A stretch of 64,000 nucleotides of DNA from a virus, in the IMG/VR virus record IMGVR_UViG_3300049740_003016, positions 62,001 to 126,000 of that record; one strand, given 5' to 3'. The notes under the pieces were generated by a model. It was not told the origin of the DNA, did no database searches, and worked only from the letters and a program-made list of their open reading frames with translations. Made by a program: the position numbers and the translations under genes. Positions 1 through 64,000 of the stretch are shown here, piece by piece (position 1 is the stretch's first letter; every line of letters starts with the position of its first letter).

Positions 1-3
1 AAA

Positions 4-2175
4 ATGGCTACACTACAACACAGATCAGCATTTAATTTAAGAGGAAGTCTTCCATTGGGAGGAAGTGCAGTTCAGTCAACAGACTCTGGATGTGACGCAG
101 AAGTTTTGGAAAACATACACGAACAAGTTCGTAAGGCTGCAAACGACTACACATGGGAAGCAAATCGCATAGCAATAAAAGCAAAACTAAAATATACCTG
201 CCCAAAAGTAGGAGATGCTGTAAGATGGGACCCGTCTATAAACGGATATAACTTATCATATGCTATGTTTGACACAAACAATCCGTTTGACCAAGAACAT
301 CTAGTTGAAGTGGTTGGTGTTGTTGAATCAGTCACAACAGACTGTACAGGTGACGGAGTTGACTTTACCGATGATGAAACAGAAACAAATGCGGTAATTG
401 TATTAAGTGGTCAGATTTCGTTTGACTCTCTTCCAAATGAGTCGGCATTAAGTCCGGGTGTAGTTTATTATTTATGGGATAAAGGAAATCCTCAAAATCT
501 TGCACTTGGAAACAATGTGGTCAATGACACAAACGAACCGGTAATAAGTAAACCTTTATTTTTATCAACGGGAACTCACTCTGCGGTTGTTCTAACATAT
601 AGACCTCTCACAGGTTCACCAACTGGTGGAAAACCCCGTTCCGAGACATATGACATTGAAGTTAAGAACATTCCAAGTGGTTGGAGAGTTCGTGTAAAAA
701 ATACATCAGTTGTTTCGTCAAAGCACCCACTTGTAGTACAATTGGATTATGATAGAGCAATCGGTCCACGTGATAATCTTAACGGAAACGAAGTTTACTC
801 TATGTTTAAGCACATTGGAATCTTACATGATCAAGTTGTAGCAAGTACAACGGTTGATGAAAATGGCATGACAACATTATTAAACGAAATCACATTTGAT
901 GTAGATATTAATTCGGAGTTTGGTATAAGTGGTGGAATTGCAGGTAATGCAGAAAATGGAGTAAACGGAGTTGGTCGTTTAACGGTTTCTTTGAAATCTA
1001 ACACAACAGGATCAATGAGCACAAGTGCGTTGGCATCACTCATATCAATGCAGACTACACCGAGATATATTCGCAAACCATCTGTTAAAATTTCAACAAA
1101 GTGTAACGATACAAATGCACTCGGCAACATCACAACAAACGATCCAGACATCCGTGACTTAAAAGTCACACCTGACGGAACAACTCAAAATGATATTCAA
1201 GAGGGAATTGTTTATGAAATTGAACTTCTTGAGGCAGGTGGGAATTGGGTATACAACGGTGATGAAAATGCAAAGAATTATATTGAAATGTCAGAACCAC
1301 TTCACTTTGAAATTAGTAGTTCTGCACTAGAAAAACCGATTAGAAGTTCAATTGAACTGCACCATCCAGATAAAACAAACGGAAACGGTGCGGCGGTAGA
1401 AATAATACCAGTTAATGATTCTGGAAAGGGAGTAACCAAAAGTAAAGTTTTCCTCAAGTTTATAAATGCAGACGGAACGGACTTACACAAAAACCATTGG
1501 GCATATTCACTCGGAGTTGCGGGTCGTTCGTGTGACGATAAGATATGTTGCGATACTACCACACATATGAATATTGATGTAGAACGCATTGGTCTTACCA
1601 ATCCAGATGCTCCATTGAGTGACCTACTTGAAACCGATGATTCATACATGAACAACGTTGGTGGTGCGAGACTATACACACTCGACCCTGATAAAATACC
1701 TGCACTTACAAACTTTGCATCACCGAACACTCTCATTGCATCTTTCAAGAACACAAGAGAAGGAACGGTATTGTGCTACTCAGCAGATATTCAGTCCGGA
1801 AGTGAACCAAGGTTTATGGCAATTTACTTTAATGACGCAAAACGCACACCTTCACTTGACAGAACATCAAAGGCATATGACCCAAGATATGTTTGCATTG
1901 AAATTGGAGGTCAGGAAACATTACAAGACCAAGTGATGACCCTCACATTAAAACGTGATACGGACGATCAAGTATGTGTAGAATTTATTTTCGATGGTAG
2001 TGCTACTGGAAATCACTATACATTTGAAGAACTTTATGCTGAAGGAAAAATTAAGAGTTGGGGAAGCAAACTTGACAAACACAATTATTTTGGAGACACA
2101 GCTGTAAACGTTTCCACGGACGGTTCGTTCGGAAACGAGGACACAACCGCTGGTTCGGAGACAGATGAATACTAA
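4..2175 (+). CDS. Putative virion structural protein (723 aa)
   Basis: I do not recognise a named family. The protein is 723 residues, soluble, with no signal peptide or membrane segment. It is rich in Thr, Asn, Asp and Ser and looks like beta-rich phage tail or fibre proteins. A cysteine-containing segment lies near residues 510-525 (CDDKICC). The ATG sits at position 4, so its ribosome-binding region lies outside the window and a more upstream start cannot be excluded. Its stop overlaps the start of the downstream glycosyltransferase by 11 bp, so the two are probably co-translated. A fibre or decoration protein is a reasonable guess from composition and company; this is inference. Confidence 0.5.
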   Translation: MATLQHRSAFNLRGSLPLGGSAVQSTDSGCDAEVLENIHEQVRKAANDYTWEANRIAIKAKLKYTCPKVGDAVRWDPSINGYNLSYAMFDTNNPFDQEHLVEVVGVVESVTTDCTGDGVDFTDDETETNAVIVLSGQISFDSLPNESALSPGVVYYLWDKGNPQNLALGNNVVNDTNEPVISKPLFLSTGTHSAVVLTYRPLTGSPTGGKPRSETYDIEVKNIPSGWRVRVKNTSVVSSKHPLVVQLDYDRAIGPRDNLNGNEVYSMFKHIGILHDQVVASTTVDENGMTTLLNEITFDVDINSEFGISGGIAGNAENGVNGVGRLTVSLKSNTTGSMSTSALASLISMQTTPRYIRKPSVKISTKCNDTNALGNITTNDPDIRDLKVTPDGTTQNDIQEGIVYEIELLEAGGNWVYNGDENAKNYIEMSEPLHFEISSSALEKPIRSSIELHHPDKTNGNGAAVEIIPVNDSGKGVTKSKVFLKFINADGTDLHKNHWAYSLGVAGRSCDDKICCDTTTHMNIDVERIGLTNPDAPLSDLLETDDSYMNNVGGARLYTLDPDKIPALTNFASPNTLIASFKNTREGTVLCYSADIQSGSEPRFMAIYFNDAKRTPSLDRTSKAYDPRYVCIEIGGQETLQDQVMTLTLKRDTDDQVCVEFIFDGSATGNHYTFEELYAEGKIKSWGSKLDKHNYFGDTAVNVSTDGSFGNEDTTAGSETDEY

Positions 2176-3541
2176 TGAAGTAACAATTGTAGTACCTGTC
2201 TATAAACTGGGACCTTTGCGTTTTAATAATTTTTGCTTTTTAATTCGCAAATTAAACGAAGTTGGGTGTTCTGTAGTTGTAGTAGAACAAAACTCTGATA
2301 AAGCAGGAGCAGTTGAGCAAATATGTCTCGGTTACAACAATGTTAGTCATACAATAGCCTCGGTTGAGGGAAATGAAATCAACAAATCAATTTTAATTAA
2401 CACAGCATTTAAAAGAGTTTACACAGATTTTATGTGGATGGTTGATGGTGATTTCTATACTGACTTTTGTGAGGTTCTGTCCGGTGTGGACTCAAGTTCA
2501 GACTTTGTAGTTCCATTTAGTGATGTGTTGTTTTTAGATAAATCAGAAACAATTGACTTACAAACGCAAAATACAATATCACTTGATACAGAAAAAAAAT
2601 ATAAAACTAACAACCAAGAGGGAAAATTTTCGTTTATAGTAAGAAGTTCTACCTTTTCAAGTTGTGATGGTATGAACGAAAACTTTTTCGGGTGGGGATT
2701 TCAAGATTTAGATTTTGTAGAAAATCGTCTTACCGGTGAGGAAATTAAGTCAAGGGTTATGGTACAGGGGTATCATATGTTCCACCTCCCACAATCAAAA
2801 ACAAACATAGATGTTAATAAAAAACTTTATTTAAATTACAAAGAAGTTAGCATTAAAAATGTTGTAAAACAAAAACTTAAAGAGTATGTCGGTCATGCAA
2901 ATTCACTTGACCAAAGAAAGACAGATTTTTACACAAAAAAACTAAAATTAAAACCAGGATCGCAGGCAAGTGAACCTAATAAGAAAATAGTAAAAAAAGT
3001 AATTACAAAGTGGAAAAAACCAGAGTACGGAATTTTGTATTCTACAAACTCAAAAATATATTATCCTACAAACGATGTAATAACAATTAGAGATTCTTCG
3101 TTGGTTGAATATAAGAACATAAACGGTCATTTTTCTAAACTAAATGCGAACAGACATTATTTGTATTATTATTTTGAATATATTTGTCATGTTTATGGAA
3201 TGTTTAGTTCTGGTGATATTATTTTGTTTGCAAACGATGGATTTTGTAAAACAACCGAGCAGGTGAATAGTTTTTCAAATAAACTAAAACAAATAAAGCA
3301 AGGTGATGTGATAAATACACATAATGAAGAATTTATGTATTTATACAAAGAGCAAAATATAAAAGATGGAAATCTTATTAAAAAATATTCACCACAGGGG
3401 TGCTTTTTAATAAAGTCTGACCTTATTTTAAAAAAGAAATTTGATTACTACTATAATATCTACACACAACTTGAAAAAGCATCAGCAGACGATTTGGTGA
3501 AAAAGTCCCAAAATCTTTCTAGTTTTTTCCTTGACTATTAA
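2165..3541 (+). CDS. Family 2-type glycosyltransferase with C-terminal extension
   Basis: The first ~230 residues look like a GT-A glycosyltransferase. The N-terminal strand is TIVVPVY (7-13), a DxD-type metal/nucleotide-sugar motif VDGD lies at 93-96, and a GWGFQDLDF motif (about 176-184) matches the acceptor-side GWG(x)ED-type motif of galactosyltransferase-like GT2/GT7 enzymes. Such enzymes transfer a sugar from a nucleotide-sugar donor. The acceptor here is unknown and could be a virion protein, modified DNA or host surface glycan. Residues ~260-458 form a second, lysine- and tyrosine-rich region that I do not recognise. The start lies inside the preceding structural gene (11 bp overlap), which hints that it may act on that protein. 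Confidence 0.75.
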   Translation: MNTNEVTIVVPVYKLGPLRFNNFCFLIRKLNEVGCSVVVVEQNSDKAGAVEQICLGYNNVSHTIASVEGNEINKSILINTAFKRVYTDFMWMVDGDFYTDFCEVLSGVDSSSDFVVPFSDVLFLDKSETIDLQTQNTISLDTEKKYKTNNQEGKFSFIVRSSTFSSCDGMNENFFGWGFQDLDFVENRLTGEEIKSRVMVQGYHMFHLPQSKTNIDVNKKLYLNYKEVSIKNVVKQKLKEYVGHANSLDQRKTDFYTKKLKLKPGSQASEPNKKIVKKVITKWKKPEYGILYSTNSKIYYPTNDVITIRDSSLVEYKNINGHFSKLNANRHYLYYYFEYICHVYGMFSSGDIILFANDGFCKTTEQVNSFSNKLKQIKQGDVINTHNEEFMYLYKEQNIKDGNLIKKYSPQGCFLIKSDLILKKKFDYYYNIYTQLEKASADDLVKKSQNLSSFFLDY

Positions 3542-3559
3542 AAAAAGTCTTAGTAATAT
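3531..3559 (+). promoter_or_regulatory. Sigma70-like promoter for HD-domain gene
   Basis: TTGACT (3531-3536), 17 bp spacer, TAATAT (3554-3559). The -35 lies in the end of the glycosyltransferase gene. Only 9 nt separate the -10 from the ATG at 3569, so a normal start site would place the ATG at about +4. Confidence 0.6.
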
Positions 3560-3568
3560 AGATTCTGT

Positions 3569-4237
3569 ATGAAAAATTATACCGAATCTGAATTAGAAGA
3601 AAACTATAAGGCATTTTTAAAGTTTATAGAAGATACCTTTGAAGGTGAACGACAAGAAAAGTTGTTATATATGTACGGAACAGACGATGGTTGTCTTGGG
3701 TTGCGGGCATTAATTGCACCTGCAAGTGGAACAATACATTACCATAATTGCTATGATGGTGGTTATATTGATCATGTTATGAATGTGTGTAAAGCAGCCA
3801 TGGGTCAGAAAGTTCTACTTCAGAGTTTAGGTGCGAGAATTGATTTTACTGATGATGAATTGATGTTTTCTGCTCTTAATCACGATCTTGGAAAATTAGG
3901 ATCACTTGACGGTGAACAATATCAACGTAACGATAGTGAGTGGCACGTCAAAAATCAAGGTAAGGTTTATAAAATGAACACAGACTTACACTGGATGGGT
4001 GTGACAGACAGAAGTTTATTTCTATTACAACACTTTGAAATAAAGTATAATCAAAAAGAGTGTTTAGCAATCAAACTATCAGACGGAATGTATGATGATG
4101 CTAATATTGACTATCTAAAATCATTTAATCCTGGCAATGGTCTTAAAACAGAACTTCCACGGGTTGTTCACTGGGCAGATCATATGTCGTGTGTTTTAGA
4201 GAAATCACTAACAGACCAAAACTTTAAGTTTGAATAA
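3569..4237 (+). CDS. HD-domain phosphohydrolase
   Basis: A 222-residue protein with the metal-binding pattern of the HD superfamily: H69 (YIDHV), H105-D106 (NHDLGK), H155 (LLQHFEI) and D204 (WADHM). Enzymes of this superfamily hydrolyse phosphoester bonds in nucleotides or nucleic acids using bound divalent metals. The substrate cannot be inferred. The start follows a sigma70-type promoter with almost no leader and no Shine-Dalgarno site, which suggests early expression. It is followed by the hsp20 promoter region. A nucleotide-pool or signalling-nucleotide role is plausible but unproven. Confidence 0.8.
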   Translation: MKNYTESELEENYKAFLKFIEDTFEGERQEKLLYMYGTDDGCLGLRALIAPASGTIHYHNCYDGGYIDHVMNVCKAAMGQKVLLQSLGARIDFTDDELMFSALNHDLGKLGSLDGEQYQRNDSEWHVKNQGKVYKMNTDLHWMGVTDRSLFLLQHFEIKYNQKECLAIKLSDGMYDDANIDYLKSFNPGNGLKTELPRVVHWADHMSCVLEKSLTDQNFKFE

Positions 4238-4243
4238 AAAAAT

Positions 4244-4275
4244 TTGACATTATTATACTTTTTTAGTATATTTAT
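4244..4275 (+). promoter_or_regulatory. Strong sigma70-like promoter for hsp20, overlapping TATATTTAT element
   Basis: TTGACA (4244-4249), 17 bp spacer, TATATT (4267-4272). The -10 is also the beginning of a TATATTTAT element (4267-4275) like those before late genes in this window. Expected transcription start is near 4279, leaving a ~77 nt leader. Confidence 0.65.
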
Positions 4276-4281
4276 TTTATA

Positions 4282-4330
4282 GAGTAATGCTCAAATGAGG
4301 TTACTCGGCGGATGCCCAAATCGGGATTCG
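4282..4330 (+). promoter_or_regulatory. Two tandem hairpins in the hsp20 5' leader
   Basis: Hairpin 1 (4282-4306): stem GAGTAA/TTACTC, small internal loop, stem CTC/GAG, loop AAAT. Hairpin 2 (4309-4330): stem CGGAT/ATTCG with one G-T pair, a 1x1 mismatch, then CC/GG closing a CAAATC loop. Both loops present AAAT. They are followed by an AAAAGGAAAA ribosome-binding site and the ATG at 4356. A cis-acting RNA element such as a thermometer or stability element is possible; folding was judged by eye only. Confidence 0.45.
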
Positions 4331-4355
4331 TAACTATAATAAAAGGAAAAATAAA

Positions 4356-4850
4356 ATGAAAAAGTTCGGATATAAGTCCAACGGAACAGGACTTGATAAA
4401 CACGTTCCAAATTTAAGAGACGAATTTTTAACACCATTCGACTCAATTTTTGACAAAGTAGTCAATCAAGCATTTCCAAACTTCGGACAGGAATTCGGAG
4501 TAAATTTTTTTGGAAATAGTTCGTACCCACGGGTGAATGTAGCAGACACAAAAAACGATGTAAGAATTGAAGCAGAAATTGCAGGTCTTTCACGTGATGA
4601 TGTTTCTGTTGAATACGAAGACGGTCTTCTTATCATTTCGGGTGAAAAGAAAACTGAAATTGAGGATCCAGAAGTAAAGTATGTTTACAAGGAACTAAAA
4701 AGGTCTTCCTTTAAACGATCATTCAAAGTCGATGACGCAACACTTGAGGTTGATAAAATATCAGCAAAGTTTGACAATGGCATTCTAAATGTTACTATTC
4801 CAAAAAAAGAAGTAATTGAAACAAAAGCAAAGAAGGTTAAAATTCTCTGA
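4356..4850 (+). CDS. hsp20: Small heat-shock protein (Hsp20 / alpha-crystallin family)
   Basis: A 164-residue protein with an alpha-crystallin domain at roughly residues 60-152. Family hallmarks are EAEIAGLSRDDV, GLLIISGEK and the consensus A-x(3)-NG-[IV]-L-x-[VI] seen as AKFDNGILNVTIPK. Small heat-shock proteins are ATP-independent holdase chaperones forming oligomers through a C-terminal tail; the tail here ends VKIL. Hsp20 genes are known in T4-like cyanophages, where they are thought to help virion assembly or protect proteins during infection. The gene is a single-gene transcription unit: strong promoter, structured leader and GGA-type ribosome-binding site upstream, strong terminator downstream. 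Confidence 0.93.
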   Translation: MKKFGYKSNGTGLDKHVPNLRDEFLTPFDSIFDKVVNQAFPNFGQEFGVNFFGNSSYPRVNVADTKNDVRIEAEIAGLSRDDVSVEYEDGLLIISGEKKTEIEDPEVKYVYKELKRSSFKRSFKVDDATLEVDKISAKFDNGILNVTIPKKEVIETKAKKVKIL

Positions 4851-4874
4851 AATAGAATAATATAAACTTAACTT

Positions 4875-4905
4875 AAAGAGGGTAAACAAAATTTACCCTC
4901 TTTTT
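4875..4905 (+). terminator. Rho-independent terminator after hsp20
   Basis: Perfect 12 bp stem AAAGAGGGTAAA (4875-4886) / 4892-4903, 5 nt loop, then a T run to 4907. Confidence 0.9.
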
Positions 4906-4917
4906 TTATAATTATAT

Positions 4918-4926
4918 TATATTTAT
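4918..4926 (+). promoter_or_regulatory. TATATTTAT late-promoter-like element
   Basis: TATATTTAT lies between the hsp20 terminator and the membrane-protein gene. It matches the element found before other late genes in this window. The leader that follows carries a strong AAGGAG site (4956-4961). Confidence 0.5.
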
Positions 4927-4973
4927 ACATATTAGATTTATGAGTAAAATTAAAGAAGGAGATATGTATTAAT

Positions 4974-6715
4974 ATGAGAGTATTTACTGCTATCATAGGA
5001 GGACTTGCACTTGCGGTGGCAGGAACAGCTGCTTTCTTTTCGGTGCGTGGTATTGGATTATTATTTGCAGGTGCGGCCATTGCAGCCATGGTTATGGCGG
5101 GAGTTCTTGAAGCAGGAAAACTTGCAATGACTTCTTTTTTGTATCGTTATTGGGAAAGAATTCCAAGAATGTTAAAATGGTATTGTACAATTGCAGTTGT
5201 CGTTTTGATCGGAATTACCTCGTTGGGTATTTATGGATTTTTAAGTGATGCTTATGATGACACACGATCAAGAGTGGAAATGCATGAAAATAACATAGAA
5301 ACACTTAACAAAGAAATAGTAGTTATCGAAACAGAGATTGAAACACTTAAAAATACAGATGTTACGGTAGAAGATAAAAAAACCGAAACAATAGCTGGGT
5401 TTCAAAAGATATATGATGATTTTGTAGCAGATGGAAGAAAACGACAAGAAGCACTTGCTAATAGAAACAAAACTGACACAGAAGCAAGAGGTCTTCGTAG
5501 ACAACAATTAATGGATCGTCTTGCGGTATTGGATAAATCTAAAAGTGAATTAGAATCAAAAGGTGGTGGGTTATTTAGTAACAACAAAAAGAAAATAGAA
5601 GAATTAAGAGTAGCACAGCAACCTGAAAGAGATTCCATCGCAACATCATTGTCAGCAATAACAGAAGAAGAAACTTCCGCAACAAAATCATATAATGATG
5701 CTCTTGCAAAGATTGATGATCAGATTTCAAGTGAATACGACAAATTTGTGGAAAAAGTAAATGGTCTTCGTGACACAACAAACGATTTGGATAATGTGAC
5801 TATTATAGAAGACAAATACGACAAAATAAAAGAAAACCAAGCAGAGATACTTAAGGAAAAAGAAGGAATTCGTGCAACTGATATTGGTAGTTTTCGTTTT
5901 ATTGCAGAATCATTTGGAATGCCAGTAGACCAAGTTGTAAAGTGGTTTATTATTGTAATTGTTTTGGTGTTTGATCCTGTCGCAGTTGCACTTGTGTTGG
6001 CATACAACATTATGGTAGGTGGAAAAATGACTCTCGGAGAAGAGTTACCGAAAAAAAAAATTGGATAGATAATTTACCATTTGCCGATAAATTTCAAGAA
6101 GAAGGTGATTTCATAGAAGAAGTAGTTGAAGATGCTCCAACTCCAACTCCGTCACCTACACCAACTCCAACTGAAACACCAACCCCAACCCCAACTCCGT
6201 CACCTACACCAACCCCAACTCCGTCACCTATACCAACTCCAACTCCAACCGAAACACCAACCCCAACTCCGTCACCGACTCCAACTCCAACTCCGTCACC
6301 TATACCAACTCCAACTCCAACCGAAACACCAACCCCAACTCCGTCACCGACTCCAACTCCAACTCCGTCACCTACACCGACTCCAACTCCAACTGAAACA
6401 CCAACTCCAACTCCGTCACCTACACCGACTCCAACTCCAACTGAAACACCAACTCCAACTCCGTCACCCACACCGACTCCAAGTCAACAATTGGTTCGCA
6501 GACCAGCAAACTCGGTTGTTCGTAATGATGATAATGTGATTTCAACACCAATGTACGACACAGAAGAACAAAACAACAAAGGACCTTATTATGTACCTTG
6601 GAAGAAGACATCAATGGAAGCACATGATAAATATTTTGCAAAAAAAATATATAAAAATAAAAAATATTTACCGGATAGTACACTAGGAAATGTACCAACA
6701 GACGAAGAATCCTAA
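4974..6715 (+). CDS. Membrane/coiled-coil protein with Pro-Thr tail, expressed by -1 frameshift
   Basis: The zero frame (4974-6068) encodes 364 residues: hydrophobic segments at about 4-22, 27-48 and 69-90, a long charged coiled coil (~95-300) and a last membrane segment (~325-348), ending at TAG 6066. Ten A residues (6051-6060) lie just before that stop. A -1 slip there reads on without a stop to TAA at 6713, adding ~218 residues: a short acidic stretch, ~115 residues of Pro-Thr repeat and a polar C-terminal region. The full product is ~580 residues. The start has AAGGAG 12 nt upstream. The architecture suggests an envelope-anchored protein with a rigid extended arm; its function is unknown. 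A homopolymer sequencing error is the alternative to real frameshifting. Confidence 0.7.
6036..6060 (+). promoter_or_regulatory. Candidate programmed -1 ribosomal frameshift site
   Basis: A slippery A-AAA-AAA heptamer in zero-frame phase (6053-6059, inside ten A residues) is preceded 8-13 nt upstream by a Shine-Dalgarno-like GGAGAAGAG (6036-6044). This is the same arrangement as the E. coli dnaX frameshift signal. The zero-frame stop follows 6 nt downstream and the -1 frame is open for 218 codons. Confidence 0.65.
6137..6481 (+). repeat. Pro-Thr tandem repeat (coding)
   Basis: 115 codons of alternating Pro and Thr/Ser/Ile with five ETP interruptions, roughly [16 protein letters not shown] units. 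At DNA level it is an imperfect tandem repeat of CCAACT-type hexamers. The -1 frame is the only + strand frame with sensible composition. Other frames and the reverse strand give Leu-Gln or Gly-Val shadows. Confidence 0.9.
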
Positions 6716-6729
6716 TTTTAGTTTGGGGT

Positions 6730-6738
6730 TATATTTAT
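6730..6738 (+). promoter_or_regulatory. TATATTTAT element upstream of small membrane protein
   Basis: TATATTTAT in the 65 nt gap before the gene at 6781, 15 bp upstream of a sigma70-like -35. It may give late expression of the membrane protein/gp55 pair. Confidence 0.35.
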
Positions 6739-6745
6739 TAAACAC

Positions 6746-6775
6746 TTGACTTTTCCTATTATTTTGTATTAAACT
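6746..6775 (+). promoter_or_regulatory. Sigma70-like promoter for membrane protein and gp55 genes
   Basis: TTGACT (6746-6751), 18 bp spacer, TAAACT (6770-6775). The ATG at 6781 begins 6 nt after the -10, i.e. at about +1. Confidence 0.45.
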
Positions 6776-6780
6776 TAGGT

Positions 6781-7044
6781 ATGTATATAAATATTTATTT
6801 AATAATTTTGGTAGTGATAGTGTCCACTATATTGTTATATACAATATTCAATCTATATAGAAAAAATTATATATATGAAAATTGGATTTTTGAAACAAAC
6901 GATTCTCTGAAAGATATACTCGATAAATGGCGAGTGATAGACTCTAAACAAATGTTTGAAAAGGATGATGAAGTCGGAGTGGTTTATGAAGACATAGACG
7001 AACTTATCAAAGAAATAGAAACAAGGACAACCTATAATGGCTAA
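6781..7044 (+). CDS. Small single-pass membrane protein
   Basis: An 87-residue protein with one hydrophobic segment (residues ~3-26) followed by a charged, mostly helical cytoplasmic-type tail. I do not recognise a family. The start codon has no Shine-Dalgarno site and sits at about +1 of a sigma70-like promoter. The stop overlaps the start of the gp55-like sigma gene by 8 bp, so both are on one transcript. It could tether a partner to the membrane; this is speculation. Confidence 0.65.
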   Translation: MYINIYLIILVVIVSTILLYTIFNLYRKNYIYENWIFETNDSLKDILDKWRVIDSKQMFEKDDEVGVVYEDIDELIKEIETRTTYNG

Positions 7045-7789
7045 TGAGAAAACAGAAAACACCACAAAAAAAGTAGTAAAACGAAGAAGACGAAAAAAAG
7101 GAAAAAGTAATATATACTTCTCACAAGAAACAGAAGATGCAATAGTTGAATATAATGCTTCGGATGATGAAAAAGAAAGAAATGACATCTATAACGACAG
7201 AATAAGATACGCATTTGAAAAATTAGCCGAAAATATTTTAAATACATTTAAGTTCTCTTACTTTCAATGCAGCCATGAAGAAGTACAACAAGAAGTTGTA
7301 AGCAACCTTGTAAGTAATATACACAAATACAAACAAGGAAACGGAAAGGCCTTCTCCTATTTTAGTATCATTGCAAAAAACTTTTTGATTTTATATAACA
7401 ACGGGAATTACAAAAAATTTAAAAGACACATGAGTGTTGATGACGATGAGATTGTGTATGAACGAAAAGAACTTACAGTAAATCCTCGTAATGAAACAAA
7501 AAGGAAAGAGGTGAATGAGTTCATTGGTTTAATGATTAATTATTATGACGCAAACCTTGAGAAGATGTTTAAGAAACCACAGGAATTAAAAATTGCGGCT
7601 GCGGTAGTAGAAATATTTAGAAGATGTGACTCAATTGAAAACTTTAATAAGAAAGCCATATATTTGTATATACGGGAGATGACTGATTGCAAAACTCAAA
7701 ATATTACAAAAGTTGTAAACAAAATGAGAGATGTGCAGACAAACATTACTAGATCGTATATAGAAAATGGGTATATTGACACTAACTAA
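7037..7789 (+). CDS. 55: T4 gp55-like late sigma factor
   Basis: The 250-residue protein has a basic N-terminus (KRRRRKKGK) and a middle region matching sigma-family gp55 proteins of T4-like phages: DIYNDRIRYAFEKLAENIL, CSHEEVQQEVVSNLV and a conserved AFSYFSIIAKNFL segment, corresponding to the core-RNA-polymerase and -10-binding helices of a reduced sigma factor. In T4, gp55 directs host RNA polymerase to late promoters with the octamer TATAAATA and no -35. Here the recurring TATATTTAT element is the likely target. T4 gp55 is shorter (185 aa); the extra length lies in the N- and C-terminal extensions. Confidence 0.82.
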   Translation: MANEKTENTTKKVVKRRRRKKGKSNIYFSQETEDAIVEYNASDDEKERNDIYNDRIRYAFEKLAENILNTFKFSYFQCSHEEVQQEVVSNLVSNIHKYKQGNGKAFSYFSIIAKNFLILYNNGNYKKFKRHMSVDDDEIVYERKELTVNPRNETKRKEVNEFIGLMINYYDANLEKMFKKPQELKIAAAVVEIFRRCDSIENFNKKAIYLYIREMTDCKTQNITKVVNKMRDVQTNITRSYIENGYIDTN

Positions 7790-7811
7790 TTATACAAAAA
7801 ATATATACATC

Positions 7812-7820
7812 TATATTTAT
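7812..7820 (+). promoter_or_regulatory. TATATTTAT late-promoter-like element
   Basis: TATATTTAT followed by a second ATTTAT and then the ATG at 7828, 7 nt after the element. There is no Shine-Dalgarno site. Confidence 0.5.
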
Positions 7821-7827
7821 ATTTATT

Positions 7828-8247
7828 ATGGATTCGGATGTAGAAATTTTTAAAGGAAAAACATTTTCATCTCTTGTCAAAGACATTTATTTTAACTCTA
7901 GTCATAAAAAGGAGCAAATAAATCAATTGATAAAAGATTTACGTGAAATGGTAAAGGACATTGGGTCGGCTACGGTTATAGCACCCATGATAAAAGATTA
8001 TATTGATGTTGGGATTAAGAACGATGATCAGTTGGTTAAATTATCTGCGGTGTTACAAAGATTTATAGCAGGTACATCAGCAGGAGATATAGACGGTGGT
8101 TCGGGTGGAATATTGTCAGATGAGGAAAAAGAACAACTATTGAGTAGTGTTAAAAAAGAAATTGATGAACTTGAAAAAAATAATAATTTAGTAGAAAACA
8201 AAATAGACAATGCAGAGCAACTAAAGAAAAAAATAGTTGAGTCTTAA
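7828..8247 (+). CDS. Small helical protein preceding the baseplate hub gene
   Basis: A 139-residue helical protein with a Gly/Ser-rich break (GDIDGGSGG, about residues 90-98) and a C-terminal coiled coil (~105-139). No family is recognised. It is the first gene of the baseplate cluster, with its own late-type element immediately upstream and no Shine-Dalgarno site. The next gene starts 1 nt after its stop. A baseplate assembly or structural accessory role is inferred from position only. Confidence 0.55.
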   Translation: MDSDVEIFKGKTFSSLVKDIYFNSSHKKEQINQLIKDLREMVKDIGSATVIAPMIKDYIDVGIKNDDQLVKLSAVLQRFIAGTSAGDIDGGSGGILSDEEKEQLLSSVKKEIDELEKNNNLVENKIDNAEQLKKKIVES

Positions 8248-8248
8248 A

Positions 8249-11200
8249 ATGGCATATAGCAAGTATAAGAAAAAGTCTGTAACGAAGGAGTTGAATACCA
8301 ATCACCTGGCAACTCATAGATATCTACACAGTACAACACCAGACAATGTTCAGTTTTATGAATTAGAATCGGCTGTGGTACTGGATGTTATACGGAACGA
8401 AGATCATCCGATATTTTCTGATTCTGAATTAAAACCAGTAATTTCTCAAGATGAGTGGCCAGAAGGTTGGAACACTCAAGATCAAATTGATTATTCGTGG
8501 ATTGGTCGCATTAAAGTTAGAATGATTCATAGCCAGAATAAAGCACCCATTAACGAATTATCTTGGGTTCTGCCTATGGATGGAACTATTAAAGAATATC
8601 CACTTGTAAACGAAATAGTAATAGTAGCAAAGTATGTAAACAATTTATATTATACAAGAAGATTAAATTCACGAAACTTTTTAAATAATTCCGCAGACTT
8701 TAGAACAGAACCAAGGTTTGGTGCAAATAACCGACTAACTGCACAGAATTGCCCAAATCTAAAAGGGGCATTAAATTCATCAAATATTAGCAAGGCATCA
8801 AATAAATATGGACAATTTCTCGGAAAGTATTTTAAAGCAAATAATATAGTTCGTCCGTTAAAAAACTACGAAGGTGACACTATAATTGAAAGTAGATTTG
8901 GTTCAAGCATAAGATTTGGTTGTTATGAAGATAATCCTGAAATAGATGCAGGAACCTCCGAGGGGAATGGAGACGCATATAACAATAATCTTGGCAATCC
9001 AATGATATTAATAAGGAATCGTCAAAAACCCAGAGCAGGTGAAGAGGATACATATTCGCATACAATATTAGAGGATATAAATCACGATGGTTCTTCCATA
9101 CACATTACTAGTGGAAAAACAAAAAGCAAATTTGCACCAACACTTGTTGGACCCGAGGGAGACAGTGGGGGTGGAGAAGAAGAAACACCTGAAAAGTTTG
9201 GTGGGTTATCTAATTTGGCAAATTCATCAGTAGGTACTGGAATTGATCCGTCAAATTCACTTGCACAGGCCGCATCTACTGCCGGGGCAGTTGGTCAGGC
9301 GGGTTTAAATATGGCAGAGACAGCTGGTAAAGCATATGTTGACCAACAATTAGCAGGTCCTATGATGGCTGCACAACTAGGTGGTGCGGCTATGGACGCA
9401 GCGGGTGGAATCTCAGGTGGTGGGGGTGTAGGAGGAGGTTCTGGTGTAACAAGTGGCAACACCGGAGCAACCGGACCAGGAGCAGCCGCACAGAAAGCAT
9501 CACAGGGAGATTGGTCGGGTTCTATTGGAGCAAGTATGGGGACTGCAATTGGAACAGAGGACGGACAAAAAGTAGGAAACCGACTCGGTAACATGGGAAT
9601 TGAAGATGCATCAAAGTTGGTAAATGTAAAAGGTGTTTCGTCTGGAACCGGATCATCTGCACTGGTTGGTGGAAGTGTTGGTGCTTCCGGTGCTATCGGG
9701 TCTGGTGGTGTTTCACACCCAATTGGCACGAATAAAGGAAAAAGTAATTTCATAAAAGGTGTTGGTCTTGGTAACTTTTCACTCAATTCAACATATGAAC
9801 AAGGAATAATTGGAGCAGTGAAAACTGCAAATAAAGTCGGAAAGTCAACATTACTTAAAAAAACGAAAGCAGGAAGGGCATTGTCAGCTGCTTCGTCTCT
9901 TGGGATTGGAATACCGGGTGCCAATGATCTTGGAATTAACTCGGGTGATAGTGCAATGTTTAAAATATTTAAACTTGCTTCGTTTGGTGTTAAGTCAATA
10001 TGTGCTGGTTTAAAAAATAAAAAAGGATATGGTTCTGATACCGAAGAGTCTTTGGGGTGGTTGTTATCGTTTGGAATAAATCTAGAACTACTTGCAATTT
10101 TAATGGCAATATTTGATCGTCTTAGAAATCTTAAATTTAATTTTGGTGCAATGTTTTCATTTGATCTTAATAGTCTTAAATTCGATTTGTGTGATTGGGT
10201 AAATCAAGTTGAGTTTGGAAATTCACTGACAGATACACTTAAAGGTGAGACGGGTAAATTTCTTGGTGGGGCAACCTCGGGTGCAGGTTTAATGGGTGGG
10301 GTTGGTGGTGGACTTTTAGGTGGTCTAACCGGAGATGCTTCCAATAAAGATAAGACGGCTGCACTTGGAATGGATTTGCAATCAAAAGGAACACTTGGTG
10401 CTTTTACCAAAAGAGATCCCGACTTTGCTCAACAATTTCAACTTATTACTGACGAAGAAAAGGCACAACTCAAAGCAGCCGGGTCTAGTTTTGGTTCAAT
10501 GGGGTTGTCGTTAAAAAAAGGAAACAACCAAGTTGCCACTATGGGATTTGATCCGATTACTGGTCTTTTTAGAAATAAACAAGCAGGACCTGGAAGCATA
10601 CTGAGTGCAAGTGTAGACCCAGGTGCAGCCAGTTCGTCAAAAATAGCAAGCAATCTTGGTGCAATAAGTTATATGTCCGGAACCGGTGGAATTCAATATG
10701 GAGCATCTGTTGATGAGATTAACACAGGAAATGCTACAAAAGAAATTAAAGACCCACTCGGTGAGAAAAACCAGCAAACTTCACAACCTCAACAACAAAC
10801 TCCACAACCTACTTCTCAGACAACAACACCAAATAACCAAACAACACAACCAGCATCAACGGATCAGAGTTCGCAACCATCTGCTCCCCAAAGCAATCAA
10901 CAAGCAGGTGGTGGTGGCCAAAGTCCACAATCGTCTAGTGGAACATCTTCGACACCTAATACACAACTTGCATCCGATCCAAACACCCAATCATCACCCA
11001 ACGCATCGACCACCACATCACCATCTGCGAGTAATGGAGTGACGGCTGCTCCACAAAATCCAAGTTCTGTAACATCATTTCACACGGGTGATGAAATAAC
11101 AAAAGCAGATTTAGCAGGAACTCCTTTGCAGAATGCAGATTTAAATGCCGTATCTTTATTGCATCCCAATGACCTTGCGGTATTAAAAGACTCAAAAGCA

Positions 11201-11722
11201 GTTAATGACTCACTAAAACAAGCACAGGAAGCAAAAGATCAGACATTTAACTCAGAAATGGAAAAATCTGAAAAGCAAGCAAAAGAAGAGGGTGGTGGGA
11301 ATTTAATTTTCGGTCAACCTATCGGTGAACTTACTGGTAATCAAATCATATTAAACTCAGAACGAATATTGTTGTCATCAAAAAGTGCAGAAATGGTACA
11401 ATATGCAAAGGGTAAGTATGCAGTTGCAACCGATGGGGAATTAACAATGAATGCAGTGCAGAGAATTGTAACAGTTACTGCTGTACATACATCTGTTGTT
11501 TCCCCAACTATTCACTTGGGAGAATATTATACATTTAACCATCCAGTTTTAAAGGGTGATATTGCAGTCAATTGGTTGAGTTCATTGTGTGGTTGGTTAA
11601 GCTCACACACTCACCACGACCCATATATTTCAACGAGTAGTCCGGCTCAACAAGGACAATTGTCTGGATTAAGAGCAAGATTGCCAACATTATTAAGTAC
11701 ACGTGTATTTATAGCTGGATAA
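8249..11722 (+). CDS. 5: Baseplate hub/central-spike-like protein (gp5-like, large)
   Basis: I choose ATG 8249 over an in-frame TTG 12 nt upstream, giving 1157 residues. Residues ~80-170 (SWIGRIKVRMI ... LVNEIVIV) look like the gp5 OB-fold. The middle is Gly/Ala/Ser-rich and low in complexity. A Gln/Ser/Thr/Pro linker spans ~835-935. The C-terminal ~130 residues carry NQIILNSERILLSSKSA, the pattern seen at the start of the spike region of phage gp5-like proteins, plus SSHTHHDPY. It lacks a recognisable lysozyme domain. It lies directly before gp25 and gp6, the expected place for a gp5-type hub. The gp5 name is an inference; T4 gp5 is 575 residues. Confidence 0.65.
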   Translation: MAYSKYKKKSVTKELNTNHLATHRYLHSTTPDNVQFYELESAVVLDVIRNEDHPIFSDSELKPVISQDEWPEGWNTQDQIDYSWIGRIKVRMIHSQNKAPINELSWVLPMDGTIKEYPLVNEIVIVAKYVNNLYYTRRLNSRNFLNNSADFRTEPRFGANNRLTAQNCPNLKGALNSSNISKASNKYGQFLGKYFKANNIVRPLKNYEGDTIIESRFGSSIRFGCYEDNPEIDAGTSEGNGDAYNNNLGNPMILIRNRQKPRAGEEDTYSHTILEDINHDGSSIHITSGKTKSKFAPTLVGPEGDSGGGEEETPEKFGGLSNLANSSVGTGIDPSNSLAQAASTAGAVGQAGLNMAETAGKAYVDQQLAGPMMAAQLGGAAMDAAGGISGGGGVGGGSGVTSGNTGATGPGAAAQKASQGDWSGSIGASMGTAIGTEDGQKVGNRLGNMGIEDASKLVNVKGVSSGTGSSALVGGSVGASGAIGSGGVSHPIGTNKGKSNFIKGVGLGNFSLNSTYEQGIIGAVKTANKVGKSTLLKKTKAGRALSAASSLGIGIPGANDLGINSGDSAMFKIFKLASFGVKSICAGLKNKKGYGSDTEESLGWLLSFGINLELLAILMAIFDRLRNLKFNFGAMFSFDLNSLKFDLCDWVNQVEFGNSLTDTLKGETGKFLGGATSGAGLMGGVGGGLLGGLTGDASNKDKTAALGMDLQSKGTLGAFTKRDPDFAQQFQLITDEEKAQLKAAGSSFGSMGLSLKKGNNQVATMGFDPITGLFRNKQAGPGSILSASVDPGAASSSKIASNLGAISYMSGTGGIQYGASVDEINTGNATKEIKDPLGEKNQQTSQPQQQTPQPTSQTTTPNNQTTQPASTDQSSQPSAPQSNQQAGGGGQSPQSSSGTSSTPNTQLASDPNTQSSPNASTTTSPSASNGVTAAPQNPSSVTSFHTGDEITKADLAGTPLQNADLNAVSLLHPNDLAVLKDSKAVNDSLKQAQEAKDQTFNSEMEKSEKQAKEEGGGNLIFGQPIGELTGNQIILNSERILLSSKSAEMVQYAKGKYAVATDGELTMNAVQRIVTVTAVHTSVVSPTIHLGEYYTFNHPVLKGDIAVNWLSSLCGWLSSHTHHDPYISTSSPAQQGQLSGLRARLPTLLSTRVFIAG

Positions 11723-11734
11723 AATATATATTGA

Positions 11735-11743
11735 TATATTTAT
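11735..11743 (+). promoter_or_regulatory. TATATTTAT late-promoter-like element
   Basis: TATATTTATTTATA just downstream of the hub gene stop. The ATG at 11755 starts 11 nt after the element, with no Shine-Dalgarno site. Confidence 0.5.
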
Positions 11744-11754
11744 TTATAATTATT

Positions 11755-12159
11755 ATGAAGAAGACAGAACTAAAAAACCTAATAAAAGAAGCAGTTCGTG
11801 AAGAACTAAGAAGTTACTTACCAAAACTAATCAGTGAACTGAGAACAAAACAAACGAACGAAAAACCTACGGATATTGTAGAAGAAACAAAAAAGTCATT
11901 GTTAAAGGTAAGAAATACAGAAACTAAACCTCTAAAGAGTTTTTCTAAAAATCCTGCGATTAATCAAATACTAAATGAAACAGTCGGAGGTGTGCCACAA
12001 GAAGGTTCTATGGTTTCAGGTGGACAGACATCGTTTTCCGATACCAACGGAAATCAAGTAGATGTAAATACATTACCTGACCACTTATCCTCCGCATTGA
12101 CAAGAAATTATTCGGACATAATGAAACTTGTTGATAAAAAACGAGGAAAGATTACATGA
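11755..12159 (+). CDS. Protein with K-ELK-LIKE N-terminal motif, upstream of gp25
   Basis: ATG 11755 is preferred over an in-frame TTG at 11731 because the extension would read through the promoter element and add only hydrophobic residues. The 134-residue protein starts MKKTELKNLIKEAVREEL, a motif shared with several head-region proteins here (50937, 54324 and variants), followed by a flexible polar region. The function is unknown. The stop overlaps the gp25 start (ATGA), so it is translationally coupled to the wedge genes. It could be a virion-internal or assembly protein. Confidence 0.6.
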   Translation: MKKTELKNLIKEAVREELRSYLPKLISELRTKQTNEKPTDIVEETKKSLLKVRNTETKPLKSFSKNPAINQILNETVGGVPQEGSMVSGGQTSFSDTNGNQVDVNTLPDHLSSALTRNYSDIMKLVDKKRGKIT

Positions 12160-12548
12160 GTGGAGTTGGGCTAGGAATAAAAATTCCGTATACACGGGAT
12201 AATCAGTTTGGTTACTTTGCACAGGTCGAGACCGACCTTGAAAAAGCAAGAACTAATCTAAAAATGTTATTAATGACATCAAAGGGAGAACGACCCATGA
12301 TGCCCACATACGGAAGTGACTTAAAAAAGATTTTGTTTTCGCAAAATACGGAAGGTGCGGTTGATCTTGAGTTTGAAGATGCAGTCATATCAGCAACAAG
12401 TACATGGATGCCTTCGGTTATTATATCTAATGTAAGTGTTGACCGAGACCCAATTAATAATCCATATCAAGCAACAATAATAATACAATTTGAACTATCA
12501 AACATTCCAGACTCGGAACAAACACTTGACCTACAACTTGAGATTTAA
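12156..12548 (+). CDS. 25: Baseplate wedge subunit gp25 (lysozyme-like fold)
   Basis: A 130-residue protein, the same size as T4 gp25 (132 aa). It shows the family pattern: N-terminal IPYTRDNQFGYFAQ, then LLMTSKGERPMMPTYGSDLKKILF (the conserved GER.M.P.yG.dl segment) and a C-terminal beta-strand region ending DLQLEI. gp25 is a sheath-initiator/wedge component shared by contractile tails and type VI secretion systems (TssE). It is followed after 2 nt by gp6, its partner in the wedge core. Confidence 0.93.
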   Translation: MSGVGLGIKIPYTRDNQFGYFAQVETDLEKARTNLKMLLMTSKGERPMMPTYGSDLKKILFSQNTEGAVDLEFEDAVISATSTWMPSVIISNVSVDRDPINNPYQATIIIQFELSNIPDSEQTLDLQLEI

Positions 12549-12550
12549 TT

Positions 12551-14524
12551 ATGGCAACTGACATGGACATTTTTGGCAACACAAAGGGTAAAGACATAAA
12601 TTACCTTAGTAGAGATTTTAATTCATTTAAGACAAATTTGGTTCAATATATAAAATCATACTATCCAGGTTCATATTCAGATTTTAGTGAAAACTCAACG
12701 GGTATGATGTTCGTAGAACTCACGGCTTATGTGGGTGATGTTCTTTCTTATTATATAGACTATCAATTTAAAGAGGGTTTTCTTCAATTTGCATCTGAAC
12801 GAAAAAATATAATGACACTTGCAAATTATTTGGGATACAGACCCAAACCGGCAGTACCTGCATCTACTAATGTAGAGATTATGCATATCGTACCAGCAAG
12901 GTTGGATAACAAGGGAAAAAATATACCAGATATGAGGTATTCTTTGAATATTGAACCAGGAATGGAGGTACGTTCAAATGATAATGCAGATGTTGTTTTT
13001 AGAACTACACAGGCCATATCCTTTGCAGAAAATAGTCCTGATTCACCACTGACAATTAAAGTCTTTGAAAGAGATACCTCGGGACAACCAGTTTATTATT
13101 TGCTTAAAAAAATAGCACACGTATCAAGTGGAACACTCATACGAAAGAAAATTCAAGTGGGAGAGGCATCACCTTTTTATGAGGTTGAACTTGGAGAAGA
13201 AAATGTGCTTGAAATTCTATCAGTAACGGATTCAGACGGAAACGCATATTACCAAGTTCCTTATTTAGCCCAAAGTACTGTGTTAATTGAAGAACCTAAT
13301 AATGAAAGAAATAGTCCACTTTACTCTAGGTATGCAACCAGTGTACCTTATATACTAAAATATATAAAAACATCTCGTAGATATGTGGTACATACAAATA
13401 CCGACAATTCAACTACATTGGAATTCGGAAAGGGTGACGATAAAATTGATGATGAAATTATAATTCCAAGAATGAGTAATGTAGGACGCACGATGAATGA
13501 AAACAGATCGGTAATGGATATGGGATATGATCCAAGTAATTTCTTAAAAACGGATTCTTACGGAGAAGCACCTGCAAATACAGAACTTACGATTGACTAT
13601 TATATTGGTGGTGGAACTACTTCTAATGTTGCAAGTAATACATTAAACACAATAAGTCTTGTAAAATACACAGAAACAAGTGAATACTTAAATCAAAGTG
13701 AACGTTCGGTTTTAGAGGGAATAAAGAATAGTCTTAAAGTAAACAATCCAAATCCCGCACGTGGTGGTAAGGGAAGTGAGAGTGATGAAGAAATACGACT
13801 CAAAGGGTTGTCATCATTTCCAGCACAATTACGAGCAGTAACCCGTGATGACTATGTTGTAAGGGCATATTCAATGCCATCTAAATTTGGAAGTGTGGCA
13901 AAAGCATTTGTGACAAAAGATGGAATATTGGATACAAACTCACAACTTGATGTTATAAAAAATAATGAAACAGAAAACGATGTAACTCCTGAATCAATCA
14001 ATAGAGTTTATGGGGAAATCAATAATCCATTTGCAATAAATATGTATATATTAAGTTACGATGCGGATAAAAAATTAACAGAACCAAATGACTTAGTATT
14101 TAAAAACCTAACAAGTTATATATCACAATACAGAATGTTGACAGATGGAATAAACATTACAAACGCATTTGTAATTAATATTGGTATATATTTTGAAATT
14201 TCTGTTTTGCATAATTTTAACCAAAAAGAAGTATTAGATACCTGTCTGATTGAATTAACCGATTACTTTGAAGTAGACAATTGGCAAATATCACAACCAA
14301 TTGAATTAAGTAGTATAGAAATAATGATTTCAAAAATCAATGGAGTGCGTACGGTTGGTAGTCTGAGGGTGGTTAACTTAACATCAAACGAAGGAAACTA
14401 TTCAGCAAATGAATACGACATTGAGGCCGCAACAATAAATAAGATTTTATACCCATCGATGGACCCATCCATATTTGAAGTCAAATTTCCAAGCAGAGAT
14501 ATTGTAGGGAGGGTGGTGTCGTGA
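12551..14524 (+). CDS. 6: Baseplate wedge subunit gp6
   Basis: 657 residues, matching T4 gp6 (660 aa). The N-terminus has the conserved DINYLSRDFNSFKTNLVQYIK and the FVELTAYVGDVLSYYID pattern typical of gp6/gpJ-type wedge proteins. gp6 dimers form the ring around the baseplate hub and hold gp25 and gp53. The order gp25-gp6 and the tight spacing support the call. Its stop TGA overlaps the GTG start of the next gene. Confidence 0.93.
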   Translation: MATDMDIFGNTKGKDINYLSRDFNSFKTNLVQYIKSYYPGSYSDFSENSTGMMFVELTAYVGDVLSYYIDYQFKEGFLQFASERKNIMTLANYLGYRPKPAVPASTNVEIMHIVPARLDNKGKNIPDMRYSLNIEPGMEVRSNDNADVVFRTTQAISFAENSPDSPLTIKVFERDTSGQPVYYLLKKIAHVSSGTLIRKKIQVGEASPFYEVELGEENVLEILSVTDSDGNAYYQVPYLAQSTVLIEEPNNERNSPLYSRYATSVPYILKYIKTSRRYVVHTNTDNSTTLEFGKGDDKIDDEIIIPRMSNVGRTMNENRSVMDMGYDPSNFLKTDSYGEAPANTELTIDYYIGGGTTSNVASNTLNTISLVKYTETSEYLNQSERSVLEGIKNSLKVNNPNPARGGKGSESDEEIRLKGLSSFPAQLRAVTRDDYVVRAYSMPSKFGSVAKAFVTKDGILDTNSQLDVIKNNETENDVTPESINRVYGEINNPFAINMYILSYDADKKLTEPNDLVFKNLTSYISQYRMLTDGINITNAFVINIGIYFEISVLHNFNQKEVLDTCLIELTDYFEVDNWQISQPIELSSIEIMISKINGVRTVGSLRVVNLTSNEGNYSANEYDIEAATINKILYPSMDPSIFEVKFPSRDIVGRVVS

Positions 14525-15738
14525 ATTTATTTTATTATCCAAAAAAAGACTCAACAATTTATAGTCAAAGTTCTATACGTGAACTGAACTTCGGAAAGTC
14601 AGAGATTTTAGAATTAAGAAATGACTGGTCAATGGGACGTGGGTCAGATATTTCACGCATTCTATTACAATTCGATATTCCATTTTCTTTGCAAAATTAT
14701 ACCAATTTTAAGAATTTAAGATTTTATTTAAAACTCAACATTACTCAGTCCGAAGAACTGACGGATGACACAAACATTTGTATCCATCCTGTATCGGATG
14801 AATGGCAAAGTGGAACTGGAATAGGGTTTGACGCAGATCCAGAATATCATGCGGTAAATTGGTTGTTTAAAACCGACTCTAATCTATGGAATACAGAAAA
14901 CCAAGGTGGTGGTAGTTATTACACTCACATTAAAAGATGCGAAGCTGATAAAAGACCTTTAGTGTCAATATATAAATTTGAAAACAAAACATCCGACGTA
15001 GAGGTGGACGTAACTGACATAGTAAAATGTTGGATTCTCGGTGACATTAAAAACAATGGTTTTTTAGTCAAATTTGAAAGTGAGGGACGAAGTGAAAGAA
15101 GTCAGTCAATAAAATTTTATTCAAGTAATACAAATACAATATACTCACCGATACTAAAGGCCTGTTATGTTGATTATGTTAGTGTTGAAACCACAGACAC
15201 AGCAATCGGATCAGGAAGTTTATCCGGATCATTAAGTTCATTTGAATTTAACATTCCAACATCATCTAGTTTAGAATTATATGAAGAAGATGTAGATGAA
15301 AACGTAGTAATTGGAACGTGTGAACAATTTGTAGAAGAACCCACACTAATAAAAAAACCAGAACCATCTGTATCGGGTGATATTACGGCAAAAATAAAAA
15401 CAATAAGAAAAAAATATTTTAATAATGAACAAGTTAAGTTTAATGTCTCGGTTAGAAATAAAAACCCAATTAAAACATTTTCAAACAAAGCAAGGTATGG
15501 TGGAGATAGCATAACTGATTATGATATGTTTTATAGTGTACGAGATGCAGAAACTCATGAAATAATAATTGATTATACCGACTTTTCACGGATAAGTAAC
15601 TCAACAGATGGTCATTTTTTCATATTAGATTTAAGTGGTTTGCATATAGGAAGGTACTATAAGATAATGCTTATGGTCACAGGTGAGAATGGAACTGAAG
15701 TGTTTGATGATACACGTGTATTTGAGATAGGAAGTTAA
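14521..15738 (+). CDS. DNRLRE-domain structural protein
   Basis: GTG start overlapping the gp6 stop by 4 bp; 405 residues. Residues ~5-215 match the DNRLRE carbohydrate-binding-like beta-sandwich: DSTIYSQSSIRELNFG, SRILLQFDI, a VSDEWQSGTG segment, VDVTDIVKCWILG and a closing IKFYSSN. In bacteria this domain is found in secreted surface and polysaccharide-active proteins. Residues ~290-405 form a second beta-rich region. Position between gp6 and the giant tail protein suggests a baseplate peripheral or fibre-attachment protein. Confidence 0.75.
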   Translation: MNLFYYPKKDSTIYSQSSIRELNFGKSEILELRNDWSMGRGSDISRILLQFDIPFSLQNYTNFKNLRFYLKLNITQSEELTDDTNICIHPVSDEWQSGTGIGFDADPEYHAVNWLFKTDSNLWNTENQGGGSYYTHIKRCEADKRPLVSIYKFENKTSDVEVDVTDIVKCWILGDIKNNGFLVKFESEGRSERSQSIKFYSSNTNTIYSPILKACYVDYVSVETTDTAIGSGSLSGSLSSFEFNIPTSSSLELYEEDVDENVVIGTCEQFVEEPTLIKKPEPSVSGDITAKIKTIRKKYFNNEQVKFNVSVRNKNPIKTFSNKARYGGDSITDYDMFYSVRDAETHEIIIDYTDFSRISNSTDGHFFILDLSGLHIGRYYKIMLMVTGENGTEVFDDTRVFEIGS

Positions 15739-15740
15739 GC

Positions 15741-16331
15741 ATGAAAAAACTACCAGAGTATCTCAAAGAAGAAAAATTTAATCAAAGAAATCTTCAAACA
15801 TTATTAACTGAAGGAAACTTGGAAAACAAGATTGACACTTTTAACACTATATCCTTTTCAACTGATGAGATAAATGAAGACTCACAACTGGAAGATTTTC
15901 TTTTATTAATTCCAACCGAAAAAAGAAGACCAATCCCACCACAGGTTGAGACATATATACCAACACAGGTTACTGATTATGCACAGGATGTAGCAACTAA
16001 TCCGGACGAAGAGGTTAGTGTGATTGATGGTGTGGAGGATATACAACAAGAAATGGAAAATATGCTTACATCTGAACAGGCATTACAAGCACAAATAGAC
16101 GAACTAAGCAACAGATTGGATGACGAGATTGGTAATTCTGTTAAATTAAAAGAAGATGCAGCCGAAACATTTACGGCCGCAAAAGATATAATAGTATCAC
16201 AAAGAATTGCAGCCGGAGAAGGAAGTGCACCAAGTGAATTTTCGGATGTTTTTCCATTTCTACCAAAATCAGCAGAAGAAAGACAAAACGAAGGAGTCGA
16301 TCCATTTCCATTTATGGGTGGATATGAATAG
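15741..16331 (+). CDS. Baseplate-region protein with coiled coil
   Basis: A 196-residue acidic protein. It has a Pro-rich stretch (PIPPQVETYIPTQV, about 55-70), a coiled coil (~95-150) and a Phe/Pro-rich C-terminus (FPFLPKS ... FPFMGG). No family is recognised. It follows the DNRLRE gene after 2 nt and precedes the giant gene by 11 nt, so it is part of the baseplate operon. Confidence 0.55.
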   Translation: MKKLPEYLKEEKFNQRNLQTLLTEGNLENKIDTFNTISFSTDEINEDSQLEDFLLLIPTEKRRPIPPQVETYIPTQVTDYAQDVATNPDEEVSVIDGVEDIQQEMENMLTSEQALQAQIDELSNRLDDEIGNSVKLKEDAAETFTAAKDIIVSQRIAAGEGSAPSEFSDVFPFLPKSAEERQNEGVDPFPFMGGYE

Positions 16332-16342
16332 GAGTAAATACA

Positions 16343-19300
16343 ATGGTGGATTTTATGAAATATATCCAACAGACTCCGTCTGATAATAAAAAACTCACAC
16401 GTGGTTTTAGTGTTAATGAGTCAACCTTATCCATTGGGTTTGAGAATGAACCAACACAATATAACTTTGGTTTGTCTCCAAAAGATTCAATTGAATTCAG
16501 TGTATTTTCATCGGAGGGTATACGTTTGGCTTGGAAAGTTGTTGATGATGAACCAAACTTTGAAGTATTAAACCTTGATTATACAAACTTAGATGGAGAT
16601 AGAATAAGTGGTCAAGCAAGACTATTTACAAGCAACTATCCATCTATTGATGGAAGTGTAGTAGTATCGCCGAGCATTGACGCCAGGTCGGTTGGAATTG
16701 ACTCTGGTTACTACTATATGCGTTATTCTTTTTTAAATGATATAGTTGGTTCAAGTGCCAATAAAAGTAAATTGTTAATAAAGGAAATATCAAATTCACG
16801 AACAGAAATAAAAGTAATTCCAGAGTGCCTAAAAACATCTCTTCGTGCAGAGGATATATCGTTATCTTTTGATTATATAAATTTCACCACAAAAAAACTA
16901 CCGGTTTCTCATTTATATAACTTCACGGATAAACTTCTCAGAGAAGATAAAAATCTATTATCTCAGGAATTTGATACGGAAATGTCAGAAATTATATCTG
17001 ATTACGAAGACTCCATTGAGTTAACTCTTGAAATGCTTGGTACAACTACACGAAAGCAAGTCTTCATAGAAATAGACTCTGTCAGAAAAAGAGTTTTTGA
17101 GTTGTATAAGAATACATTAATTTCAGAATATAATGAGGTATACACACGAACAGATTTTTATGTTCAGTATATAAATTGCATTAACTATGAAATATCCAAA
17201 CAAAAACGATTAGCAGATTCAAGTGTTGATCCACGTATAATTGATTTATATAAGTCTGTGTTAGTCACACTATATGATTCAGATTATTTAAATAGATTGT
17301 TCGTAGATAGATTTGAACTTTACTTCAACAATTATGCTAATTTTGGCCAAGGTGAGTTATTCCCAATACTTGGAACACAACTTGCAAATGAAAATATAGG
17401 TGATGAAGACAAACACACACCACTCATTATAAAACTATCAGATGCACTTCCTGCGAATATAACGGTTGGGTCTCGATTGTATATTTCAAACAAACTATAT
17501 TCAGACGATGTAGTACAGAAAGTAACTTACTTTAAAGAAATTAAGTCAAGTCTTACAAAGTTAAGAGGACCAAATAGAAGTCAGATTATCAAGAATAACG
17601 GTACTAAAGAATATACAAAGGAAGAACTTGATACCGAGTCGGGGGTAGATGAAATAGATGAATCAACGACAAAGATTTCTACATATTTCAACAAAAATAT
17701 AAATACAGGAATTACAAGTTTTGAAGAATTTTCGGACTTTGTAAAGTTCTCTTCGGCAAAAAGACAACTTGATTTGTTTATACAAAGATTTTCTAAGATT
17801 TCAAAATTAATAAATGTTATATCTTCATATGAATATTCAATCGAGACACTTGCTAAGAAAGTAGAAGATAACTTATTACCAGAAAAAGAAGCAAGCAGTT
17901 CTATTTCAATATTACAAAAACTAGAACTTAAAGAAAAACTAAAAGAACTTGACACAGAATTGTTGTCTCTGTCTGAGTATGAGAGATATTTACTTTATAC
18001 AGATTCACCAAGAGCATATCCACGAACCGATAATGTCTATGTTAGTGGCATAACTGGAAAAAACCGACTTGCAAATGGTCGGTATGAAAAATATTCATTT
18101 TTTAATGATAAGAACTCTTTTAAGCATTGGTTAGGTGACTGGTATCTTTGGTGGGACGCAACTTCGTTTGAGTGGGTATTATCGGTTGATCCTTATTCAC
18201 GAAAAGAAACTTTCTTTTCTTTTAAAAGTGAGTCATACTTTTTTGAAACAGATGTAAGGTGGGGAAATCATCTAGGTTTTGGTGGAGACGAATATGTAAA
18301 AATATCCAAAGAAACATTAGAATACGGACCCGAAAAGGGAAAACTCGCACCTGAGTATATCCCAGATGACATATCAAAATGGTCAACTGCAAGTAGAGGA
18401 TATGCTTGGTATATAGACATGGCAACTGAGGCTGCTTACTACGACAAAAGCAATGACGATTTCTTGGGTTTAAATATACCTGAATTTTTAATAAGAGATG
18501 ACCAAAACGAAGATTTCCTAAAATTATTAAGTGCAGTTGGTACGATTTTTGATGTAATTGACAACTACATCAAGAACATGGGAAATTCAAGAGAAATACG
18601 GAACAATCCTGAAAAAGGAATACCAGATGAACTTGTTTATTATTTTTTAAATTCCTTCGGAATAAATTTCACAGGAAAAAATACAAGAGGTGATGTAGTA
18701 TCAAAACTTAAAATAAAAGACAAAGAAAGCACAGAGTATAAACGTAATCAGATATGGAGACGTATTTTAAATAATTTACCTTTAATATTAAAAACAAAAG
18801 GAACCCGTGAGTCGATTGAGGCACTTATGCGTTGCTATGATATACCAGAGCAATTATTTGTAACACGTGAATACGGTGGTGCGTCACTAGAAGACTCTTC
18901 ATCAAATTTTTCCGAGTTTTCTTTTGACACATACGATTATAGTTTATCTATTGAAAATGAAGATGAATATCTTGAAGTGCCTTGGAATCACAATGATTTA
19001 AAACCAAAATCAATTGAGTTTAAATTATTTATAAGTTCGGAGTCGCAGATCAACAAAACATCAGCCGATGACGAGACAACAGAAACCTACGCACGTGAAT
19101 TTCAAACTATAATTTCAAACGAAAATTGGAAGTTTGGAATTATGAGATTTTCTGACTACGATGAAGGTTGGTGGAGATTTTATATATCGTATCAAGTAGA
19201 CGGTGAGTCGCAGGAAACACATAAACTAATACCAGATTTAGATAAAAATCCACTTGATATAAAACACTCGGATGGATACGATGTACTAATTCAGGTATCA

Positions 19301-22300
19301 AGAGCTTTCCGTCAGTTGAAAAGAAAAACTTTGCGGATCATAATTAAAAGACACAGTGATGGTGAAATTGTATTAACAGAAACTGCTGATATTATTATTG
19401 ATGAAAAAATCTTTTTGAATTTCTCAAAGGCAAAGGATATTTACATTGGAAATTATTTAGGTAGTAGTTTCAAGGGGCAGTTTGATCGTCTGCGTATATA
19501 TAACGAAGAAATTACAGAAGACGATTTTGAGCAACATATTAAATACGGACAATCTTACAGTTTGAGAACAACGGATAAATCTGTTGAAGATACCTTGTTA
19601 CTTAAAACTAATTTTGACCAACCACATGATATTTCTCTTGAAACAAATTATAAGTTTGGTTATGGAATTATACCAAACTCTTCGTTAAAAGAATCACACC
19701 CAAAATATATAAAATGCTACAATTTTAAAAAGACACAATATCCGTTTGAATTTGTCGGTGCATATAAAAAAGAATTTGCAGGATTGCCAAACTTCGGAGC
19801 CCAAGTTTTTAATAATAAAAAGATAAGAAGAGAAGAACTAAGTTTAAATTCAAATTTAAATCCATTTAATAGAGTAACAAATAAATCCTTGGATCGGGTT
19901 GGGGTTGATACAAATAAACTTGGAGTGTTTTTTGGAAAAAGTGTAACACTTAACGAAGAAATAATAAAGTTTTTTGGTAAAATAAAACTGGGAGATTACA
20001 TAGGGAACCCAGAGGACTATAACAAACGGACATATAATGAATTAAAAAAACTAAGAAATCTATTTTTCAAACATGGGTTTGGTAAAGTTGACTGGAACAA
20101 TTATATAAACAGTATCAAAGGATATTTTGACGAGTCCTTTTTTGATAACATAGAAAAGATAGTACCTGCGAGAAGTATACTAGTAAGTGGTCTTTTGGTA
20201 GAACCACTGTTGCTTGAAAGACCAAAGGTCAAGGGAACGGACTTAAACACAAATCTTGAATCAAATGTTGATAGATTTAATATTATAGAATCAACTGAAA
20301 AAATAAAACCACTAAAGAATATAAGACTTTCTGCTAAACACACAAACAAGAATATAGTAGAATTTGCAAACGCAAAAGTTTACGGACAACGAAAAACAGA
20401 TGAGAACGCAATATGCTTAAATTCAGATTTTGTGTATAAGAAAATAAAAGGAAAAACACACAAAACCGAGTTGTTTGAGAATATTGATTATGGCAATTTA
20501 CAAAGTGTTGCGTCCAATTTTGGTCATGTGAGTATAGATGGTAGGGATTATCGTGTTGAAAAAGATGAATTTACACTGAGTCATCACACAAGTTTTACAA
20601 ACGGTCTCGTAGACTATACAATTGCAAATAAAGTAAAAATAACAATAAAAATTACTAATGATAACTCTAATCACTTTTCTTCTGCGGAGGGCGAGTTCTT
20701 CTCTGGTAAAAACCTAAATGGACAACGTCTTTTTGCAAACAATGCAGAGACCTGGTTCATTTACTTTGAACCTTATATTAATCTATGGGTTCTTGTAAAC
20801 AAAGACCCACGTACAAGTGCAAATACAAATGAAATAATTTCAGACGGTTCTGTTAAGAGAATTTACTGCACAACACAAGGTACGGAATTTCCTACAAATT
20901 TCTACATAAACTCCTATACTGATGTAGTAAGAACACTGTCAGGTTCATTTGAGTCGTGGGGTGATATGTTTACAATTTCCGGAGCAACCGGAAAATTACC
21001 ACTTAACACAAATAGGATTTATCGTGCTACATCGTTGGTAAATATATTAAACGATAAATTTATTAATTTATCGGGGGGAATACTCGGTGTTGTTGATTGT
21101 GAAATAAACGGAGTTTTTGACGGAAAGTATAATGAAATTTTAGATGACGGAACACTTGTAATACACAAAAAAGGAAGTTATATATTTAGAGGACTGAGGC
21201 AAAAGATTAAATTTGACGGAACTTTCTCAGGAACTTTAAAAAGAGGATTTGTTGGATCAACTGAAACTCAGTCAGACTTTGTAATTCGAAGTGGTTATGT
21301 AAATGGAAAGAGATACGGTGGATGTTATTTTTCTGATAAAAAATTATATGGAAATATAAACGATGTCATTGAAAATGATTTAAGGTATACTGATTTAGAT
21401 TTAAGTATTTTTGATTCAAATAAGATAAACACCACATCTCAAACATTTAAGAATATTAAATTAGTACCCGTTCCTAATAAAATAGAATACAATGTTGACG
21501 AGAGTAAATTTGGTGTAAGTAAAAAAGTAAACATAGAAAGAAACTCCACCAACCAAGTATATAATATTGGATCGTTTCGATATAGAAAAACACTTGGTAC
21601 ATATTCTAACTGCTTTTACCACAGAACCAAGGATGTTTTTGTTCCTGCTTTATTTCACGAATTCGATATAAAATTAAATACTAAGATAAAAACGAATCAA
21701 ATAAGAGAGGTAAAAGTAATTGGTTATACTGATTTGATGGCAGACATTAGAACGCAGGAAAATATATCCTACAAAAGAAAATTTAAAACTGAGGTTATTA
21801 AAAATGAAACATATACAATTAGTATGTGTTTTGACTTTATATATAAAATGGAAACTAACGATTACAAAGTTAGTCCTATTATCTATTCCCGTGGTAGAAA
21901 TCTTGAAAATAATAATTACTATCGAATAACATTTGATGAATATGGTGATACTATAAGAGTAAAAGAAAATTTCTTTGATGAGAGTTGGGATTCTCTTGAC
22001 AAAATATATGAAATTGATGATTTTCGATTTTTATTATCAAAAGAAGATATTATGGCTGAGTTTGAAAATACAAATTCTTCACTTTTTTATGTTGAGATTG
22101 ATGATAAAAACTCAATTGCATTCTTAGCAAACCACGACTCGGAAGAAACAACGTCAATTGATTTTCACTCACTTGACTTTGTAAAAAATGCGACTGAAAA
22201 AAATATAAAAGGGGAGATTGAAATATTAAATACACGTGATTTATATAACCAAACTGGTAAAATATACGGTGAACAGGAACAGGGGGTGAGTTATGATACA

Positions 22301-25300
22301 CTTGAAATAAAACACAATAGGCATCATCTCATAAGTAATAACATAAAGGTTGGTGATACAATTAGACTTGATGTTTATGGAAAAAACAAAACCAAGTATG
22401 CGATTCAGACTAACCGAGAACTTACACCTGACGAAGTGGATGACTCCGAAGCAATAATTTATACAGTAGATACCTTAGATTGTCATATCACATATGACAT
22501 CAATGAAAACTTTTTAAGGTATACGGCCGAAACACTTCCATTAAAATATCATTCTTATTTTACACAAGAAAGTCCGTCTAATTACTTTTTAATAATGCCA
22601 AAGTCTGAGTATAATGGATTTGAACTAAGTGGGTATAATGGAAAGTGGAAATCTGCCAATGGGATGTATAAACAGAGTTTTATGCTAAATGATAAATACA
22701 CATACACAAACGTACATTCAGAGTGGATTGTATTTTGGAGCAAAGTCACTCCTAATTGTGAAAAAGATGGTGTAAATGGTGCATGGGTTTTAGCAAAAGA
22801 GGAAGAGTCGGGATTCACAGACAGAATTCAAAGTGATTTGGAAACTGACAAAATAAAACTATGGATGTATGGATTTGTTCGTGGAGAATTTGCATCTGAA
22901 ATTGAATACATAACAAGTCCGACAATTAATGTAGATACATTCAGTTCAGACTTTGGTGGAGATGCTGAAGAATTTTTACTTAAACAAGAAGCATCTGTAC
23001 TATATACAAAGGACCTGTGTTCGGACGAAGATTATGTAAAAAACAAAATAAAAGATAGCAATCAGAATGTGGATACCTCATTTGTTATTATTCCTAATAA
23101 AGAAGCATTTAGATTTGCAGAAAAATACGGAAAGAATACATTAAGTGTAAAGGATCAAATACTTGCCTGGAGTTTAAATATTAAGAGTGTAGAAAGCAAG
23201 TTACCCGCACGTGGTTTATACGACAAAGTAAAGCCAATGAAAGAAGTTGATGTACAGGTTGATGTGGAATATAATCAGAACTTTGATAGAGTAGTTCCGT
23301 ACGTAAGGTTGATAGGAGCAGATGTTAGTTCAACTCAATATAGAATGGTAGAAGGTGACTACTATCTTACCACACAAGAAATAAATAATTATCCTGTTTA
23401 TAGAAATCCACATGGATTTTTGATGAAACGAGATAGATATGTTGATGAGGAAACCGGTGATGCAAATTATTTGTGGGTGATCGCACAAGACGCACAACCA
23501 CTAACCACTAAAAATGAAGATCTAACCAACAAGAACCGACTTGTTTTTATTTCATATAACGGAACTTGTGCGAGTGATGATTTTAATTTTAGAGTTGGTT
23601 ATGATATGAATCCAAATGTAGATACCACCCGTGACAGAAATGATATGCTGGCAGATGCTTTTAGGGATGCCGTATTACTTGATGATCAAGAAGTAAATGT
23701 TAGGTGGGGATATGACAGAAACGAACAAGCCTGCTCTACCTGTGAGGATATAGCAACACCAGATTTTAAAATTACAGTAAGTCCAGATAATTTATATACA
23801 TCATATGCAGGAAAAAAGAAGTTTATTACAATTTACCAAGGGGAGGTTGATGCAGAAGTTGGTATCAATGAATTAAATCCAAATATATCTGCAAAGCAAT
23901 TCGGTGGATTATATAGTCACGTCACTGGAAGTTATTGTGATTCTGAAATTTGCTATCATCAAGAAAGTGGTGGATCGGTTATGAAGAAATCACCTGCGGG
24001 TTGGATCATAGAACCAACGGTAGTTGGAAGTGGTAACAAGTTTACGACATACATATCAAGCAATCATATAGATGTAAAATCAAAGGGGTTGATATTTCAA
24101 CATCCAAAATACGGAATGTATAAGTCAGAAAGTGGGGAGTTGGCATTTATTTATTACGAAAAAAATGAATATTCAGACATCAAAATATGCATTGATTCTG
24201 ATAATGAAAATTTAAGATCAAAATTTTCTAAAACAACTTATGTGCAAAATAATAGAGTTGTGTATCAAAATGAAAATGGTTGGTTGGTATTCTATAATAT
24301 AGAAGAAGTTTCGGGTGATGAATATTGGTGCATAAATGATACTTTATCTGATAGAAATGTAAAATACAAAGCAGATATTAGATGGAAAAATGAACTTAAT
24401 TTTAAAGAAGGGGACCGTCATTATGATGAGGAGTTTGGTGTCTATTACCAAAAGACTACAAATATAGACTATAATGAAAAAAATGCAATTGTAGTAAATA
24501 TGAAGATTAATCTCGATGAAGAAAATCCAACTAACATATTGAACTTGGATAGATTTGATGTTAATACATTTAGTTATCGTTTAACATACGACTCCACATT
24601 TAGACAAGAATCAACCGCATTGGAAATTCTACCAGTGTTATCAAGGGTTGAAAATAAGTATATATCGGAACTACCTGTGTCAATAAATTATGATCCTGAA
24701 ACATTTTATCTGGAGTATCCTAATTTGGTTGATATTCATGTTTTATCTGATGGGTCGTTTGAATATAATGAAACAGGTAATACTAATTTAACACTTTCAT
24801 TAAATTCTTTTGGAACGACTAAAAACTTTGATATGAAGATTGATATTGAAAATACATTTGGTCATGTCAAAGTTGATTCGACCGATATGTTCTCTGCGGA
24901 CTTTAAACGGAACAATACTGATCAAGAAAGAGAGGACGGATATATTGACATAAATAAACTATATGAAAAGTATTATATTGACGAAGTAAACTATACACTT
25001 GAAGTTGGTGTAAAAACGAGAAGAGAACCAATCGTGGTAGAAAAGAATATAAGAAAAATAAATCAACAAAGCAAATTTGAAGAATTATTTTTGGATGATT
25101 CCGATGAAGATGAACGTGAAATTAAGATTACATTTGATGAAGACCTTAGTTATAAGGTAAATAAAAATTATGCTTTAACTGACATTACAAAATTAAAAGT
25201 AAACAATGATATTGTATCAAGAAATATTTCAAAAGATCATCTATCATATAAAAGAAGATTTAAAAGAACCACGACACAAAACAATGTTTCAACAACTATT

Positions 25301-25609
25301 TCACAAGAAGGAATACAAGATTTTACATCACCAATAACAAGAACCCGTAGAGTATTTCCAAGAACTGACTTTAATAGTGGTTCGTTTGATTCATTTTGGT
25401 TTATTGATGATATACCTGTTGCTAATCAGACCGATGAGCAAAAACCTGTAATCATTAGAAAGGGTGTGTATGAACTACCAACTGATGTTCTTGATAAACT
25501 TGAATTTTATTATTCATTTAATGATTCGGATGTAGAATTTGTTGAGGCATTTCCAACTCACACTCCGTCACCAACTAAAACAGAAACCAAAACACCAACT
25601 GATGACTAA
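16343..25609 (+). CDS. Giant baseplate/tail-fibre protein with LamG-like domain (3088 aa)
   Basis: At 3088 residues this is the largest gene here; a GGAG ribosome-binding site precedes the ATG. A helical part (~250-560) precedes a conserved segment around 800-835 (RRILNNLPLILKTKGTRES) typical of phage tail proteins that dock onto the wedge. Next come a LamG/concanavalin-like beta-sandwich (~870-1070), then long beta-rich repeats including several NG-x-Y ... W-V-L modules. The C-terminus ends in a short Pro-Thr tail (HTPSPTKTETKTPTDD) like the frameshift product upstream. Position after gp6 matches gene 7 in T4, but sequence identity with gp7 is not claimed. The likely role is a wedge-linked adsorption apparatus that binds host glycans. 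Confidence 0.7.
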   Translation: MVDFMKYIQQTPSDNKKLTRGFSVNESTLSIGFENEPTQYNFGLSPKDSIEFSVFSSEGIRLAWKVVDDEPNFEVLNLDYTNLDGDRISGQARLFTSNYPSIDGSVVVSPSIDARSVGIDSGYYYMRYSFLNDIVGSSANKSKLLIKEISNSRTEIKVIPECLKTSLRAEDISLSFDYINFTTKKLPVSHLYNFTDKLLREDKNLLSQEFDTEMSEIISDYEDSIELTLEMLGTTTRKQVFIEIDSVRKRVFELYKNTLISEYNEVYTRTDFYVQYINCINYEISKQKRLADSSVDPRIIDLYKSVLVTLYDSDYLNRLFVDRFELYFNNYANFGQGELFPILGTQLANENIGDEDKHTPLIIKLSDALPANITVGSRLYISNKLYSDDVVQKVTYFKEIKSSLTKLRGPNRSQIIKNNGTKEYTKEELDTESGVDEIDESTTKISTYFNKNINTGITSFEEFSDFVKFSSAKRQLDLFIQRFSKISKLINVISSYEYSIETLAKKVEDNLLPEKEASSSISILQKLELKEKLKELDTELLSLSEYERYLLYTDSPRAYPRTDNVYVSGITGKNRLANGRYEKYSFFNDKNSFKHWLGDWYLWWDATSFEWVLSVDPYSRKETFFSFKSESYFFETDVRWGNHLGFGGDEYVKISKETLEYGPEKGKLAPEYIPDDISKWSTASRGYAWYIDMATEAAYYDKSNDDFLGLNIPEFLIRDDQNEDFLKLLSAVGTIFDVIDNYIKNMGNSREIRNNPEKGIPDELVYYFLNSFGINFTGKNTRGDVVSKLKIKDKESTEYKRNQIWRRILNNLPLILKTKGTRESIEALMRCYDIPEQLFVTREYGGASLEDSSSNFSEFSFDTYDYSLSIENEDEYLEVPWNHNDLKPKSIEFKLFISSESQINKTSADDETTETYAREFQTIISNENWKFGIMRFSDYDEGWWRFYISYQVDGESQETHKLIPDLDKNPLDIKHSDGYDVLIQVSRAFRQLKRKTLRIIIKRHSDGEIVLTETADIIIDEKIFLNFSKAKDIYIGNYLGSSFKGQFDRLRIYNEEITEDDFEQHIKYGQSYSLRTTDKSVEDTLLLKTNFDQPHDISLETNYKFGYGIIPNSSLKESHPKYIKCYNFKKTQYPFEFVGAYKKEFAGLPNFGAQVFNNKKIRREELSLNSNLNPFNRVTNKSLDRVGVDTNKLGVFFGKSVTLNEEIIKFFGKIKLGDYIGNPEDYNKRTYNELKKLRNLFFKHGFGKVDWNNYINSIKGYFDESFFDNIEKIVPARSILVSGLLVEPLLLERPKVKGTDLNTNLESNVDRFNIIESTEKIKPLKNIRLSAKHTNKNIVEFANAKVYGQRKTDENAICLNSDFVYKKIKGKTHKTELFENIDYGNLQSVASNFGHVSIDGRDYRVEKDEFTLSHHTSFTNGLVDYTIANKVKITIKITNDNSNHFSSAEGEFFSGKNLNGQRLFANNAETWFIYFEPYINLWVLVNKDPRTSANTNEIISDGSVKRIYCTTQGTEFPTNFYINSYTDVVRTLSGSFESWGDMFTISGATGKLPLNTNRIYRATSLVNILNDKFINLSGGILGVVDCEINGVFDGKYNEILDDGTLVIHKKGSYIFRGLRQKIKFDGTFSGTLKRGFVGSTETQSDFVIRSGYVNGKRYGGCYFSDKKLYGNINDVIENDLRYTDLDLSIFDSNKINTTSQTFKNIKLVPVPNKIEYNVDESKFGVSKKVNIERNSTNQVYNIGSFRYRKTLGTYSNCFYHRTKDVFVPALFHEFDIKLNTKIKTNQIREVKVIGYTDLMADIRTQENISYKRKFKTEVIKNETYTISMCFDFIYKMETNDYKVSPIIYSRGRNLENNNYYRITFDEYGDTIRVKENFFDESWDSLDKIYEIDDFRFLLSKEDIMAEFENTNSSLFYVEIDDKNSIAFLANHDSEETTSIDFHSLDFVKNATEKNIKGEIEILNTRDLYNQTGKIYGEQEQGVSYDTLEIKHNRHHLISNNIKVGDTIRLDVYGKNKTKYAIQTNRELTPDEVDDSEAIIYTVDTLDCHITYDINENFLRYTAETLPLKYHSYFTQESPSNYFLIMPKSEYNGFELSGYNGKWKSANGMYKQSFMLNDKYTYTNVHSEWIVFWSKVTPNCEKDGVNGAWVLAKEEESGFTDRIQSDLETDKIKLWMYGFVRGEFASEIEYITSPTINVDTFSSDFGGDAEEFLLKQEASVLYTKDLCSDEDYVKNKIKDSNQNVDTSFVIIPNKEAFRFAEKYGKNTLSVKDQILAWSLNIKSVESKLPARGLYDKVKPMKEVDVQVDVEYNQNFDRVVPYVRLIGADVSSTQYRMVEGDYYLTTQEINNYPVYRNPHGFLMKRDRYVDEETGDANYLWVIAQDAQPLTTKNEDLTNKNRLVFISYNGTCASDDFNFRVGYDMNPNVDTTRDRNDMLADAFRDAVLLDDQEVNVRWGYDRNEQACSTCEDIATPDFKITVSPDNLYTSYAGKKKFITIYQGEVDAEVGINELNPNISAKQFGGLYSHVTGSYCDSEICYHQESGGSVMKKSPAGWIIEPTVVGSGNKFTTYISSNHIDVKSKGLIFQHPKYGMYKSESGELAFIYYEKNEYSDIKICIDSDNENLRSKFSKTTYVQNNRVVYQNENGWLVFYNIEEVSGDEYWCINDTLSDRNVKYKADIRWKNELNFKEGDRHYDEEFGVYYQKTTNIDYNEKNAIVVNMKINLDEENPTNILNLDRFDVNTFSYRLTYDSTFRQESTALEILPVLSRVENKYISELPVSINYDPETFYLEYPNLVDIHVLSDGSFEYNETGNTNLTLSLNSFGTTKNFDMKIDIENTFGHVKVDSTDMFSADFKRNNTDQEREDGYIDINKLYEKYYIDEVNYTLEVGVKTRREPIVVEKNIRKINQQSKFEELFLDDSDEDEREIKITFDEDLSYKVNKNYALTDITKLKVNNDIVSRNISKDHLSYKRRFKRTTTQNNVSTTISQEGIQDFTSPITRTRRVFPRTDFNSGSFDSFWFIDDIPVANQTDEQKPVIIRKGVYELPTDVLDKLEFYYSFNDSDVEFVEAFPTHTPSPTKTETKTPTDD

Positions 25610-26603
25610 ATTATATAAAGTAAAAGATATTACCGACAAGGTAAAGGACACAGAGTTGTATGGTCATGTAGCAAATAAACTACAAAATGATTTGACTACA
25701 CGATTTGCTGTGTTGCGTAATTTTAGTGATGAAAAAAATGATACAATTCCCACGGAACGAATGGAAATAAAAAATATTTCATCAGGAGTTGAATCAGAAT
25801 TGTTTTACACAAACGAACTTACATTATCGTGTTGGATCTATTTAACCGGGGAATCTGAGGCAAGTTGTGGTGTAATGACCAATGGAGATAATACAAACAG
25901 ATGTGGGTTGTTGATAAACGCAAATGAGGAAACGGGTGACGATTCCGAATCAGGACCGATTGGATACACTTGGGAAAATAAATTAGAACAAAACTCAGAC
26001 GGAGATGGTGTGTGGTCAATACAAGACTTTACATTTGGTATCGGTTTACCAAAACAAAAATGGACTCATTTGGTAATAATGATATATCCTTCGGGAAAAG
26101 CAAGATTGTTTATTGATAATATTTATCGTGCTTCATTTGACGAGGGGATAGTAAGAGATAAGGTTTCGTTTTCTAAAATTGAACTTGGAAGATTTAATGG
26201 ATATGCTGATAATATTATGTGCTTTTCGACTACACTTGATTACGGAAATGTAGATATTGACCAAGAAGCAGTATCAGATTTTGCTACACTTTATTATACA
26301 AGCAGAACTGAACCAAAAAAAGCAATAGTGGAGACACCAATTGTACCAAAAAAACAAACTGCTGATAATATACCTTTTTTTTATATGCAATCTGATGAGT
26401 ATATAGAGGCCGCAACACTGTACGACGAAAATACACGGAAAAAGATAGAAAGTGGTATGACAAGGAAAGAAGCAATTGATTCACAGACGCAAGAAGAACT
26501 AATGGTACAAAAATATGCAATTGAGGGTGGGGTTAATGATAAAACTCGGGTTTATGCAGATAATGAGTTCATGACATTTCCCGGAGAACTAAAGAAATTG
26601 TAA
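25602..26603 (+). CDS. LamG/concanavalin-like domain tail protein
   Basis: ATG 25602 overlaps the giant gene's stop by 8 bp; the longer in-frame extension is a shadow of that gene. 333 residues. Residues ~60-225 carry a LamG-like jellyroll: LTLSCWIYLTGE, KWTHLVIMIYPSGKARLFID and KIELGRFNGYADNIMCF. Such domains bind glycans or trimerise fibres. The C-terminal ~100 residues are charged and helical. It is probably a fibre or adhesin partner of the preceding giant protein. Confidence 0.7.
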   Translation: MTKLYKVKDITDKVKDTELYGHVANKLQNDLTTRFAVLRNFSDEKNDTIPTERMEIKNISSGVESELFYTNELTLSCWIYLTGESEASCGVMTNGDNTNRCGLLINANEETGDDSESGPIGYTWENKLEQNSDGDGVWSIQDFTFGIGLPKQKWTHLVIMIYPSGKARLFIDNIYRASFDEGIVRDKVSFSKIELGRFNGYADNIMCFSTTLDYGNVDIDQEAVSDFATLYYTSRTEPKKAIVETPIVPKKQTADNIPFFYMQSDEYIEAATLYDENTRKKIESGMTRKEAIDSQTQEELMVQKYAIEGGVNDKTRVYADNEFMTFPGELKKL

Positions 26604-26639
26604 ATTGTGACTTTAATGTAAATAAAAAACCAATATATA

Positions 26640-26648
26640 AATATTTAT
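26640..26648 (+). promoter_or_regulatory. AATATTTAT variant of the late-promoter-like element
   Basis: AATATTTATTA in the 67 nt gap before the gene at 26671, 22 nt from its ATG. One base differs from TATATTTAT. Confidence 0.35.
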
Positions 26649-26670
26649 TAGAAAGAATATATATATTGTT

Positions 26671-27363
26671 ATGGGTTATTTAAATAATGAAACTATTACA
26701 GTTGAGGCAACACTCACAAAACGGGGTCGTGCGTTATTAGCATCAGACTCTGGATTAAATATTACAAGTTTTGCATTGGCTGACGATGAAATTGACTACA
26801 AATTGTATGATCCGAACCATCCAGGTGGTTCTCAGTATTATGATGCAGCTATTAGAAATATGCCAATATTCGAACCACTTTCAGACGAAACACAGGCATT
26901 AAAATATAAATTGGTAACTTTACCAGCAGGTACTCAGTATATTCCATTGATAAAACTTGGTCAACAGAGTATCACACTTGACAAAAACTACAACGGAGTT
27001 GTTTCAATATCACCAACCACAGATCCTGTATATAACACTACACTTGGATACACGGCAGTATTGTCTGATAAAAGAGTTGGTTCTATAACAGGTTCTGGTG
27101 TAGACGGAACGGCAGCTGCCTCTTCTGCATTGTTTCTCGGAGATACTTCAAGTGACCAAGCACAAACAGTAGTCGGTTTGACATTTACATTTAGACCAAA
27201 TTCTGCAATCGACAAAGACAGAACTGCAACCTTAACAATAATAGGAAACGAAAGTGGCGGGTCGGTCACGATACCTGTACGAGTTTTCACAGATGATTTA
27301 GCAGAAAGTGGATTGTCAGATTCACTTGGACTCGATTCGTCATCTACAAGTTCAAGTTACTGA
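26671..27363 (+). CDS. Conserved virion structural protein (GRALLASDSG type)
   Basis: 230 residues. The N-terminus (LTKRGRALLASDSG ... FALADDEIDY) is a pattern I associate with structural proteins of marine and other T4-like phages whose exact role is not assigned. The rest is beta-rich and ends in a Ser-rich tail. It has its own promoter-like element upstream. The next gene starts 2 nt after its stop. A tail or fibre-base role is inferred from position. Confidence 0.6.
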   Translation: MGYLNNETITVEATLTKRGRALLASDSGLNITSFALADDEIDYKLYDPNHPGGSQYYDAAIRNMPIFEPLSDETQALKYKLVTLPAGTQYIPLIKLGQQSITLDKNYNGVVSISPTTDPVYNTTLGYTAVLSDKRVGSITGSGVDGTAAASSALFLGDTSSDQAQTVVGLTFTFRPNSAIDKDRTATLTIIGNESGGSVTIPVRVFTDDLAESGLSDSLGLDSSSTSSSY

Positions 27364-27364
27364 T

Positions 27365-28861
27365 ATGATATATAAGCAAATAGAAGAATCGGATAAAGTT
27401 TTTGGACGATCACTGAGAGTTTCTTCTGGAACTTTCAATGAGGGGTTTCAACTTAAGTCAATGCACATTGATCAAGATGAACTTACCACCAAGATGGCGA
27501 AGTATGTTTTAACTGGTGCAGGTTCTGCATCAAATATATCAGACGCAGAACTTAGTAATTTAGATGCAGATGAACTTGAAGCATTTTCTTCTGATACAAT
27601 ATATGATTCTTACGAGAGTGCTTTTTTATTACAAGGTTATTCCCCACACATTGTTGCAACACAAAATTATCAACATGGACATTGGACTGATGTTTCTTTT
27701 GGTGATTACTACGCAAATGTTTATGATGAGCAAACCAAACTTGGTGATATAGAAAATGAAAATGCTCAAGTACAATTTTCTGTTTCTTATGGTCACAAGC
27801 ATGGTCATGGTAGCAGACAAGGTAATAGATCAGCATCTGTTACACAGGCAATATATAATCAATATAGAAATATTTTACTTGGACCTGGTGACGATTCATT
27901 TACATTCACATCAGACAACTCTGCTCTTTCGGGTGCGGACAGAGATTCTTTTTTTGTTATTAACTTTGCATCATCTGCACTTAAAGATAAAATAGATGAA
28001 GGAAACCTTGAATTTACTCTTAGTCTAAATGCAAGGTTTGAATATACACTTGATAACAATAGAACATTCATTGAACAAACTTTTACCCAAACATTTAGAG
28101 ACGATTCTCGTTTTGAAACCGAGATATTATCTACAACCGGTGAGAAAAAAGTAGAAAAATCTTTTAACATAGTTAAGGGTACACTCGCAGATGGTGCTCC
28201 ACAGACGGTAGACAAATATGCCGTAGGAACTGGTGACGGAGCAGGTGAGGGTTTCGGATTAATGTATCCTGATCTTGGATTGATTATTTTAAATCCATAT
28301 GCACTTGCGTGTGAATTTGGTACTAGAATAGAAACATGGTACGATGAATGGTACTCAACATCAAAAACAAATATTTTTCCTTCAAAAGAAAATAATGTTG
28401 GAAGAGCAATTTCATGGTCAGGAAACATAAACCCAACATCAACTGATTCAAGTGTATCTGATGATTTAAAACTGGGAATCGAGAGAAACCATCAGAACTT
28501 TTTAAAATTGTTCTATATGCTAAAGAGTGGAGGTGACTTTAAATCAAGAAGCAGTGAACTCGTCCCATCCAAGCACTATTTTATACGAGTGCGAAATACT
28601 GATTTTAATTATAGTAACAACCCAAGTTATATAATTCAATCAAAAGAGGCAAGAGAACTTGCGTCAACAACTGGTATGCCACTTGAGTATTATACTGGTA
28701 GATTGCGGTATGATAATTTTGTCAACGATCCGAGAACATATATTACTACAATAGGATTGTATAATGATAACAATGAACTACTTGCCGTGGCAAAAATGAG
28801 TGTACCTGTATTAAAAACATTTGATTCCGAAACTTTAATAAAAGTAAGATTAGATTTCTAA
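27365..28861 (+). CDS. Tail-fibre-region structural protein with IGLY C-terminal motif
   Basis: ATG 27365 is chosen because the upstream 57 nt of the longer frame overlap the preceding gene. 498 residues. A His/Gly-rich loop (YGHKHGHGSRQG) lies near residue 145. The C-terminus (TTIGLYNDNNELLAVAK ... LIKVRLDF) is shared with the end of the 1370-residue protein downstream, suggesting a common docking or folding domain. No enzyme motif was found. Confidence 0.6.
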   Translation: MIYKQIEESDKVFGRSLRVSSGTFNEGFQLKSMHIDQDELTTKMAKYVLTGAGSASNISDAELSNLDADELEAFSSDTIYDSYESAFLLQGYSPHIVATQNYQHGHWTDVSFGDYYANVYDEQTKLGDIENENAQVQFSVSYGHKHGHGSRQGNRSASVTQAIYNQYRNILLGPGDDSFTFTSDNSALSGADRDSFFVINFASSALKDKIDEGNLEFTLSLNARFEYTLDNNRTFIEQTFTQTFRDDSRFETEILSTTGEKKVEKSFNIVKGTLADGAPQTVDKYAVGTGDGAGEGFGLMYPDLGLIILNPYALACEFGTRIETWYDEWYSTSKTNIFPSKENNVGRAISWSGNINPTSTDSSVSDDLKLGIERNHQNFLKLFYMLKSGGDFKSRSSELVPSKHYFIRVRNTDFNYSNNPSYIIQSKEARELASTTGMPLEYYTGRLRYDNFVNDPRTYITTIGLYNDNNELLAVAKMSVPVLKTFDSETLIKVRLDF

Positions 28862-28878
28862 GTATTTTCTAAGAAAAA

Positions 28879-28887
28879 TATATTTAT
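28879..28887 (+). promoter_or_regulatory. TATATTTAT late-promoter-like element
   Basis: TATATTTAT ends 5 nt before the ATG at 28893. There is no Shine-Dalgarno site, so the transcript would be leaderless. Confidence 0.5.
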
Positions 28888-28892
28888 ATTTT

Positions 28893-31800
28893 ATGATAAA
28901 GAATCTACGTGTGTCTGACAAAACTGTCAGAAAATTTAAGTCGGCTAAGTCTTGGAAGTATTCTACAATTGACTCTTTATCTAATTTAGTTTTAGAACAA
29001 ACGAAAACAGATGGAACACAAGTACCGATTAGTCTTGATACTACACAATCAATAGCACTTGAACAGGCATCCAATAAGGCAAAAGTAAAAATAAAGTTTG
29101 GAAAAAAAACCGATGGTAGATTTTATCCAGATGATCACGAATTTCACAATCCAGATATTGAATTAAAAAACACAGATGGGTCTTATTACAGAACTGTTTA
29201 CGATTCAGTCAAACATTTATTTTACAATAGTTATGGCATTTATGACAATGAAGAGGATATTAAAAATCCATTAATGGTATTTGGATCACAAACAGGTCAT
29301 TACAAAACAGACGGAGATGACGGAGATGTATTGAGAGACGATACCGATAGATACGAGAAACGAAAATTGACAGATAATGTTCTTGTAATAGAATTTACAA
29401 AGAATCAATTTGGTGAAACAATTAAGCCAAATAATTTCAAAATTAAAGATTACAGTTCTCCGTATGGTACAATTGAAATAGAAGATGATGGTTGCACTAA
29501 CTTAGTTGTAAGTAATTCTTCGTTTAATGAAATTACTGAAATTTCACACGCAAACTCAGATAAAATTGAATTTCCCAACTTAAAACCAAAGTTTGACTCT
29601 GAGACACTATCATTTGGAAAAAATATAGTTGCCGAGAGTGACTATGTGTTATCTGGTAGTCCAATGGATCAAGATTCTCCAACAGATTTTCTTACAGGTA
29701 GTGCTTCGTTGTTTAAATATGATAAATCTAAAAAGCAATTTAGAAGAATAAGAAAATTTAAATGCCCGTTTACACAAGAAGGTTTGCTATATGAGTCAAA
29801 ACAAAACTCAAATGGTTTTTTAGTCACGGAGTTAGGAAACTTAATTGCGTCTGACGATTATTCACAAAATGATAATTTTGGTGGTGCGGTTGAATTAAAA
29901 AATGGTACGTGTGCAATCGGGAGTTCTCGTTCACATATTACATCTGCCTGCAACGAGGCAAGACAGGGTCATGTCTTTATTTACGACATAAACAAAGGAG
30001 GAACTGAACACTGGGGACTTGTAAATATATTAGAAGGTACACCGGGTTCTGAGTTTGGTTCATCAATTTCAATAAGTGGCAACTATATGGCAATAGGAGC
30101 ACCTGGTATGTATCATTGCGAAGGTGCGATTTACATTTTTGAAAAGTCTATTAGAGATAAAACATCACCTTGGTATAGAATATCAGACTCACACGATGAT
30201 TTATGCTTTAATGAAAAATCAAATAACTTCTTAGGTTTCCCTGTATGCGATAAACTTAAAGAATTGAATGAAACCATATATAGATGGAAAATACAATCCG
30301 CATCTCCACACGAAACACCAATGACTTATTTTTCAGAAAAAGGTGAAGACATCTGCGATGATTATGAAATTGCAACATTCAACGATGAAACCCTGAGTTA
30401 CTATGGAAATGACTTAGGAATGCCTACTAGTAGATTTTATAAGTTTGACGAGGATAGATATACACCACATTACGGCGAGGGTGATGTTATGTGGAAACTC
30501 GTAACTATTATACGACAACCCGGAACCGATATGCTTGGTCAAAAAGTAAAATTGTACGGAAGCACACTTATTTCATCGACACCAAATACAGATAATCAGG
30601 AAGTTTATGTTTTTAGAAAAAGACCAAAACAAGAAACTTCTTGTGATGAGTGGGTGTATACTCAAAAAATTACAAGAACAGGCACCTACAACTATGACCG
30701 AAATAAAGTAAATATGTCAAGTTCTTTTGACAACATAAACTTTAATATAAATAAAAATTCAATTACAATTGATGTAAAAACCAAATCTATTGATAAAAAA
30801 ACATCACCAGGATTTATATGGAGATTGAATGAAGTATTTGGTTCTGGTGAAGACTTATATAGCAGTAAGATTTTTCACGGTGGTCGGACTGAATTGACCG
30901 AACAATTAAAACTGGAGAATCTTCCATATGGTGACCATGTTTTATATGTAGGCAGATATGATGGAAATTTTTTAGTTGATACTCCAGCAGCCATTAACTT
31001 TTCAATCAACCCAACTCCGATTACTCCACAAGAAAGACACGAACAGGTAAAATATCCGTTTACATATAAAGAACCAAAGAAGCATGAATTTGGAATTACA
31101 CTTGAGACAAACGGTAGGTATTTATTTATAGGTGACTCAAGAGATAGAATTTATTCGGATTCTGATTTCAATAGTATTTTCAAAAAAGATTTTAACGCAG
31201 GTTCTGTATATTTTTACTCAATGGAGGAAAGTTCAATTGAATTTATAAGAAAAATATATGAGGATGACGATGATGAAAGACGATACTCAAGTTCGTTTGG
31301 AAGTAGTCTTTCTATGATAGGAAGAGATTTGTTAATTGGATCACCGTGCCTTGAACAAACAAAAATTTCAATAATTGATAATGGAAAAAGTTTTGTCATA
31401 CCAGATTTTTCACATGGTGCTGAAAACAACGAAGAAACTTCTTTTATTGTAGGTGAGTCTATGTTTACTAAATTTGAGCACGAATTTATTGGTGACGATT
31501 TTGTAGATTTAAAACTTAAAATAGATGTTGCTTCAATTGACGCATTATCAATGGAATCACTTGATGATTTTGAAATAAAAGCATCTTTTCTTTCCGAAGA
31601 AGAAAGTTTGGTTGATGGAGAACACGGAACATTTACCCGTGGTATATATCGTGATAAAACTGAATATGATGGAGACTATGTAACTTTCTATTTAAAAGTA
31701 TTGGGTCATAAATTCGATCCAGACGAGGAGGTCGAATTTATATACTATATCCACAGAAATAGTATTCAAGGAACTGCAACTTATTGCAAAATAACAAGTG

Positions 31801-33005
31801 AAAACACTCTTGAAAAAATAAAAAACATAAAAACAATAAAGCAAAAAAATGGAGTGATGGGAAGTTACGGTACATCTGTTGCACTAAGTTCTGATTTTAT
31901 ATTTGTAGGTGAACCTATTGTTGGTGATTGGCCAATTGACTCGATTGAAGGGTTTGGTGAAGAATCTATTGTTTCATTTGATGGTTGTTCTCATGTATTT
32001 ACTTCATCCGGTGATATCGTTTGGGGTAATTTAGAAAAGCAAGATATATTCGTAGAAGGAAAAATAATTAGTTACGATATCAGAACAATAAGAGATAATG
32101 TTAAAATACACGTTGGAAACATTTTCTACAAAAATGGAATTGCAGTGATAACAGAACTTGGAAATTATTTTAAAGAAATGCTTACCCGGGGTGGCCGCAG
32201 AGGTTTTGAAATTTTATTTGACGGAGTAAATTCAATTTATGAGAATGAAATATTATGTAAAGTAAATCCAAATGAATTTAATATTAGTACAAACCCAACT
32301 TCCGTAACATATTCAGATATTCCTTTTGACGTTACAGGTGATAAGAAATTTACGATACTTGATGTATCCTACATTTATAGATACATAATGGGTACATTTA
32401 GAAAAATAGTTGTAGAATCAAGTGATGACGAAGAAGTACGAGATTCCTTGGTGCTTGAACAAGATAAAAAGTGGCCAAACGAGGATGTATTGTTAAGTGA
32501 GTCGGAAGATGTCATCTTAATGAATACATTTATGAATATTACAAAAGATAATGTATTAAATCCAGAAGAAGAGTTGAATATACTTGAACGAATAGATACT
32601 ATTTTTAATATGGGTGCAGACGGATTGGATATTGATGGTGACGGTGCCGTTACTGCTAATGATGCAAAACTTCTTGCTAGATACTTTGTAGGTCGTAAAG
32701 GAAATTCATTAGTTGACGGCTTAATAAATCCACTTGATGATACTATAACACGATACAAACCCTTCCAAATTATTCAGTATTTGGATATAAAGACAGGAAA
32801 AGATAGAGGTAGACGAATTATGCAGGATTTCTTAGATTATGATGAAAATGATAAAAACGATACAACAGGTAGTTATCTTGCACCATTTGCTACTACTATT
32901 GGTTTATATGACGGACCTGATCTGGTAATGACTGCAAAACTTGGTTCACCTATTAAGATAGTTCCAAACTATCCTATAAATTTTTTGATAAAATACGACT
33001 CTTAG
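28893..33005 (+). CDS. Fibre-like protein: seven FG-GAP-like repeats plus two dockerin-like loops
   Basis: 1370 residues. Seven repeats of the form FG-x-x-[LVI]...[VILFM]-[AILF]-[IVS]-G-x-[PS] start near residues 240, 327, 386, 546, 731, 801 and 990 (e.g. NFGGAVELKNGTCAIGSS, EFGSSISISGNYMAIGAPG, SFGSSLSMIGRDLLIGSP). FG-GAP repeats build seven-bladed propellers in integrins and related proteins. Two EF-hand-type calcium loops follow, DVTGDKKFTILD at 1146 and DIDGDGAVTAND at 1246, each with a helix as in dockerin. The C-terminus (TTIGLYDGPDLVMTAK ... FLIKYDS) matches the end of the preceding fibre gene. Probably an adhesin. Confidence 0.7.
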   Translation: MIKNLRVSDKTVRKFKSAKSWKYSTIDSLSNLVLEQTKTDGTQVPISLDTTQSIALEQASNKAKVKIKFGKKTDGRFYPDDHEFHNPDIELKNTDGSYYRTVYDSVKHLFYNSYGIYDNEEDIKNPLMVFGSQTGHYKTDGDDGDVLRDDTDRYEKRKLTDNVLVIEFTKNQFGETIKPNNFKIKDYSSPYGTIEIEDDGCTNLVVSNSSFNEITEISHANSDKIEFPNLKPKFDSETLSFGKNIVAESDYVLSGSPMDQDSPTDFLTGSASLFKYDKSKKQFRRIRKFKCPFTQEGLLYESKQNSNGFLVTELGNLIASDDYSQNDNFGGAVELKNGTCAIGSSRSHITSACNEARQGHVFIYDINKGGTEHWGLVNILEGTPGSEFGSSISISGNYMAIGAPGMYHCEGAIYIFEKSIRDKTSPWYRISDSHDDLCFNEKSNNFLGFPVCDKLKELNETIYRWKIQSASPHETPMTYFSEKGEDICDDYEIATFNDETLSYYGNDLGMPTSRFYKFDEDRYTPHYGEGDVMWKLVTIIRQPGTDMLGQKVKLYGSTLISSTPNTDNQEVYVFRKRPKQETSCDEWVYTQKITRTGTYNYDRNKVNMSSSFDNINFNINKNSITIDVKTKSIDKKTSPGFIWRLNEVFGSGEDLYSSKIFHGGRTELTEQLKLENLPYGDHVLYVGRYDGNFLVDTPAAINFSINPTPITPQERHEQVKYPFTYKEPKKHEFGITLETNGRYLFIGDSRDRIYSDSDFNSIFKKDFNAGSVYFYSMEESSIEFIRKIYEDDDDERRYSSSFGSSLSMIGRDLLIGSPCLEQTKISIIDNGKSFVIPDFSHGAENNEETSFIVGESMFTKFEHEFIGDDFVDLKLKIDVASIDALSMESLDDFEIKASFLSEEESLVDGEHGTFTRGIYRDKTEYDGDYVTFYLKVLGHKFDPDEEVEFIYYIHRNSIQGTATYCKITSENTLEKIKNIKTIKQKNGVMGSYGTSVALSSDFIFVGEPIVGDWPIDSIEGFGEESIVSFDGCSHVFTSSGDIVWGNLEKQDIFVEGKIISYDIRTIRDNVKIHVGNIFYKNGIAVITELGNYFKEMLTRGGRRGFEILFDGVNSIYENEILCKVNPNEFNISTNPTSVTYSDIPFDVTGDKKFTILDVSYIYRYIMGTFRKIVVESSDDEEVRDSLVLEQDKKWPNEDVLLSESEDVILMNTFMNITKDNVLNPEEELNILERIDTIFNMGADGLDIDGDGAVTANDAKLLARYFVGRKGNSLVDGLINPLDDTITRYKPFQIIQYLDIKTGKDRGRRIMQDFLDYDENDKNDTTGSYLAPFATTIGLYDGPDLVMTAKLGSPIKIVPNYPINFLIKYDS

Positions 33006-33017
33006 AGTTTTTTTTTA

Positions 33018-33025
33018 ATATTTAT
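33018..33025 (+). promoter_or_regulatory. ATATTTAT element (late-promoter-like)
   Basis: AATATTTATTA in the 51 nt gap before 33057. The following leader carries TTGGAG at 33042-33047 as ribosome-binding site. Confidence 0.35.
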
Positions 33026-33056
33026 TAACATACAAACTTAAATTGGAGATTAAATT

Positions 33057-33572
33057 ATGATTACAACACCACCACCAACCGGTTTTAGAGAATTTAGAAC
33101 ACAAGCAGATCGTGCTTCAAACAAACTTAGTTTAGAAGACCGTCTTCAAAATTATGATACAATGTATCGTCAATCCGCACCAAGTCCATCTGGAAAAGGA
33201 GCACCTGGAATTGATGACCAAACAAAGGGTCCTGAAGGAGACGGAGCAAACTTTTTTGGTTACGGAAGTAGCGTCGCAACAAATCCATTCGGAGAAGCAG
33301 GAAGTGTAGTTTCAAACGCAAATGCAACCGGGTCCGTAAAAATTAAAGGATTTACTACAAAAAAGAGTGCAGGTAACAAGGTAACTGACTATGGTCATGG
33401 TAATCCTGGTGATGCAGCTGACGGAAGTTTTTATCGTGATAGTAAAATCAACTCAGCAGATGATCCATATATAAACTACATCAAAGGATTTACTGGAACT
33501 CAACGTGATAACAATGGAAGTTCTACTGCGGGTAGAAGTCGTTCCAACGTTGGTGGTTCAAGTTCACGATAA
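33057..33572 (+). CDS. Gly/Ser-rich small virion-like protein
   Basis: 171 residues of low hydrophobicity, rich in Gly, Ser, Asn and Asp, with no domain I recognise. It begins MITTPPPTGFREF and ends in SSSR. A clear GGAG ribosome-binding site and a preceding late-type element suggest strong late expression, consistent with a structural or decoration protein. It is the last gene of the tail-fibre block. Confidence 0.55.
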   Translation: MITTPPPTGFREFRTQADRASNKLSLEDRLQNYDTMYRQSAPSPSGKGAPGIDDQTKGPEGDGANFFGYGSSVATNPFGEAGSVVSNANATGSVKIKGFTTKKSAGNKVTDYGHGNPGDAADGSFYRDSKINSADDPYINYIKGFTGTQRDNNGSSTAGRSRSNVGGSSSR

Positions 33573-33578
33573 ATAATA

Positions 33579-33607
33579 TTGATTTTTCTTATATTTTGTC
33601 ATAACAT
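33579..33607 (+). promoter_or_regulatory. Sigma70-like promoter for RuvC-like gene
   Basis: TTGATT (33579-33584), 17 bp spacer, TAACAT (33602-33607). The ATG at 33613 starts 6 nt after the -10, so the transcript should start at or next to the start codon. It opens the DNA-metabolism operon. Confidence 0.5.
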
Positions 33608-33612
33608 AGTTT

Positions 33613-34140
33613 ATGCAAGATATAAAAGTATCTCTTGGACTAGACATTAGTTCAACGACAATAGGTTATTGTTATTCATCTTCTGAACAGAAAATAAATC
33701 AAGCAGGATACATTTCTGTTCATAAAGAAATCTCCATAAGAAACAAAGCACAAAAGGTTGCGGAAGAATTAAGAAAAATTCAACTGCAACCTTTTGTTAT
33801 TATTGTAGAAGATTCACTTAGTGGATTTGGTGGTGGAAGAACGAGTCAACAGACTATTGTAAAATTAGCAAAGTGTAATGCCATAATAAGTTATGTTGTA
33901 GAAGAGTTATATAATTTAGAAGTACAACATATTAATGTATCTACGATGCGTAAAGCAGTATTTGGAAAAAGCAGAGAAAAAGGATTAGATAGTAAAACAT
34001 TTGTAAAGTGCAACCTTGAAAATATGCTTGATTTATCCGACTTTATTCACTATAATTCTAAGAATAATTATGATAAAAAAAACTACGATATGCTTGATGC
34101 CGTGGTCGCATCTCTGCATCATTGGTATTCTTTAAAATAG
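33613..34140 (+). CDS. RuvC-like Holliday junction resolvase
   Basis: 175 residues with a RuvC/RNase H-like fold pattern. It has D11 in GLDISSTTIG, E66 in IIVEDSL, and D159 with D162 in NYDMLDAVVASLHHW, matching the four acidic metal-binding residues of RuvC enzymes. These nick four-way junctions symmetrically. T4 itself uses the unrelated gp49, so this phage probably replaces it to resolve recombination intermediates before packaging. It is the first gene of a block with primase and the gp46/47 nuclease, and its stop overlaps the primase GTG by 1 nt. Confidence 0.8.
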   Translation: MQDIKVSLGLDISSTTIGYCYSSSEQKINQAGYISVHKEISIRNKAQKVAEELRKIQLQPFVIIVEDSLSGFGGGRTSQQTIVKLAKCNAIISYVVEELYNLEVQHINVSTMRKAVFGKSREKGLDSKTFVKCNLENMLDLSDFIHYNSKNNYDKKNYDMLDAVVASLHHWYSLK

Positions 34141-35069
34141 TGGGCATCTCTGAACAAAAACTTCTCAATCTTCTGCAAAAAGTATTAGGAACTGGAAAAA
34201 TCGTCTCTAAAGACGAGGCTATGTTTATGTGTCCATTTTCACATCATAGAAAACCCAAACTTGCTATTAATTTATCTACACAAAGGTGGCAAAGTTGGAT
34301 TGATACAAATGCAAAAGGCAGATCAATCTATGGTTTATTCAAAAAGATGAATGTTGCTCCACAATATCTTACGGAATTATCTAGAATTGTAAAGATACCA
34401 AAAAACACACAACAAACCGAAGAGGAAGAGATAAAAGTTCACCTTCCATACGAATTTACATCGTTGCAGTATGACACCAAAAAAACAAGAGCATCAAAGG
34501 TTGCGTTTAATTACCTAAGACAACGAAACATATTTTCTTATGATATAGAAAGATATAATATTGGATATTGTGAAAGTGGTGATTATGCCAATAGAATCAT
34601 AGTACCATCATATGATTGTGACAATAATTTAAATTATTTTATAGCAAGAGATTTTACAGGAACTGCGTATTTACGATACAAAAATCCACCAGTCAGTAAA
34701 GATGTTGTGGTGTTTGAGAATCAAATTGATTTCTCTGAACCACTTATTTTTTGTGAGGGTGTATTTGATGCTATGGCAATTCGTAGAAATGCAATTCCAC
34801 TATTGGGGAAGAATATTCCAAGTAAACTAAAAACAAAATTAGTTGAGCATGGAGTTTCTGAAGTATGTATCGTTCTTGATAATGATGCATTCAAAAACGC
34901 ATTACAAATTTCCGAAACATTGATGAACGAAAATGTTCGTGTCAAATTGGTAAAAATGGGAAATGACGATGCGGCGGACATTGGGTTTAATAAAATAATT
35001 CATAAAATTAGAAATGCAGAACTTCTTGATTTTAGTGAATTGATGAAGCAAAAGTTATGCATGAACTAA
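34140..35069 (+). CDS. 61: DNA primase (gp61-like, TOPRIM)
   Basis: GTG 34140 overlaps the resolvase stop by 1 nt (TAGTG) and is preferred over a TTG 18 nt upstream; 309 residues. The N-terminus has a degenerate zinc-finger segment (C31-P-F-S-H35-H36 ... RWQSWID) like phage primases. The TOPRIM domain is visible as FCEGVFDAMAI (C205-E206) and VLDNDAF (D247, D249), the acidic residues that bind Mg2+. Primase makes RNA primers for lagging-strand synthesis with the gp41 helicase, which is not in this window. The second CxxC of a full zinc ribbon is not evident. The stop overlaps the gp47 start by 13 bp. Confidence 0.82.
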   Translation: MGISEQKLLNLLQKVLGTGKIVSKDEAMFMCPFSHHRKPKLAINLSTQRWQSWIDTNAKGRSIYGLFKKMNVAPQYLTELSRIVKIPKNTQQTEEEEIKVHLPYEFTSLQYDTKKTRASKVAFNYLRQRNIFSYDIERYNIGYCESGDYANRIIVPSYDCDNNLNYFIARDFTGTAYLRYKNPPVSKDVVVFENQIDFSEPLIFCEGVFDAMAIRRNAIPLLGKNIPSKLKTKLVEHGVSEVCIVLDNDAFKNALQISETLMNENVRVKLVKMGNDDAADIGFNKIIHKIRNAELLDFSELMKQKLCMN

Positions 35070-35761
35070 AAACAAATTTAAAGAATGTTGAAAAAGTATA
35101 TCATCTCGCAGACATTCATATAAGAAACGTAAAAAGACACAATGAATATTCATTGGTATTTGAAAACTTTTACAAACAAGTAAAAGAAGATAATCTTGAT
35201 AATGCGATAATTTTTATTGGTGGGGATATTGCTCATGCCAAAACAGAAATGAGTCCAGAGTTGATTCACCAAATATCTTCATTTTTAAGAGAGTGTTCTA
35301 AACTTCATCCAACGATTGTAATTGCAGGAAATCATGATTGTAATTTGAATAATCCTGATCGTCTTGACGTACTATCACCTATACTTGATATGATGGACGA
35401 TGACAATTTGTTTTATTTAAAAGATACTGGTGTATATAAATTAGGTGATGTTGCTATTGGAGTTTTTGGGATATTTGAAGAACCAGGTGAATATATCAAA
35501 GGTTCTGACATAAAAGATGATTCTATTAAAACCAAGATTGCGGTATACCACGGTGCGGTAAAAAGAAGTAGAACCGATATAGGATATGTAGTTATGGGTG
35601 GTGATATTAATCTACCTATGTTTAATGGATATGATATTGTTATGCTTGGGGATATACACAAGTATCAAGTTTTGCAGGAGTATCAAACTGAGCATAGATT
35701 TATTCCTGAGAGTAAGATAGATGAATATAAATTAGAAGGATGGTGCGTTAGTGATGACTAA
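35057..35761 (+). CDS. 47: gp47 (SbcD/Mre11-like) nuclease, N-terminal catalytic part only
   Basis: 234 residues of the calcineurin-like phosphoesterase domain, with all metal-binding motifs: DxH (D19-H21), GGDIAH (D57), GNHD (91-94), H165 (YHGAV) and GDIH (198-201). T4 gp47 is 339 residues. The usual region after GDIH, beginning with the SGS-x-IQQN-x-GE motif and the cap/gp46-binding part, is missing here and found instead at the N-terminus of the gp46 gene at 36676. The product is therefore a physically separate catalytic half. With gp46 it should resect DNA ends for recombination-dependent replication. The stop overlaps the glycosyltransferase start by 8 bp. Confidence 0.88.
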   Translation: MHELKTNLKNVEKVYHLADIHIRNVKRHNEYSLVFENFYKQVKEDNLDNAIIFIGGDIAHAKTEMSPELIHQISSFLRECSKLHPTIVIAGNHDCNLNNPDRLDVLSPILDMMDDDNLFYLKDTGVYKLGDVAIGVFGIFEEPGEYIKGSDIKDDSIKTKIAVYHGAVKRSRTDIGYVVMGGDINLPMFNGYDIVMLGDIHKYQVLQEYQTEHRFIPESKIDEYKLEGWCVSDD

Positions 35762-36686
35762 TATACTCATAAGATGTAGAAACATACAAATCGGTGATAC
35801 TTTGTTTGCAAGTAGTGTTGCAAAAAAACTGAAAGAAGAAAACCCAAACTGCGTAGTTCATTATGACATTTCTTTTTTACAACCAATTGAGTTGATGATG
35901 AACAATCCATATATCGATGGGGTGTTTTATAAAGAATCTGCGGATATTCAATATGATGTAGTTTACAATCTAATTGATACAGATTTTGTAATTGATCCAT
36001 ATATATCGGCCGTTTCTCAACTTCAAAGGTTGTGCAATATTAAAAACTTCGACGATACCTTTGAAATTTATACAAACCCTCACCTTGATTATTCTATAAA
36101 GAAAAGTATTCAAGAATTAAAAAACATAAATGAATTAGAAGATGGTGTAATTTTGGTAGGATATCAAGTAGATTGGGAACGAAAAAGTTATTTGTTTACA
36201 GAAGATGAATATGAAAAAGCAGAAGGTGCAGAAGATGGATCAGGATACGGAAGTGGCAAACGAAATATTTATGATATAATAAATCCACTAGAGGTTAACT
36301 CAGATGTTTTGTTGCTTGCACTTGGTATAGAGGAAAAAATTTCCAAGCACTATCCCGAAATAAACTCTACAAACAAATTTTCTTTTACTGCAAGTTTAAT
36401 TAAAAATTGCGACTATGTAATTGGTGCTGAAGGGTGTATTACAAATATGTCATCGGCAATTGGAACAAAAACTATTATTACAACTGATTACATTCATCAG
36501 TTGTTCGGTCCCAAAGGAATTAACTGGTTAAAGCAAGGAAGAGATTTTTCTAATTTAGAAAAAAGAACTCCGTTTTTAGGACCTCATGTGTATTTTCCAA
36601 ATAATGGTCATGTGCATCTTAGTCCATATCTTACTGATTACGAGGTAGGGGAAGAAATTTTAGAAATTGTAACGAATGGAAGATAA
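35754..36686 (+). CDS. GT9-like (heptosyltransferase-fold) glycosyltransferase inserted in gp47
   Basis: ATG 35754 is preferred over GTG 35751; 310 residues. The N-terminal half has IGDTLFASSVAKKLKEENP and NNPYIDGVFY, the pattern of family 9 (ADP-heptose:LPS heptosyltransferase-like) enzymes. The C-terminal half has GAEGCITNMSSAIGTKTIIT ... FGPKG, corresponding to the GT9 donor-binding G-x-x-S-G-x-x-H-x-A-A-x-G-T region but without its His. The gene sits exactly between the two halves of gp47, overlapping the upstream half by 8 bp and the downstream fusion gene by 11 bp. The acceptor is unknown: host glycan, virion or DNA base. Acquisition by insertion is inferred. Confidence 0.72.
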   Translation: MTNILIRCRNIQIGDTLFASSVAKKLKEENPNCVVHYDISFLQPIELMMNNPYIDGVFYKESADIQYDVVYNLIDTDFVIDPYISAVSQLQRLCNIKNFDDTFEIYTNPHLDYSIKKSIQELKNINELEDGVILVGYQVDWERKSYLFTEDEYEKAEGAEDGSGYGSGKRNIYDIINPLEVNSDVLLLALGIEEKISKHYPEINSTNKFSFTASLIKNCDYVIGAEGCITNMSSAIGTKTIITTDYIHQLFGPKGINWLKQGRDFSNLEKRTPFLGPHVYFPNNGHVHLSPYLTDYEVGEEILEIVTNGR

Positions 36687-39276
36687 AGAAACATACATAA
36701 AAGTAACAAGACATAATCCCGAAAAACCGGTTGTGGTTTATTCGGGTAGTATGATACAACAAAACCACGGGGAGTTGCCTTCTGGCCATGGTTATGTTTT
36801 ATGGGATTTGAAAAATAGAACACACCAACAATATGATGTACATAATGAATATGGTTATTATACGGTTACGGTTCGTGATGGAAAGTGTGTTAGTGATTTA
36901 TCTAAACTACCAAATAAAGCAAGATTGCGTGTCAAGGTGTACAATACAACCGCAACTGAGACAAAGGAGATTATTGCAGAAATACGAAAGCAAACTAGTA
37001 TAACGGATTTAAATGTTACACGATGTGATGCAATTTCCGAAGCAAAAAAATTTGATCGTGACAACAAATTTGATTTCGGTGACATATCTCTTGCACAGAT
37101 TCAAAATGATTTAATTGAAGATTATCTAACTCGTAATTTTGTGGTTGATGAAGAGCAAATAAAAACTGCTCTTGACATTAATAAAGAAGTAAATGAAAAG
37201 TTGGTAATTAAAGAGATACTTAAAAACTGTATTTGGAAACCAAAGAAGTTTGAGTTTGGAAATATGTTTAGTTACGGCGATGGAAATGTAATTGACTTTT
37301 CTAATATGAAAAGTGTTATGGGGTTGTTTGCTTCTAATGCAAGTGGTAAAAGTAGTGTAATGAGTGCATTGAGTTTTTGTTTATTTGATAAGTGTGACCG
37401 TGCGTTCAAGGCCTCACACGTATTGAATACACAAACGGATAATTTTTATTGTAAACTTAATTTTGAAATATCCAATATAAATTATTATATTGAAAGAACT
37501 GCATCCACAAAAAAGAATGGAGATGTTACCGTTGTTGTAGATTTTTGGAAACTAGACGAAGATGGTCAGACCATTTCATTAAACGGTGAACAAAGAGCAG
37601 GAACAAACGCACTTATTCGTGATCATGTAGGTTCTTATGATGACTTTGTATTAACTACTTTGAGTTTACAAAATAACAATGCGATTTTCATAGATAAAAG
37701 TCAGAGTGAAAGAAAAGACTTGCTTGCTCAATTTATGGGAATTGATATATTTGATCAATTGCACTCTACTGCATCTGAAGATATAAAAGAAATAAATGCA
37801 TTATTAAAAAGATTTAATCGTGAAAATTTTGATGAAACATTGGTAGAGGTAACAGAAAAACTAAGCAGTATATCAGAACAATATTCAGAGCAGGAAAGTA
37901 AAACTAATGTTGCACTACTAGAGCAAAAACGCATTAACAAAATTCTCTCAGATAAAAGTTCTAAATTTAAAAATTGTTCGTTTGATGAAGATAGTTCCGA
38001 CATAGATAATTTGGAATTTAATAAAAAGAACTTAGAAGATAGACTTGTGGTTGCAGAAGAACAAAGAGATGTAGAATCTGCACGAAAAAAAGAACTTGTA
38101 AATAAACGAGGAGACTTATCAAAAAGAATTTCTGAGTTATCTGATGTAGAAGAAAATTATGTAAAGGTTCTTAAAATAAGAGAAGAGGTTGTAATTGTTG
38201 ATAAAGACTTAGCAGTTTTGAGAACTTCGGTTAATGCAAAACTTGATAAATTAAAACATTATGATGATCACGAATATGATCCGAAATGTTCATATTGTGT
38301 AAACAACTCTAAAAACTTAATTGAAAGTGCAGAGCAAACCAAACAAGAACTTGACAAAGATAAAGCAGCCGCAGACGAACTTGTAAAACAAAAAGCAGTA
38401 TATACAGAACAATTAAGTGAATTTGAGAATGTAGAAGATGAATATGAAGAATTAAAAGATTTGAACAACACTTTCACACAAACTTCATTTGAAATCAACG
38501 AAGCAGATTCAAAAGTTCTTGCTTTATCTAGTATGATAGAGTCACTTGAAAAGGATATAGTAATTAATAACAAGAACATTGATTCATACCATGAGTGTAA
38601 AGACATAATTGAATTTAATAAAAAACTACAAGTCGAGGTAGATGCTCTTCAAGATAAGTTATTGTCTGTAAACAAAATAGCAAATGATGAAAGTGAAAAA
38701 CTTCAAACTCTTTTTGGTGAGGTAAAAATTGTTGAAAAAGAACACGAAGATATTCTTGCATCAATAGAAGAAGCAAAAAGCTACGAAAGAAAAAAACGAG
38801 GATATGAACTTTATCTTGATGCTGTAAAACGAGATGGTATATCATATGAACTTATTTCTAAAACTATTCCAAGTATTGAAAGTGAAGTAAATAATATACT
38901 TTCTCAAATCGTTGATTTCGGTATGAATCTCGAAATGGACGGAAAACATATTTACTCAAAGATTACTTACGAGGATCGTCATTGGCCATTAGAAATGTGC
39001 AGTGGCATGGAACGATTCATAAGCAGTATTGCTATGCGTGTAGCACTTATCAATGTAAGTAGTCTTCCTCGTTCTAATTTCCTTGTTATTGATGAAGGGT
39101 GGGGTTCATTAGACGGAGACAATATCAGCAGTGTATTTAATCTATTTACATATCTAAAAGGTCAGTTTGAGTTCATACTTGTTATAAGTCATTTGGATGT
39201 TATGAGAGATATGGTAGACGAAATTGTAGAAATTCAAAAAGAAGGTTCATTTAGTAAGATAAATTACGGAGCATAA
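36676..39276 (+). CDS. 46: gp47 C-terminal domain fused to gp46 (SbcC/Rad50-like ATPase)
   Basis: 866 residues; T4 gp46 is 560. Residues 1-~185 are the missing C-terminal part of gp47 (VYSGSMIQQNHGELPSGHGY, the family's SGS/QQN motif, to about residue 185). The Rad50-like ATPase begins after that, with Walker A FASNASGKSS (219-228), a long coiled coil (~340-780) interrupted by a zinc hook CSYC (C538, C541), an ABC signature-like SGMERF and Walker B FLVIDEGWGS (D806-E807). The complex is a DNA-end-processing motor. Fusion fixes a 1:1 ratio of cap domain and ATPase while leaving the nuclease half free. Confidence 0.88.
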   Translation: MEDKETYIKVTRHNPEKPVVVYSGSMIQQNHGELPSGHGYVLWDLKNRTHQQYDVHNEYGYYTVTVRDGKCVSDLSKLPNKARLRVKVYNTTATETKEIIAEIRKQTSITDLNVTRCDAISEAKKFDRDNKFDFGDISLAQIQNDLIEDYLTRNFVVDEEQIKTALDINKEVNEKLVIKEILKNCIWKPKKFEFGNMFSYGDGNVIDFSNMKSVMGLFASNASGKSSVMSALSFCLFDKCDRAFKASHVLNTQTDNFYCKLNFEISNINYYIERTASTKKNGDVTVVVDFWKLDEDGQTISLNGEQRAGTNALIRDHVGSYDDFVLTTLSLQNNNAIFIDKSQSERKDLLAQFMGIDIFDQLHSTASEDIKEINALLKRFNRENFDETLVEVTEKLSSISEQYSEQESKTNVALLEQKRINKILSDKSSKFKNCSFDEDSSDIDNLEFNKKNLEDRLVVAEEQRDVESARKKELVNKRGDLSKRISELSDVEENYVKVLKIREEVVIVDKDLAVLRTSVNAKLDKLKHYDDHEYDPKCSYCVNNSKNLIESAEQTKQELDKDKAAADELVKQKAVYTEQLSEFENVEDEYEELKDLNNTFTQTSFEINEADSKVLALSSMIESLEKDIVINNKNIDSYHECKDIIEFNKKLQVEVDALQDKLLSVNKIANDESEKLQTLFGEVKIVEKEHEDILASIEEAKSYERKKRGYELYLDAVKRDGISYELISKTIPSIESEVNNILSQIVDFGMNLEMDGKHIYSKITYEDRHWPLEMCSGMERFISSIAMRVALINVSSLPRSNFLVIDEGWGSLDGDNISSVFNLFTYLKGQFEFILVISHLDVMRDMVDEIVEIQKEGSFSKINYGA

Positions 39277-39290
39277 AACATATTTAGATA

Positions 39291-39299
39291 TATATTTAT
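39291..39299 (+). promoter_or_regulatory. TATATTTAT late-promoter-like element
   Basis: TATATTTAT 20 nt before the ATG at 39320. Another ATG follows directly at 39301 but meets a stop after ten codons. Confidence 0.45.
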
Positions 39300-39319
39300 T
39301 ATGTACCTAAAATGTATTT

Positions 39320-40363
39320 ATGGAAAATTCTGAAGAAAATCAAAAAGTCCAAGAAACCCTGATTAAAGCAGGATTGCGTAAAGGATACTTTACACTTGTA
39401 GAGGGTGTATATGACCCTGGCATTTTAAAAGCAGTATTTCTAGCAGGTGGTCCTGGTTCTGGTAAATCTGCTACTGTTGATACATTATTCAATTTTCCAC
39501 CGGATGCAAGAAACTTATCACCAAGTGGATTAAAGATTGTTAATAGTGATCCTGCATTTGAGATATTACTAAAAAAAGCAGGATACGATTTAAATCTTGC
39601 TAAAATGGACGACAAAACCTTTAGCAAAGTAACAAGCAATGATCCAAATAGTGTTCGTTCCCGTGCAAAGAAAATAATGCTTAAACAATTTGAGTTATTT
39701 AAAGATGGTCGTTTGGGTGTTATCGTTGATGGAACTGGTGATGATTATGCTAAAATATCAAAGCAAAAAAAAGAACTTGAAAAACTAGGATACGATTGTT
39801 ATATGGTGTTTGTAAACACAACATTAGATGTGGCACAACAAAGAAACGCAATGCGTAAAAGAAAACTTCCACGAAAAATAGTAAAAGATATTTGGACAGA
39901 TGTTCAAAAAAATCTTGGTAAGTTTCAAGGTTTGTTTAAAGCAAATTTTGTTATAGTAGATAATTCAGAAGATACTCGCAGTAAAACAAAACCTGGTAGA
40001 TTAGATTTAGTTCCACGACTTATGAAAGAAGTTGCAAGATTTATATCCAAACCAATTCGTAATCCACTTGGAAAAAAGTGGATTAAAATGATGATGGCAC
40101 ATGATAGGGTGAGTAAGAGTGGTGATAAAAGAAATCGTATGAACGAAGAACTGGATATGGTTTCAATGGGAGATGTAGTTCTACCTATGGATTTGGAAAG
40201 ACATTTATCTCGTTCTATATTTGTAATTAAAAAATTTAAATTAAACGAAAGACGGAATCTTGCAATTATATCAAGACTGGTTGAAAGTTTAGAGTTGGAT
40301 AGAAACCAACTTAATAAATACTTCCATCAAATTAGAACATTAAAGTTCAGAGGAGAAAAATGA
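39320..40363 (+). CDS. P-loop kinase (zeta-toxin / polynucleotide-kinase-like)
   Basis: 347 residues. Walker A GGPGSGKS at 43-50, an NSDP segment near 80, a VIVDGTGDDY strand (~135) and a lid-type basic helix RNAMRKRKLPRKIV follow the layout of AAA_33/zeta-like small-molecule or polynucleotide kinases. Members phosphorylate nucleic-acid 5' ends or nucleotide sugars. Substrate choice cannot be made from sequence. Three genes downstream lies a ligase-like protein, which favours a nucleic-acid end-repair role. The C-terminal ~120 residues (from about 225) are basic and unassigned. The stop overlaps the next start (ATGA). Confidence 0.72.
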   Translation: MENSEENQKVQETLIKAGLRKGYFTLVEGVYDPGILKAVFLAGGPGSGKSATVDTLFNFPPDARNLSPSGLKIVNSDPAFEILLKKAGYDLNLAKMDDKTFSKVTSNDPNSVRSRAKKIMLKQFELFKDGRLGVIVDGTGDDYAKISKQKKELEKLGYDCYMVFVNTTLDVAQQRNAMRKRKLPRKIVKDIWTDVQKNLGKFQGLFKANFVIVDNSEDTRSKTKPGRLDLVPRLMKEVARFISKPIRNPLGKKWIKMMMAHDRVSKSGDKRNRMNEELDMVSMGDVVLPMDLERHLSRSIFVIKKFKLNERRNLAIISRLVESLELDRNQLNKYFHQIRTLKFRGEK

Positions 40364-40713
40364 TGTTTGACAAAATACTTGATGAATTGATACTTGAAGA
40401 TAAGTTGGGTGAGACATGGAGACTTGAAATGGCTCCAAATCATGCACATTATAGTTTTTCTTCATCAAAAAGTGGAAATGAAAAGTGGGCAAAACAATTG
40501 GCAATGAAACTTTTAAAAAATGAAAAAGATGATTTTAAGTTCATTGGAATTTATAGTGAGGGTGAAACTGATCTTGGTCCAATCGTTGATGGATATATAT
40601 TTCATTGCACACCTGAGTACCTTGATAAAGCACCTCATTTGCATCGTGAGAAAAAAAAGGCCTGCAAACAACACATTAAAACAGGAAAAATTATTGAATA
40701 TTTTGAGGACTGA
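40360..40713 (+). CDS. Small protein of unknown function
   Basis: 117 residues; ATGATG start overlapping the kinase stop. It contains two His-rich spots (NHAHYSF and HLHREKK) and one segment, IYSEGETDLGPIVDGYIF. No family is recognised. It is tightly coupled between the kinase and the next unknown gene, so it probably belongs to the same functional unit. Confidence 0.5.
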   Translation: MMFDKILDELILEDKLGETWRLEMAPNHAHYSFSSSKSGNEKWAKQLAMKLLKNEKDDFKFIGIYSEGETDLGPIVDGYIFHCTPEYLDKAPHLHREKKKACKQHIKTGKIIEYFED

Positions 40714-40715
40714 TT

Positions 40716-41231
40716 ATGAGCATAAAAGAATACAAACGATACAAAGATGATCCGTTTTGGATGAAGTCAAAATATGATGGAGTTTCGGGTGAACAAAGAC
40801 TACCTGTACAACGAAGACTTCGCAAGGGTGGCATTAAGTTTAAGAAAGGTGATGAAATACTTTATTATCCAAAAGGAAAAGTGATTTTAGTCGGAAAAGA
40901 AGCAGAGCAAGCATACCGTGATTTTCAGGCAGCTGCACAGGATGAAGATTTTTATATGTCGATGTACGAGGGCAAAACTATGAATGAAATTAAAATAACA
41001 AGTAAAGAATATAAACAAGCAATTGATTTTATGTCGGATATGCATTCCAGTATATTAAAAGCAAAAGACAAAGTTATAGCATTTCTTAAAAGAAAAGGAT
41101 TTGATGAAATGGCAGATGAACTTTCTCCTATGTCTAAAATTGAATTTAAGAAGTTTGTTGAAAAACGAGTGTATGAGCAAAAAATTAGAAAACAAATTCG
41201 TACAATTCTTTCTGAAATATTAAAAAAGTGA
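40716..41231 (+). CDS. Basic helical protein of unknown function
   Basis: 171 residues. The N-terminal half is basic (RLPVQRRLRKGGIKFKKGD). The C-terminal half is a charged helix ending KIRKQIRTILSEILKK, similar in pattern to the N-terminal motif on several head-region proteins here. It starts 2 nt after the preceding stop with a GAGG site, and its stop overlaps the next GTG. The function is unknown; nucleic-acid binding is possible from charge. Confidence 0.5.
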   Translation: MSIKEYKRYKDDPFWMKSKYDGVSGEQRLPVQRRLRKGGIKFKKGDEILYYPKGKVILVGKEAEQAYRDFQAAAQDEDFYMSMYEGKTMNEIKITSKEYKQAIDFMSDMHSSILKAKDKVIAFLKRKGFDEMADELSPMSKIEFKKFVEKRVYEQKIRKQIRTILSEILKK

Positions 41232-43735
41232 AAACTGAACTAAGAGAATTGCTTACTCAAAATTTAACTGAGTATGTTGTGAAAGATGTATTGCAAGAAA
41301 ATTCAATACGAAAAGTTATTGGAATATATCCTGGTAGATTTCAACCAGCAGGAGTGCATCACTATAAAACATACAAATGGTTGGATGGTAAGTTTGATAA
41401 AGCATATGTAGCAACTAGTGACAAAACGGATGCCACAAAAAGTCCATTGAATTTCAAGGAAAAGAAAATGGTATGGACAAAGCATGGAGTCCGGAATGTT
41501 ACAAAAGTAAAAAATCCATATGTATGTGAAGAAATTTTAAAGAAGTATGATCCAAATACAACGGCAGTCGTTTATATTTTCGGAGAAAAAGATGCGGGTA
41601 GATTAAAAACAACCAAAGCAGATGGTTCTCCTGCGTATTATCAATCATATGAAAAAAATAAAAATGATTTGAAACCATACGGTGAACATGGATATTTTAT
41701 TGTAGCACCACACGTAAGCATTAAGGTTTTAGGAAAAGAAGTTAGTGGTACTCGTATTCGTGATTTATTAGGAAGTCCTGAACACGACAAAATGACAAAA
41801 ATTCAAGCATTTGAAGAATTGTTTGGTTGGTATGATGAAAAAATATTCAAGTACCTTACAAAGAAATTCAGCACATTGTTTGAAAATGAAGAGTTATTTG
41901 AAAGTTTTTTGCAGAACTATCCAAACTTTACAAAATCAATTTCAACTATATTGAATGAAGTAAGCACAATAGCCGCATCGGGTATTCTGTTGGTTGATGA
42001 CGGTCCGGGTTCTTTTTTCCCAAACAAAGTTTACGAAACTGAAAGTGCGGAAAGAGTTCAGCAACTTGGGTATGATCTTTTAGATTATGTAGTGGGTAAA
42101 AACGGAGTAGGTAGAAATGCAGATTATAGAATGTGGAAAGAATACGCAGGACCCGTACCGGCAGTATCTTTTTATCCTGCAGGTGTAACAGACGAAATAA
42201 CTGCAAATAATCAAATTTCAATAGAAAAATCAAAATCAGCACACGAACAATGGGTTGAGGTAATAGATTCTGTTGCTCAAACTTCTGGATATAAATTAGT
42301 AGACTTTATAGGTTCAGACGCATCTATACGAAAAGTAGATAGGTCCGGAGAAGAAAATGTAGACGGAAATACACTGGATGTTGATGTTGATGAAAAAGAA
42401 GATAAAATAGAAAAGGGTGTTGAAGGTCAAGTAATCAAAGAAAATCAACTTCTGACGGAAGGAGGTGCAGCGGGACATATGAGCCATCCGTTTGATGATC
42501 GTGATTTAACGTTTGGTGATTTAAAGGAAATGATTCGTAGATCACTCGCCGGAGAACTAAATGTTGAAAAAGAAGTTACTGAAAAACTTGATGGACAAAA
42601 TTTAATGTTTTCTTGGAAAGATGGTGAGTTAGTGGCTGCAAGAAATCAAGGTCATTTAAAAAATGCAGGAGCAGCCGCACCCAATGTAAAAGAATTTTCA
42701 AGTATATTTGCTGATCGTCCTGAGAATATACGTGATGCATTTGTAAGTGCAGTTGAAGATTTGGAAACTGCTATATCTGGTCTTACGGATGCTCAGAAGA
42801 ATAAAGTATTTCGTGAAGGTGAACGTTTTATGAATATAGAGGTAATGACACCTGCTACACAAAATGTTATTCCTCAAAATGCAGATATGTTGGTATTCCA
42901 CGGAACACAGGCATATGATTCCGCAGGAAAACCAGTTAGTGTAGATTCCGAAGGAAATGATATAACAGGTGAACTTAAAGATTCTGCAAGAATGCTTAAA
43001 GGTATGTTGAAACAAATAAATGCAGATGTTCAAAGTCGTTATTCATTGAATGCACCGATTGTGGTGGAACTTCCTAAAAGCAAAACATTTGGAGATTCTT
43101 ATGCAAAGTATTCTGCTAAAATAGATAAACTGAAAAATAAATTTAGATTAAAAGACAACGACAAAGTAATGAAGTATCATGATTCTTGGTGGAGAGATTT
43201 ACTGAACAAACAACAAACAAAAACTAAAGAGATATTTCCATCAAACGTATACGAAGCACTTATTGGTCGTTGGGCATATAATGATAAGTCTAACAAAATT
43301 ACTACAATTAAAAAAGACTTATCTGATCACCCAAAGTTACTTGCGTGGGTCACTAAGTTTGAAAAAGAAGATATTACAAAACAATTTGAAGAAAATATGT
43401 GGCCATTTCAATTCATCTTTTTGAAATTGGGTGCGGAAGTATTAAAGAATGTAAAAGGATTTGTTGCGGCCGGTGGAAGTGATGATATTGCAAAAGCACT
43501 AGATGTTCATGTTAAAACATTAGAATCAAAAAAGATTGGTTCTGTTGAATCACCTGATAAGTTTAAGAAAGACATGGAGAAGTTAAATAAAAATCTCAAT
43601 CGTCTTAATTCTATTGGTGGAAGCAACGCAATCGCACCAACAGAAGGTGTTGTATTTCAATATAAAGGTGGAACATATAAACTTACAGGTACATTTGCTC
43701 CTATAAATCAAATTATGGGTATAATGAGATTTTAA
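41228..43735 (+). CDS. Nucleotidyltransferase fused to RNA/DNA ligase-like domain
   Basis: GTG start overlapping the previous stop; 835 residues. Residues ~28-215 match NadM/NadR-type (HIGH-superfamily) nucleotidyltransferases: GRFQP (36-40) and the IS-x-TxIR-type motif VSGTRIR (172-178). The HxGH motif is altered (AGVHH), losing the first His. Residues ~420-835 show covalent-nucleotidyltransferase (ligase) motifs: motif I EKLDG with K453, and motifs IV/V EGVVFQYKGG (E806, K813). This could be a ligase with a nucleotide-metabolism or NAD-related domain. The middle (~245-400) is unassigned. Starts MKTELRELLTQ, a variant of the recurring N-terminal motif. Confidence 0.7.
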   Translation: MKTELRELLTQNLTEYVVKDVLQENSIRKVIGIYPGRFQPAGVHHYKTYKWLDGKFDKAYVATSDKTDATKSPLNFKEKKMVWTKHGVRNVTKVKNPYVCEEILKKYDPNTTAVVYIFGEKDAGRLKTTKADGSPAYYQSYEKNKNDLKPYGEHGYFIVAPHVSIKVLGKEVSGTRIRDLLGSPEHDKMTKIQAFEELFGWYDEKIFKYLTKKFSTLFENEELFESFLQNYPNFTKSISTILNEVSTIAASGILLVDDGPGSFFPNKVYETESAERVQQLGYDLLDYVVGKNGVGRNADYRMWKEYAGPVPAVSFYPAGVTDEITANNQISIEKSKSAHEQWVEVIDSVAQTSGYKLVDFIGSDASIRKVDRSGEENVDGNTLDVDVDEKEDKIEKGVEGQVIKENQLLTEGGAAGHMSHPFDDRDLTFGDLKEMIRRSLAGELNVEKEVTEKLDGQNLMFSWKDGELVAARNQGHLKNAGAAAPNVKEFSSIFADRPENIRDAFVSAVEDLETAISGLTDAQKNKVFREGERFMNIEVMTPATQNVIPQNADMLVFHGTQAYDSAGKPVSVDSEGNDITGELKDSARMLKGMLKQINADVQSRYSLNAPIVVELPKSKTFGDSYAKYSAKIDKLKNKFRLKDNDKVMKYHDSWWRDLLNKQQTKTKEIFPSNVYEALIGRWAYNDKSNKITTIKKDLSDHPKLLAWVTKFEKEDITKQFEENMWPFQFIFLKLGAEVLKNVKGFVAAGGSDDIAKALDVHVKTLESKKIGSVESPDKFKKDMEKLNKNLNRLNSIGGSNAIAPTEGVVFQYKGGTYKLTGTFAPINQIMGIMRF

Positions 43736-43737
43736 TC

Positions 43738-44775
43738 ATGGAAGAGAAAAAACTTTCAATTGCAGCCAGAAGAAAACTATCAAGAGCAGCCAAACGAACT
43801 GCTAAAAAACGTTTACTTAAAAAAAAGTTATTGGCAAAACGAATGAAAACACCTGAAAAGTTAAAAGCATCTGCACAAAAGGCTGCCAAGAATGTTCTTG
43901 TAAAAAAAATTACAGGAGGGAAGTCGTATTCAGATTTAAGTATTACTCAAAAACAGACAATTGATAATAAACTAAAACCAGCAATAATCGCAAAGGTCGC
44001 CAGAAAGATGTTACCAAAAATAAAAGCAAAAGAAAAAGAACGACTCAAACGAGTTAGAGCAAATACAAATACGGTGCAGGAAAATAAACACGGAGTTTTG
44101 ACTTTAAAAGTAAATGGATCACATCCAGAAGTATCTGCACATTATGAAGATGGGAAACTAAAACCATATATCTTTAAAACAAGAGAAGACGCAAAAAAAC
44201 ATTGTAAGAAAGTTGGAGGAAAACCATTTGAGTCATTTGAAACTGGTAGGTTCTATGTAGAGTTTACAAAAATAGACGGACCAATAAATGAAAAATCTGT
44301 GTCAAAATCTCAACAAAGATTATTTGGAATGGTTCACGCATATAACAAAGGTGAGTTAAAAAAGTCTGATGTGGATGGTGGTTTATATTCTAAGATTAAA
44401 AAAATAGCAAACGGAATGACAAAAAAGGATACAAAGAAAATGGCAAAAACTGATCACGATGATTTACCTGAAAAAGTTCCAACGAATGAAAGTAAAGAAA
44501 ACCAAGAAAATTTAAAAGATTTAAAAGCAATACTCGATGTTGCTAAAATGCTAAGTGATAAAAGTCCATATTTTAAAGGTCGTGGTAGCAAAAAAGAATA
44601 TATTAAAATGCTTGTTCACAAAATACAAAAGTTGTCCGAGTCAAAAAAGCAAAAGTTATTAACCAAGATGGACGCATATAAAAAAGTTCGTAAAACAACT
44701 ATGCCAAAAAGTATTCCTATGAAAAACAAAAAGGCATATGACAGAAAAGACTTTAAACGAGGTAAATATGATTAA
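43738..44775 (+). CDS. Basic protein with DUF3008-like segment
   Basis: 345 residues, strongly basic at the N-terminus (first ~110 residues nearly all Lys/Arg/Ala helix). Around residues 188-245 SVSKSQQRLFGMVHAYNKGEL ... KKMAKTDHDDLPEKV resembles DUF3008, a short domain of unknown function found in phages and bacteria. The C-terminal third is again basic. Charge suggests DNA or RNA binding. It begins 2 nt after the fused ligase-like gene, and its stop overlaps the next start by 8 bp. Confidence 0.6.
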   Translation: MEEKKLSIAARRKLSRAAKRTAKKRLLKKKLLAKRMKTPEKLKASAQKAAKNVLVKKITGGKSYSDLSITQKQTIDNKLKPAIIAKVARKMLPKIKAKEKERLKRVRANTNTVQENKHGVLTLKVNGSHPEVSAHYEDGKLKPYIFKTREDAKKHCKKVGGKPFESFETGRFYVEFTKIDGPINEKSVSKSQQRLFGMVHAYNKGELKKSDVDGGLYSKIKKIANGMTKKDTKKMAKTDHDDLPEKVPTNESKENQENLKDLKAILDVAKMLSDKSPYFKGRGSKKEYIKMLVHKIQKLSESKKQKLLTKMDAYKKVRKTTMPKSIPMKNKKAYDRKDFKRGKYD

Positions 44776-45169
44776 GTTAAATGGAAACATTTATCTAAAG
44801 GCAAACGAATTAGAAAAATATATAAACGAAGTTGCAAAACGATTTAAAACTTCGCACCGTGCAATATTACCCCAACAAATTACATATCTTGATAAAGAAT
44901 TTGTTGATAGTATAAAAGAAGAAGAGAAAAACTTGTGTTTATCTATTGTCTTTTTATATGGGTATGGAGAGGATCATGCTCCTTTAAAAAAAATAATACA
45001 AGGAATACACGACAGATTTAGAAAAGAAAATGAGTGTTGTGAAAAATTATACTTTATGCAATACGACTTAACAGATACTCAACGTAAGAAATATAGAACT
45101 CAATACGAGAACTTTTTAATAAATGTTTTTTTGAATGAGTGTATTAGAAAATTAGAAATACTATCATAG
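44768..45169 (+). CDS. Hypothetical protein (133 aa)
   Basis: ATG 44768 is chosen because an in-frame upstream ATG at 44738 lies in the preceding gene. 133 residues, mixed alpha/beta, with an RFKTSHRAILPQQITYLDKEF segment near residue 25. No family is recognised. It is last in the kinase-to-ligase operon and is followed by an independent promoter. Confidence 0.5.
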   Translation: MIKLNGNIYLKANELEKYINEVAKRFKTSHRAILPQQITYLDKEFVDSIKEEEKNLCLSIVFLYGYGEDHAPLKKIIQGIHDRFRKENECCEKLYFMQYDLTDTQRKKYRTQYENFLINVFLNECIRKLEILS

Positions 45170-45172
45170 TAT

Positions 45173-45201
45173 TTGACAAAAAATAAAAAATATGGAATAA
45201 T
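45173..45201 (+). promoter_or_regulatory. Strong sigma70-like promoter for Cys-motif gene
   Basis: TTGACA (45173-45178), 17 bp spacer, AATAAT (45196-45201). The ATG at 45210 begins 9 nt after the -10 and there is no room for a Shine-Dalgarno site. Confidence 0.65.
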
Positions 45202-45209
45202 AATAGGTT

Positions 45210-45836
45210 ATGGCAAAAATGGATAAAGATGACTTGAAGTATGTGATAAAAAGATCACGTAAATTGTTTAAAGGTGAAGAACTTCCCAAAGTACATGGAT
45301 ACGAGGGAGAGGTTGAGGAACTTGTAATCCGACAACCAGGTGAAGTTTGGACAGATAAAGCTGGAAAAGAATGGAAACAAGTTGGTTCTAATTCAAAGGT
45401 TAGAACAGAAACTTTAATGGATAAGGTCCGAAAGTCTTTAAGAGAAGCACCGAATTGTCCTAAGAAAATGTGTACGGTTGATCCAACTAAAAACCTAGAC
45501 AAAAGAATGCTTGCTATGAAAGGTATGTGTTTTGATTGTGTTCAAGAATACGAACAAAAACTAAAGGATGAAGGTAAGTACGAAGCATATGAAAAAAAGA
45601 CTATGCTTGAAAATGAACTTAGTTTTCTGTTAGACACCAAAACAAAATTGGTGGAATCAAAAGAGCATATTACAAACGATCCCGAGTTTTTAAATGAAGA
45701 TGGTTCACTTGAGCAGTGGAATCTTCCAAATAAACAGCAAGTTATGGGTGATTTGGAAAAAGATTTAGAAGAACTTGAAAATCGTTTAAAAGAAGTTGAA
45801 GAGAATTTAGAAGAATATGTGGATATGACTTTTTAA
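45210..45836 (+). CDS. Putative zinc-binding protein with C-terminal coiled coil
   Basis: 208 residues. Four cysteines are arranged C83-x4-C88 ... C107-x2-C110, a plausible zinc knuckle. A C-terminal charged coiled coil spans ~115-205. A segment near 47-57 (WTDKAGKEWKQ) is conserved-looking but unassigned. It forms a single-gene unit, with a sigma70-type promoter and near-zero leader in front and a perfect terminator behind. It sits just before the terminase gene. A small terminase or regulatory protein is conceivable, but no motif proves it. Confidence 0.6.
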   Translation: MAKMDKDDLKYVIKRSRKLFKGEELPKVHGYEGEVEELVIRQPGEVWTDKAGKEWKQVGSNSKVRTETLMDKVRKSLREAPNCPKKMCTVDPTKNLDKRMLAMKGMCFDCVQEYEQKLKDEGKYEAYEKKTMLENELSFLLDTKTKLVESKEHITNDPEFLNEDGSLEQWNLPNKQQVMGDLEKDLEELENRLKEVEENLEEYVDMTF

Positions 45837-45866
45837 AAGTTTCAAGGTATCCTTGAAACTTTTTTA
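45835..45866 (+). terminator. Rho-independent terminator before terminase gene
   Basis: Perfect 13 bp stem AAAAGTTTCAAGG (45835-45847) / 45851-45863, TAT loop, T run. It starts inside or just after the stop of the preceding gene. Confidence 0.9.
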
Positions 45867-45889
45867 TATTATAGAAAATTAAATACATA

Positions 45890-45898
45890 TATATTTAT
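45890..45898 (+). promoter_or_regulatory. TATATTTAT late-promoter-like element before terminase
   Basis: TATATTTAT ends 5 nt before the ATG at 45904. It lies alone between a terminator and a late gene, so it must serve the terminase. There is no Shine-Dalgarno site. Confidence 0.6.
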
Positions 45899-45903
45899 TC
45901 TTA

Positions 45904-47505
45904 ATGGCAGGTAATCAAAAAGTTCCATTAAGGGAAATAATAAAACAGGAGTATACGGAGTGTTTAAAATCACCGTCATACTTCATGAAAAAATACTGCA
46001 AGATTCAGCACCCAACTTTGGGTACGATTCCATTTGCACTGTATGACTTTCAGGCAAAAACTCTTGAAAGTTTTCGTGACGAACAATTTAATATTGTTTT
46101 AAAAGCAAGACAAATGGGAATATCCACCCTTGTATCAGGATACGCATTGTGGTTGATGACCTTTTTTACAGATAAAAGTATTCTTTGTATTGCTATCAAT
46201 CAAGAAACTGCAAAAAACATTGTTACAAAAGTAACTCATATGTCTGAACATCTACCGAGTTGGTTGCGAAGTGAGTGTACAGAAAAAAACAAACTTAGTA
46301 TGCGTTTTAAAAACGGAAGTAATATTCGTGCAGCCTCAAGTAGTGTAGATGCTTCTCGTTCGTCATCATTGAGTTTACTTATCGTGGACGAGTGTGCGTT
46401 TATTACAAACATGGAAGATATATGGACTGCGTCACAATCTACAATTACAACTGGTGGTCGTTCTATTCTGTTATCAACTCCGAATGGTATCGGTAACTTT
46501 TTCCACAAAACTTGGGTTGGTACTATGGATGGATCAAATGACTTTAATCCAATTAATTTGCATTGGTCATTGCATCCTGATCGTGATCAAAAGTGGAGAG
46601 ACCTACAAACCAAAGTTCTTGGTGAAAAAGACGCAGCCCAAGAGTGTGATTGTGACTTTATCAGTAGTGGTCGTTCGGTTGTGGATGCTAGTTTAATTGA
46701 ATGGTACAAATCCACAATGATGAAGGAACCTGTTGAAAAACGAGGTGCAAACAAAGAATATTGGATATGGGAATATCCAAATCATAACAAAGATTATGTT
46801 GTGGCTGCTGATGTTGCAAGAGGAGACGGAAAGGATAAAAGTGCATTTCATGTATTTGATGTAGAAAACGTAAGACAGGTGGCTGAATTTAAAGGAGAAA
46901 TAGAAACAAAAGATTTCGGCAATTTACTTGTTGCAGTAGCAAGTGAATTTAATGGAGCATTGTTGGTGGTAGAAAATGCAAATATTGGGTGGGCTGTGTT
47001 GCAACAAATAATAGATAAAGGATATAATAATCTTTATTACACACAAAGAGATTACCAATATATAGACGAATTTACTCAACATACAAACAAATTGAACAGA
47101 ATGGAAAAGAAGCAGGTTCCTGGTTTCACTACATCGATGAAAACACGTCCACTTATCATTAGTAAAATGGAAACATATGTCCGTGAAAAAGAACTTGAAC
47201 TTGTATCAGAAAGAACTATTGAAGAATTATTCACATTTGTTTGGAATGGTCAACGTGCAGAGGCAATGCAAGGATATAATGACGATTTGGTAATAAGTTT
47301 GTGTATTGCTCTGTGGGTTCGTGATACTGCTCTAAGATTTAGATCAGAGAATATTGAAACTCAAAAAAGTTTATTTGACTATATGGGCAGTACGACAAAT
47401 ATGGATGCAGGACAAGCATTTTTAAATTCTGGTTTAAAGACCAATCCATATGAAATGAAAAATCCCCACGGAGGAAGTGAAAGTTTAGATTGGCTACTTA
47501 AATAA
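45904..47505 (+). CDS. 17: Terminase large subunit (gp17)
   Basis: 533 residues (T4: 610). The ATPase has a Walker A-like KARQMGIST (67-75) and Walker B LLIVDECAF (D162-E163), followed by a STPNG coupling motif. The RNase H-like nuclease follows with ADVARGDGKDKSAF near 300, an acidic VVENANIGW and GYNDDLVIS. It cuts concatemeric DNA and drives it through the portal. The lack of any small terminase just upstream is unlike T4, where gene 16 precedes 17. Confidence 0.95.
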   Translation: MAGNQKVPLREIIKQEYTECLKSPSYFMKKYCKIQHPTLGTIPFALYDFQAKTLESFRDEQFNIVLKARQMGISTLVSGYALWLMTFFTDKSILCIAINQETAKNIVTKVTHMSEHLPSWLRSECTEKNKLSMRFKNGSNIRAASSSVDASRSSSLSLLIVDECAFITNMEDIWTASQSTITTGGRSILLSTPNGIGNFFHKTWVGTMDGSNDFNPINLHWSLHPDRDQKWRDLQTKVLGEKDAAQECDCDFISSGRSVVDASLIEWYKSTMMKEPVEKRGANKEYWIWEYPNHNKDYVVAADVARGDGKDKSAFHVFDVENVRQVAEFKGEIETKDFGNLLVAVASEFNGALLVVENANIGWAVLQQIIDKGYNNLYYTQRDYQYIDEFTQHTNKLNRMEKKQVPGFTTSMKTRPLIISKMETYVREKELELVSERTIEELFTFVWNGQRAEAMQGYNDDLVISLCIALWVRDTALRFRSENIETQKSLFDYMGSTTNMDAGQAFLNSGLKTNPYEMKNPHGGSESLDWLLK

Positions 47506-47522
47506 CAAAACGGAGAAAACAA

Positions 47523-48131
47523 ATGAAGATAACGCAAAATATACTCATAACAATATGCTTATTATTTTTTACAGGAGGTTGTGCAACTCAATCTTTATTA
47601 CCAACACAGGGGGTATATACTGAATCATCGTTTGAGACATACACTCAAGTTGAAGGTGTAGTTGAAAAAATAGTTCTAGGTGAAACAAAGTATTCTGACT
47701 TAGTTAAAATGGGACTAGACTTGGAAAATATTCCAAATGTAAAACGACTTACTTATCTCGATGTCATGAGTAAATTTAAATTAGATAGTCCGTCGAGATA
47801 TACGTTATTTAATAAGATTGAGTTACCTGCGGGTGTTCTTAAAATGCTGGCTGCACGTGAAGATGGACTTGCATACGAAATTAATTTAGAAAGGATTAAA
47901 AATAAACGAGAAGGAAGTGTCATTTTAGATATACTAAACTTTAGAAAAAATGTACATACAACTGGTTGGAAGATAAGTGTTTTGATATTAATTGTAGATG
48001 ACACAGTAGAATATGTATTGTATTCTGGTGAGAAGAATATTGATACTTTAAAACGAGAACGAAATCCTTTGGGTCCGTTTCAAGGATTTGATGGAGGTGA
48101 CATCATTGGTGCGGCTAGTGATTTAAAGTAA
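47523..48131 (+). CDS. Predicted lipoprotein between terminase and portal genes
   Basis: 202 residues. A Lys-containing N-terminus, hydrophobic core and lipobox-like FTGGC with C20 form a type II signal peptide. The mature protein would be lipid-anchored in the envelope of a diderm host. A GGAG ribosome-binding site precedes the ATG. The mature part has no known domain. Phage lipoproteins are known to act in superinfection exclusion or lysis; which applies here is unknown. Its place in the packaging operon is unusual. Confidence 0.72.
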   Translation: MKITQNILITICLLFFTGGCATQSLLPTQGVYTESSFETYTQVEGVVEKIVLGETKYSDLVKMGLDLENIPNVKRLTYLDVMSKFKLDSPSRYTLFNKIELPAGVLKMLAAREDGLAYEINLERIKNKREGSVILDILNFRKNVHTTGWKISVLILIVDDTVEYVLYSGEKNIDTLKRERNPLGPFQGFDGGDIIGAASDLK

Positions 48132-48142
48132 TATATATTAGA

Positions 48143-48171
48143 TTGACATATATGTATATATTTAATAGAAT
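48143..48171 (+). promoter_or_regulatory. Sigma70-like promoter before portal gene
   Basis: TTGACA (48143-48148), 17 bp spacer, TAGAAT (48166-48171), giving a ~15 nt leader with AAGG (48182-48185) before the ATG at 48194. A TATATATTTAAT sequence inside the spacer resembles the late element. Confidence 0.6.
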
Positions 48172-48193
48172 TTATCATTTATAAGGTTACACA

Positions 48194-50017
48194 ATGGCAG
48201 ACCCTAAACAGAACAAATTATTTGGAGCATTAAAACGACTTTTTTCAAGTGGAGTTATTGTACGAAATGTCGGTGGAAAAAAACTAAAAGTAGCAGACAC
48301 CGATAATTTACAGTATTCAAAAAAAACAAGAGACAAATATGATCGTATGCATACTTTGTATAGTGATTATGCAAACGGATTCAATAATATAGGATTTCAG
48401 ACTGCACGACTTGAATTGTTTAGTGATTATGAAGTAATGGACACCGATCCAATTATTTCAAGTGCATTGGATATTTATGCAGACGAATCTACTACACGCA
48501 GTGAGTTTGGTGAAATACTAAAAATATCAAGTAATGATTCAAATGTTAAAGGTATTCTTGAAAATTTATTTTACGATATATTAAATGTAGAGTTTAATTT
48601 ATGGGGTTGGATTCGTAATATGTGCAAGTATGGTGATTTTTATCTTCATCTTGAAATTGAACCTGAGTATGGTGTGTTAAATGTCAAACCTGTTTCAACA
48701 TATGAAATGACACGAATTGAGGATATGGATCCTGATAATCCACAATTAGTAATGTTTAAACAAGAAGGTCAGTATCGTGCAAATTACGAAAACTATGAAA
48801 TAGCACACTTTAGATTGCTCGGAGATACAAATTATCTTCCTTATGGAAAAAGTATGGTTGAGGCTGCTAGACGAACATGGAAGCAACTTCAACTCATGGA
48901 AGATGCTATGCTTATTCATAGAATAATGAGAGCACCTGAAAAAAGAATGTTTTATATTGATATCGGTAATATTCCACCAAACGAAGTTGATAACTTTATG
49001 CAAAAGGTTATTAATAAAATGAAAAAAGTTCCGTTTGTTGACGAAAAGACAGGAGATTATAATCTAAAGTTTAATTTGCAAAACATGACTGAGGACTTCT
49101 TTATGCCTGTTCGTGGTGGTGATAGTGGAACTCGTATTGAAAATTTAGGTGCAATGACCTACGATGGAACGGAAGATATTGAGTATGTTAAAAATAAGAT
49201 GATGGCTGCACTTAAAATACCAAAAGCATTTTTAGGATACGAAGAAGGTATAACTGGTAAAGCAACATTGGCTGCCGAAGACATTAGATTTGCAAGAACA
49301 ATTGAGAGATTACAGAGAATCACGATAAGTGAGTTGACAAAGATTGCAATAGTTCATCTTTATTCACAGGGTTACACAGATGCCAAATTAGTTGATTTTA
49401 ATTTAAAATTGACCAACCCTTCTACAATTTTTGAAGAAGAACGTGTAAGAATATTGTCAGAGAAATTATCTACTGCACGTGATATGGTTGATGCAAAAAT
49501 GTTTTCAAAAGATTGGGTCTATGATAAAATATTTGGTCTTGCAGAAGACGAGGTTAATGAAATTAGAAGTAACTTTGTGGACGATGCAAAGGAATTTTTC
49601 CGACTTGAAAGTATTCAAAATGAAGGAAATGACCCGGCTGACCCAACTCAAAATCAGACAGATACAGAAGATGATGGGTGGGGTTTTGGTAAACTTAGTG
49701 ACGAAGAAAAGCAAGAAAAAATACATCAACGTGAAAAAGACGAAAACAAAAGAAAGAATGACGGAAAAAAATACGATCATCCGGATGATAAACCAATGGG
49801 CCGTGATAGACTCGGTGCGGATGAAAGACGGAATTCTGGACGAGATTGGGGTGATAGTCCTCTAAAACTTGAAGCAGATTTGCAAAAGTTAGATTCTTTC
49901 TTGAAAACTTCTAAAAAAAGTGAAACAAAAATTGCAAAGTTATTAACAGAAAGTGAAGAAAAATCAAAAGATGATAATAGCAATTTTTTAGGTGAAGATA
50001 ATTTAATTGAAAAATAA
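48194..50017 (+). CDS. 20: Portal protein (gp20)
   Basis: 607 residues (T4: 524). Conserved gp20 features include ELFSDYEVMDTDPIISSALDIYADEST near residue 80, then a stem region with RAPEKRMFYIDIGN and a channel helix before FLGYEEGITGKATLA. The C-terminal ~110 residues are charged and flexible. Twelve copies form the head vertex through which DNA passes. It also nucleates the scaffold and anchors the neck. Confidence 0.95.
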   Translation: MADPKQNKLFGALKRLFSSGVIVRNVGGKKLKVADTDNLQYSKKTRDKYDRMHTLYSDYANGFNNIGFQTARLELFSDYEVMDTDPIISSALDIYADESTTRSEFGEILKISSNDSNVKGILENLFYDILNVEFNLWGWIRNMCKYGDFYLHLEIEPEYGVLNVKPVSTYEMTRIEDMDPDNPQLVMFKQEGQYRANYENYEIAHFRLLGDTNYLPYGKSMVEAARRTWKQLQLMEDAMLIHRIMRAPEKRMFYIDIGNIPPNEVDNFMQKVINKMKKVPFVDEKTGDYNLKFNLQNMTEDFFMPVRGGDSGTRIENLGAMTYDGTEDIEYVKNKMMAALKIPKAFLGYEEGITGKATLAAEDIRFARTIERLQRITISELTKIAIVHLYSQGYTDAKLVDFNLKLTNPSTIFEEERVRILSEKLSTARDMVDAKMFSKDWVYDKIFGLAEDEVNEIRSNFVDDAKEFFRLESIQNEGNDPADPTQNQTDTEDDGWGFGKLSDEEKQEKIHQREKDENKRKNDGKKYDHPDDKPMGRDRLGADERRNSGRDWGDSPLKLEADLQKLDSFLKTSKKSETKIAKLLTESEEKSKDDNSNFLGEDNLIEK

Positions 50018-50034
50018 TTAGGTAAAATCTATTT

Positions 50035-50049
50035 TATATTTATATTTAT
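50035..50049 (+). promoter_or_regulatory. Two overlapping TATATTTAT late-promoter-like elements
   Basis: TATATTTAT at 50035-50043 and again at 50041-50049, 31 nt before the GTG at 50081. Confidence 0.5.
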
Positions 50050-50080
50050 AGTCATATATATATTAAGACACTACATCGAT

Positions 50081-50950
50081 GTGAAAAAACTAAAACATAG
50101 TAAATACAAAAACACAGGCATTTTGTTCGAACTTTTGGTCAGACAAATAACGGCTGATGTATTGGATGGCAATACAGCATCAGATGCAAATAAGTTACTA
50201 AAAAAGCATTTCGCAGAGAATACTGCATTGGGAAAAGAGCAAAGATTATATCAACTATTGATAGAAGAAACAACCGGTGATTCTTCAAAGGCAGAGTCTT
50301 TGTTGTCGGTGGTTGTTGAAAATCATAAAAAATTAACTCAAAAAGAATTAATAGATGCTCGTTATAATTTGGTAAAAGATATTAAAGAGTCTTATCCAAT
50401 TAATGATTTATTTAGATCAAAGATAAGAAACTATAAAACATATGCAAGTATTTACAAGTTATTTGAGAGTCACAATCCATTAGTTTATTGTGATCCGAAA
50501 GAAATTTATGAATCAAAAAACACCATCTTAAAAAGTTTGTGCTCCCGCACTTCTGAAAAAAATGAAGTAGTTGATGTTAATGATTATGAAAAGCAAAATG
50601 AAGATTTGCGATTAATTGCATACAAATTACTCGTAGATAATTTTAATAAAAAATATAGTTCACTTGACGAGTCTCAACAAACTTTACTTAAAAATTATAT
50701 AAATAATATATCAAATACAAATAGTTTGCGTGAGTATATAAACAAACAAGTTCCTTCGATAAAAAATAAAATTAACAAATATTCACAATCAATTGATGAT
50801 GATGTAGTTAAAATAAAACTAAAAGAAGTTATTTCTCAACTTGATAAAACAACTGCGGGTAAAGTTGTGAGAGATTCCCAGGTATCAACCATTCTTATTA
50901 GTTATGAGTTAATTAAAGAATTGAAGAGACACACAGATGAAAAAAAGTGA
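50081..50950 (+). CDS. Conserved head-region protein between portal and protease
   Basis: GTG start (an ATG two bases upstream is immediately closed). 289 residues, all-helical, with N-terminal KYKNTGILFELLVRQITADVL. I associate such proteins with the gp20-gp21 interval of T4-like marine phages, where they are conserved but unassigned. No membrane segment or enzyme motif. Its stop overlaps the next start by 14 bp. A prohead core or assembly role is inferred from position. Confidence 0.6.
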   Translation: MKKLKHSKYKNTGILFELLVRQITADVLDGNTASDANKLLKKHFAENTALGKEQRLYQLLIEETTGDSSKAESLLSVVVENHKKLTQKELIDARYNLVKDIKESYPINDLFRSKIRNYKTYASIYKLFESHNPLVYCDPKEIYESKNTILKSLCSRTSEKNEVVDVNDYEKQNEDLRLIAYKLLVDNFNKKYSSLDESQQTLLKNYINNISNTNSLREYINKQVPSIKNKINKYSQSIDDDVVKIKLKEVISQLDKTTAGKVVRDSQVSTILISYELIKELKRHTDEKK

Positions 50951-51416
50951 ATTAAAAACTTTAATAAAAAAAATTATATGTGAGTTACAAGACGAGGATT
51001 CCGACATCCACGAAATAAATACTACCGGTAACATTGAAGGTTATCAAACTCCACACGCATTTAGTTCTGATGATGAAGACGAACATAAAAAAGGAATTAA
51101 ATCTACTGCTGAAGTATTTGACTATAAATCAACCGAAAATAAAAAAACAAATACGGTAAAGTTGAACGAAGGCAAAAGTTTATTTCATACATTTAGAGAT
51201 CATCCCGATCTGTCACCTGAACAGAAAATGGGAGTTGCGGTTCGTGAGGTCAATAAGTTATTAAGTGAGGTTGAAAAGATAATGAAAGTTTCTTCTCGTT
51301 ATAAAACCGAATCAAATATTAATAGTGGTCGTATGTGGAAGACGACCAATAGATATCTACTAAAACTTGAAGAAAGATTAAAACGAATATCTATGAAAAT
51401 CAAAGAAATGAAATGA
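50937..51416 (+). CDS. Head-region protein with N-terminal KSELKTLIKK motif
   Basis: 159 residues. It begins MKKSELKTLIKKIICEL, the recurring amphipathic motif that I interpret as a capsid-targeting or core peptide. It is followed by an acidic, flexible part and a C-terminal helical bundle (~80-155). No family is recognised. It overlaps the gene before it and sits two genes before the prohead protease. T4 encodes gp67 and gp68 core proteins in the same interval, which is the likely functional class. Confidence 0.55.
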   Translation: MKKSELKTLIKKIICELQDEDSDIHEINTTGNIEGYQTPHAFSSDDEDEHKKGIKSTAEVFDYKSTENKKTNTVKLNEGKSLFHTFRDHPDLSPEQKMGVAVREVNKLLSEVEKIMKVSSRYKTESNINSGRMWKTTNRYLLKLEERLKRISMKIKEMK

Positions 51417-51426
51417 GGTAATTGTT

Positions 51427-51810
51427 ATGAAAAATTGTCAAAGATTAGATAATGTTGCAACCAACATGATTCCGTTTGAAGAAAAAACAGCAAAACTTAT
51501 TAAGAAAAATAAAACAAGTATAAAATTAACAAGTTCAAATACAGGTAAAACTCTTGCAAAAAAACTTGGTGAAAATTGGACCCCCCATGCTAATTTGTGT
51601 GAAATATCATCCGAATCAAATGGTATTAAAACTTTTATACGGGTTAACAAAAATTCTAAAACAAATGAATTTGAATATTCATTTAGTTTTGATACATCTG
51701 AACTAAAAAATAATTCATTTAGAGATGTTAATGAGTTGAAGCAATCTGTGAGCAACTCACTTGTTGATGTAGTAAAAACAATTGCAGAGTGTGGCAATAA
51801 ATTAGGTTAA
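51427..51810 (+). CDS. Small head-region protein of unknown function
   Basis: 127 residues, mixed alpha/beta with a Lys-rich middle (KKNKTSIKLTSSNTGKTLAKK). It starts 10 nt after the preceding stop with a GAGG site. No recognisable motif. The location between portal and protease genes suggests a prohead core or internal protein. Confidence 0.5.
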   Translation: MKNCQRLDNVATNMIPFEEKTAKLIKKNKTSIKLTSSNTGKTLAKKLGENWTPHANLCEISSESNGIKTFIRVNKNSKTNEFEYSFSFDTSELKNNSFRDVNELKQSVSNSLVDVVKTIAECGNKLG

Positions 51811-51813
51811 ATT

Positions 51814-52452
51814 ATGTGTGATTGTGGATGTGGAAGTTGTGAGATAGCAGAGGATTCTTCTCAAAGTGATCCAAGTATGGATGATTTTAAATCTGCTCTG
51901 AAGCATCTTGGTGATTCAATTAAATCAGTACACAAGTCAAGTGAGGGTAAAAAATTATCAACGGAATACTGGTTAGACCTTGTAAATCTTTTAAAAAAAG
52001 CAAAATTGGGTGTTTCGATGATGGAACTTGGTATTGATGACGAAGAAGAAATTAAAAATACACACGATGCTACAATCAAAAAAGTGAAACCAACACCTGA
52101 CGGAGAAAAAGGTGAAGGTGGTCCTAGAGATGGAACTGAACCACAGAAATCTGATACTGATTCTAAGCAAACTGAATCAACCGATGGCATATATGATAAA
52201 CTAAACCATTTAACTATTTTATTAACAGAGAACTCTTTTGAAAACATTGAAAGTGACGGAACTGAACTTCATATCTGTAAGAATGAAAGAAAGTTTACCA
52301 TAAAATATGATGATTCGTTTTATATGATTTCTGAGAACTACAACTTTGATCTTGGTTGTGATGATTTAAATGATGTAGTAAATATATTTATTAAATTGAG
52401 TAATCAAACAGAAACTGCATTAAAAGAAGATTATCGTATGTCAGCCCAATAA
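51814..52452 (+). CDS. Acidic protein with Cys-rich N-terminus
   Basis: 212 residues. It begins MCDCGCGSCEI, with four cysteines (2, 4, 6, 9) in the first nine residues, then an acidic low-complexity linker (~85-125) and a small C-terminal domain with RKFTIKYDDSFYMI. The N-terminal cysteines could bind metal or be oxidised in the particle. Unknown family, in the gp67/68-type interval upstream of the protease. Confidence 0.55.
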   Translation: MCDCGCGSCEIAEDSSQSDPSMDDFKSALKHLGDSIKSVHKSSEGKKLSTEYWLDLVNLLKKAKLGVSMMELGIDDEEEIKNTHDATIKKVKPTPDGEKGEGGPRDGTEPQKSDTDSKQTESTDGIYDKLNHLTILLTENSFENIESDGTELHICKNERKFTIKYDDSFYMISENYNFDLGCDDLNDVVNIFIKLSNQTETALKEDYRMSAQ

Positions 52453-52491
52453 CTTTAATTCTAAAAAAAAATAATTAAATTAAGATACATA

Positions 52492-52500
52492 TATACTTAT
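52492..52500 (+). promoter_or_regulatory. TATACTTAT variant of late-promoter-like element
   Basis: TATACTTAT followed by TTATTAG and the ATG at 52509, 8 nt after the element. One base differs from TATATTTAT. Confidence 0.4.
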
Positions 52501-52508
52501 TTATTAGT

Positions 52509-53138
52509 ATGGCAAAAAAAATAATAGTATCTACAATGCCCTTTGAGTTTAGTCCTGAGCAGATAAGTGAAAGCATAGAAAAAAATTCAGGTAAACTATT
52601 GGTCAGAGGTATTCTGCAAAAAGCAACTGAGCAAAACCAAAACGGAAGAGTTTATAGTCGTGCTTTGCTTGAACGTGAAGCAGGTAAATATCAAGAAATG
52701 ATAAACGACAGACGAGCATTGGGAGAGTTAGATCACCCGGAGAGTAGTGTAGTCAATTTACAAAATGTAAGTCACAATGTTACAAAGATGTGGTGGGATG
52801 GTGATAATCTTTTGGGTGATGTAGAAATACTTGGAACTCCTGCTGGTAATATTTTAAAAGAACTTTTCAAGGGTGGAATTACACTTGGAATCAGTTCACG
52901 TGGAATGGGAACAACCCGTGAGCACGAAGGAAAGACAATGGTAAACGATGACTTTGAATTGGTCGCATTTGATTTTGTCAGTAATCCTTCCACCAGAGGT
53001 GCATTTTTAGAACCGGTTAAATTAAACGAATCAGTTACACATGAGACTAAAGTTGTAACAGAAGGCCGAGTTTGCACAAAATACTGCAAACTTGAAGGAA
53101 TAATCCACGAAATACTTAATGAAGTAGGAGATATGTAA
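52509..53138 (+). CDS. 21: Prohead core protease (gp21)
   Basis: 209 residues (T4: 212). Herpesvirus-assemblin-like serine protease pattern: catalytic His in GELDHPES (H76), catalytic Ser in GISSRGMG (S129 or S130), and the NGRVYSRALLERE segment shared by T4-like proteases. It digests scaffold and trims capsid proteins at E-specific sites during head maturation. Its stop overlaps the next start by 1 nt (TAATG). Confidence 0.93.
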   Translation: MAKKIIVSTMPFEFSPEQISESIEKNSGKLLVRGILQKATEQNQNGRVYSRALLEREAGKYQEMINDRRALGELDHPESSVVNLQNVSHNVTKMWWDGDNLLGDVEILGTPAGNILKELFKGGITLGISSRGMGTTREHEGKTMVNDDFELVAFDFVSNPSTRGAFLEPVKLNESVTHETKVVTEGRVCTKYCKLEGIIHEILNEVGDM

Positions 53139-53596
53139 TGGCTACTGATAATAAACTACTAAAAAGTGTAATTCTTGAGGTTCTTCGTGAGGAAAAGCAA
53201 AAACAATTAAATGAGTTTAATCCTGATACCGGTAGATTTGCTGACGAGGGGTTGTCAAGTGAGCAAAAAAAATTAACATCTGAGAAAATTTCTAAGTTCG
53301 GTAAATATCAAAAATATATTGCACTTGAGGCAAGAGACATGAATGTTGCAGAGGATATATGTAATATTGTAGAAAACGCATCCAAATATATTTTAAATGA
53401 AACTGATGACTGGTTTGATGCTATTAGTGTTAAACGGAATTTAAAAGAGATAAAAACTTTAGCAAAAGAATTCTATAAAACTGCAAGTGAACGACAAGTT
53501 TATACACAAAGAATGCAAAGTTTATATGAAGATATGGGAAATATTTTAAACAGATACTTTGAAATCAAAGGAGAATTATCGGATGAACAGAGATAA
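53138..53596 (+). CDS. Head-region helical protein with N-terminal LLKSVILEVL motif
   Basis: 152 residues, all helical. The N-terminus (NKLLKSVILEVLREEKQKQLNEF) is a variant of the recurring capsid-targeting-like motif, and VILE/V resembles the gp21 cleavage consensus. The remaining helices carry many charged pairs. No family is recognised. It overlaps the protease gene by 1 nt and the next gene by 14 nt. Confidence 0.55.
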   Translation: MATDNKLLKSVILEVLREEKQKQLNEFNPDTGRFADEGLSSEQKKLTSEKISKFGKYQKYIALEARDMNVAEDICNIVENASKYILNETDDWFDAISVKRNLKEIKTLAKEFYKTASERQVYTQRMQSLYEDMGNILNRYFEIKGELSDEQR

Positions 53597-54308
53597 CTTA
53601 AAAAACTTTATTACAAAAGTTCTACTAGAAAAGGTAGACACTACACCAAATGTAATCGGCAAACTTGTTAAGAAAACCGTAAGTTTTCGTGGAATAGACA
53701 GACAATGTGTATGCGAAGGAACTATTGAAGATGCAAATCAGTATGCCTTTGAGAATGATCTTTCTTATACATTAGAGTCTTCGTCTCACTTTGGGGGGCA
53801 TTATGTTAGTGAAATGACTTCATACGAATTTCAACCAAATGCTGAATTTTACGGAGACTTAATGGAGACCAATTTGTCTGCAAGAGAGCAATTTTCTAGA
53901 ATATGTGGAACAAATGACCAAATTTTAAAAGAAGTAGATGCCCAAGGTTCTGAAAACTTAGTCGAGTTTATCTGCACCGATAAGACTTTTCGTGAAGATA
54001 GAACTGATATGGTATTTGAAAAGATTAAATCTGATGTGAATGGAAGGATGTACGATAAAACTCAGTTTGTTAAATTATTTGAATATCTCGTAAAACAGGC
54101 AAATTTAGTATGTGAAAATAAAAATTTATCAGAGTCAGAACTAGAATATGCAACAAAATTACTTTCACAAAGATTTTTTAAAAATGAAATTGAGTCTCCG
54201 TCTTGGGTAACCGAAGCAGAAACATTATGTGGAAAAAAATCATTTAAAACAGGAAACGCATTGGAAAATATGCAAAGAATAGTATCAGGACACCAAATGT
54301 TCTTATAA
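53583..54308 (+). CDS. Head-region protein of unknown function (241 aa)
   Basis: ATG 53583 is chosen over an upstream in-frame start at 53559, which lies deeper in the previous gene. 241 residues. It starts MNRDNLKNFITKVLLEKV, again a variant of the recurring N-terminal motif. The middle (~35-150) has beta/alpha character with several Cys; the C-terminal half is helical. The function is unknown. It could be an internal head protein delivered with DNA. Confidence 0.5.
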   Translation: MNRDNLKNFITKVLLEKVDTTPNVIGKLVKKTVSFRGIDRQCVCEGTIEDANQYAFENDLSYTLESSSHFGGHYVSEMTSYEFQPNAEFYGDLMETNLSAREQFSRICGTNDQILKEVDAQGSENLVEFICTDKTFREDRTDMVFEKIKSDVNGRMYDKTQFVKLFEYLVKQANLVCENKNLSESELEYATKLLSQRFFKNEIESPSWVTEAETLCGKKSFKTGNALENMQRIVSGHQMFL

Positions 54309-54323
54309 GGAATAAAACTTAAA

Positions 54324-55064
54324 ATGAAAATAACAAAATCAGAACTTAGAGAAATTATTCAAGAAGTAGCAGACGAACTTGGTTTGTTTGAAGGTTTGAC
54401 CGCTGCCCAAGAAAAACTACCAGAACCATTAAAGAAAGCAATTCTTAAAAAGCAAGGAAAGCAAGAAGAGTCAGATGATTCTGAAGAAGAAGCAGTTGAA
54501 GAAGGTTTGACCGCAGCCCAAGAAAAACTTCCTGAACCATTAAAGAAAGCAATTCTTAAAAAGCAAGGAAAGCAAGAAAAATCTGATGATGATTCTGATG
54601 AAGAAAAAATTGAAGAAGGTAATGCGTTTGGAGCGGCAGTAAAGGCTGCACGTGACAACGGAGATTCTGAATTTGAAGTAGGTGGAAAAAAGTATAAGTT
54701 AAAAGAGAAAAAAGAAATCACAGAGGACACAGAAGAATTTACTGGTGAAGAAGACGAAGACGATGTAGAAGAAGGAAATGCATTCGGTGCAGCTGTAACT
54801 AAAGCAAAAGAAGATGGAGATTCTGAATTTGAAGTAGACGGAAAAACTTACCAAGTTAAAGAATCATCATGTGACCAACACGAAGAAGACGAAGATGACG
54901 TTGAAGAAGGAAACGCATTCGGAGCAGCCGTTACTAAAGCAAAAGAAGACGATGACACCGAGTTTGAAGTAGATGGTAAAACATACAAGGTTCGTGAAAA
55001 TTGGTCTAAGATTACACTTGCAGAAAAACTAAATAGAATGCTTGGAAATCGTAAAGTTTTGTAA
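54324..55064 (+). CDS. Acidic repeat-peptide head protein
   Basis: 246 residues, beginning MKITKSELREIIQEVADEL, the recurring N-terminal motif. Two 25-residue repeats follow (GLTAAQEKLPEPLKKAILKK-type, residues ~24-48 and 61-85), then three 30-residue repeats (GNAFGAAV-x-KA ... EFEVDGKTY-x-VKE, ~99-128, 151-180, 196-225), all joined by Asp/Glu linkers. This looks like an internal head or scaffold-associated protein processed into peptides. The AAGGA site and terminator behind it show it ends the gp21 operon. Confidence 0.65.
   Translation: MKITKSELREIIQEVADELGLFEGLTAAQEKLPEPLKKAILKKQGKQEESDDSEEEAVEEGLTAAQEKLPEPLKKAILKKQGKQEKSDDDSDEEKIEEGNAFGAAVKAARDNGDSEFEVGGKKYKLKEKKEITEDTEEFTGEEDEDDVEEGNAFGAAVTKAKEDGDSEFEVDGKTYQVKESSCDQHEEDEDDVEEGNAFGAAVTKAKEDDDTEFEVDGKTYKVRENWSKITLAEKLNRMLGNRKVL
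54393..54578 (+). repeat. Two copies of a 75 bp coding repeat (type A)
   Basis: Copies at 54393-54467 and 54504-54578, encoding nearly identical 25-residue peptides (GLTAAQEKLPEPLKKAILKK plus GKQE-type ends). DNA differences are mostly synonymous. Confidence 0.9.
54618..54998 (+). repeat. Three copies of a 90 bp coding repeat (type B)
   Basis: Copies at 54618-54707, 54774-54863 and 54909-54998, each encoding GNAFGAAV ... EFEVxGKxYxVKE/LKE/VRE. Copies 2 and 3 are the most alike. Confidence 0.9.
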
Positions 55065-55093
55065 AATACTACACCAAAAACACTTAAAAAACT

Positions 55094-55123
55094 AAAAAAG
55101 GGAAGAAAATCTTCCCTTTTTTT
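55094..55123 (+). terminator. Rho-independent terminator upstream of scaffold gene
   Basis: Stem AAAAAAGGGAAGA (55094-55106) / 55110-55122, AAA loop, followed by T residues. Confidence 0.9.
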
Positions 55124-55164
55124 ATATATTTTTGTATATTTTTAAATATTTGTTTACATAAGTA

Positions 55165-55173
55165 TATATTTAT
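55165..55173 (+). promoter_or_regulatory. TATATTTAT late-promoter-like element for gp22-gp23
   Basis: TATATTTAT after a terminator, ~106 nt before the scaffold ATG. This is the longest leader in the window and the natural promoter of the scaffold and major capsid genes. Confidence 0.55.
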
Positions 55174-55182
55174 CTTTCAAAA

Positions 55183-55255
55183 TGTTTTCACTTTATTGAA
55201 AACCACAATTAAAGGTTTTAATTATTTGAAGTCCTATTAAAATGACTTTACCAAA
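55183..55255 (+). promoter_or_regulatory. Structured 5' leader of the scaffold-capsid operon
   Basis: Small inverted repeats are visible: GTTTTC/GAAAAC, AATTAAA/TTTAATT and AAGTC/GACTT. They lie between the promoter element and the AAGGAT ribosome-binding site. All are AT-rich, so stability is uncertain. This is the only part of the 215 nt gap not explained by terminator, promoter or ribosome-binding site. Confidence 0.3.
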
Positions 55256-55279
55256 CTAATCTATAAAGGATAATTAACC

Positions 55280-56617
55280 ATGAGTAAATTACTTAAAGAA
55301 GCTATTGCTGATGCGAAAGCAGTTCGTGAGACAGCCCTTGCCAACGCAAGACTTGCTCTTGAAGAAGCATTCGCACCACGTTTGCAAAGTATGCTTACCA
55401 AGAAACTCAGAGAAGAAGAATTAGAAGGCGAAGAATCAGAAGTTGAAGTTTCTGATGAAGTTGAAGAAGGTTCTTACTCCGAAGAGGACGAGGAAGTTGC
55501 AGTTGAAGACGATGAAGTAGAAGAAGGTTCATATGCAGAAGATGACGAAGAGGCACCAGTTGAAGAACCGGCTGCTGAAGAGGCACCTGTTGAAGAACCA
55601 GCTGCTGAAGAAGAACCAGCTGCCGAAGAAGCACCTGCGGACGAAGAAGAAGAAGTCGCTGAAGACGATCTTGAAGCAGAACTATCTGCTGATGAAGACG
55701 AAGAGTCAGTTGAAGAAGACGCATTCGATTTAGATTCCATCATCAAGGAACTTGAAGATGAAATGGCAATCGAAGACGAAAACGAAGAAGAATTAGAAGA
55801 GCAATCCGACTCATCTGAATTAGGTACAGGTGGTGAAGAACACGTCAACGTTGCTGATAGTGACGATGAAGATCTTCCCGATGACACCGAAGTTCAATCT
55901 GCACCAGTAGGTGAAGAAGACGATGAAATGCCAAAAGTTGCTGACATCGATGAAGATATTGATATCGAAATCGTTGACGAAGAAGCACCTGCAGGTGACG
56001 AATCTGATGAACCAACTGCAACAGAGTCCGATGAAGAACTTGCTTTTCCAACTAACGAAGCAGAAGGATGCAACCAAGGTGGTGACATCGGAGAAGACGA
56101 TGAAGAAATCAACTTGGAAGAAATTCTCAAAGAACTTGAGGACGAGTCTGCTGAATTGGAATCTGACGAAGAGGAATCTTCAGAAGAAATCGCAGAATTT
56201 AAATCTGCAAACGAAAAGCTTCAAAAAGAAAATGATGAATACCGCAAAGTTTACAAATTTTTGCGAGGTAAGTTAAATGAAGTAAATCTTCTTAATGCTA
56301 AATTGCTTTATACAAATAAGTTGTTTAAGGCACACGTATTAAATGAAGATCAAAAGTTAAAAGTCGTAGAAAGTTTTGACCTTACGAAGAATGTTCGTGA
56401 AGCAAAACTCGTTTATGCAACACTTGGTGAGAGTTTTCGAACTCAAGCAACACCTCCTGTAAAATCTGCTCCTAAAAAAGCAAAAATTCAAAAGAATCCT
56501 CTTACAGAAGGAATTGCTTCAAAACCAATTAAATCAACAAAACCTTCCAAGAAGATTTTATCTGAAGGCAATGATCTTGCTGACAGATTTAAGAAACTTG
56601 CAGGTATACAATCATAA
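55280..56617 (+). CDS. 22: Prohead scaffold protein (gp22)
   Basis: 445 residues (T4: 269). The helical N-terminus (SKLLKEAIADAKAVRETALANA) and C-terminal LNEVNLLNAKLLYTNKLF ... LTKNVREAKLVYATLGESF match gp22 scaffolds of T4-like phages. Between them lies a very acidic, degenerate AEEAPVEEPAAEE-type repeat (~70-270), making this version much longer than T4's. The scaffold is degraded by gp21 during maturation. AAGGA is the ribosome-binding site. The major capsid gene follows after 31 nt. Confidence 0.9.
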   Translation: MSKLLKEAIADAKAVRETALANARLALEEAFAPRLQSMLTKKLREEELEGEESEVEVSDEVEEGSYSEEDEEVAVEDDEVEEGSYAEDDEEAPVEEPAAEEAPVEEPAAEEEPAAEEAPADEEEEVAEDDLEAELSADEDEESVEEDAFDLDSIIKELEDEMAIEDENEEELEEQSDSSELGTGGEEHVNVADSDDEDLPDDTEVQSAPVGEEDDEMPKVADIDEDIDIEIVDEEAPAGDESDEPTATESDEELAFPTNEAEGCNQGGDIGEDDEEINLEEILKELEDESAELESDEEESSEEIAEFKSANEKLQKENDEYRKVYKFLRGKLNEVNLLNAKLLYTNKLFKAHVLNEDQKLKVVESFDLTKNVREAKLVYATLGESFRTQATPPVKSAPKKAKIQKNPLTEGIASKPIKSTKPSKKILSEGNDLADRFKKLAGIQS

Positions 56618-56648
56618 TTAATCATAAAATTCAAAAGGAAATAATATA

Positions 56649-58091
56649 ATGAGCGAAATAGGCAAATTATTACAAGAAAGTCAAAATCCTCAAGAACGTC
56701 TTATGGCTGAAACCCGTGGTTTGGTATCAAAATGGGAAAAGACAGGACTTCTCGAAGGAATTTCGACTGACACAGAAAAGAGTGGTATGTCCATTCTTTT
56801 AGAAAACCAAGCAAAGCAGTTGATCGACGAAGCATCACGCACCGGTACAGGTGGAGGTAACGAAGAATGGAGTGGAGTAGCACTTCCTCTCGTTCGACGT
56901 GTGTTCGCAGAAATCGCATCAAAGGAATTCGTTTCCGTCCAACCAATGAATCTTCCATCAGGATTGATTTTCTACTTAGACTTTAAGTATGGAACAGACC
57001 AATCACTTCAAGGTAAAGGTGGAAGTCTTTTCGGTGGATCAGCAGACGCAAAACTCGGTTCAACCGACAAAGCAGAAGGTGGTCTATACGGTGCAGGACG
57101 CCATGGTTACTCAATCAATGACAAGCAAGTTACTGTTGAAGTTGGAGACGCACTTCCATCTGATGCAGACTTAGAAAGCATTCGTGCATTCCAAGTTGAC
57201 GGTAATGCACTTGTTCTTGATGCAGATAACAAAATGACACAAGCAGGTACACTTCAGTATCACGCACAAACAACTGCGGACAATCGTGGTGACTTTGAAG
57301 ATAATCTTGGAAAGTCAGCAGAAGTTGCAGGTGCTGATCCAGAAGTTCCTTCTGATTCTGGTCTTCAAAAGGACATCGGAATTCCTGAAGTAAACTTGGA
57401 ACTCAAAAGTGAACCAATCGTTGCAAAGACACGCAAGTTGAAAGCAGTTTGGACACCAGAGTTGGCACAAGACTTAAACGCATACCATAGTATTGACGCA
57501 GAAGCAGAATTGACTTCTCTTCTTTCCGAGTACGTTTCAATGGAAATTGATTTGGAAATTCTTGATATGCTTATCGTTAACGCACACACAGACGGTGGTA
57601 CATTCAATGCGGCTGCTGATCTCCAAGGTGGTGAGACTCAAGGAACATTGTTCCAAAAACTCGGCACAAAGATTCAAAAGGTGAGTAACACAATTCATCA
57701 ATTGACTCTTCGTGGTGGTGCAAACTTCTTGGTTTGTTCCCCACAAGTTGCTACAGTTCTTGAAAGTATCCCAGGATATGCAGCTGACACAGACGGAAAT
57801 CAGTCTCAGTTCGCAATGGGTGTTACCAAGGTTGGTGCATTAAACAATCGTTTCCAAGTCTACAAGAACCCATACATGACAAGTGGTGACGTTCTTATCG
57901 GATTCCGTGGAACAAACTTCCTCGAAACAGGTGCAGTTTATGCTCCGTACATTCCGTTGATCCAAACTCCTTTGGTATACGATCCGGTCAACTTTACTCC
58001 ACGTCGTGGTGTAATGACTCGTTATGCTAAGAAGATGGTTCGTCCTGAATTCTACGGAAAAATCTCTGTTACCGGTACAGCAGATCTTTAA
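56649..58091 (+). CDS. 23: Major capsid protein (gp23)
   Basis: 480 residues (T4 precursor: 521). HK97-fold gp23 pattern: N-terminal propeptide-like helix, then VALPLVRRVFAEIASKEFVSVQPMNLPSGLIFYLDFKYG and the C-terminal PLVYDPVNFTPRRGVMTRYAKKMVRPEFYG. It forms the hexameric head lattice and is trimmed by gp21. AAGGA precedes the ATG, and a strong terminator follows, as expected for the most expressed late gene. Confidence 0.97.
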   Translation: MSEIGKLLQESQNPQERLMAETRGLVSKWEKTGLLEGISTDTEKSGMSILLENQAKQLIDEASRTGTGGGNEEWSGVALPLVRRVFAEIASKEFVSVQPMNLPSGLIFYLDFKYGTDQSLQGKGGSLFGGSADAKLGSTDKAEGGLYGAGRHGYSINDKQVTVEVGDALPSDADLESIRAFQVDGNALVLDADNKMTQAGTLQYHAQTTADNRGDFEDNLGKSAEVAGADPEVPSDSGLQKDIGIPEVNLELKSEPIVAKTRKLKAVWTPELAQDLNAYHSIDAEAELTSLLSEYVSMEIDLEILDMLIVNAHTDGGTFNAAADLQGGETQGTLFQKLGTKIQKVSNTIHQLTLRGGANFLVCSPQVATVLESIPGYAADTDGNQSQFAMGVTKVGALNNRFQVYKNPYMTSGDVLIGFRGTNFLETGAVYAPYIPLIQTPLVYDPVNFTPRRGVMTRYAKKMVRPEFYGKISVTGTADL

Positions 58092-58116
58092 TTCTGCAAA
58101 GGATAACACAAAATTT

Positions 58117-58146
58117 AAGAGGGGTTCTTTTGAACCCCTCTTTTAT
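58117..58146 (+). terminator. Rho-independent terminator after major capsid gene
   Basis: Perfect 11 bp stem AAGAGGGGTTC (58117-58127) / 58132-58142, TTTT loop, T-rich tail. Confidence 0.93.
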
Positions 58147-58171
58147 TTTATAACGATTACTATAAGTGATG

Positions 58172-58180
58172 TATATTTAT
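58172..58180 (+). promoter_or_regulatory. TATATTTAT late-promoter-like element for neck genes
   Basis: TATATTTATA between the capsid terminator and the ATG at 58185; only 4 nt separate element and start codon. As the sole candidate promoter for the following late operon it is one of the best examples. Confidence 0.6.
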
Positions 58181-58184
58181 AGAC

Positions 58185-59525
58185 ATGGATGAAACAGAGA
58201 ATACTGAATTAGAGAGAATACGGTGGGACGGAGTGGCAACATCACCAGTCGGAAAAACACCATTTGGTTTTTTTGACTCGGATGCTGAGTTTGTTTCGTT
58301 CGCACCAAGAGCAGCCGACTGGGCAGCTAAAAGACTCGGTTATCCAATTGTTGATGTTGAAATGATTGATGTACAATTTTATACCTGTTTTGAAGAAGCA
58401 GTAACTGAATATAGTGCTCAGATAAATCAATTCTCAATCAAACAAAATTTATATAGTTTAAAAGGAACATCAACAAGTGTTAATTTAACTACTTCTGTTT
58501 TACAAACACAACCTTTGCCATTTTATTTAAAACTTTCAGAGGCATATGGAGCAGAAGTTGGTGTTGGTGGAAACGTAGATTGGAGAAAACAAAGTTTAGA
58601 TGTTAAAAAAGGAGTACAAACATACGACTTACAAGGTTTGTTTGATCAATATTACACTTGTCCTAAAACCGGTGAAAAGAAACTTGAGCAAATTGAAGTA
58701 AAAAGAGTATTTCATTTTCCACCACCTGCACTTAATAAAATATATGATCCTATGTCCAACTCGGGTATGAGTCATTCTAATTTATTAGGTGAATTTAATT
58801 GGGCAGGTATGTCACCTGTTGGTACACAATTTCTATTAAGACCTGTAAATGAAGACTTAATGCGATTACAGGCAATAGAATTCAATGAGCAAATAAGAAG
58901 AAGTGCGTATGGTTTTGAGTTAGTAAATAACAAACTAACTATATTTCCGGTTCCTGAAAAAGATTTTACACTTTGGTTTGATTACATATACAAACGTGAA
59001 AGAGATATAGCAGCCGTACAAGGTTATGTAGATGCAGATGATTTCAACACAATTCCAAAAACACAAACACAGGTGACCGAAGAAACAACACAACAGGTAG
59101 TTGCGGATCAAGTGCAAACAGGACTTCCATCTGACCAAAGTGAACATTGCGATACACGTAATATAGCATCATCACCGGATTCGGTAACAGATTTTAGTAA
59201 TGTTCCTTATCAATTTCATAGTTTTTCTACAATTAACGATGTGGGTAAACGATGGATTATGAAATACTATTTATCAACTTGTAAAGAATTATTAGGTTCA
59301 ATTCGTGCAAAATATCAAAGCATACCAATACCTGGTGGAGAAACTTCGTTAGATGGTGATGCTTTGAGAGCAGAGGCACAAACCGAGAAAGAACAATTAA
59401 TCACAGAACTTAGAGAAGATTTAGATGTAACAAGTCGTAGTACAACAAGTGAGCAACTTAATCAGGTATCTGATAACCTACAAGAAAACCTAAAGAAAGT
59501 ACCTAACTATTTATATATTGGATGA
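58185..59525 (+). CDS. 13: Neck protein (gp13-like)
   Basis: 446 residues (T4 gp13: 309). The N-terminal part AADWAAKRLGYPIVDVEMID ... CFEEAVTEYSAQINQF follows the pattern of gp13-type head-completion proteins, and ELVNNKLTIFPVP lies in the beta-rich second half. gp13 dimers with gp14 close the head and bind the tail. The call is helped by the gp14- and gp15-like genes that follow. The start has no Shine-Dalgarno site. Confidence 0.68.
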   Translation: MDETENTELERIRWDGVATSPVGKTPFGFFDSDAEFVSFAPRAADWAAKRLGYPIVDVEMIDVQFYTCFEEAVTEYSAQINQFSIKQNLYSLKGTSTSVNLTTSVLQTQPLPFYLKLSEAYGAEVGVGGNVDWRKQSLDVKKGVQTYDLQGLFDQYYTCPKTGEKKLEQIEVKRVFHFPPPALNKIYDPMSNSGMSHSNLLGEFNWAGMSPVGTQFLLRPVNEDLMRLQAIEFNEQIRRSAYGFELVNNKLTIFPVPEKDFTLWFDYIYKRERDIAAVQGYVDADDFNTIPKTQTQVTEETTQQVVADQVQTGLPSDQSEHCDTRNIASSPDSVTDFSNVPYQFHSFSTINDVGKRWIMKYYLSTCKELLGSIRAKYQSIPIPGGETSLDGDALRAEAQTEKEQLITELREDLDVTSRSTTSEQLNQVSDNLQENLKKVPNYLYIG

Positions 59526-59993
59526 TTGGCAATGTCGTATGGTAGATATTTTACAAGAAGAGACGTAAGATTAATGAATAGTCTTAATGGTGAATTGCTA
59601 AATGATATAATTGAGCAATATGTTATTGTATATAAAATTAATCCAAACGAGACTGAAGCAAATTTATATGGTGAAAGTCTTGATAAAATATATTACGAGG
59701 GTGTAAAAATAAATTGCTTGGTAGAAAGTGACCCACGAAGCACGAACTATGAAGGATTTGGTCCTGATGTTAAAAAAGGAACACTGTTTAGATTTCATCA
59801 GAAATTGTGTGAAATAAAAAATATATACCCAGAAGTCTCGGATATTATTGAATGGGAGAACGCACATTTTGAAATCAGTAATGTGGTAGAAAATCAATTC
59901 TTGGGTGGCCAACCTGAAAAGAATTATAGTTTAGTGTGCAATGCACATATGAGCAGAAAAAGTAGACTTAACATAACCAACCGAGAAGTGTAA
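59526..59993 (+). CDS. 14: Neck protein (gp14-like)
   Basis: 155 residues (T4: 256). The N-terminus YFTRRDVRLMNSLNGELL and the KGTLFRFHQKLCEI ... FEISNVVENQFLGGQPEKNY section parallel the gp14 neck fold, where a short beta-domain binds gp13 and gp15. It starts directly after the gp13-like stop and overlaps the next start by 1 nt. Confidence 0.65.
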   Translation: MAMSYGRYFTRRDVRLMNSLNGELLNDIIEQYVIVYKINPNETEANLYGESLDKIYYEGVKINCLVESDPRSTNYEGFGPDVKKGTLFRFHQKLCEIKNIYPEVSDIIEWENAHFEISNVVENQFLGGQPEKNYSLVCNAHMSRKSRLNITNREV

Positions 59994-61219
59994 TGGACTA
60001 TGGTAATGTAAACAATCCTTTTATTACATTAAGAAAATTATCAGGTGATGATTCCGATACATTTACGGCTAAATTAAATACAAGTCCACCAACACTTGCA
60101 AATGATAAATATATGTCAAATAAAAAGGTTTCAAAAGATTCCTTATATTCTGATAATCGTTCTGATAAAATGAGAATGGACGATGATGGAATATCATTTG
60201 AAAATTACTCAATTACATTAATGGATATTGACAATATTTTATACGAATATTTCACTAAAGTAATAAACCCACAGGTTGATGATTCAGGTGGAACTATTGC
60301 ATCGGTACCTGTTAGACACGCATCACCTGAAAGATGGAGTGCAATTTTGAATGATGGTGTTTATCGTGATAATAAGGGTCAGATTCAAAAACCAATGATA
60401 GTATTTACACGAACAAGTGTATCTAAGGATGATTCATTTGTTTATTTTAATCGTTATTTGTCCGTTCCTTTTATTAAAAAATTTGATAAAAAAAATATGT
60501 ACGATAAGTTTAGTTCTTTGACAAATTCAAATCGTCAATATGAAGTGCATAATATAACTTTTCCTGATCATGTAATATTGAATTATGATTTCACAATGAC
60601 AACCGAGTATGTACAACAAATGAATGCTCTTGTTGAACGTATAAATTGGGTAAGTAATGATTATTGGGGTGATCCTTCAAGATTTAAATTTAGAGCATCG
60701 GTTGATTCTTTTTCAAACAGCGTGGAAGTACCTACCGATGATGACCGAGTGGTAAATACAACATTTTCTTTAACTGTTAATGCTTATTTATTACCGGAAG
60801 TTTTTGATAATACAAAAACAACTAAACGAAACTTAACAAACAGAAAAGTCATATTTGGAACGGAAGTAATTTCTGATAAGGCAGTAACAGGATTGGAAAA
60901 CGCAGGTCAACGAGAAAAATTTGTTTTAAATAGAACCAACCGTGAATTATATATTGAAGGTGATGTTGGAGACGAAACTGAGATAAGAATATGGAACGAC
61001 GAAGAATACTATAATATATTCATTGACCAAAATAAATTTGAGATAGCAATTGATGTAGATGACGATGCTAATGACTTTTTAATATGGAACAGAGATTCGG
61101 AGTTTGAATCAAACTTATTTAAAGACGATCACCTACAAATTCAAGTAGGTAATAAAAAAATAGAAATATCTACACACGAACATACTGTTGAAATAATTAA
61201 AATAAAATATATAACTTGA
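59993..61219 (+). CDS. 15: Tail completion / sheath stabiliser protein (gp15-like)
   Basis: 408 residues (T4: 272). The segments VPVRHASPERW (compare T4 VPITYASKEHF), VHNITFPDHVILNYDFTMTTEYVQQMNALVERI and VNTTFSLTVNAYLLPE follow gp15 in order. gp15 caps the contractile tail and joins it to the neck. The C-terminal ~120 residues are an additional beta-rich, acidic extension not present in T4. Confidence 0.75.
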   Translation: MDYGNVNNPFITLRKLSGDDSDTFTAKLNTSPPTLANDKYMSNKKVSKDSLYSDNRSDKMRMDDDGISFENYSITLMDIDNILYEYFTKVINPQVDDSGGTIASVPVRHASPERWSAILNDGVYRDNKGQIQKPMIVFTRTSVSKDDSFVYFNRYLSVPFIKKFDKKNMYDKFSSLTNSNRQYEVHNITFPDHVILNYDFTMTTEYVQQMNALVERINWVSNDYWGDPSRFKFRASVDSFSNSVEVPTDDDRVVNTTFSLTVNAYLLPEVFDNTKTTKRNLTNRKVIFGTEVISDKAVTGLENAGQREKFVLNRTNRELYIEGDVGDETEIRIWNDEEYYNIFIDQNKFEIAIDVDDDANDFLIWNRDSEFESNLFKDDHLQIQVGNKKIEISTHEHTVEIIKIKYIT

Positions 61220-61244
61220 TTTTTTGATTATATTATTGTATTAT
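61216..61244 (+). promoter_or_regulatory. Sigma70-like promoter for small coiled-coil gene
   Basis: TTGATT (61216-61221), 17 bp spacer, TATTAT (61239-61244). The ATG at 61252 begins 8 nt after the -10, at about +2. Confidence 0.55.
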
Positions 61245-61251
61245 TTTAGCA

Positions 61252-61539
61252 ATGAAAAAAAACCAAGTAAAATTAACTAGTGACGAACTAGCTGAGATTT
61301 TGGCGTTAAATAATGAGTATCAGGATATTCTAATAGGACTCGGTCAGGTTAGCATCCGTAGAGACTCTCTTAAAAAAGAAGAAGAATCTATATCAAAAAT
61401 GGAAAAAGAATGCTACTCTTCATATGAAGAAACTCAGAAAAAAGAAACTAATTTTAAAGAAAGAATTGCAAGAAAATATGGACAAGGTGAAATAGACCTT
61501 GAAACTGGTGTTTACACTAAATCAGAAAATAATTCATAA
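61252..61539 (+). CDS. Small coiled-coil protein between gp15 and gp18
   Basis: 95 residues, almost entirely a charged coiled coil (LALNNEYQDILIGLGQVSI then KKEEESISKMEKE). No family is recognised. A sigma70-like promoter abuts its ATG with no Shine-Dalgarno site, whereas its neighbours are late structural genes. An early-expressed small regulator or a tail-assembly factor are both possible. Confidence 0.55.
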   Translation: MKKNQVKLTSDELAEILALNNEYQDILIGLGQVSIRRDSLKKEEESISKMEKECYSSYEETQKKETNFKERIARKYGQGEIDLETGVYTKSENNS

Positions 61540-61564
61540 ATATAGGATTTTGAAATTTTCAAAA

Positions 61565-61573
61565 CATATTTAT
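61565..61573 (+). promoter_or_regulatory. CATATTTAT variant of late-promoter-like element before tail sheath
   Basis: CATATTTAT about 60 nt before the sheath ATG; one base differs from TATATTTAT. A 7 bp inverted repeat TTTTGAA/TTCAAAA precedes it at 61548-61564 but has no T tract, so it is not a convincing terminator. Confidence 0.35.
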
Positions 61574-61633
61574 CATTAAAAGTAAAACATTTCCAAATTT
61601 TCAACCCATAACCCATAAAGGAGACTATATAAG

Positions 61634-64000
61634 ATGGCAGAACGAATTGTAAGTCCAGCAGTTTTCACCAACGAAATCGATCAAACGTTTTTAACGCAAG
61701 GCATTTCACAGATTGGTGGTGCGGTTGTAGGTCCATTCTCAAGAGGACCTGCATATGCTCCAACTATCGTGAGAAGTCACGCAGAATTAGAAGATTTATT
61801 CGGTGTACCAGAAGGAAAATATTATCAACCATTCACAGCACGTGAGTATTTAACACACCAAGGTGTTGTTACTATCGTTCGTGTTGGTGCATTGGGTGGA
61901 TACAAACAAGATAACGCACTTGTAATCAAAGCAAAGGTAACAGATGTACCGGCAGACTTAAGTGGATCACTCGGAAGTGGGTCACTCGGAGTTTCCGTTG
62001 GAGACGAAGTAGTTATCGGTGTATTAGCAAATACTCTTTACGAAGGTATAGCAGATACATCTGGTTTTGAAGGTTCAAGTATTGATAACGACACATCCGT
62101 ATTGTACTATGATACAGAGAGTGTCGATCCTGATTCAGGTGAAGTAGTTTCAGTAGGAAACTTAGAAACAACTCTTTACCTCAGAAAAACAGTTAGAACC
62201 GAAGACGAGTTCACAGGTGAAGTTATTGAGAGTGTTCAAAGTTTGAAAGATGAATTTGATTCTGATTATGCTTTTAACATTGATCCAAAAGAACCAGATA
62301 GTCTTCAAAATATCTTTGGTAGAGCAGCCAAGAAGAATTTAGAACCAGCATATTTCTACTCATATTTCCAAAATTCACAAGAAGATGTTTTCAATAACAT
62401 CATGTCTGGTGTAAAGTATAAAGTTGAAGTAGATACTTCTGACGATACAATGATATTTGAAACACGTGATAGTGTAACCGGTGAAGTTGACGATGATCCT
62501 TGGAAACCAGGTGAGGCTGCTTTCAGTTGCCGTCCTGCTGAAACTCCTTGGTTCAAGTCACAAGAAATCAGTGGAAGACGATATGATCTATTTAAGGTTT
62601 GGACAAGAAACATGGGTTCAAGTGCAAATCGTGAAATCAAGATTGCTATCTATAACATCAGAACTCCGGGTTCAATTCAAGATACAGATTATGGTTCATT
62701 TAGTTTGATGGTTCGTTCATTTAACGATAACGATAAATCACCTGAAATCATTGAGAACTATGATAATTGTACACTTGATCCAATGAGTCCACGATTCCTT
62801 CCACGTGTAATCGGTGATCGTTTTACAACAATTGATTCAAAAGGAAAAATCGTTGATTACGGTGATTACGCAAATTCAAGTAATTGGATTCGTATTGAAA
62901 TGCCTTACGAAAGTACTGCACCTGCAAATGCTATGCCTTATGGTCATGCTCCATATCGTTCACCACTTGGTGGAATTGACATCGGAACACCAAAGTATAG
63001 TTATGCTTCTCAATACTCAAGAAATGTAGGAAGATACTTCAATGGTGCGGTGTTTAATCAAACATCACCTGACGGAATTCTTGAACTTCCACGTTCTGCA
63101 AGAGATACATCTGAACTTTTCCAACCACTTCCTGCTAACCCAGGTGATGCTGGAAGAGGTTTCTACATGGATAAATCAAAAGATTTAGAGTGGGTAGGTT
63201 CTTATGTAGAAGAAGTTGACGGAACAACTACCGTAACTGAAGTTGATCCAATTCCTGTTAATCCATCTACTGCTGACGAATTGCTTGTAGCAAAACTTCG
63301 TAGATTTGTAGTTGGTTTCCAAGGTGGATTTGACGGACAATCTCCTGCACATCCAATTATGTTAGGAAAAGACATTTCTGAAACAAATGTTCAAGGTCTT
63401 GATTGTAGTAGAGAATTTAGTTCTGGAACAAAGGGATACAAACGTGCGTTTGCGGCTCTTAGTAACCAAGACGAGTTTGACATCAATCTTCTTGTAACAC
63501 CTGGTTTGACACTTGATCTACATAGATCAGTTATTAATCGTGGTGTTGATTTGTGCGAACAAAGAGAAGATTGCTTCTACATCCTTGACTGCGTAAGTGC
63601 TCATAATCAACCAGGTCGTGTTGATGATGCGGTACAACAAGTTTCTACAATTGATAGTAACTATGCAGCCACATACTATCCTTGGGTAAAGATTATTGAT
63701 CCAGCAACAAATGTTTTACAACCATATCCACCCTCATCACTTATGATGGCTGTGTATGCGGCTAACGACAAAAGTTCTGCTGAGTGGTTTGCTCCTGCCG
63801 GTTTAAATCGTGGTGGAATTGAGCAAGCAGTTGCAGTAATGGATCGTCTTAACTTTGCAGAAAGAGATACACTTTACGAAGGTAAGGTAAATCCGATTGC
63901 GGCGTTTCCTGGTCAAGGTATTGTTGCATTTGGTCAAAAGACCTTACAACGTCGTTCAAGTGCATTAGACAGAGTTAACGTACGTCGTTTGCTTATTACA
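61634..64000 (+). CDS. 18: Tail sheath protein (gp18), 3' end beyond window
   Basis: The frame from ATG 61634 is open for 789 codons to the last base, so the gene is cut by the window edge. Translation begins MAERIVSPAVFTNEIDQTFL, then GAVVGPFSRGPAYAPTIV and LEDLFGVPEGKYY, the conserved N-terminus of gp18 sheath proteins. Near the end AERDTLYEGKVNPIAAFPGQG and DRVNVRRLLIT mark the conserved C-terminal sheath domain. T4 gp18 is 659 residues, so this version is larger. AAAGGAG (61618-61623) gives a strong ribosome-binding site. Confidence 0.95.
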   Translation, partial: MAERIVSPAVFTNEIDQTFLTQGISQIGGAVVGPFSRGPAYAPTIVRSHAELEDLFGVPEGKYYQPFTAREYLTHQGVVTIVRVGALGGYKQDNALVIKAKVTDVPADLSGSLGSGSLGVSVGDEVVIGVLANTLYEGIADTSGFEGSSIDNDTSVLYYDTESVDPDSGEVVSVGNLETTLYLRKTVRTEDEFTGEVIESVQSLKDEFDSDYAFNIDPKEPDSLQNIFGRAAKKNLEPAYFYSYFQNSQEDVFNNIMSGVKYKVEVDTSDDTMIFETRDSVTGEVDDDPWKPGEAAFSCRPAETPWFKSQEISGRRYDLFKVWTRNMGSSANREIKIAIYNIRTPGSIQDTDYGSFSLMVRSFNDNDKSPEIIENYDNCTLDPMSPRFLPRVIGDRFTTIDSKGKIVDYGDYANSSNWIRIEMPYESTAPANAMPYGHAPYRSPLGGIDIGTPKYSYASQYSRNVGRYFNGAVFNQTSPDGILELPRSARDTSELFQPLPANPGDAGRGFYMDKSKDLEWVGSYVEEVDGTTTVTEVDPIPVNPSTADELLVAKLRRFVVGFQGGFDGQSPAHPIMLGKDISETNVQGLDCSREFSSGTKGYKRAFAALSNQDEFDINLLVTPGLTLDLHRSVINRGVDLCEQREDCFYILDCVSAHNQPGRVDDAVQQVSTIDSNYAATYYPWVKIIDPATNVLQPYPPSSLMMAVYAANDKSSAEWFAPAGLNRGGIEQAVAVMDRLNFAERDTLYEGKVNPIAAFPGQGIVAFGQKTLQRRSSALDRVNVRRLLIT

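Follow-up and report, generated by a model that had tools for sequence, protein, structure and literature searches.

How can a phage keep a DNA repair nuclease whose gene is cut inside its catalytic core, with a glycosyltransferase gene between the halves, and how could such a locus arise? The window analysed here is a stretch of 64,000 nucleotides, bases 62,001–126,000 of the IMG/VR virus record IMGVR_UViG_3300049740_003016. The record is 161 kb long and possibly incomplete. Genes for a T4-type capsid protein (gp23), a portal protein (gp20) and terminase were found in it, and this gene content marks the virus, a water phage, as a distant T4-like myovirus.

Gene Order at the Locus

Five genes lie on the plus strand at 33.6–39.3 kb, in the order RuvC-like gene, primase-like gene, N-terminal gp47 fragment (gp47N), glycosyltransferase (GT) and a gp46-containing gene (the C-fragment). 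Neighbouring genes overlap by 11–19 bp each, and gp47N, the GT and the C-fragment occupy three different frames. The preliminary description put the overlap of the GT with both neighbours at about 10 bp; it is 11 bp on each side, or 8 bp with gp47N if the GT starts at the internal ATG 35754. A promoter scan gave a signal no better than shuffled sequences. The features are listed in Table 1.

Table 1. Features of the split nuclease locus (positions in the window).
Feature	Position	Strand	Basis
gp47N, N-terminal Mre11/SbcD fragment, 234 aa	35057..35761	+	SbcD match, metal motifs, collinear alignment
GT9-type (GT-B, heptosyltransferase-like) glycosyltransferase gene, 311 aa	35751..36686	+	AlphaFold, Foldseek, dN/dS
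C-fragment, 866 aa: Mre11 core end, capping domain, HLH and Rad50/SbcC (gp46)	36676..39276	+	Family match, collinearity
gp47N C-terminal extension HRFIPESKIDEYKLEGWCVSDD, residues 213–234	35693..35758	+	Proposed clasp β1-α-β2
C-fragment N-terminal extension strand YIKVTRH, residues 7–13	36694..36714	+	Proposed clasp β3
SGSMIQQNHGE, Mre11 core strand/turn after motif V, C-fragment residues 23–33	36742..36774	+	
Rad50 Walker A (ASNASGKSS), C-fragment residues 219–228	37330..37359	+	Sequence; SbcC family match
Rad50 zinc hook CSYC	38287..38298	+	Sequence

Identity of the Two Nuclease Fragments

gp47N matched the SbcD family PHROG_100 (E = 2.8e-17) and Metallophos (4.6e-9), and the C-fragment matched the SbcC family PHROG_77 (1.5e-44). 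Residues ~4–211 of gp47N align to the N-terminus of single ORFs of ~1,064 aa in relatives. Residues 10–864 of the C-fragment align collinearly from ~206 to the C-terminus of the same ORFs. These matches bear out the earlier view that a gp47 nuclease is split, that the start of the C-fragment is homologous to gp47, and that this C-terminal part is fused to gp46. The C-fragment is assigned to Rad50/SbcC (gp46) by its Walker A motif, its zinc hook and its SbcC family match; the Walker A had been placed correctly.

All five phosphoesterase metal motifs are in gp47N: D19-I-H21, G56-D57-x-x-H60, G91-N-H-D94, H165 and G198-D-I-H201. Motif V reads GDIH instead of GHxH, as it does in 268 of the 269 fused relatives. 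In the C-fragment, SGSMIQQNHGE aligns with the invariant GS-x-x-QQN-x-GE of the fused relatives; the preliminary description had recognised this motif but began it one residue too early, at residue 22. The Mre11 fold and capping domain were seen in the AlphaFold model of an unsplit relative, L177, and the window fragments are collinear with such fusions. With the metal motifs all on the 234-aa protein and the last core strands on the 866-aa protein, the cut goes through the nuclease core itself and separates motif V from the next strand.

A sequencing artefact was ruled out by 34 other IMG/VR contigs with the same three-gene order. An intron was ruled out by the lack of any Rfam match, and no self-splicing element was found between the parts, by Rfam hit or as intein-sized extensions. 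Overlapping genes in three frames might suggest that a single chain is still produced across the GT by frameshifting, intron removal or protein splicing. This is extremely improbable, since 0.9 kb of conserved coding sequence intervenes, Rfam shows no intron and the extensions are below intein length. A second intact gp47 was also rejected: the record, which may be incomplete, holds one metallophosphoesterase gene and a single Metallophos match.

The median dN/dS in the window's lineage (lineage A) was 0.087 for gp47N, 0.185 for the GT and 0.087 for the C-fragment, values that are approximate because dS is near saturation. All three genes are under purifying selection and look functional. A decaying nuclease, in which gp47N is a relic without function and the phage requires no more than Rad50 or the GT, would fit the removal of core strands from the catalytic polypeptide. 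We regard it as very improbable, because the low dN/dS of gp47N holds across divergent contigs, the metal motifs are intact in 61 of 61 loci with the split and the GT, and the C-terminal Mre11 part is 0.87–0.92 identical. As this is the one gp47 that the record contains, the simplest reading is that the halves assemble in trans. Function in trans is supported indirectly by the dN/dS of ~0.09, the conserved metal ligands and the lack of a second copy. The split enzyme would be expected to have nuclease activity.

Fused and Split Relatives

The preliminary description proposed a search for uninterrupted gp47-gp46 fusions in related phages. IMG/VR scans found them at 269 loci, a number that includes contigs retrieved more than once and comes down to 160 distinct proteins. 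One ORF runs through both parts and, where complete, measures about 1,050–1,100 aa. Microcystis phage Mel-JY01 is one cultured example. Counted as distinct proteins, 160 were fused, 23 were split with the GT and 7 were otherwise split.

The order gp47N, GT, C-fragment was found in 34 of 34 other lineage A contigs with a readable junction (23 distinct proteins). In a second lineage (B), represented by five contigs (L065/L081, L060/L082, L083, L084 and L085), the cut is at this very position but the halves adjoin without an insert, and the same holds for L227, one contig of a fourth lineage. The stop and start codons just overlap in most of these insert-free splits. In the huge phage LR756508 (L159), the same site holds a 305-aa endonuclease-like gene (6701–7615), packed between the halves as tightly as the GT of the window. 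Its product is a zinc-finger protein with matches to PHROG HNH (3.5e-15) and a TnsA-like nuclease (5.8e-6); an endonuclease at the split site was seen in this one genome only.

In the tree of the common C-part, the label "fused" requires 6 changes, each forced by well-supported branches. The AU test rejected a single clade of all split rows (p = 0.00026). The same site has been split in at least four phage lineages, with separate origins. All split forms retain the gp47-gp46 fusion joint, which places fusion before fission; the preliminary description had allowed for an insertion after, or together with, the fusion. Its further suggestion that insertion of the GT had split the gene was not supported in that form. 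The site is also cut in two other lineages that lack an insert and in one where an endonuclease-like gene occupies it, which makes fission separable from the arrival of the GT.

Terminal Extensions and a Candidate Clasp

The preliminary description overlooked extensions on both fragments, which resemble the halves of one mini-domain. It had gp47N ending just after GDIH; 33 residues follow GDIH, of which ~22 form a conserved extension. It also expected that removing the insert would restore a gp47-gp46 reading; the result would not be the usual fusion sequence, since the fragments carry extensions of ~22 and ~15 aa that are absent from most fused relatives.

The last segment of the N-fragment follows the pattern V-x-x-E-x-x-L/I-x-x-Y-x-(x)-x-G-W/Y-E-L in all split lineages. 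The C-fragments of split lineages begin with a short basic strand (YIKVKR, YLIRKK, YRVKR, YKIIRK) ahead of the conserved Y-x-GS strand. The gp47N tail is missing in most fused relatives and has counterparts in L065, L159, L227 and the unsplit L147 and L177. In the latter two, both segments are contiguous and form an insertion of ~40 aa at the split point, with FSVSKK and VRLRKK as the counterparts of the β3 strand. The AlphaFold model of L177 (pLDDT 89) has a strand at 216–220, a helix at 221–229 and strands at 233–237 and 245–250, the rest being Mre11-like. The cut of the split lineages maps to the β2-β3 loop (238–244) of this model. The extensions therefore look like two halves of one β-α-β/β mini-domain, with the slash marking the cut.

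Leave-one-lineage-out profiles of the N-half were scored against 20,000 background stretches. The N-halves of lineages B (L065, L085), C, E and D1 were recognised, with 0–25 background stretches scoring as well (L159, 0; L065, 0; L227, 7; L177, 17; L085, 25). Recognition was weaker for L147 (183 of 20,000) and for L083 of lineage B (192). The lineage A tail of the window was recognised weakly by the other lineages (214–1,278 of 20,000). A shared mini-domain is therefore likely in lineages B, C, E and D1 and plausible in lineage A. No convincing Pfam identity was found for it, tblastn in phages returned the mini-domain itself or noise, and nothing beyond noise came from searching the remaining proteins of the retrieved loci and of the phage's own genome.

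The extensions may instead be unrelated, functionless scars of read-through or insertion, with the halves rejoining by the large native Mre11 and Rad50 interfaces alone. This would suit the weak matching of the lineage A tail and the lower conservation of the tails, whose pairwise identity in lineage A is 0.67–0.70 against 0.82 for the core. We consider it rather unlikely, since the β-α-β/β order, the cut position and an E-L-x-x-Y-L/..G-W/Y-E-like motif are common to all six lineages, the mini-domain is contiguous and folded in the L177 model, and lineages B, C, E and D1 recognise one another.

The Glycosyltransferase Insert

The AlphaFold model of the GT (pLDDT 78, pTM 0.79) has a GT-B fold closest to GT9 enzymes and heptosyltransferases. 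Foldseek matched it to a GT9 structure (3tov, E = 2.5e-8), WaaF (1psw), WaaC (2h1f) and TibC, in agreement with the GT9-like assignment in the preliminary description. There was no match above the cut-off to Pfam Glyco_transf_9 (PF01075), so the insert is best labelled a "GT9-like fold" and not a sequence-level GT9 member. A profile of the GT searched against the PDB by sequence gave no match. Its conserved residues are I-G-D near the N-terminus and E-G-C-x-T-N-x-S-S-A in the C-half, at the positions of the GT9 signatures.

Close homologues of the GT (48–100% identity) were found at the lineage A split site and nowhere else. Homologues of 33–41% identity in other phages lie in glycan-gene cassettes, and none of those was found at gp47/gp46. 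One such cassette (L405) includes a PfkB kinase, a cytidylyltransferase and epimerases. No cellular source of the GT was found in the genome contigs searched. The location of the distant homologues makes a phage glycan cassette the likely source and glycan transfer the probable role. A DNA-base glucosyltransferase is not favoured, as the record has no thymidylate synthase/dCMP hydroxymethylase-family gene. The window's record has a separate sugar-nucleotide cassette near 44–52 kb. Our guess is that the GT is kept between the nuclease halves through linkage and translational coupling.

An insertion of the GT might still have split the lineage A gene itself, the insert-free splits elsewhere being unrelated. 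The GT is at the site in every lineage A member seen, and its close homologues occur only there. We nevertheless judge this history unlikely: two lineages have insert-free splits with similar extensions, self-insertion is not known for GT genes, and the distant homologues reside in glycan cassettes.

Proposed Origin of the Split Nuclease

The explanation that we favour, and consider probable, is a recurrently invaded site at which a mini-domain cut in its hairpin serves as a non-covalent clasp, with a phage GT as later-acquired cargo. The ancestor would have been a single-chain Mre11-Rad50 fusion, as in most relatives, whose surface loop right after motif V repeatedly gained extra DNA. Lineage A would have gained the mini-domain of ~40 aa (β-α-β-β) at this loop. 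The gene would then have broken in the β2-β3 hairpin of the mini-domain, and a GT9-type gene from a phage would have settled between its two parts as cargo whose translation is coupled to theirs. Most likely, the β1-α-β2 part on the N-fragment and β3 on the C-fragment pair with each other in trans and so keep the core halves together, so that DNA-end processing would be retained. The product would be a heteromeric Mre11-Rad50, with the metal motifs on 234 aa and the rest of Mre11 plus Rad50 on 866 aa.

Positions directly behind a strongly conserved catalytic motif are typical targets of homing endonucleases. For T4-like phages such targets are described in PMC2988022. The mobile agent here was probably a homing-endonuclease-like gene, still at the site in LR756508. 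Such an invading element could leave a mini-domain plus a break. Loss of the endonuclease would give the insert-free splits, a restored frame would give L147 and L177, and replacement or later capture would give the GT-bearing form. We infer this order of events from the spread of states among the relatives and not from a dated series.

The mini-domain may also be ancestral to the family and lost many times, its six scattered occurrences being survivals. This would account for the presence of the same domain at the same site in six lineages that are scattered over the tree. It is an unlikely course in our estimate, as many losses are required; the AU test rejects one split clade, yet an ancestral unsplit mini-domain remains compatible with it.

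Comparison with Known Systems

The nearest precedent is NrdA of Aeromonas phage Aeh1 (nrdA-a/mobE/nrdA-b). There, as here, another gene interrupts a phage enzyme gene at a critical place in its coding region, intact homologues exist in relatives, each part is retained, and both fragments carry extra terminal sequences. Crona et al. (2011), cited in PMC3267527, reportedly dealt with tail-mediated assembly in Aeh1. The insert of Aeh1 is an HNH homing endonuclease, whereas that of lineage A is a glycosyltransferase, and an endonuclease-like gene lies between the halves in L159 only. Unlike Aeh1 NrdA, the nuclease here is split at one site in four lineages or more. The tail of Aeh1 NrdA-a shows weak similarity to the clasp, with 276 of 20,000 background stretches scoring as well; this is a lead only, and homology was not accepted. 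The split Aeh1 NrdA is fully active (PMC2988022).

The Mimivirus R555-type Mre11/Rad50 fusions of aquatic viruses have the same N-to-C fusion order but are unsplit, and the nearest matches of the L177 model are fusions from giant viruses (Tupanvirus, 32% identity). These fusions are abundant in aquatic viral metagenomes according to PMC3175470, which uses neither the word "split" nor the word "fission". T4 gp46/gp47 and E. coli SbcCD have the same domains, including the Mre11 fold with its cap. Their two genes meet behind the Mre11 HLH and motif V is GHxH, whereas here the boundary runs through the nuclease core and motif V reads GDIH. The DNA polymerase g43A/g43B of Aeromonas phages 25 and 44RR and the T4 topoisomerase gp39/gp60 are split replication genes of other enzymes, for which the source, as far as its text was available, describes no shared re-joining domain. 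The split in 44RR has no endonuclease, and how the parts of split phage enzymes find each other is called an open question in the same source (PMC2988022).

Split phage enzymes (PMC2988022) and Mre11-Rad50 fusions (PMC3175470) were already known. The present split was not described in the literature searched, which was largely without subscription papers. As far as our tools show, what is new is the combination of recurrent fission at one site, a shared and separately observable candidate joining domain, and a cargo that is not an endonuclease.

Whereas split phage enzymes were previously isolated cases, here one DNA repair enzyme is cut repeatedly at one point, and unsplit relatives retain the candidate joining domain whole. 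Insert-free, endonuclease-bearing and cargo-bearing versions coexist, and they form a comparative set for how gene fission becomes tolerable. We tentatively suggest, at somewhat less than even confidence, that the mini-domain serves as a naturally occurring split-protein clasp, found again and again at one site in the Mre11-Rad50 fusions of aquatic phages and perhaps introduced by elements of the homing-endonuclease type. It would allow the enzyme to tolerate a cut in its catalytic core and open the site to unrelated genes, a glycosyltransferase among them. The mini-domain is a candidate natural split tag, and in lineage A a metabolic gene rather than a selfish endonuclease is stably housed between the nuclease halves.

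Motif V of gp47 and neighboring genes

The canonical form of motif V, the last phosphoesterase metal motif of Mre11, is GHxH, yet every split form and 268 of the 269 relatives with a single-ORF Mre11-Rad50 have GDIH at this place. Asp thus stands where a metal-ligand His would be, throughout the family.

The 835-aa protein has an NMN-adenylyltransferase-like N-terminal part, marked by GRFQPAGVHHYKTY, and an RNA/DNA-ligase-like KxDG motif, present as EKLDGQN. A Pfam search with this protein returned zero matches. It seems to combine the two parts, and could be a nucleotidyltransferase-ligase fusion.

Coordinates of the features (L, fetched contig stretches, local coordinates)
Feature	Location	Remarks
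Motif V GDIH, residues 198-201 of gp47N (234-aa N-terminal Mre11/SbcD fragment)	window 35648-35659	motif comparison with relatives
Kinase, zeta-toxin/polynucleotide kinase type	window 39320-40363	directly downstream of gp46 gene
835-aa protein	window 41228-43735	NMN-adenylyltransferase-like N-part; RNA/DNA-ligase-like KxDG motif
3,088-aa ORF	window 16343-25609	single ORF
Second glycosyltransferase, galactosyltransferase-like	window 2165-3541	PHROG_1721; also in the window's record
Sugar-nucleotide cassette, window's own record	L165 4184-12213 (record 44-52 kb)	- strand
Two HNH/zinc-finger endonuclease-like genes	L227 1534-2899	immediately upstream of primase-like gene
Phage glycan cassettes	L396, L397, L400, L401, L403, around 2440-4130	GT9-like gene, then ~240-aa family gene

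The phage of the fourth lineage with a split gp47 (L227) carries two endonuclease-like genes beside its primase-like gene.

Glycan genes

The sugar-nucleotide cassette encodes an epimerase, a cytidylyltransferase, a mannose-6-P isomerase, a UDP-sugar dehydrogenase, and an Asp/Arg hydroxylase. In five stretches from other phages, the GT9-like gene is followed by one ~240-aa gene family (NLFILGY..). This suggests that uncultivated phages carry conserved multi-gene glycan modules.
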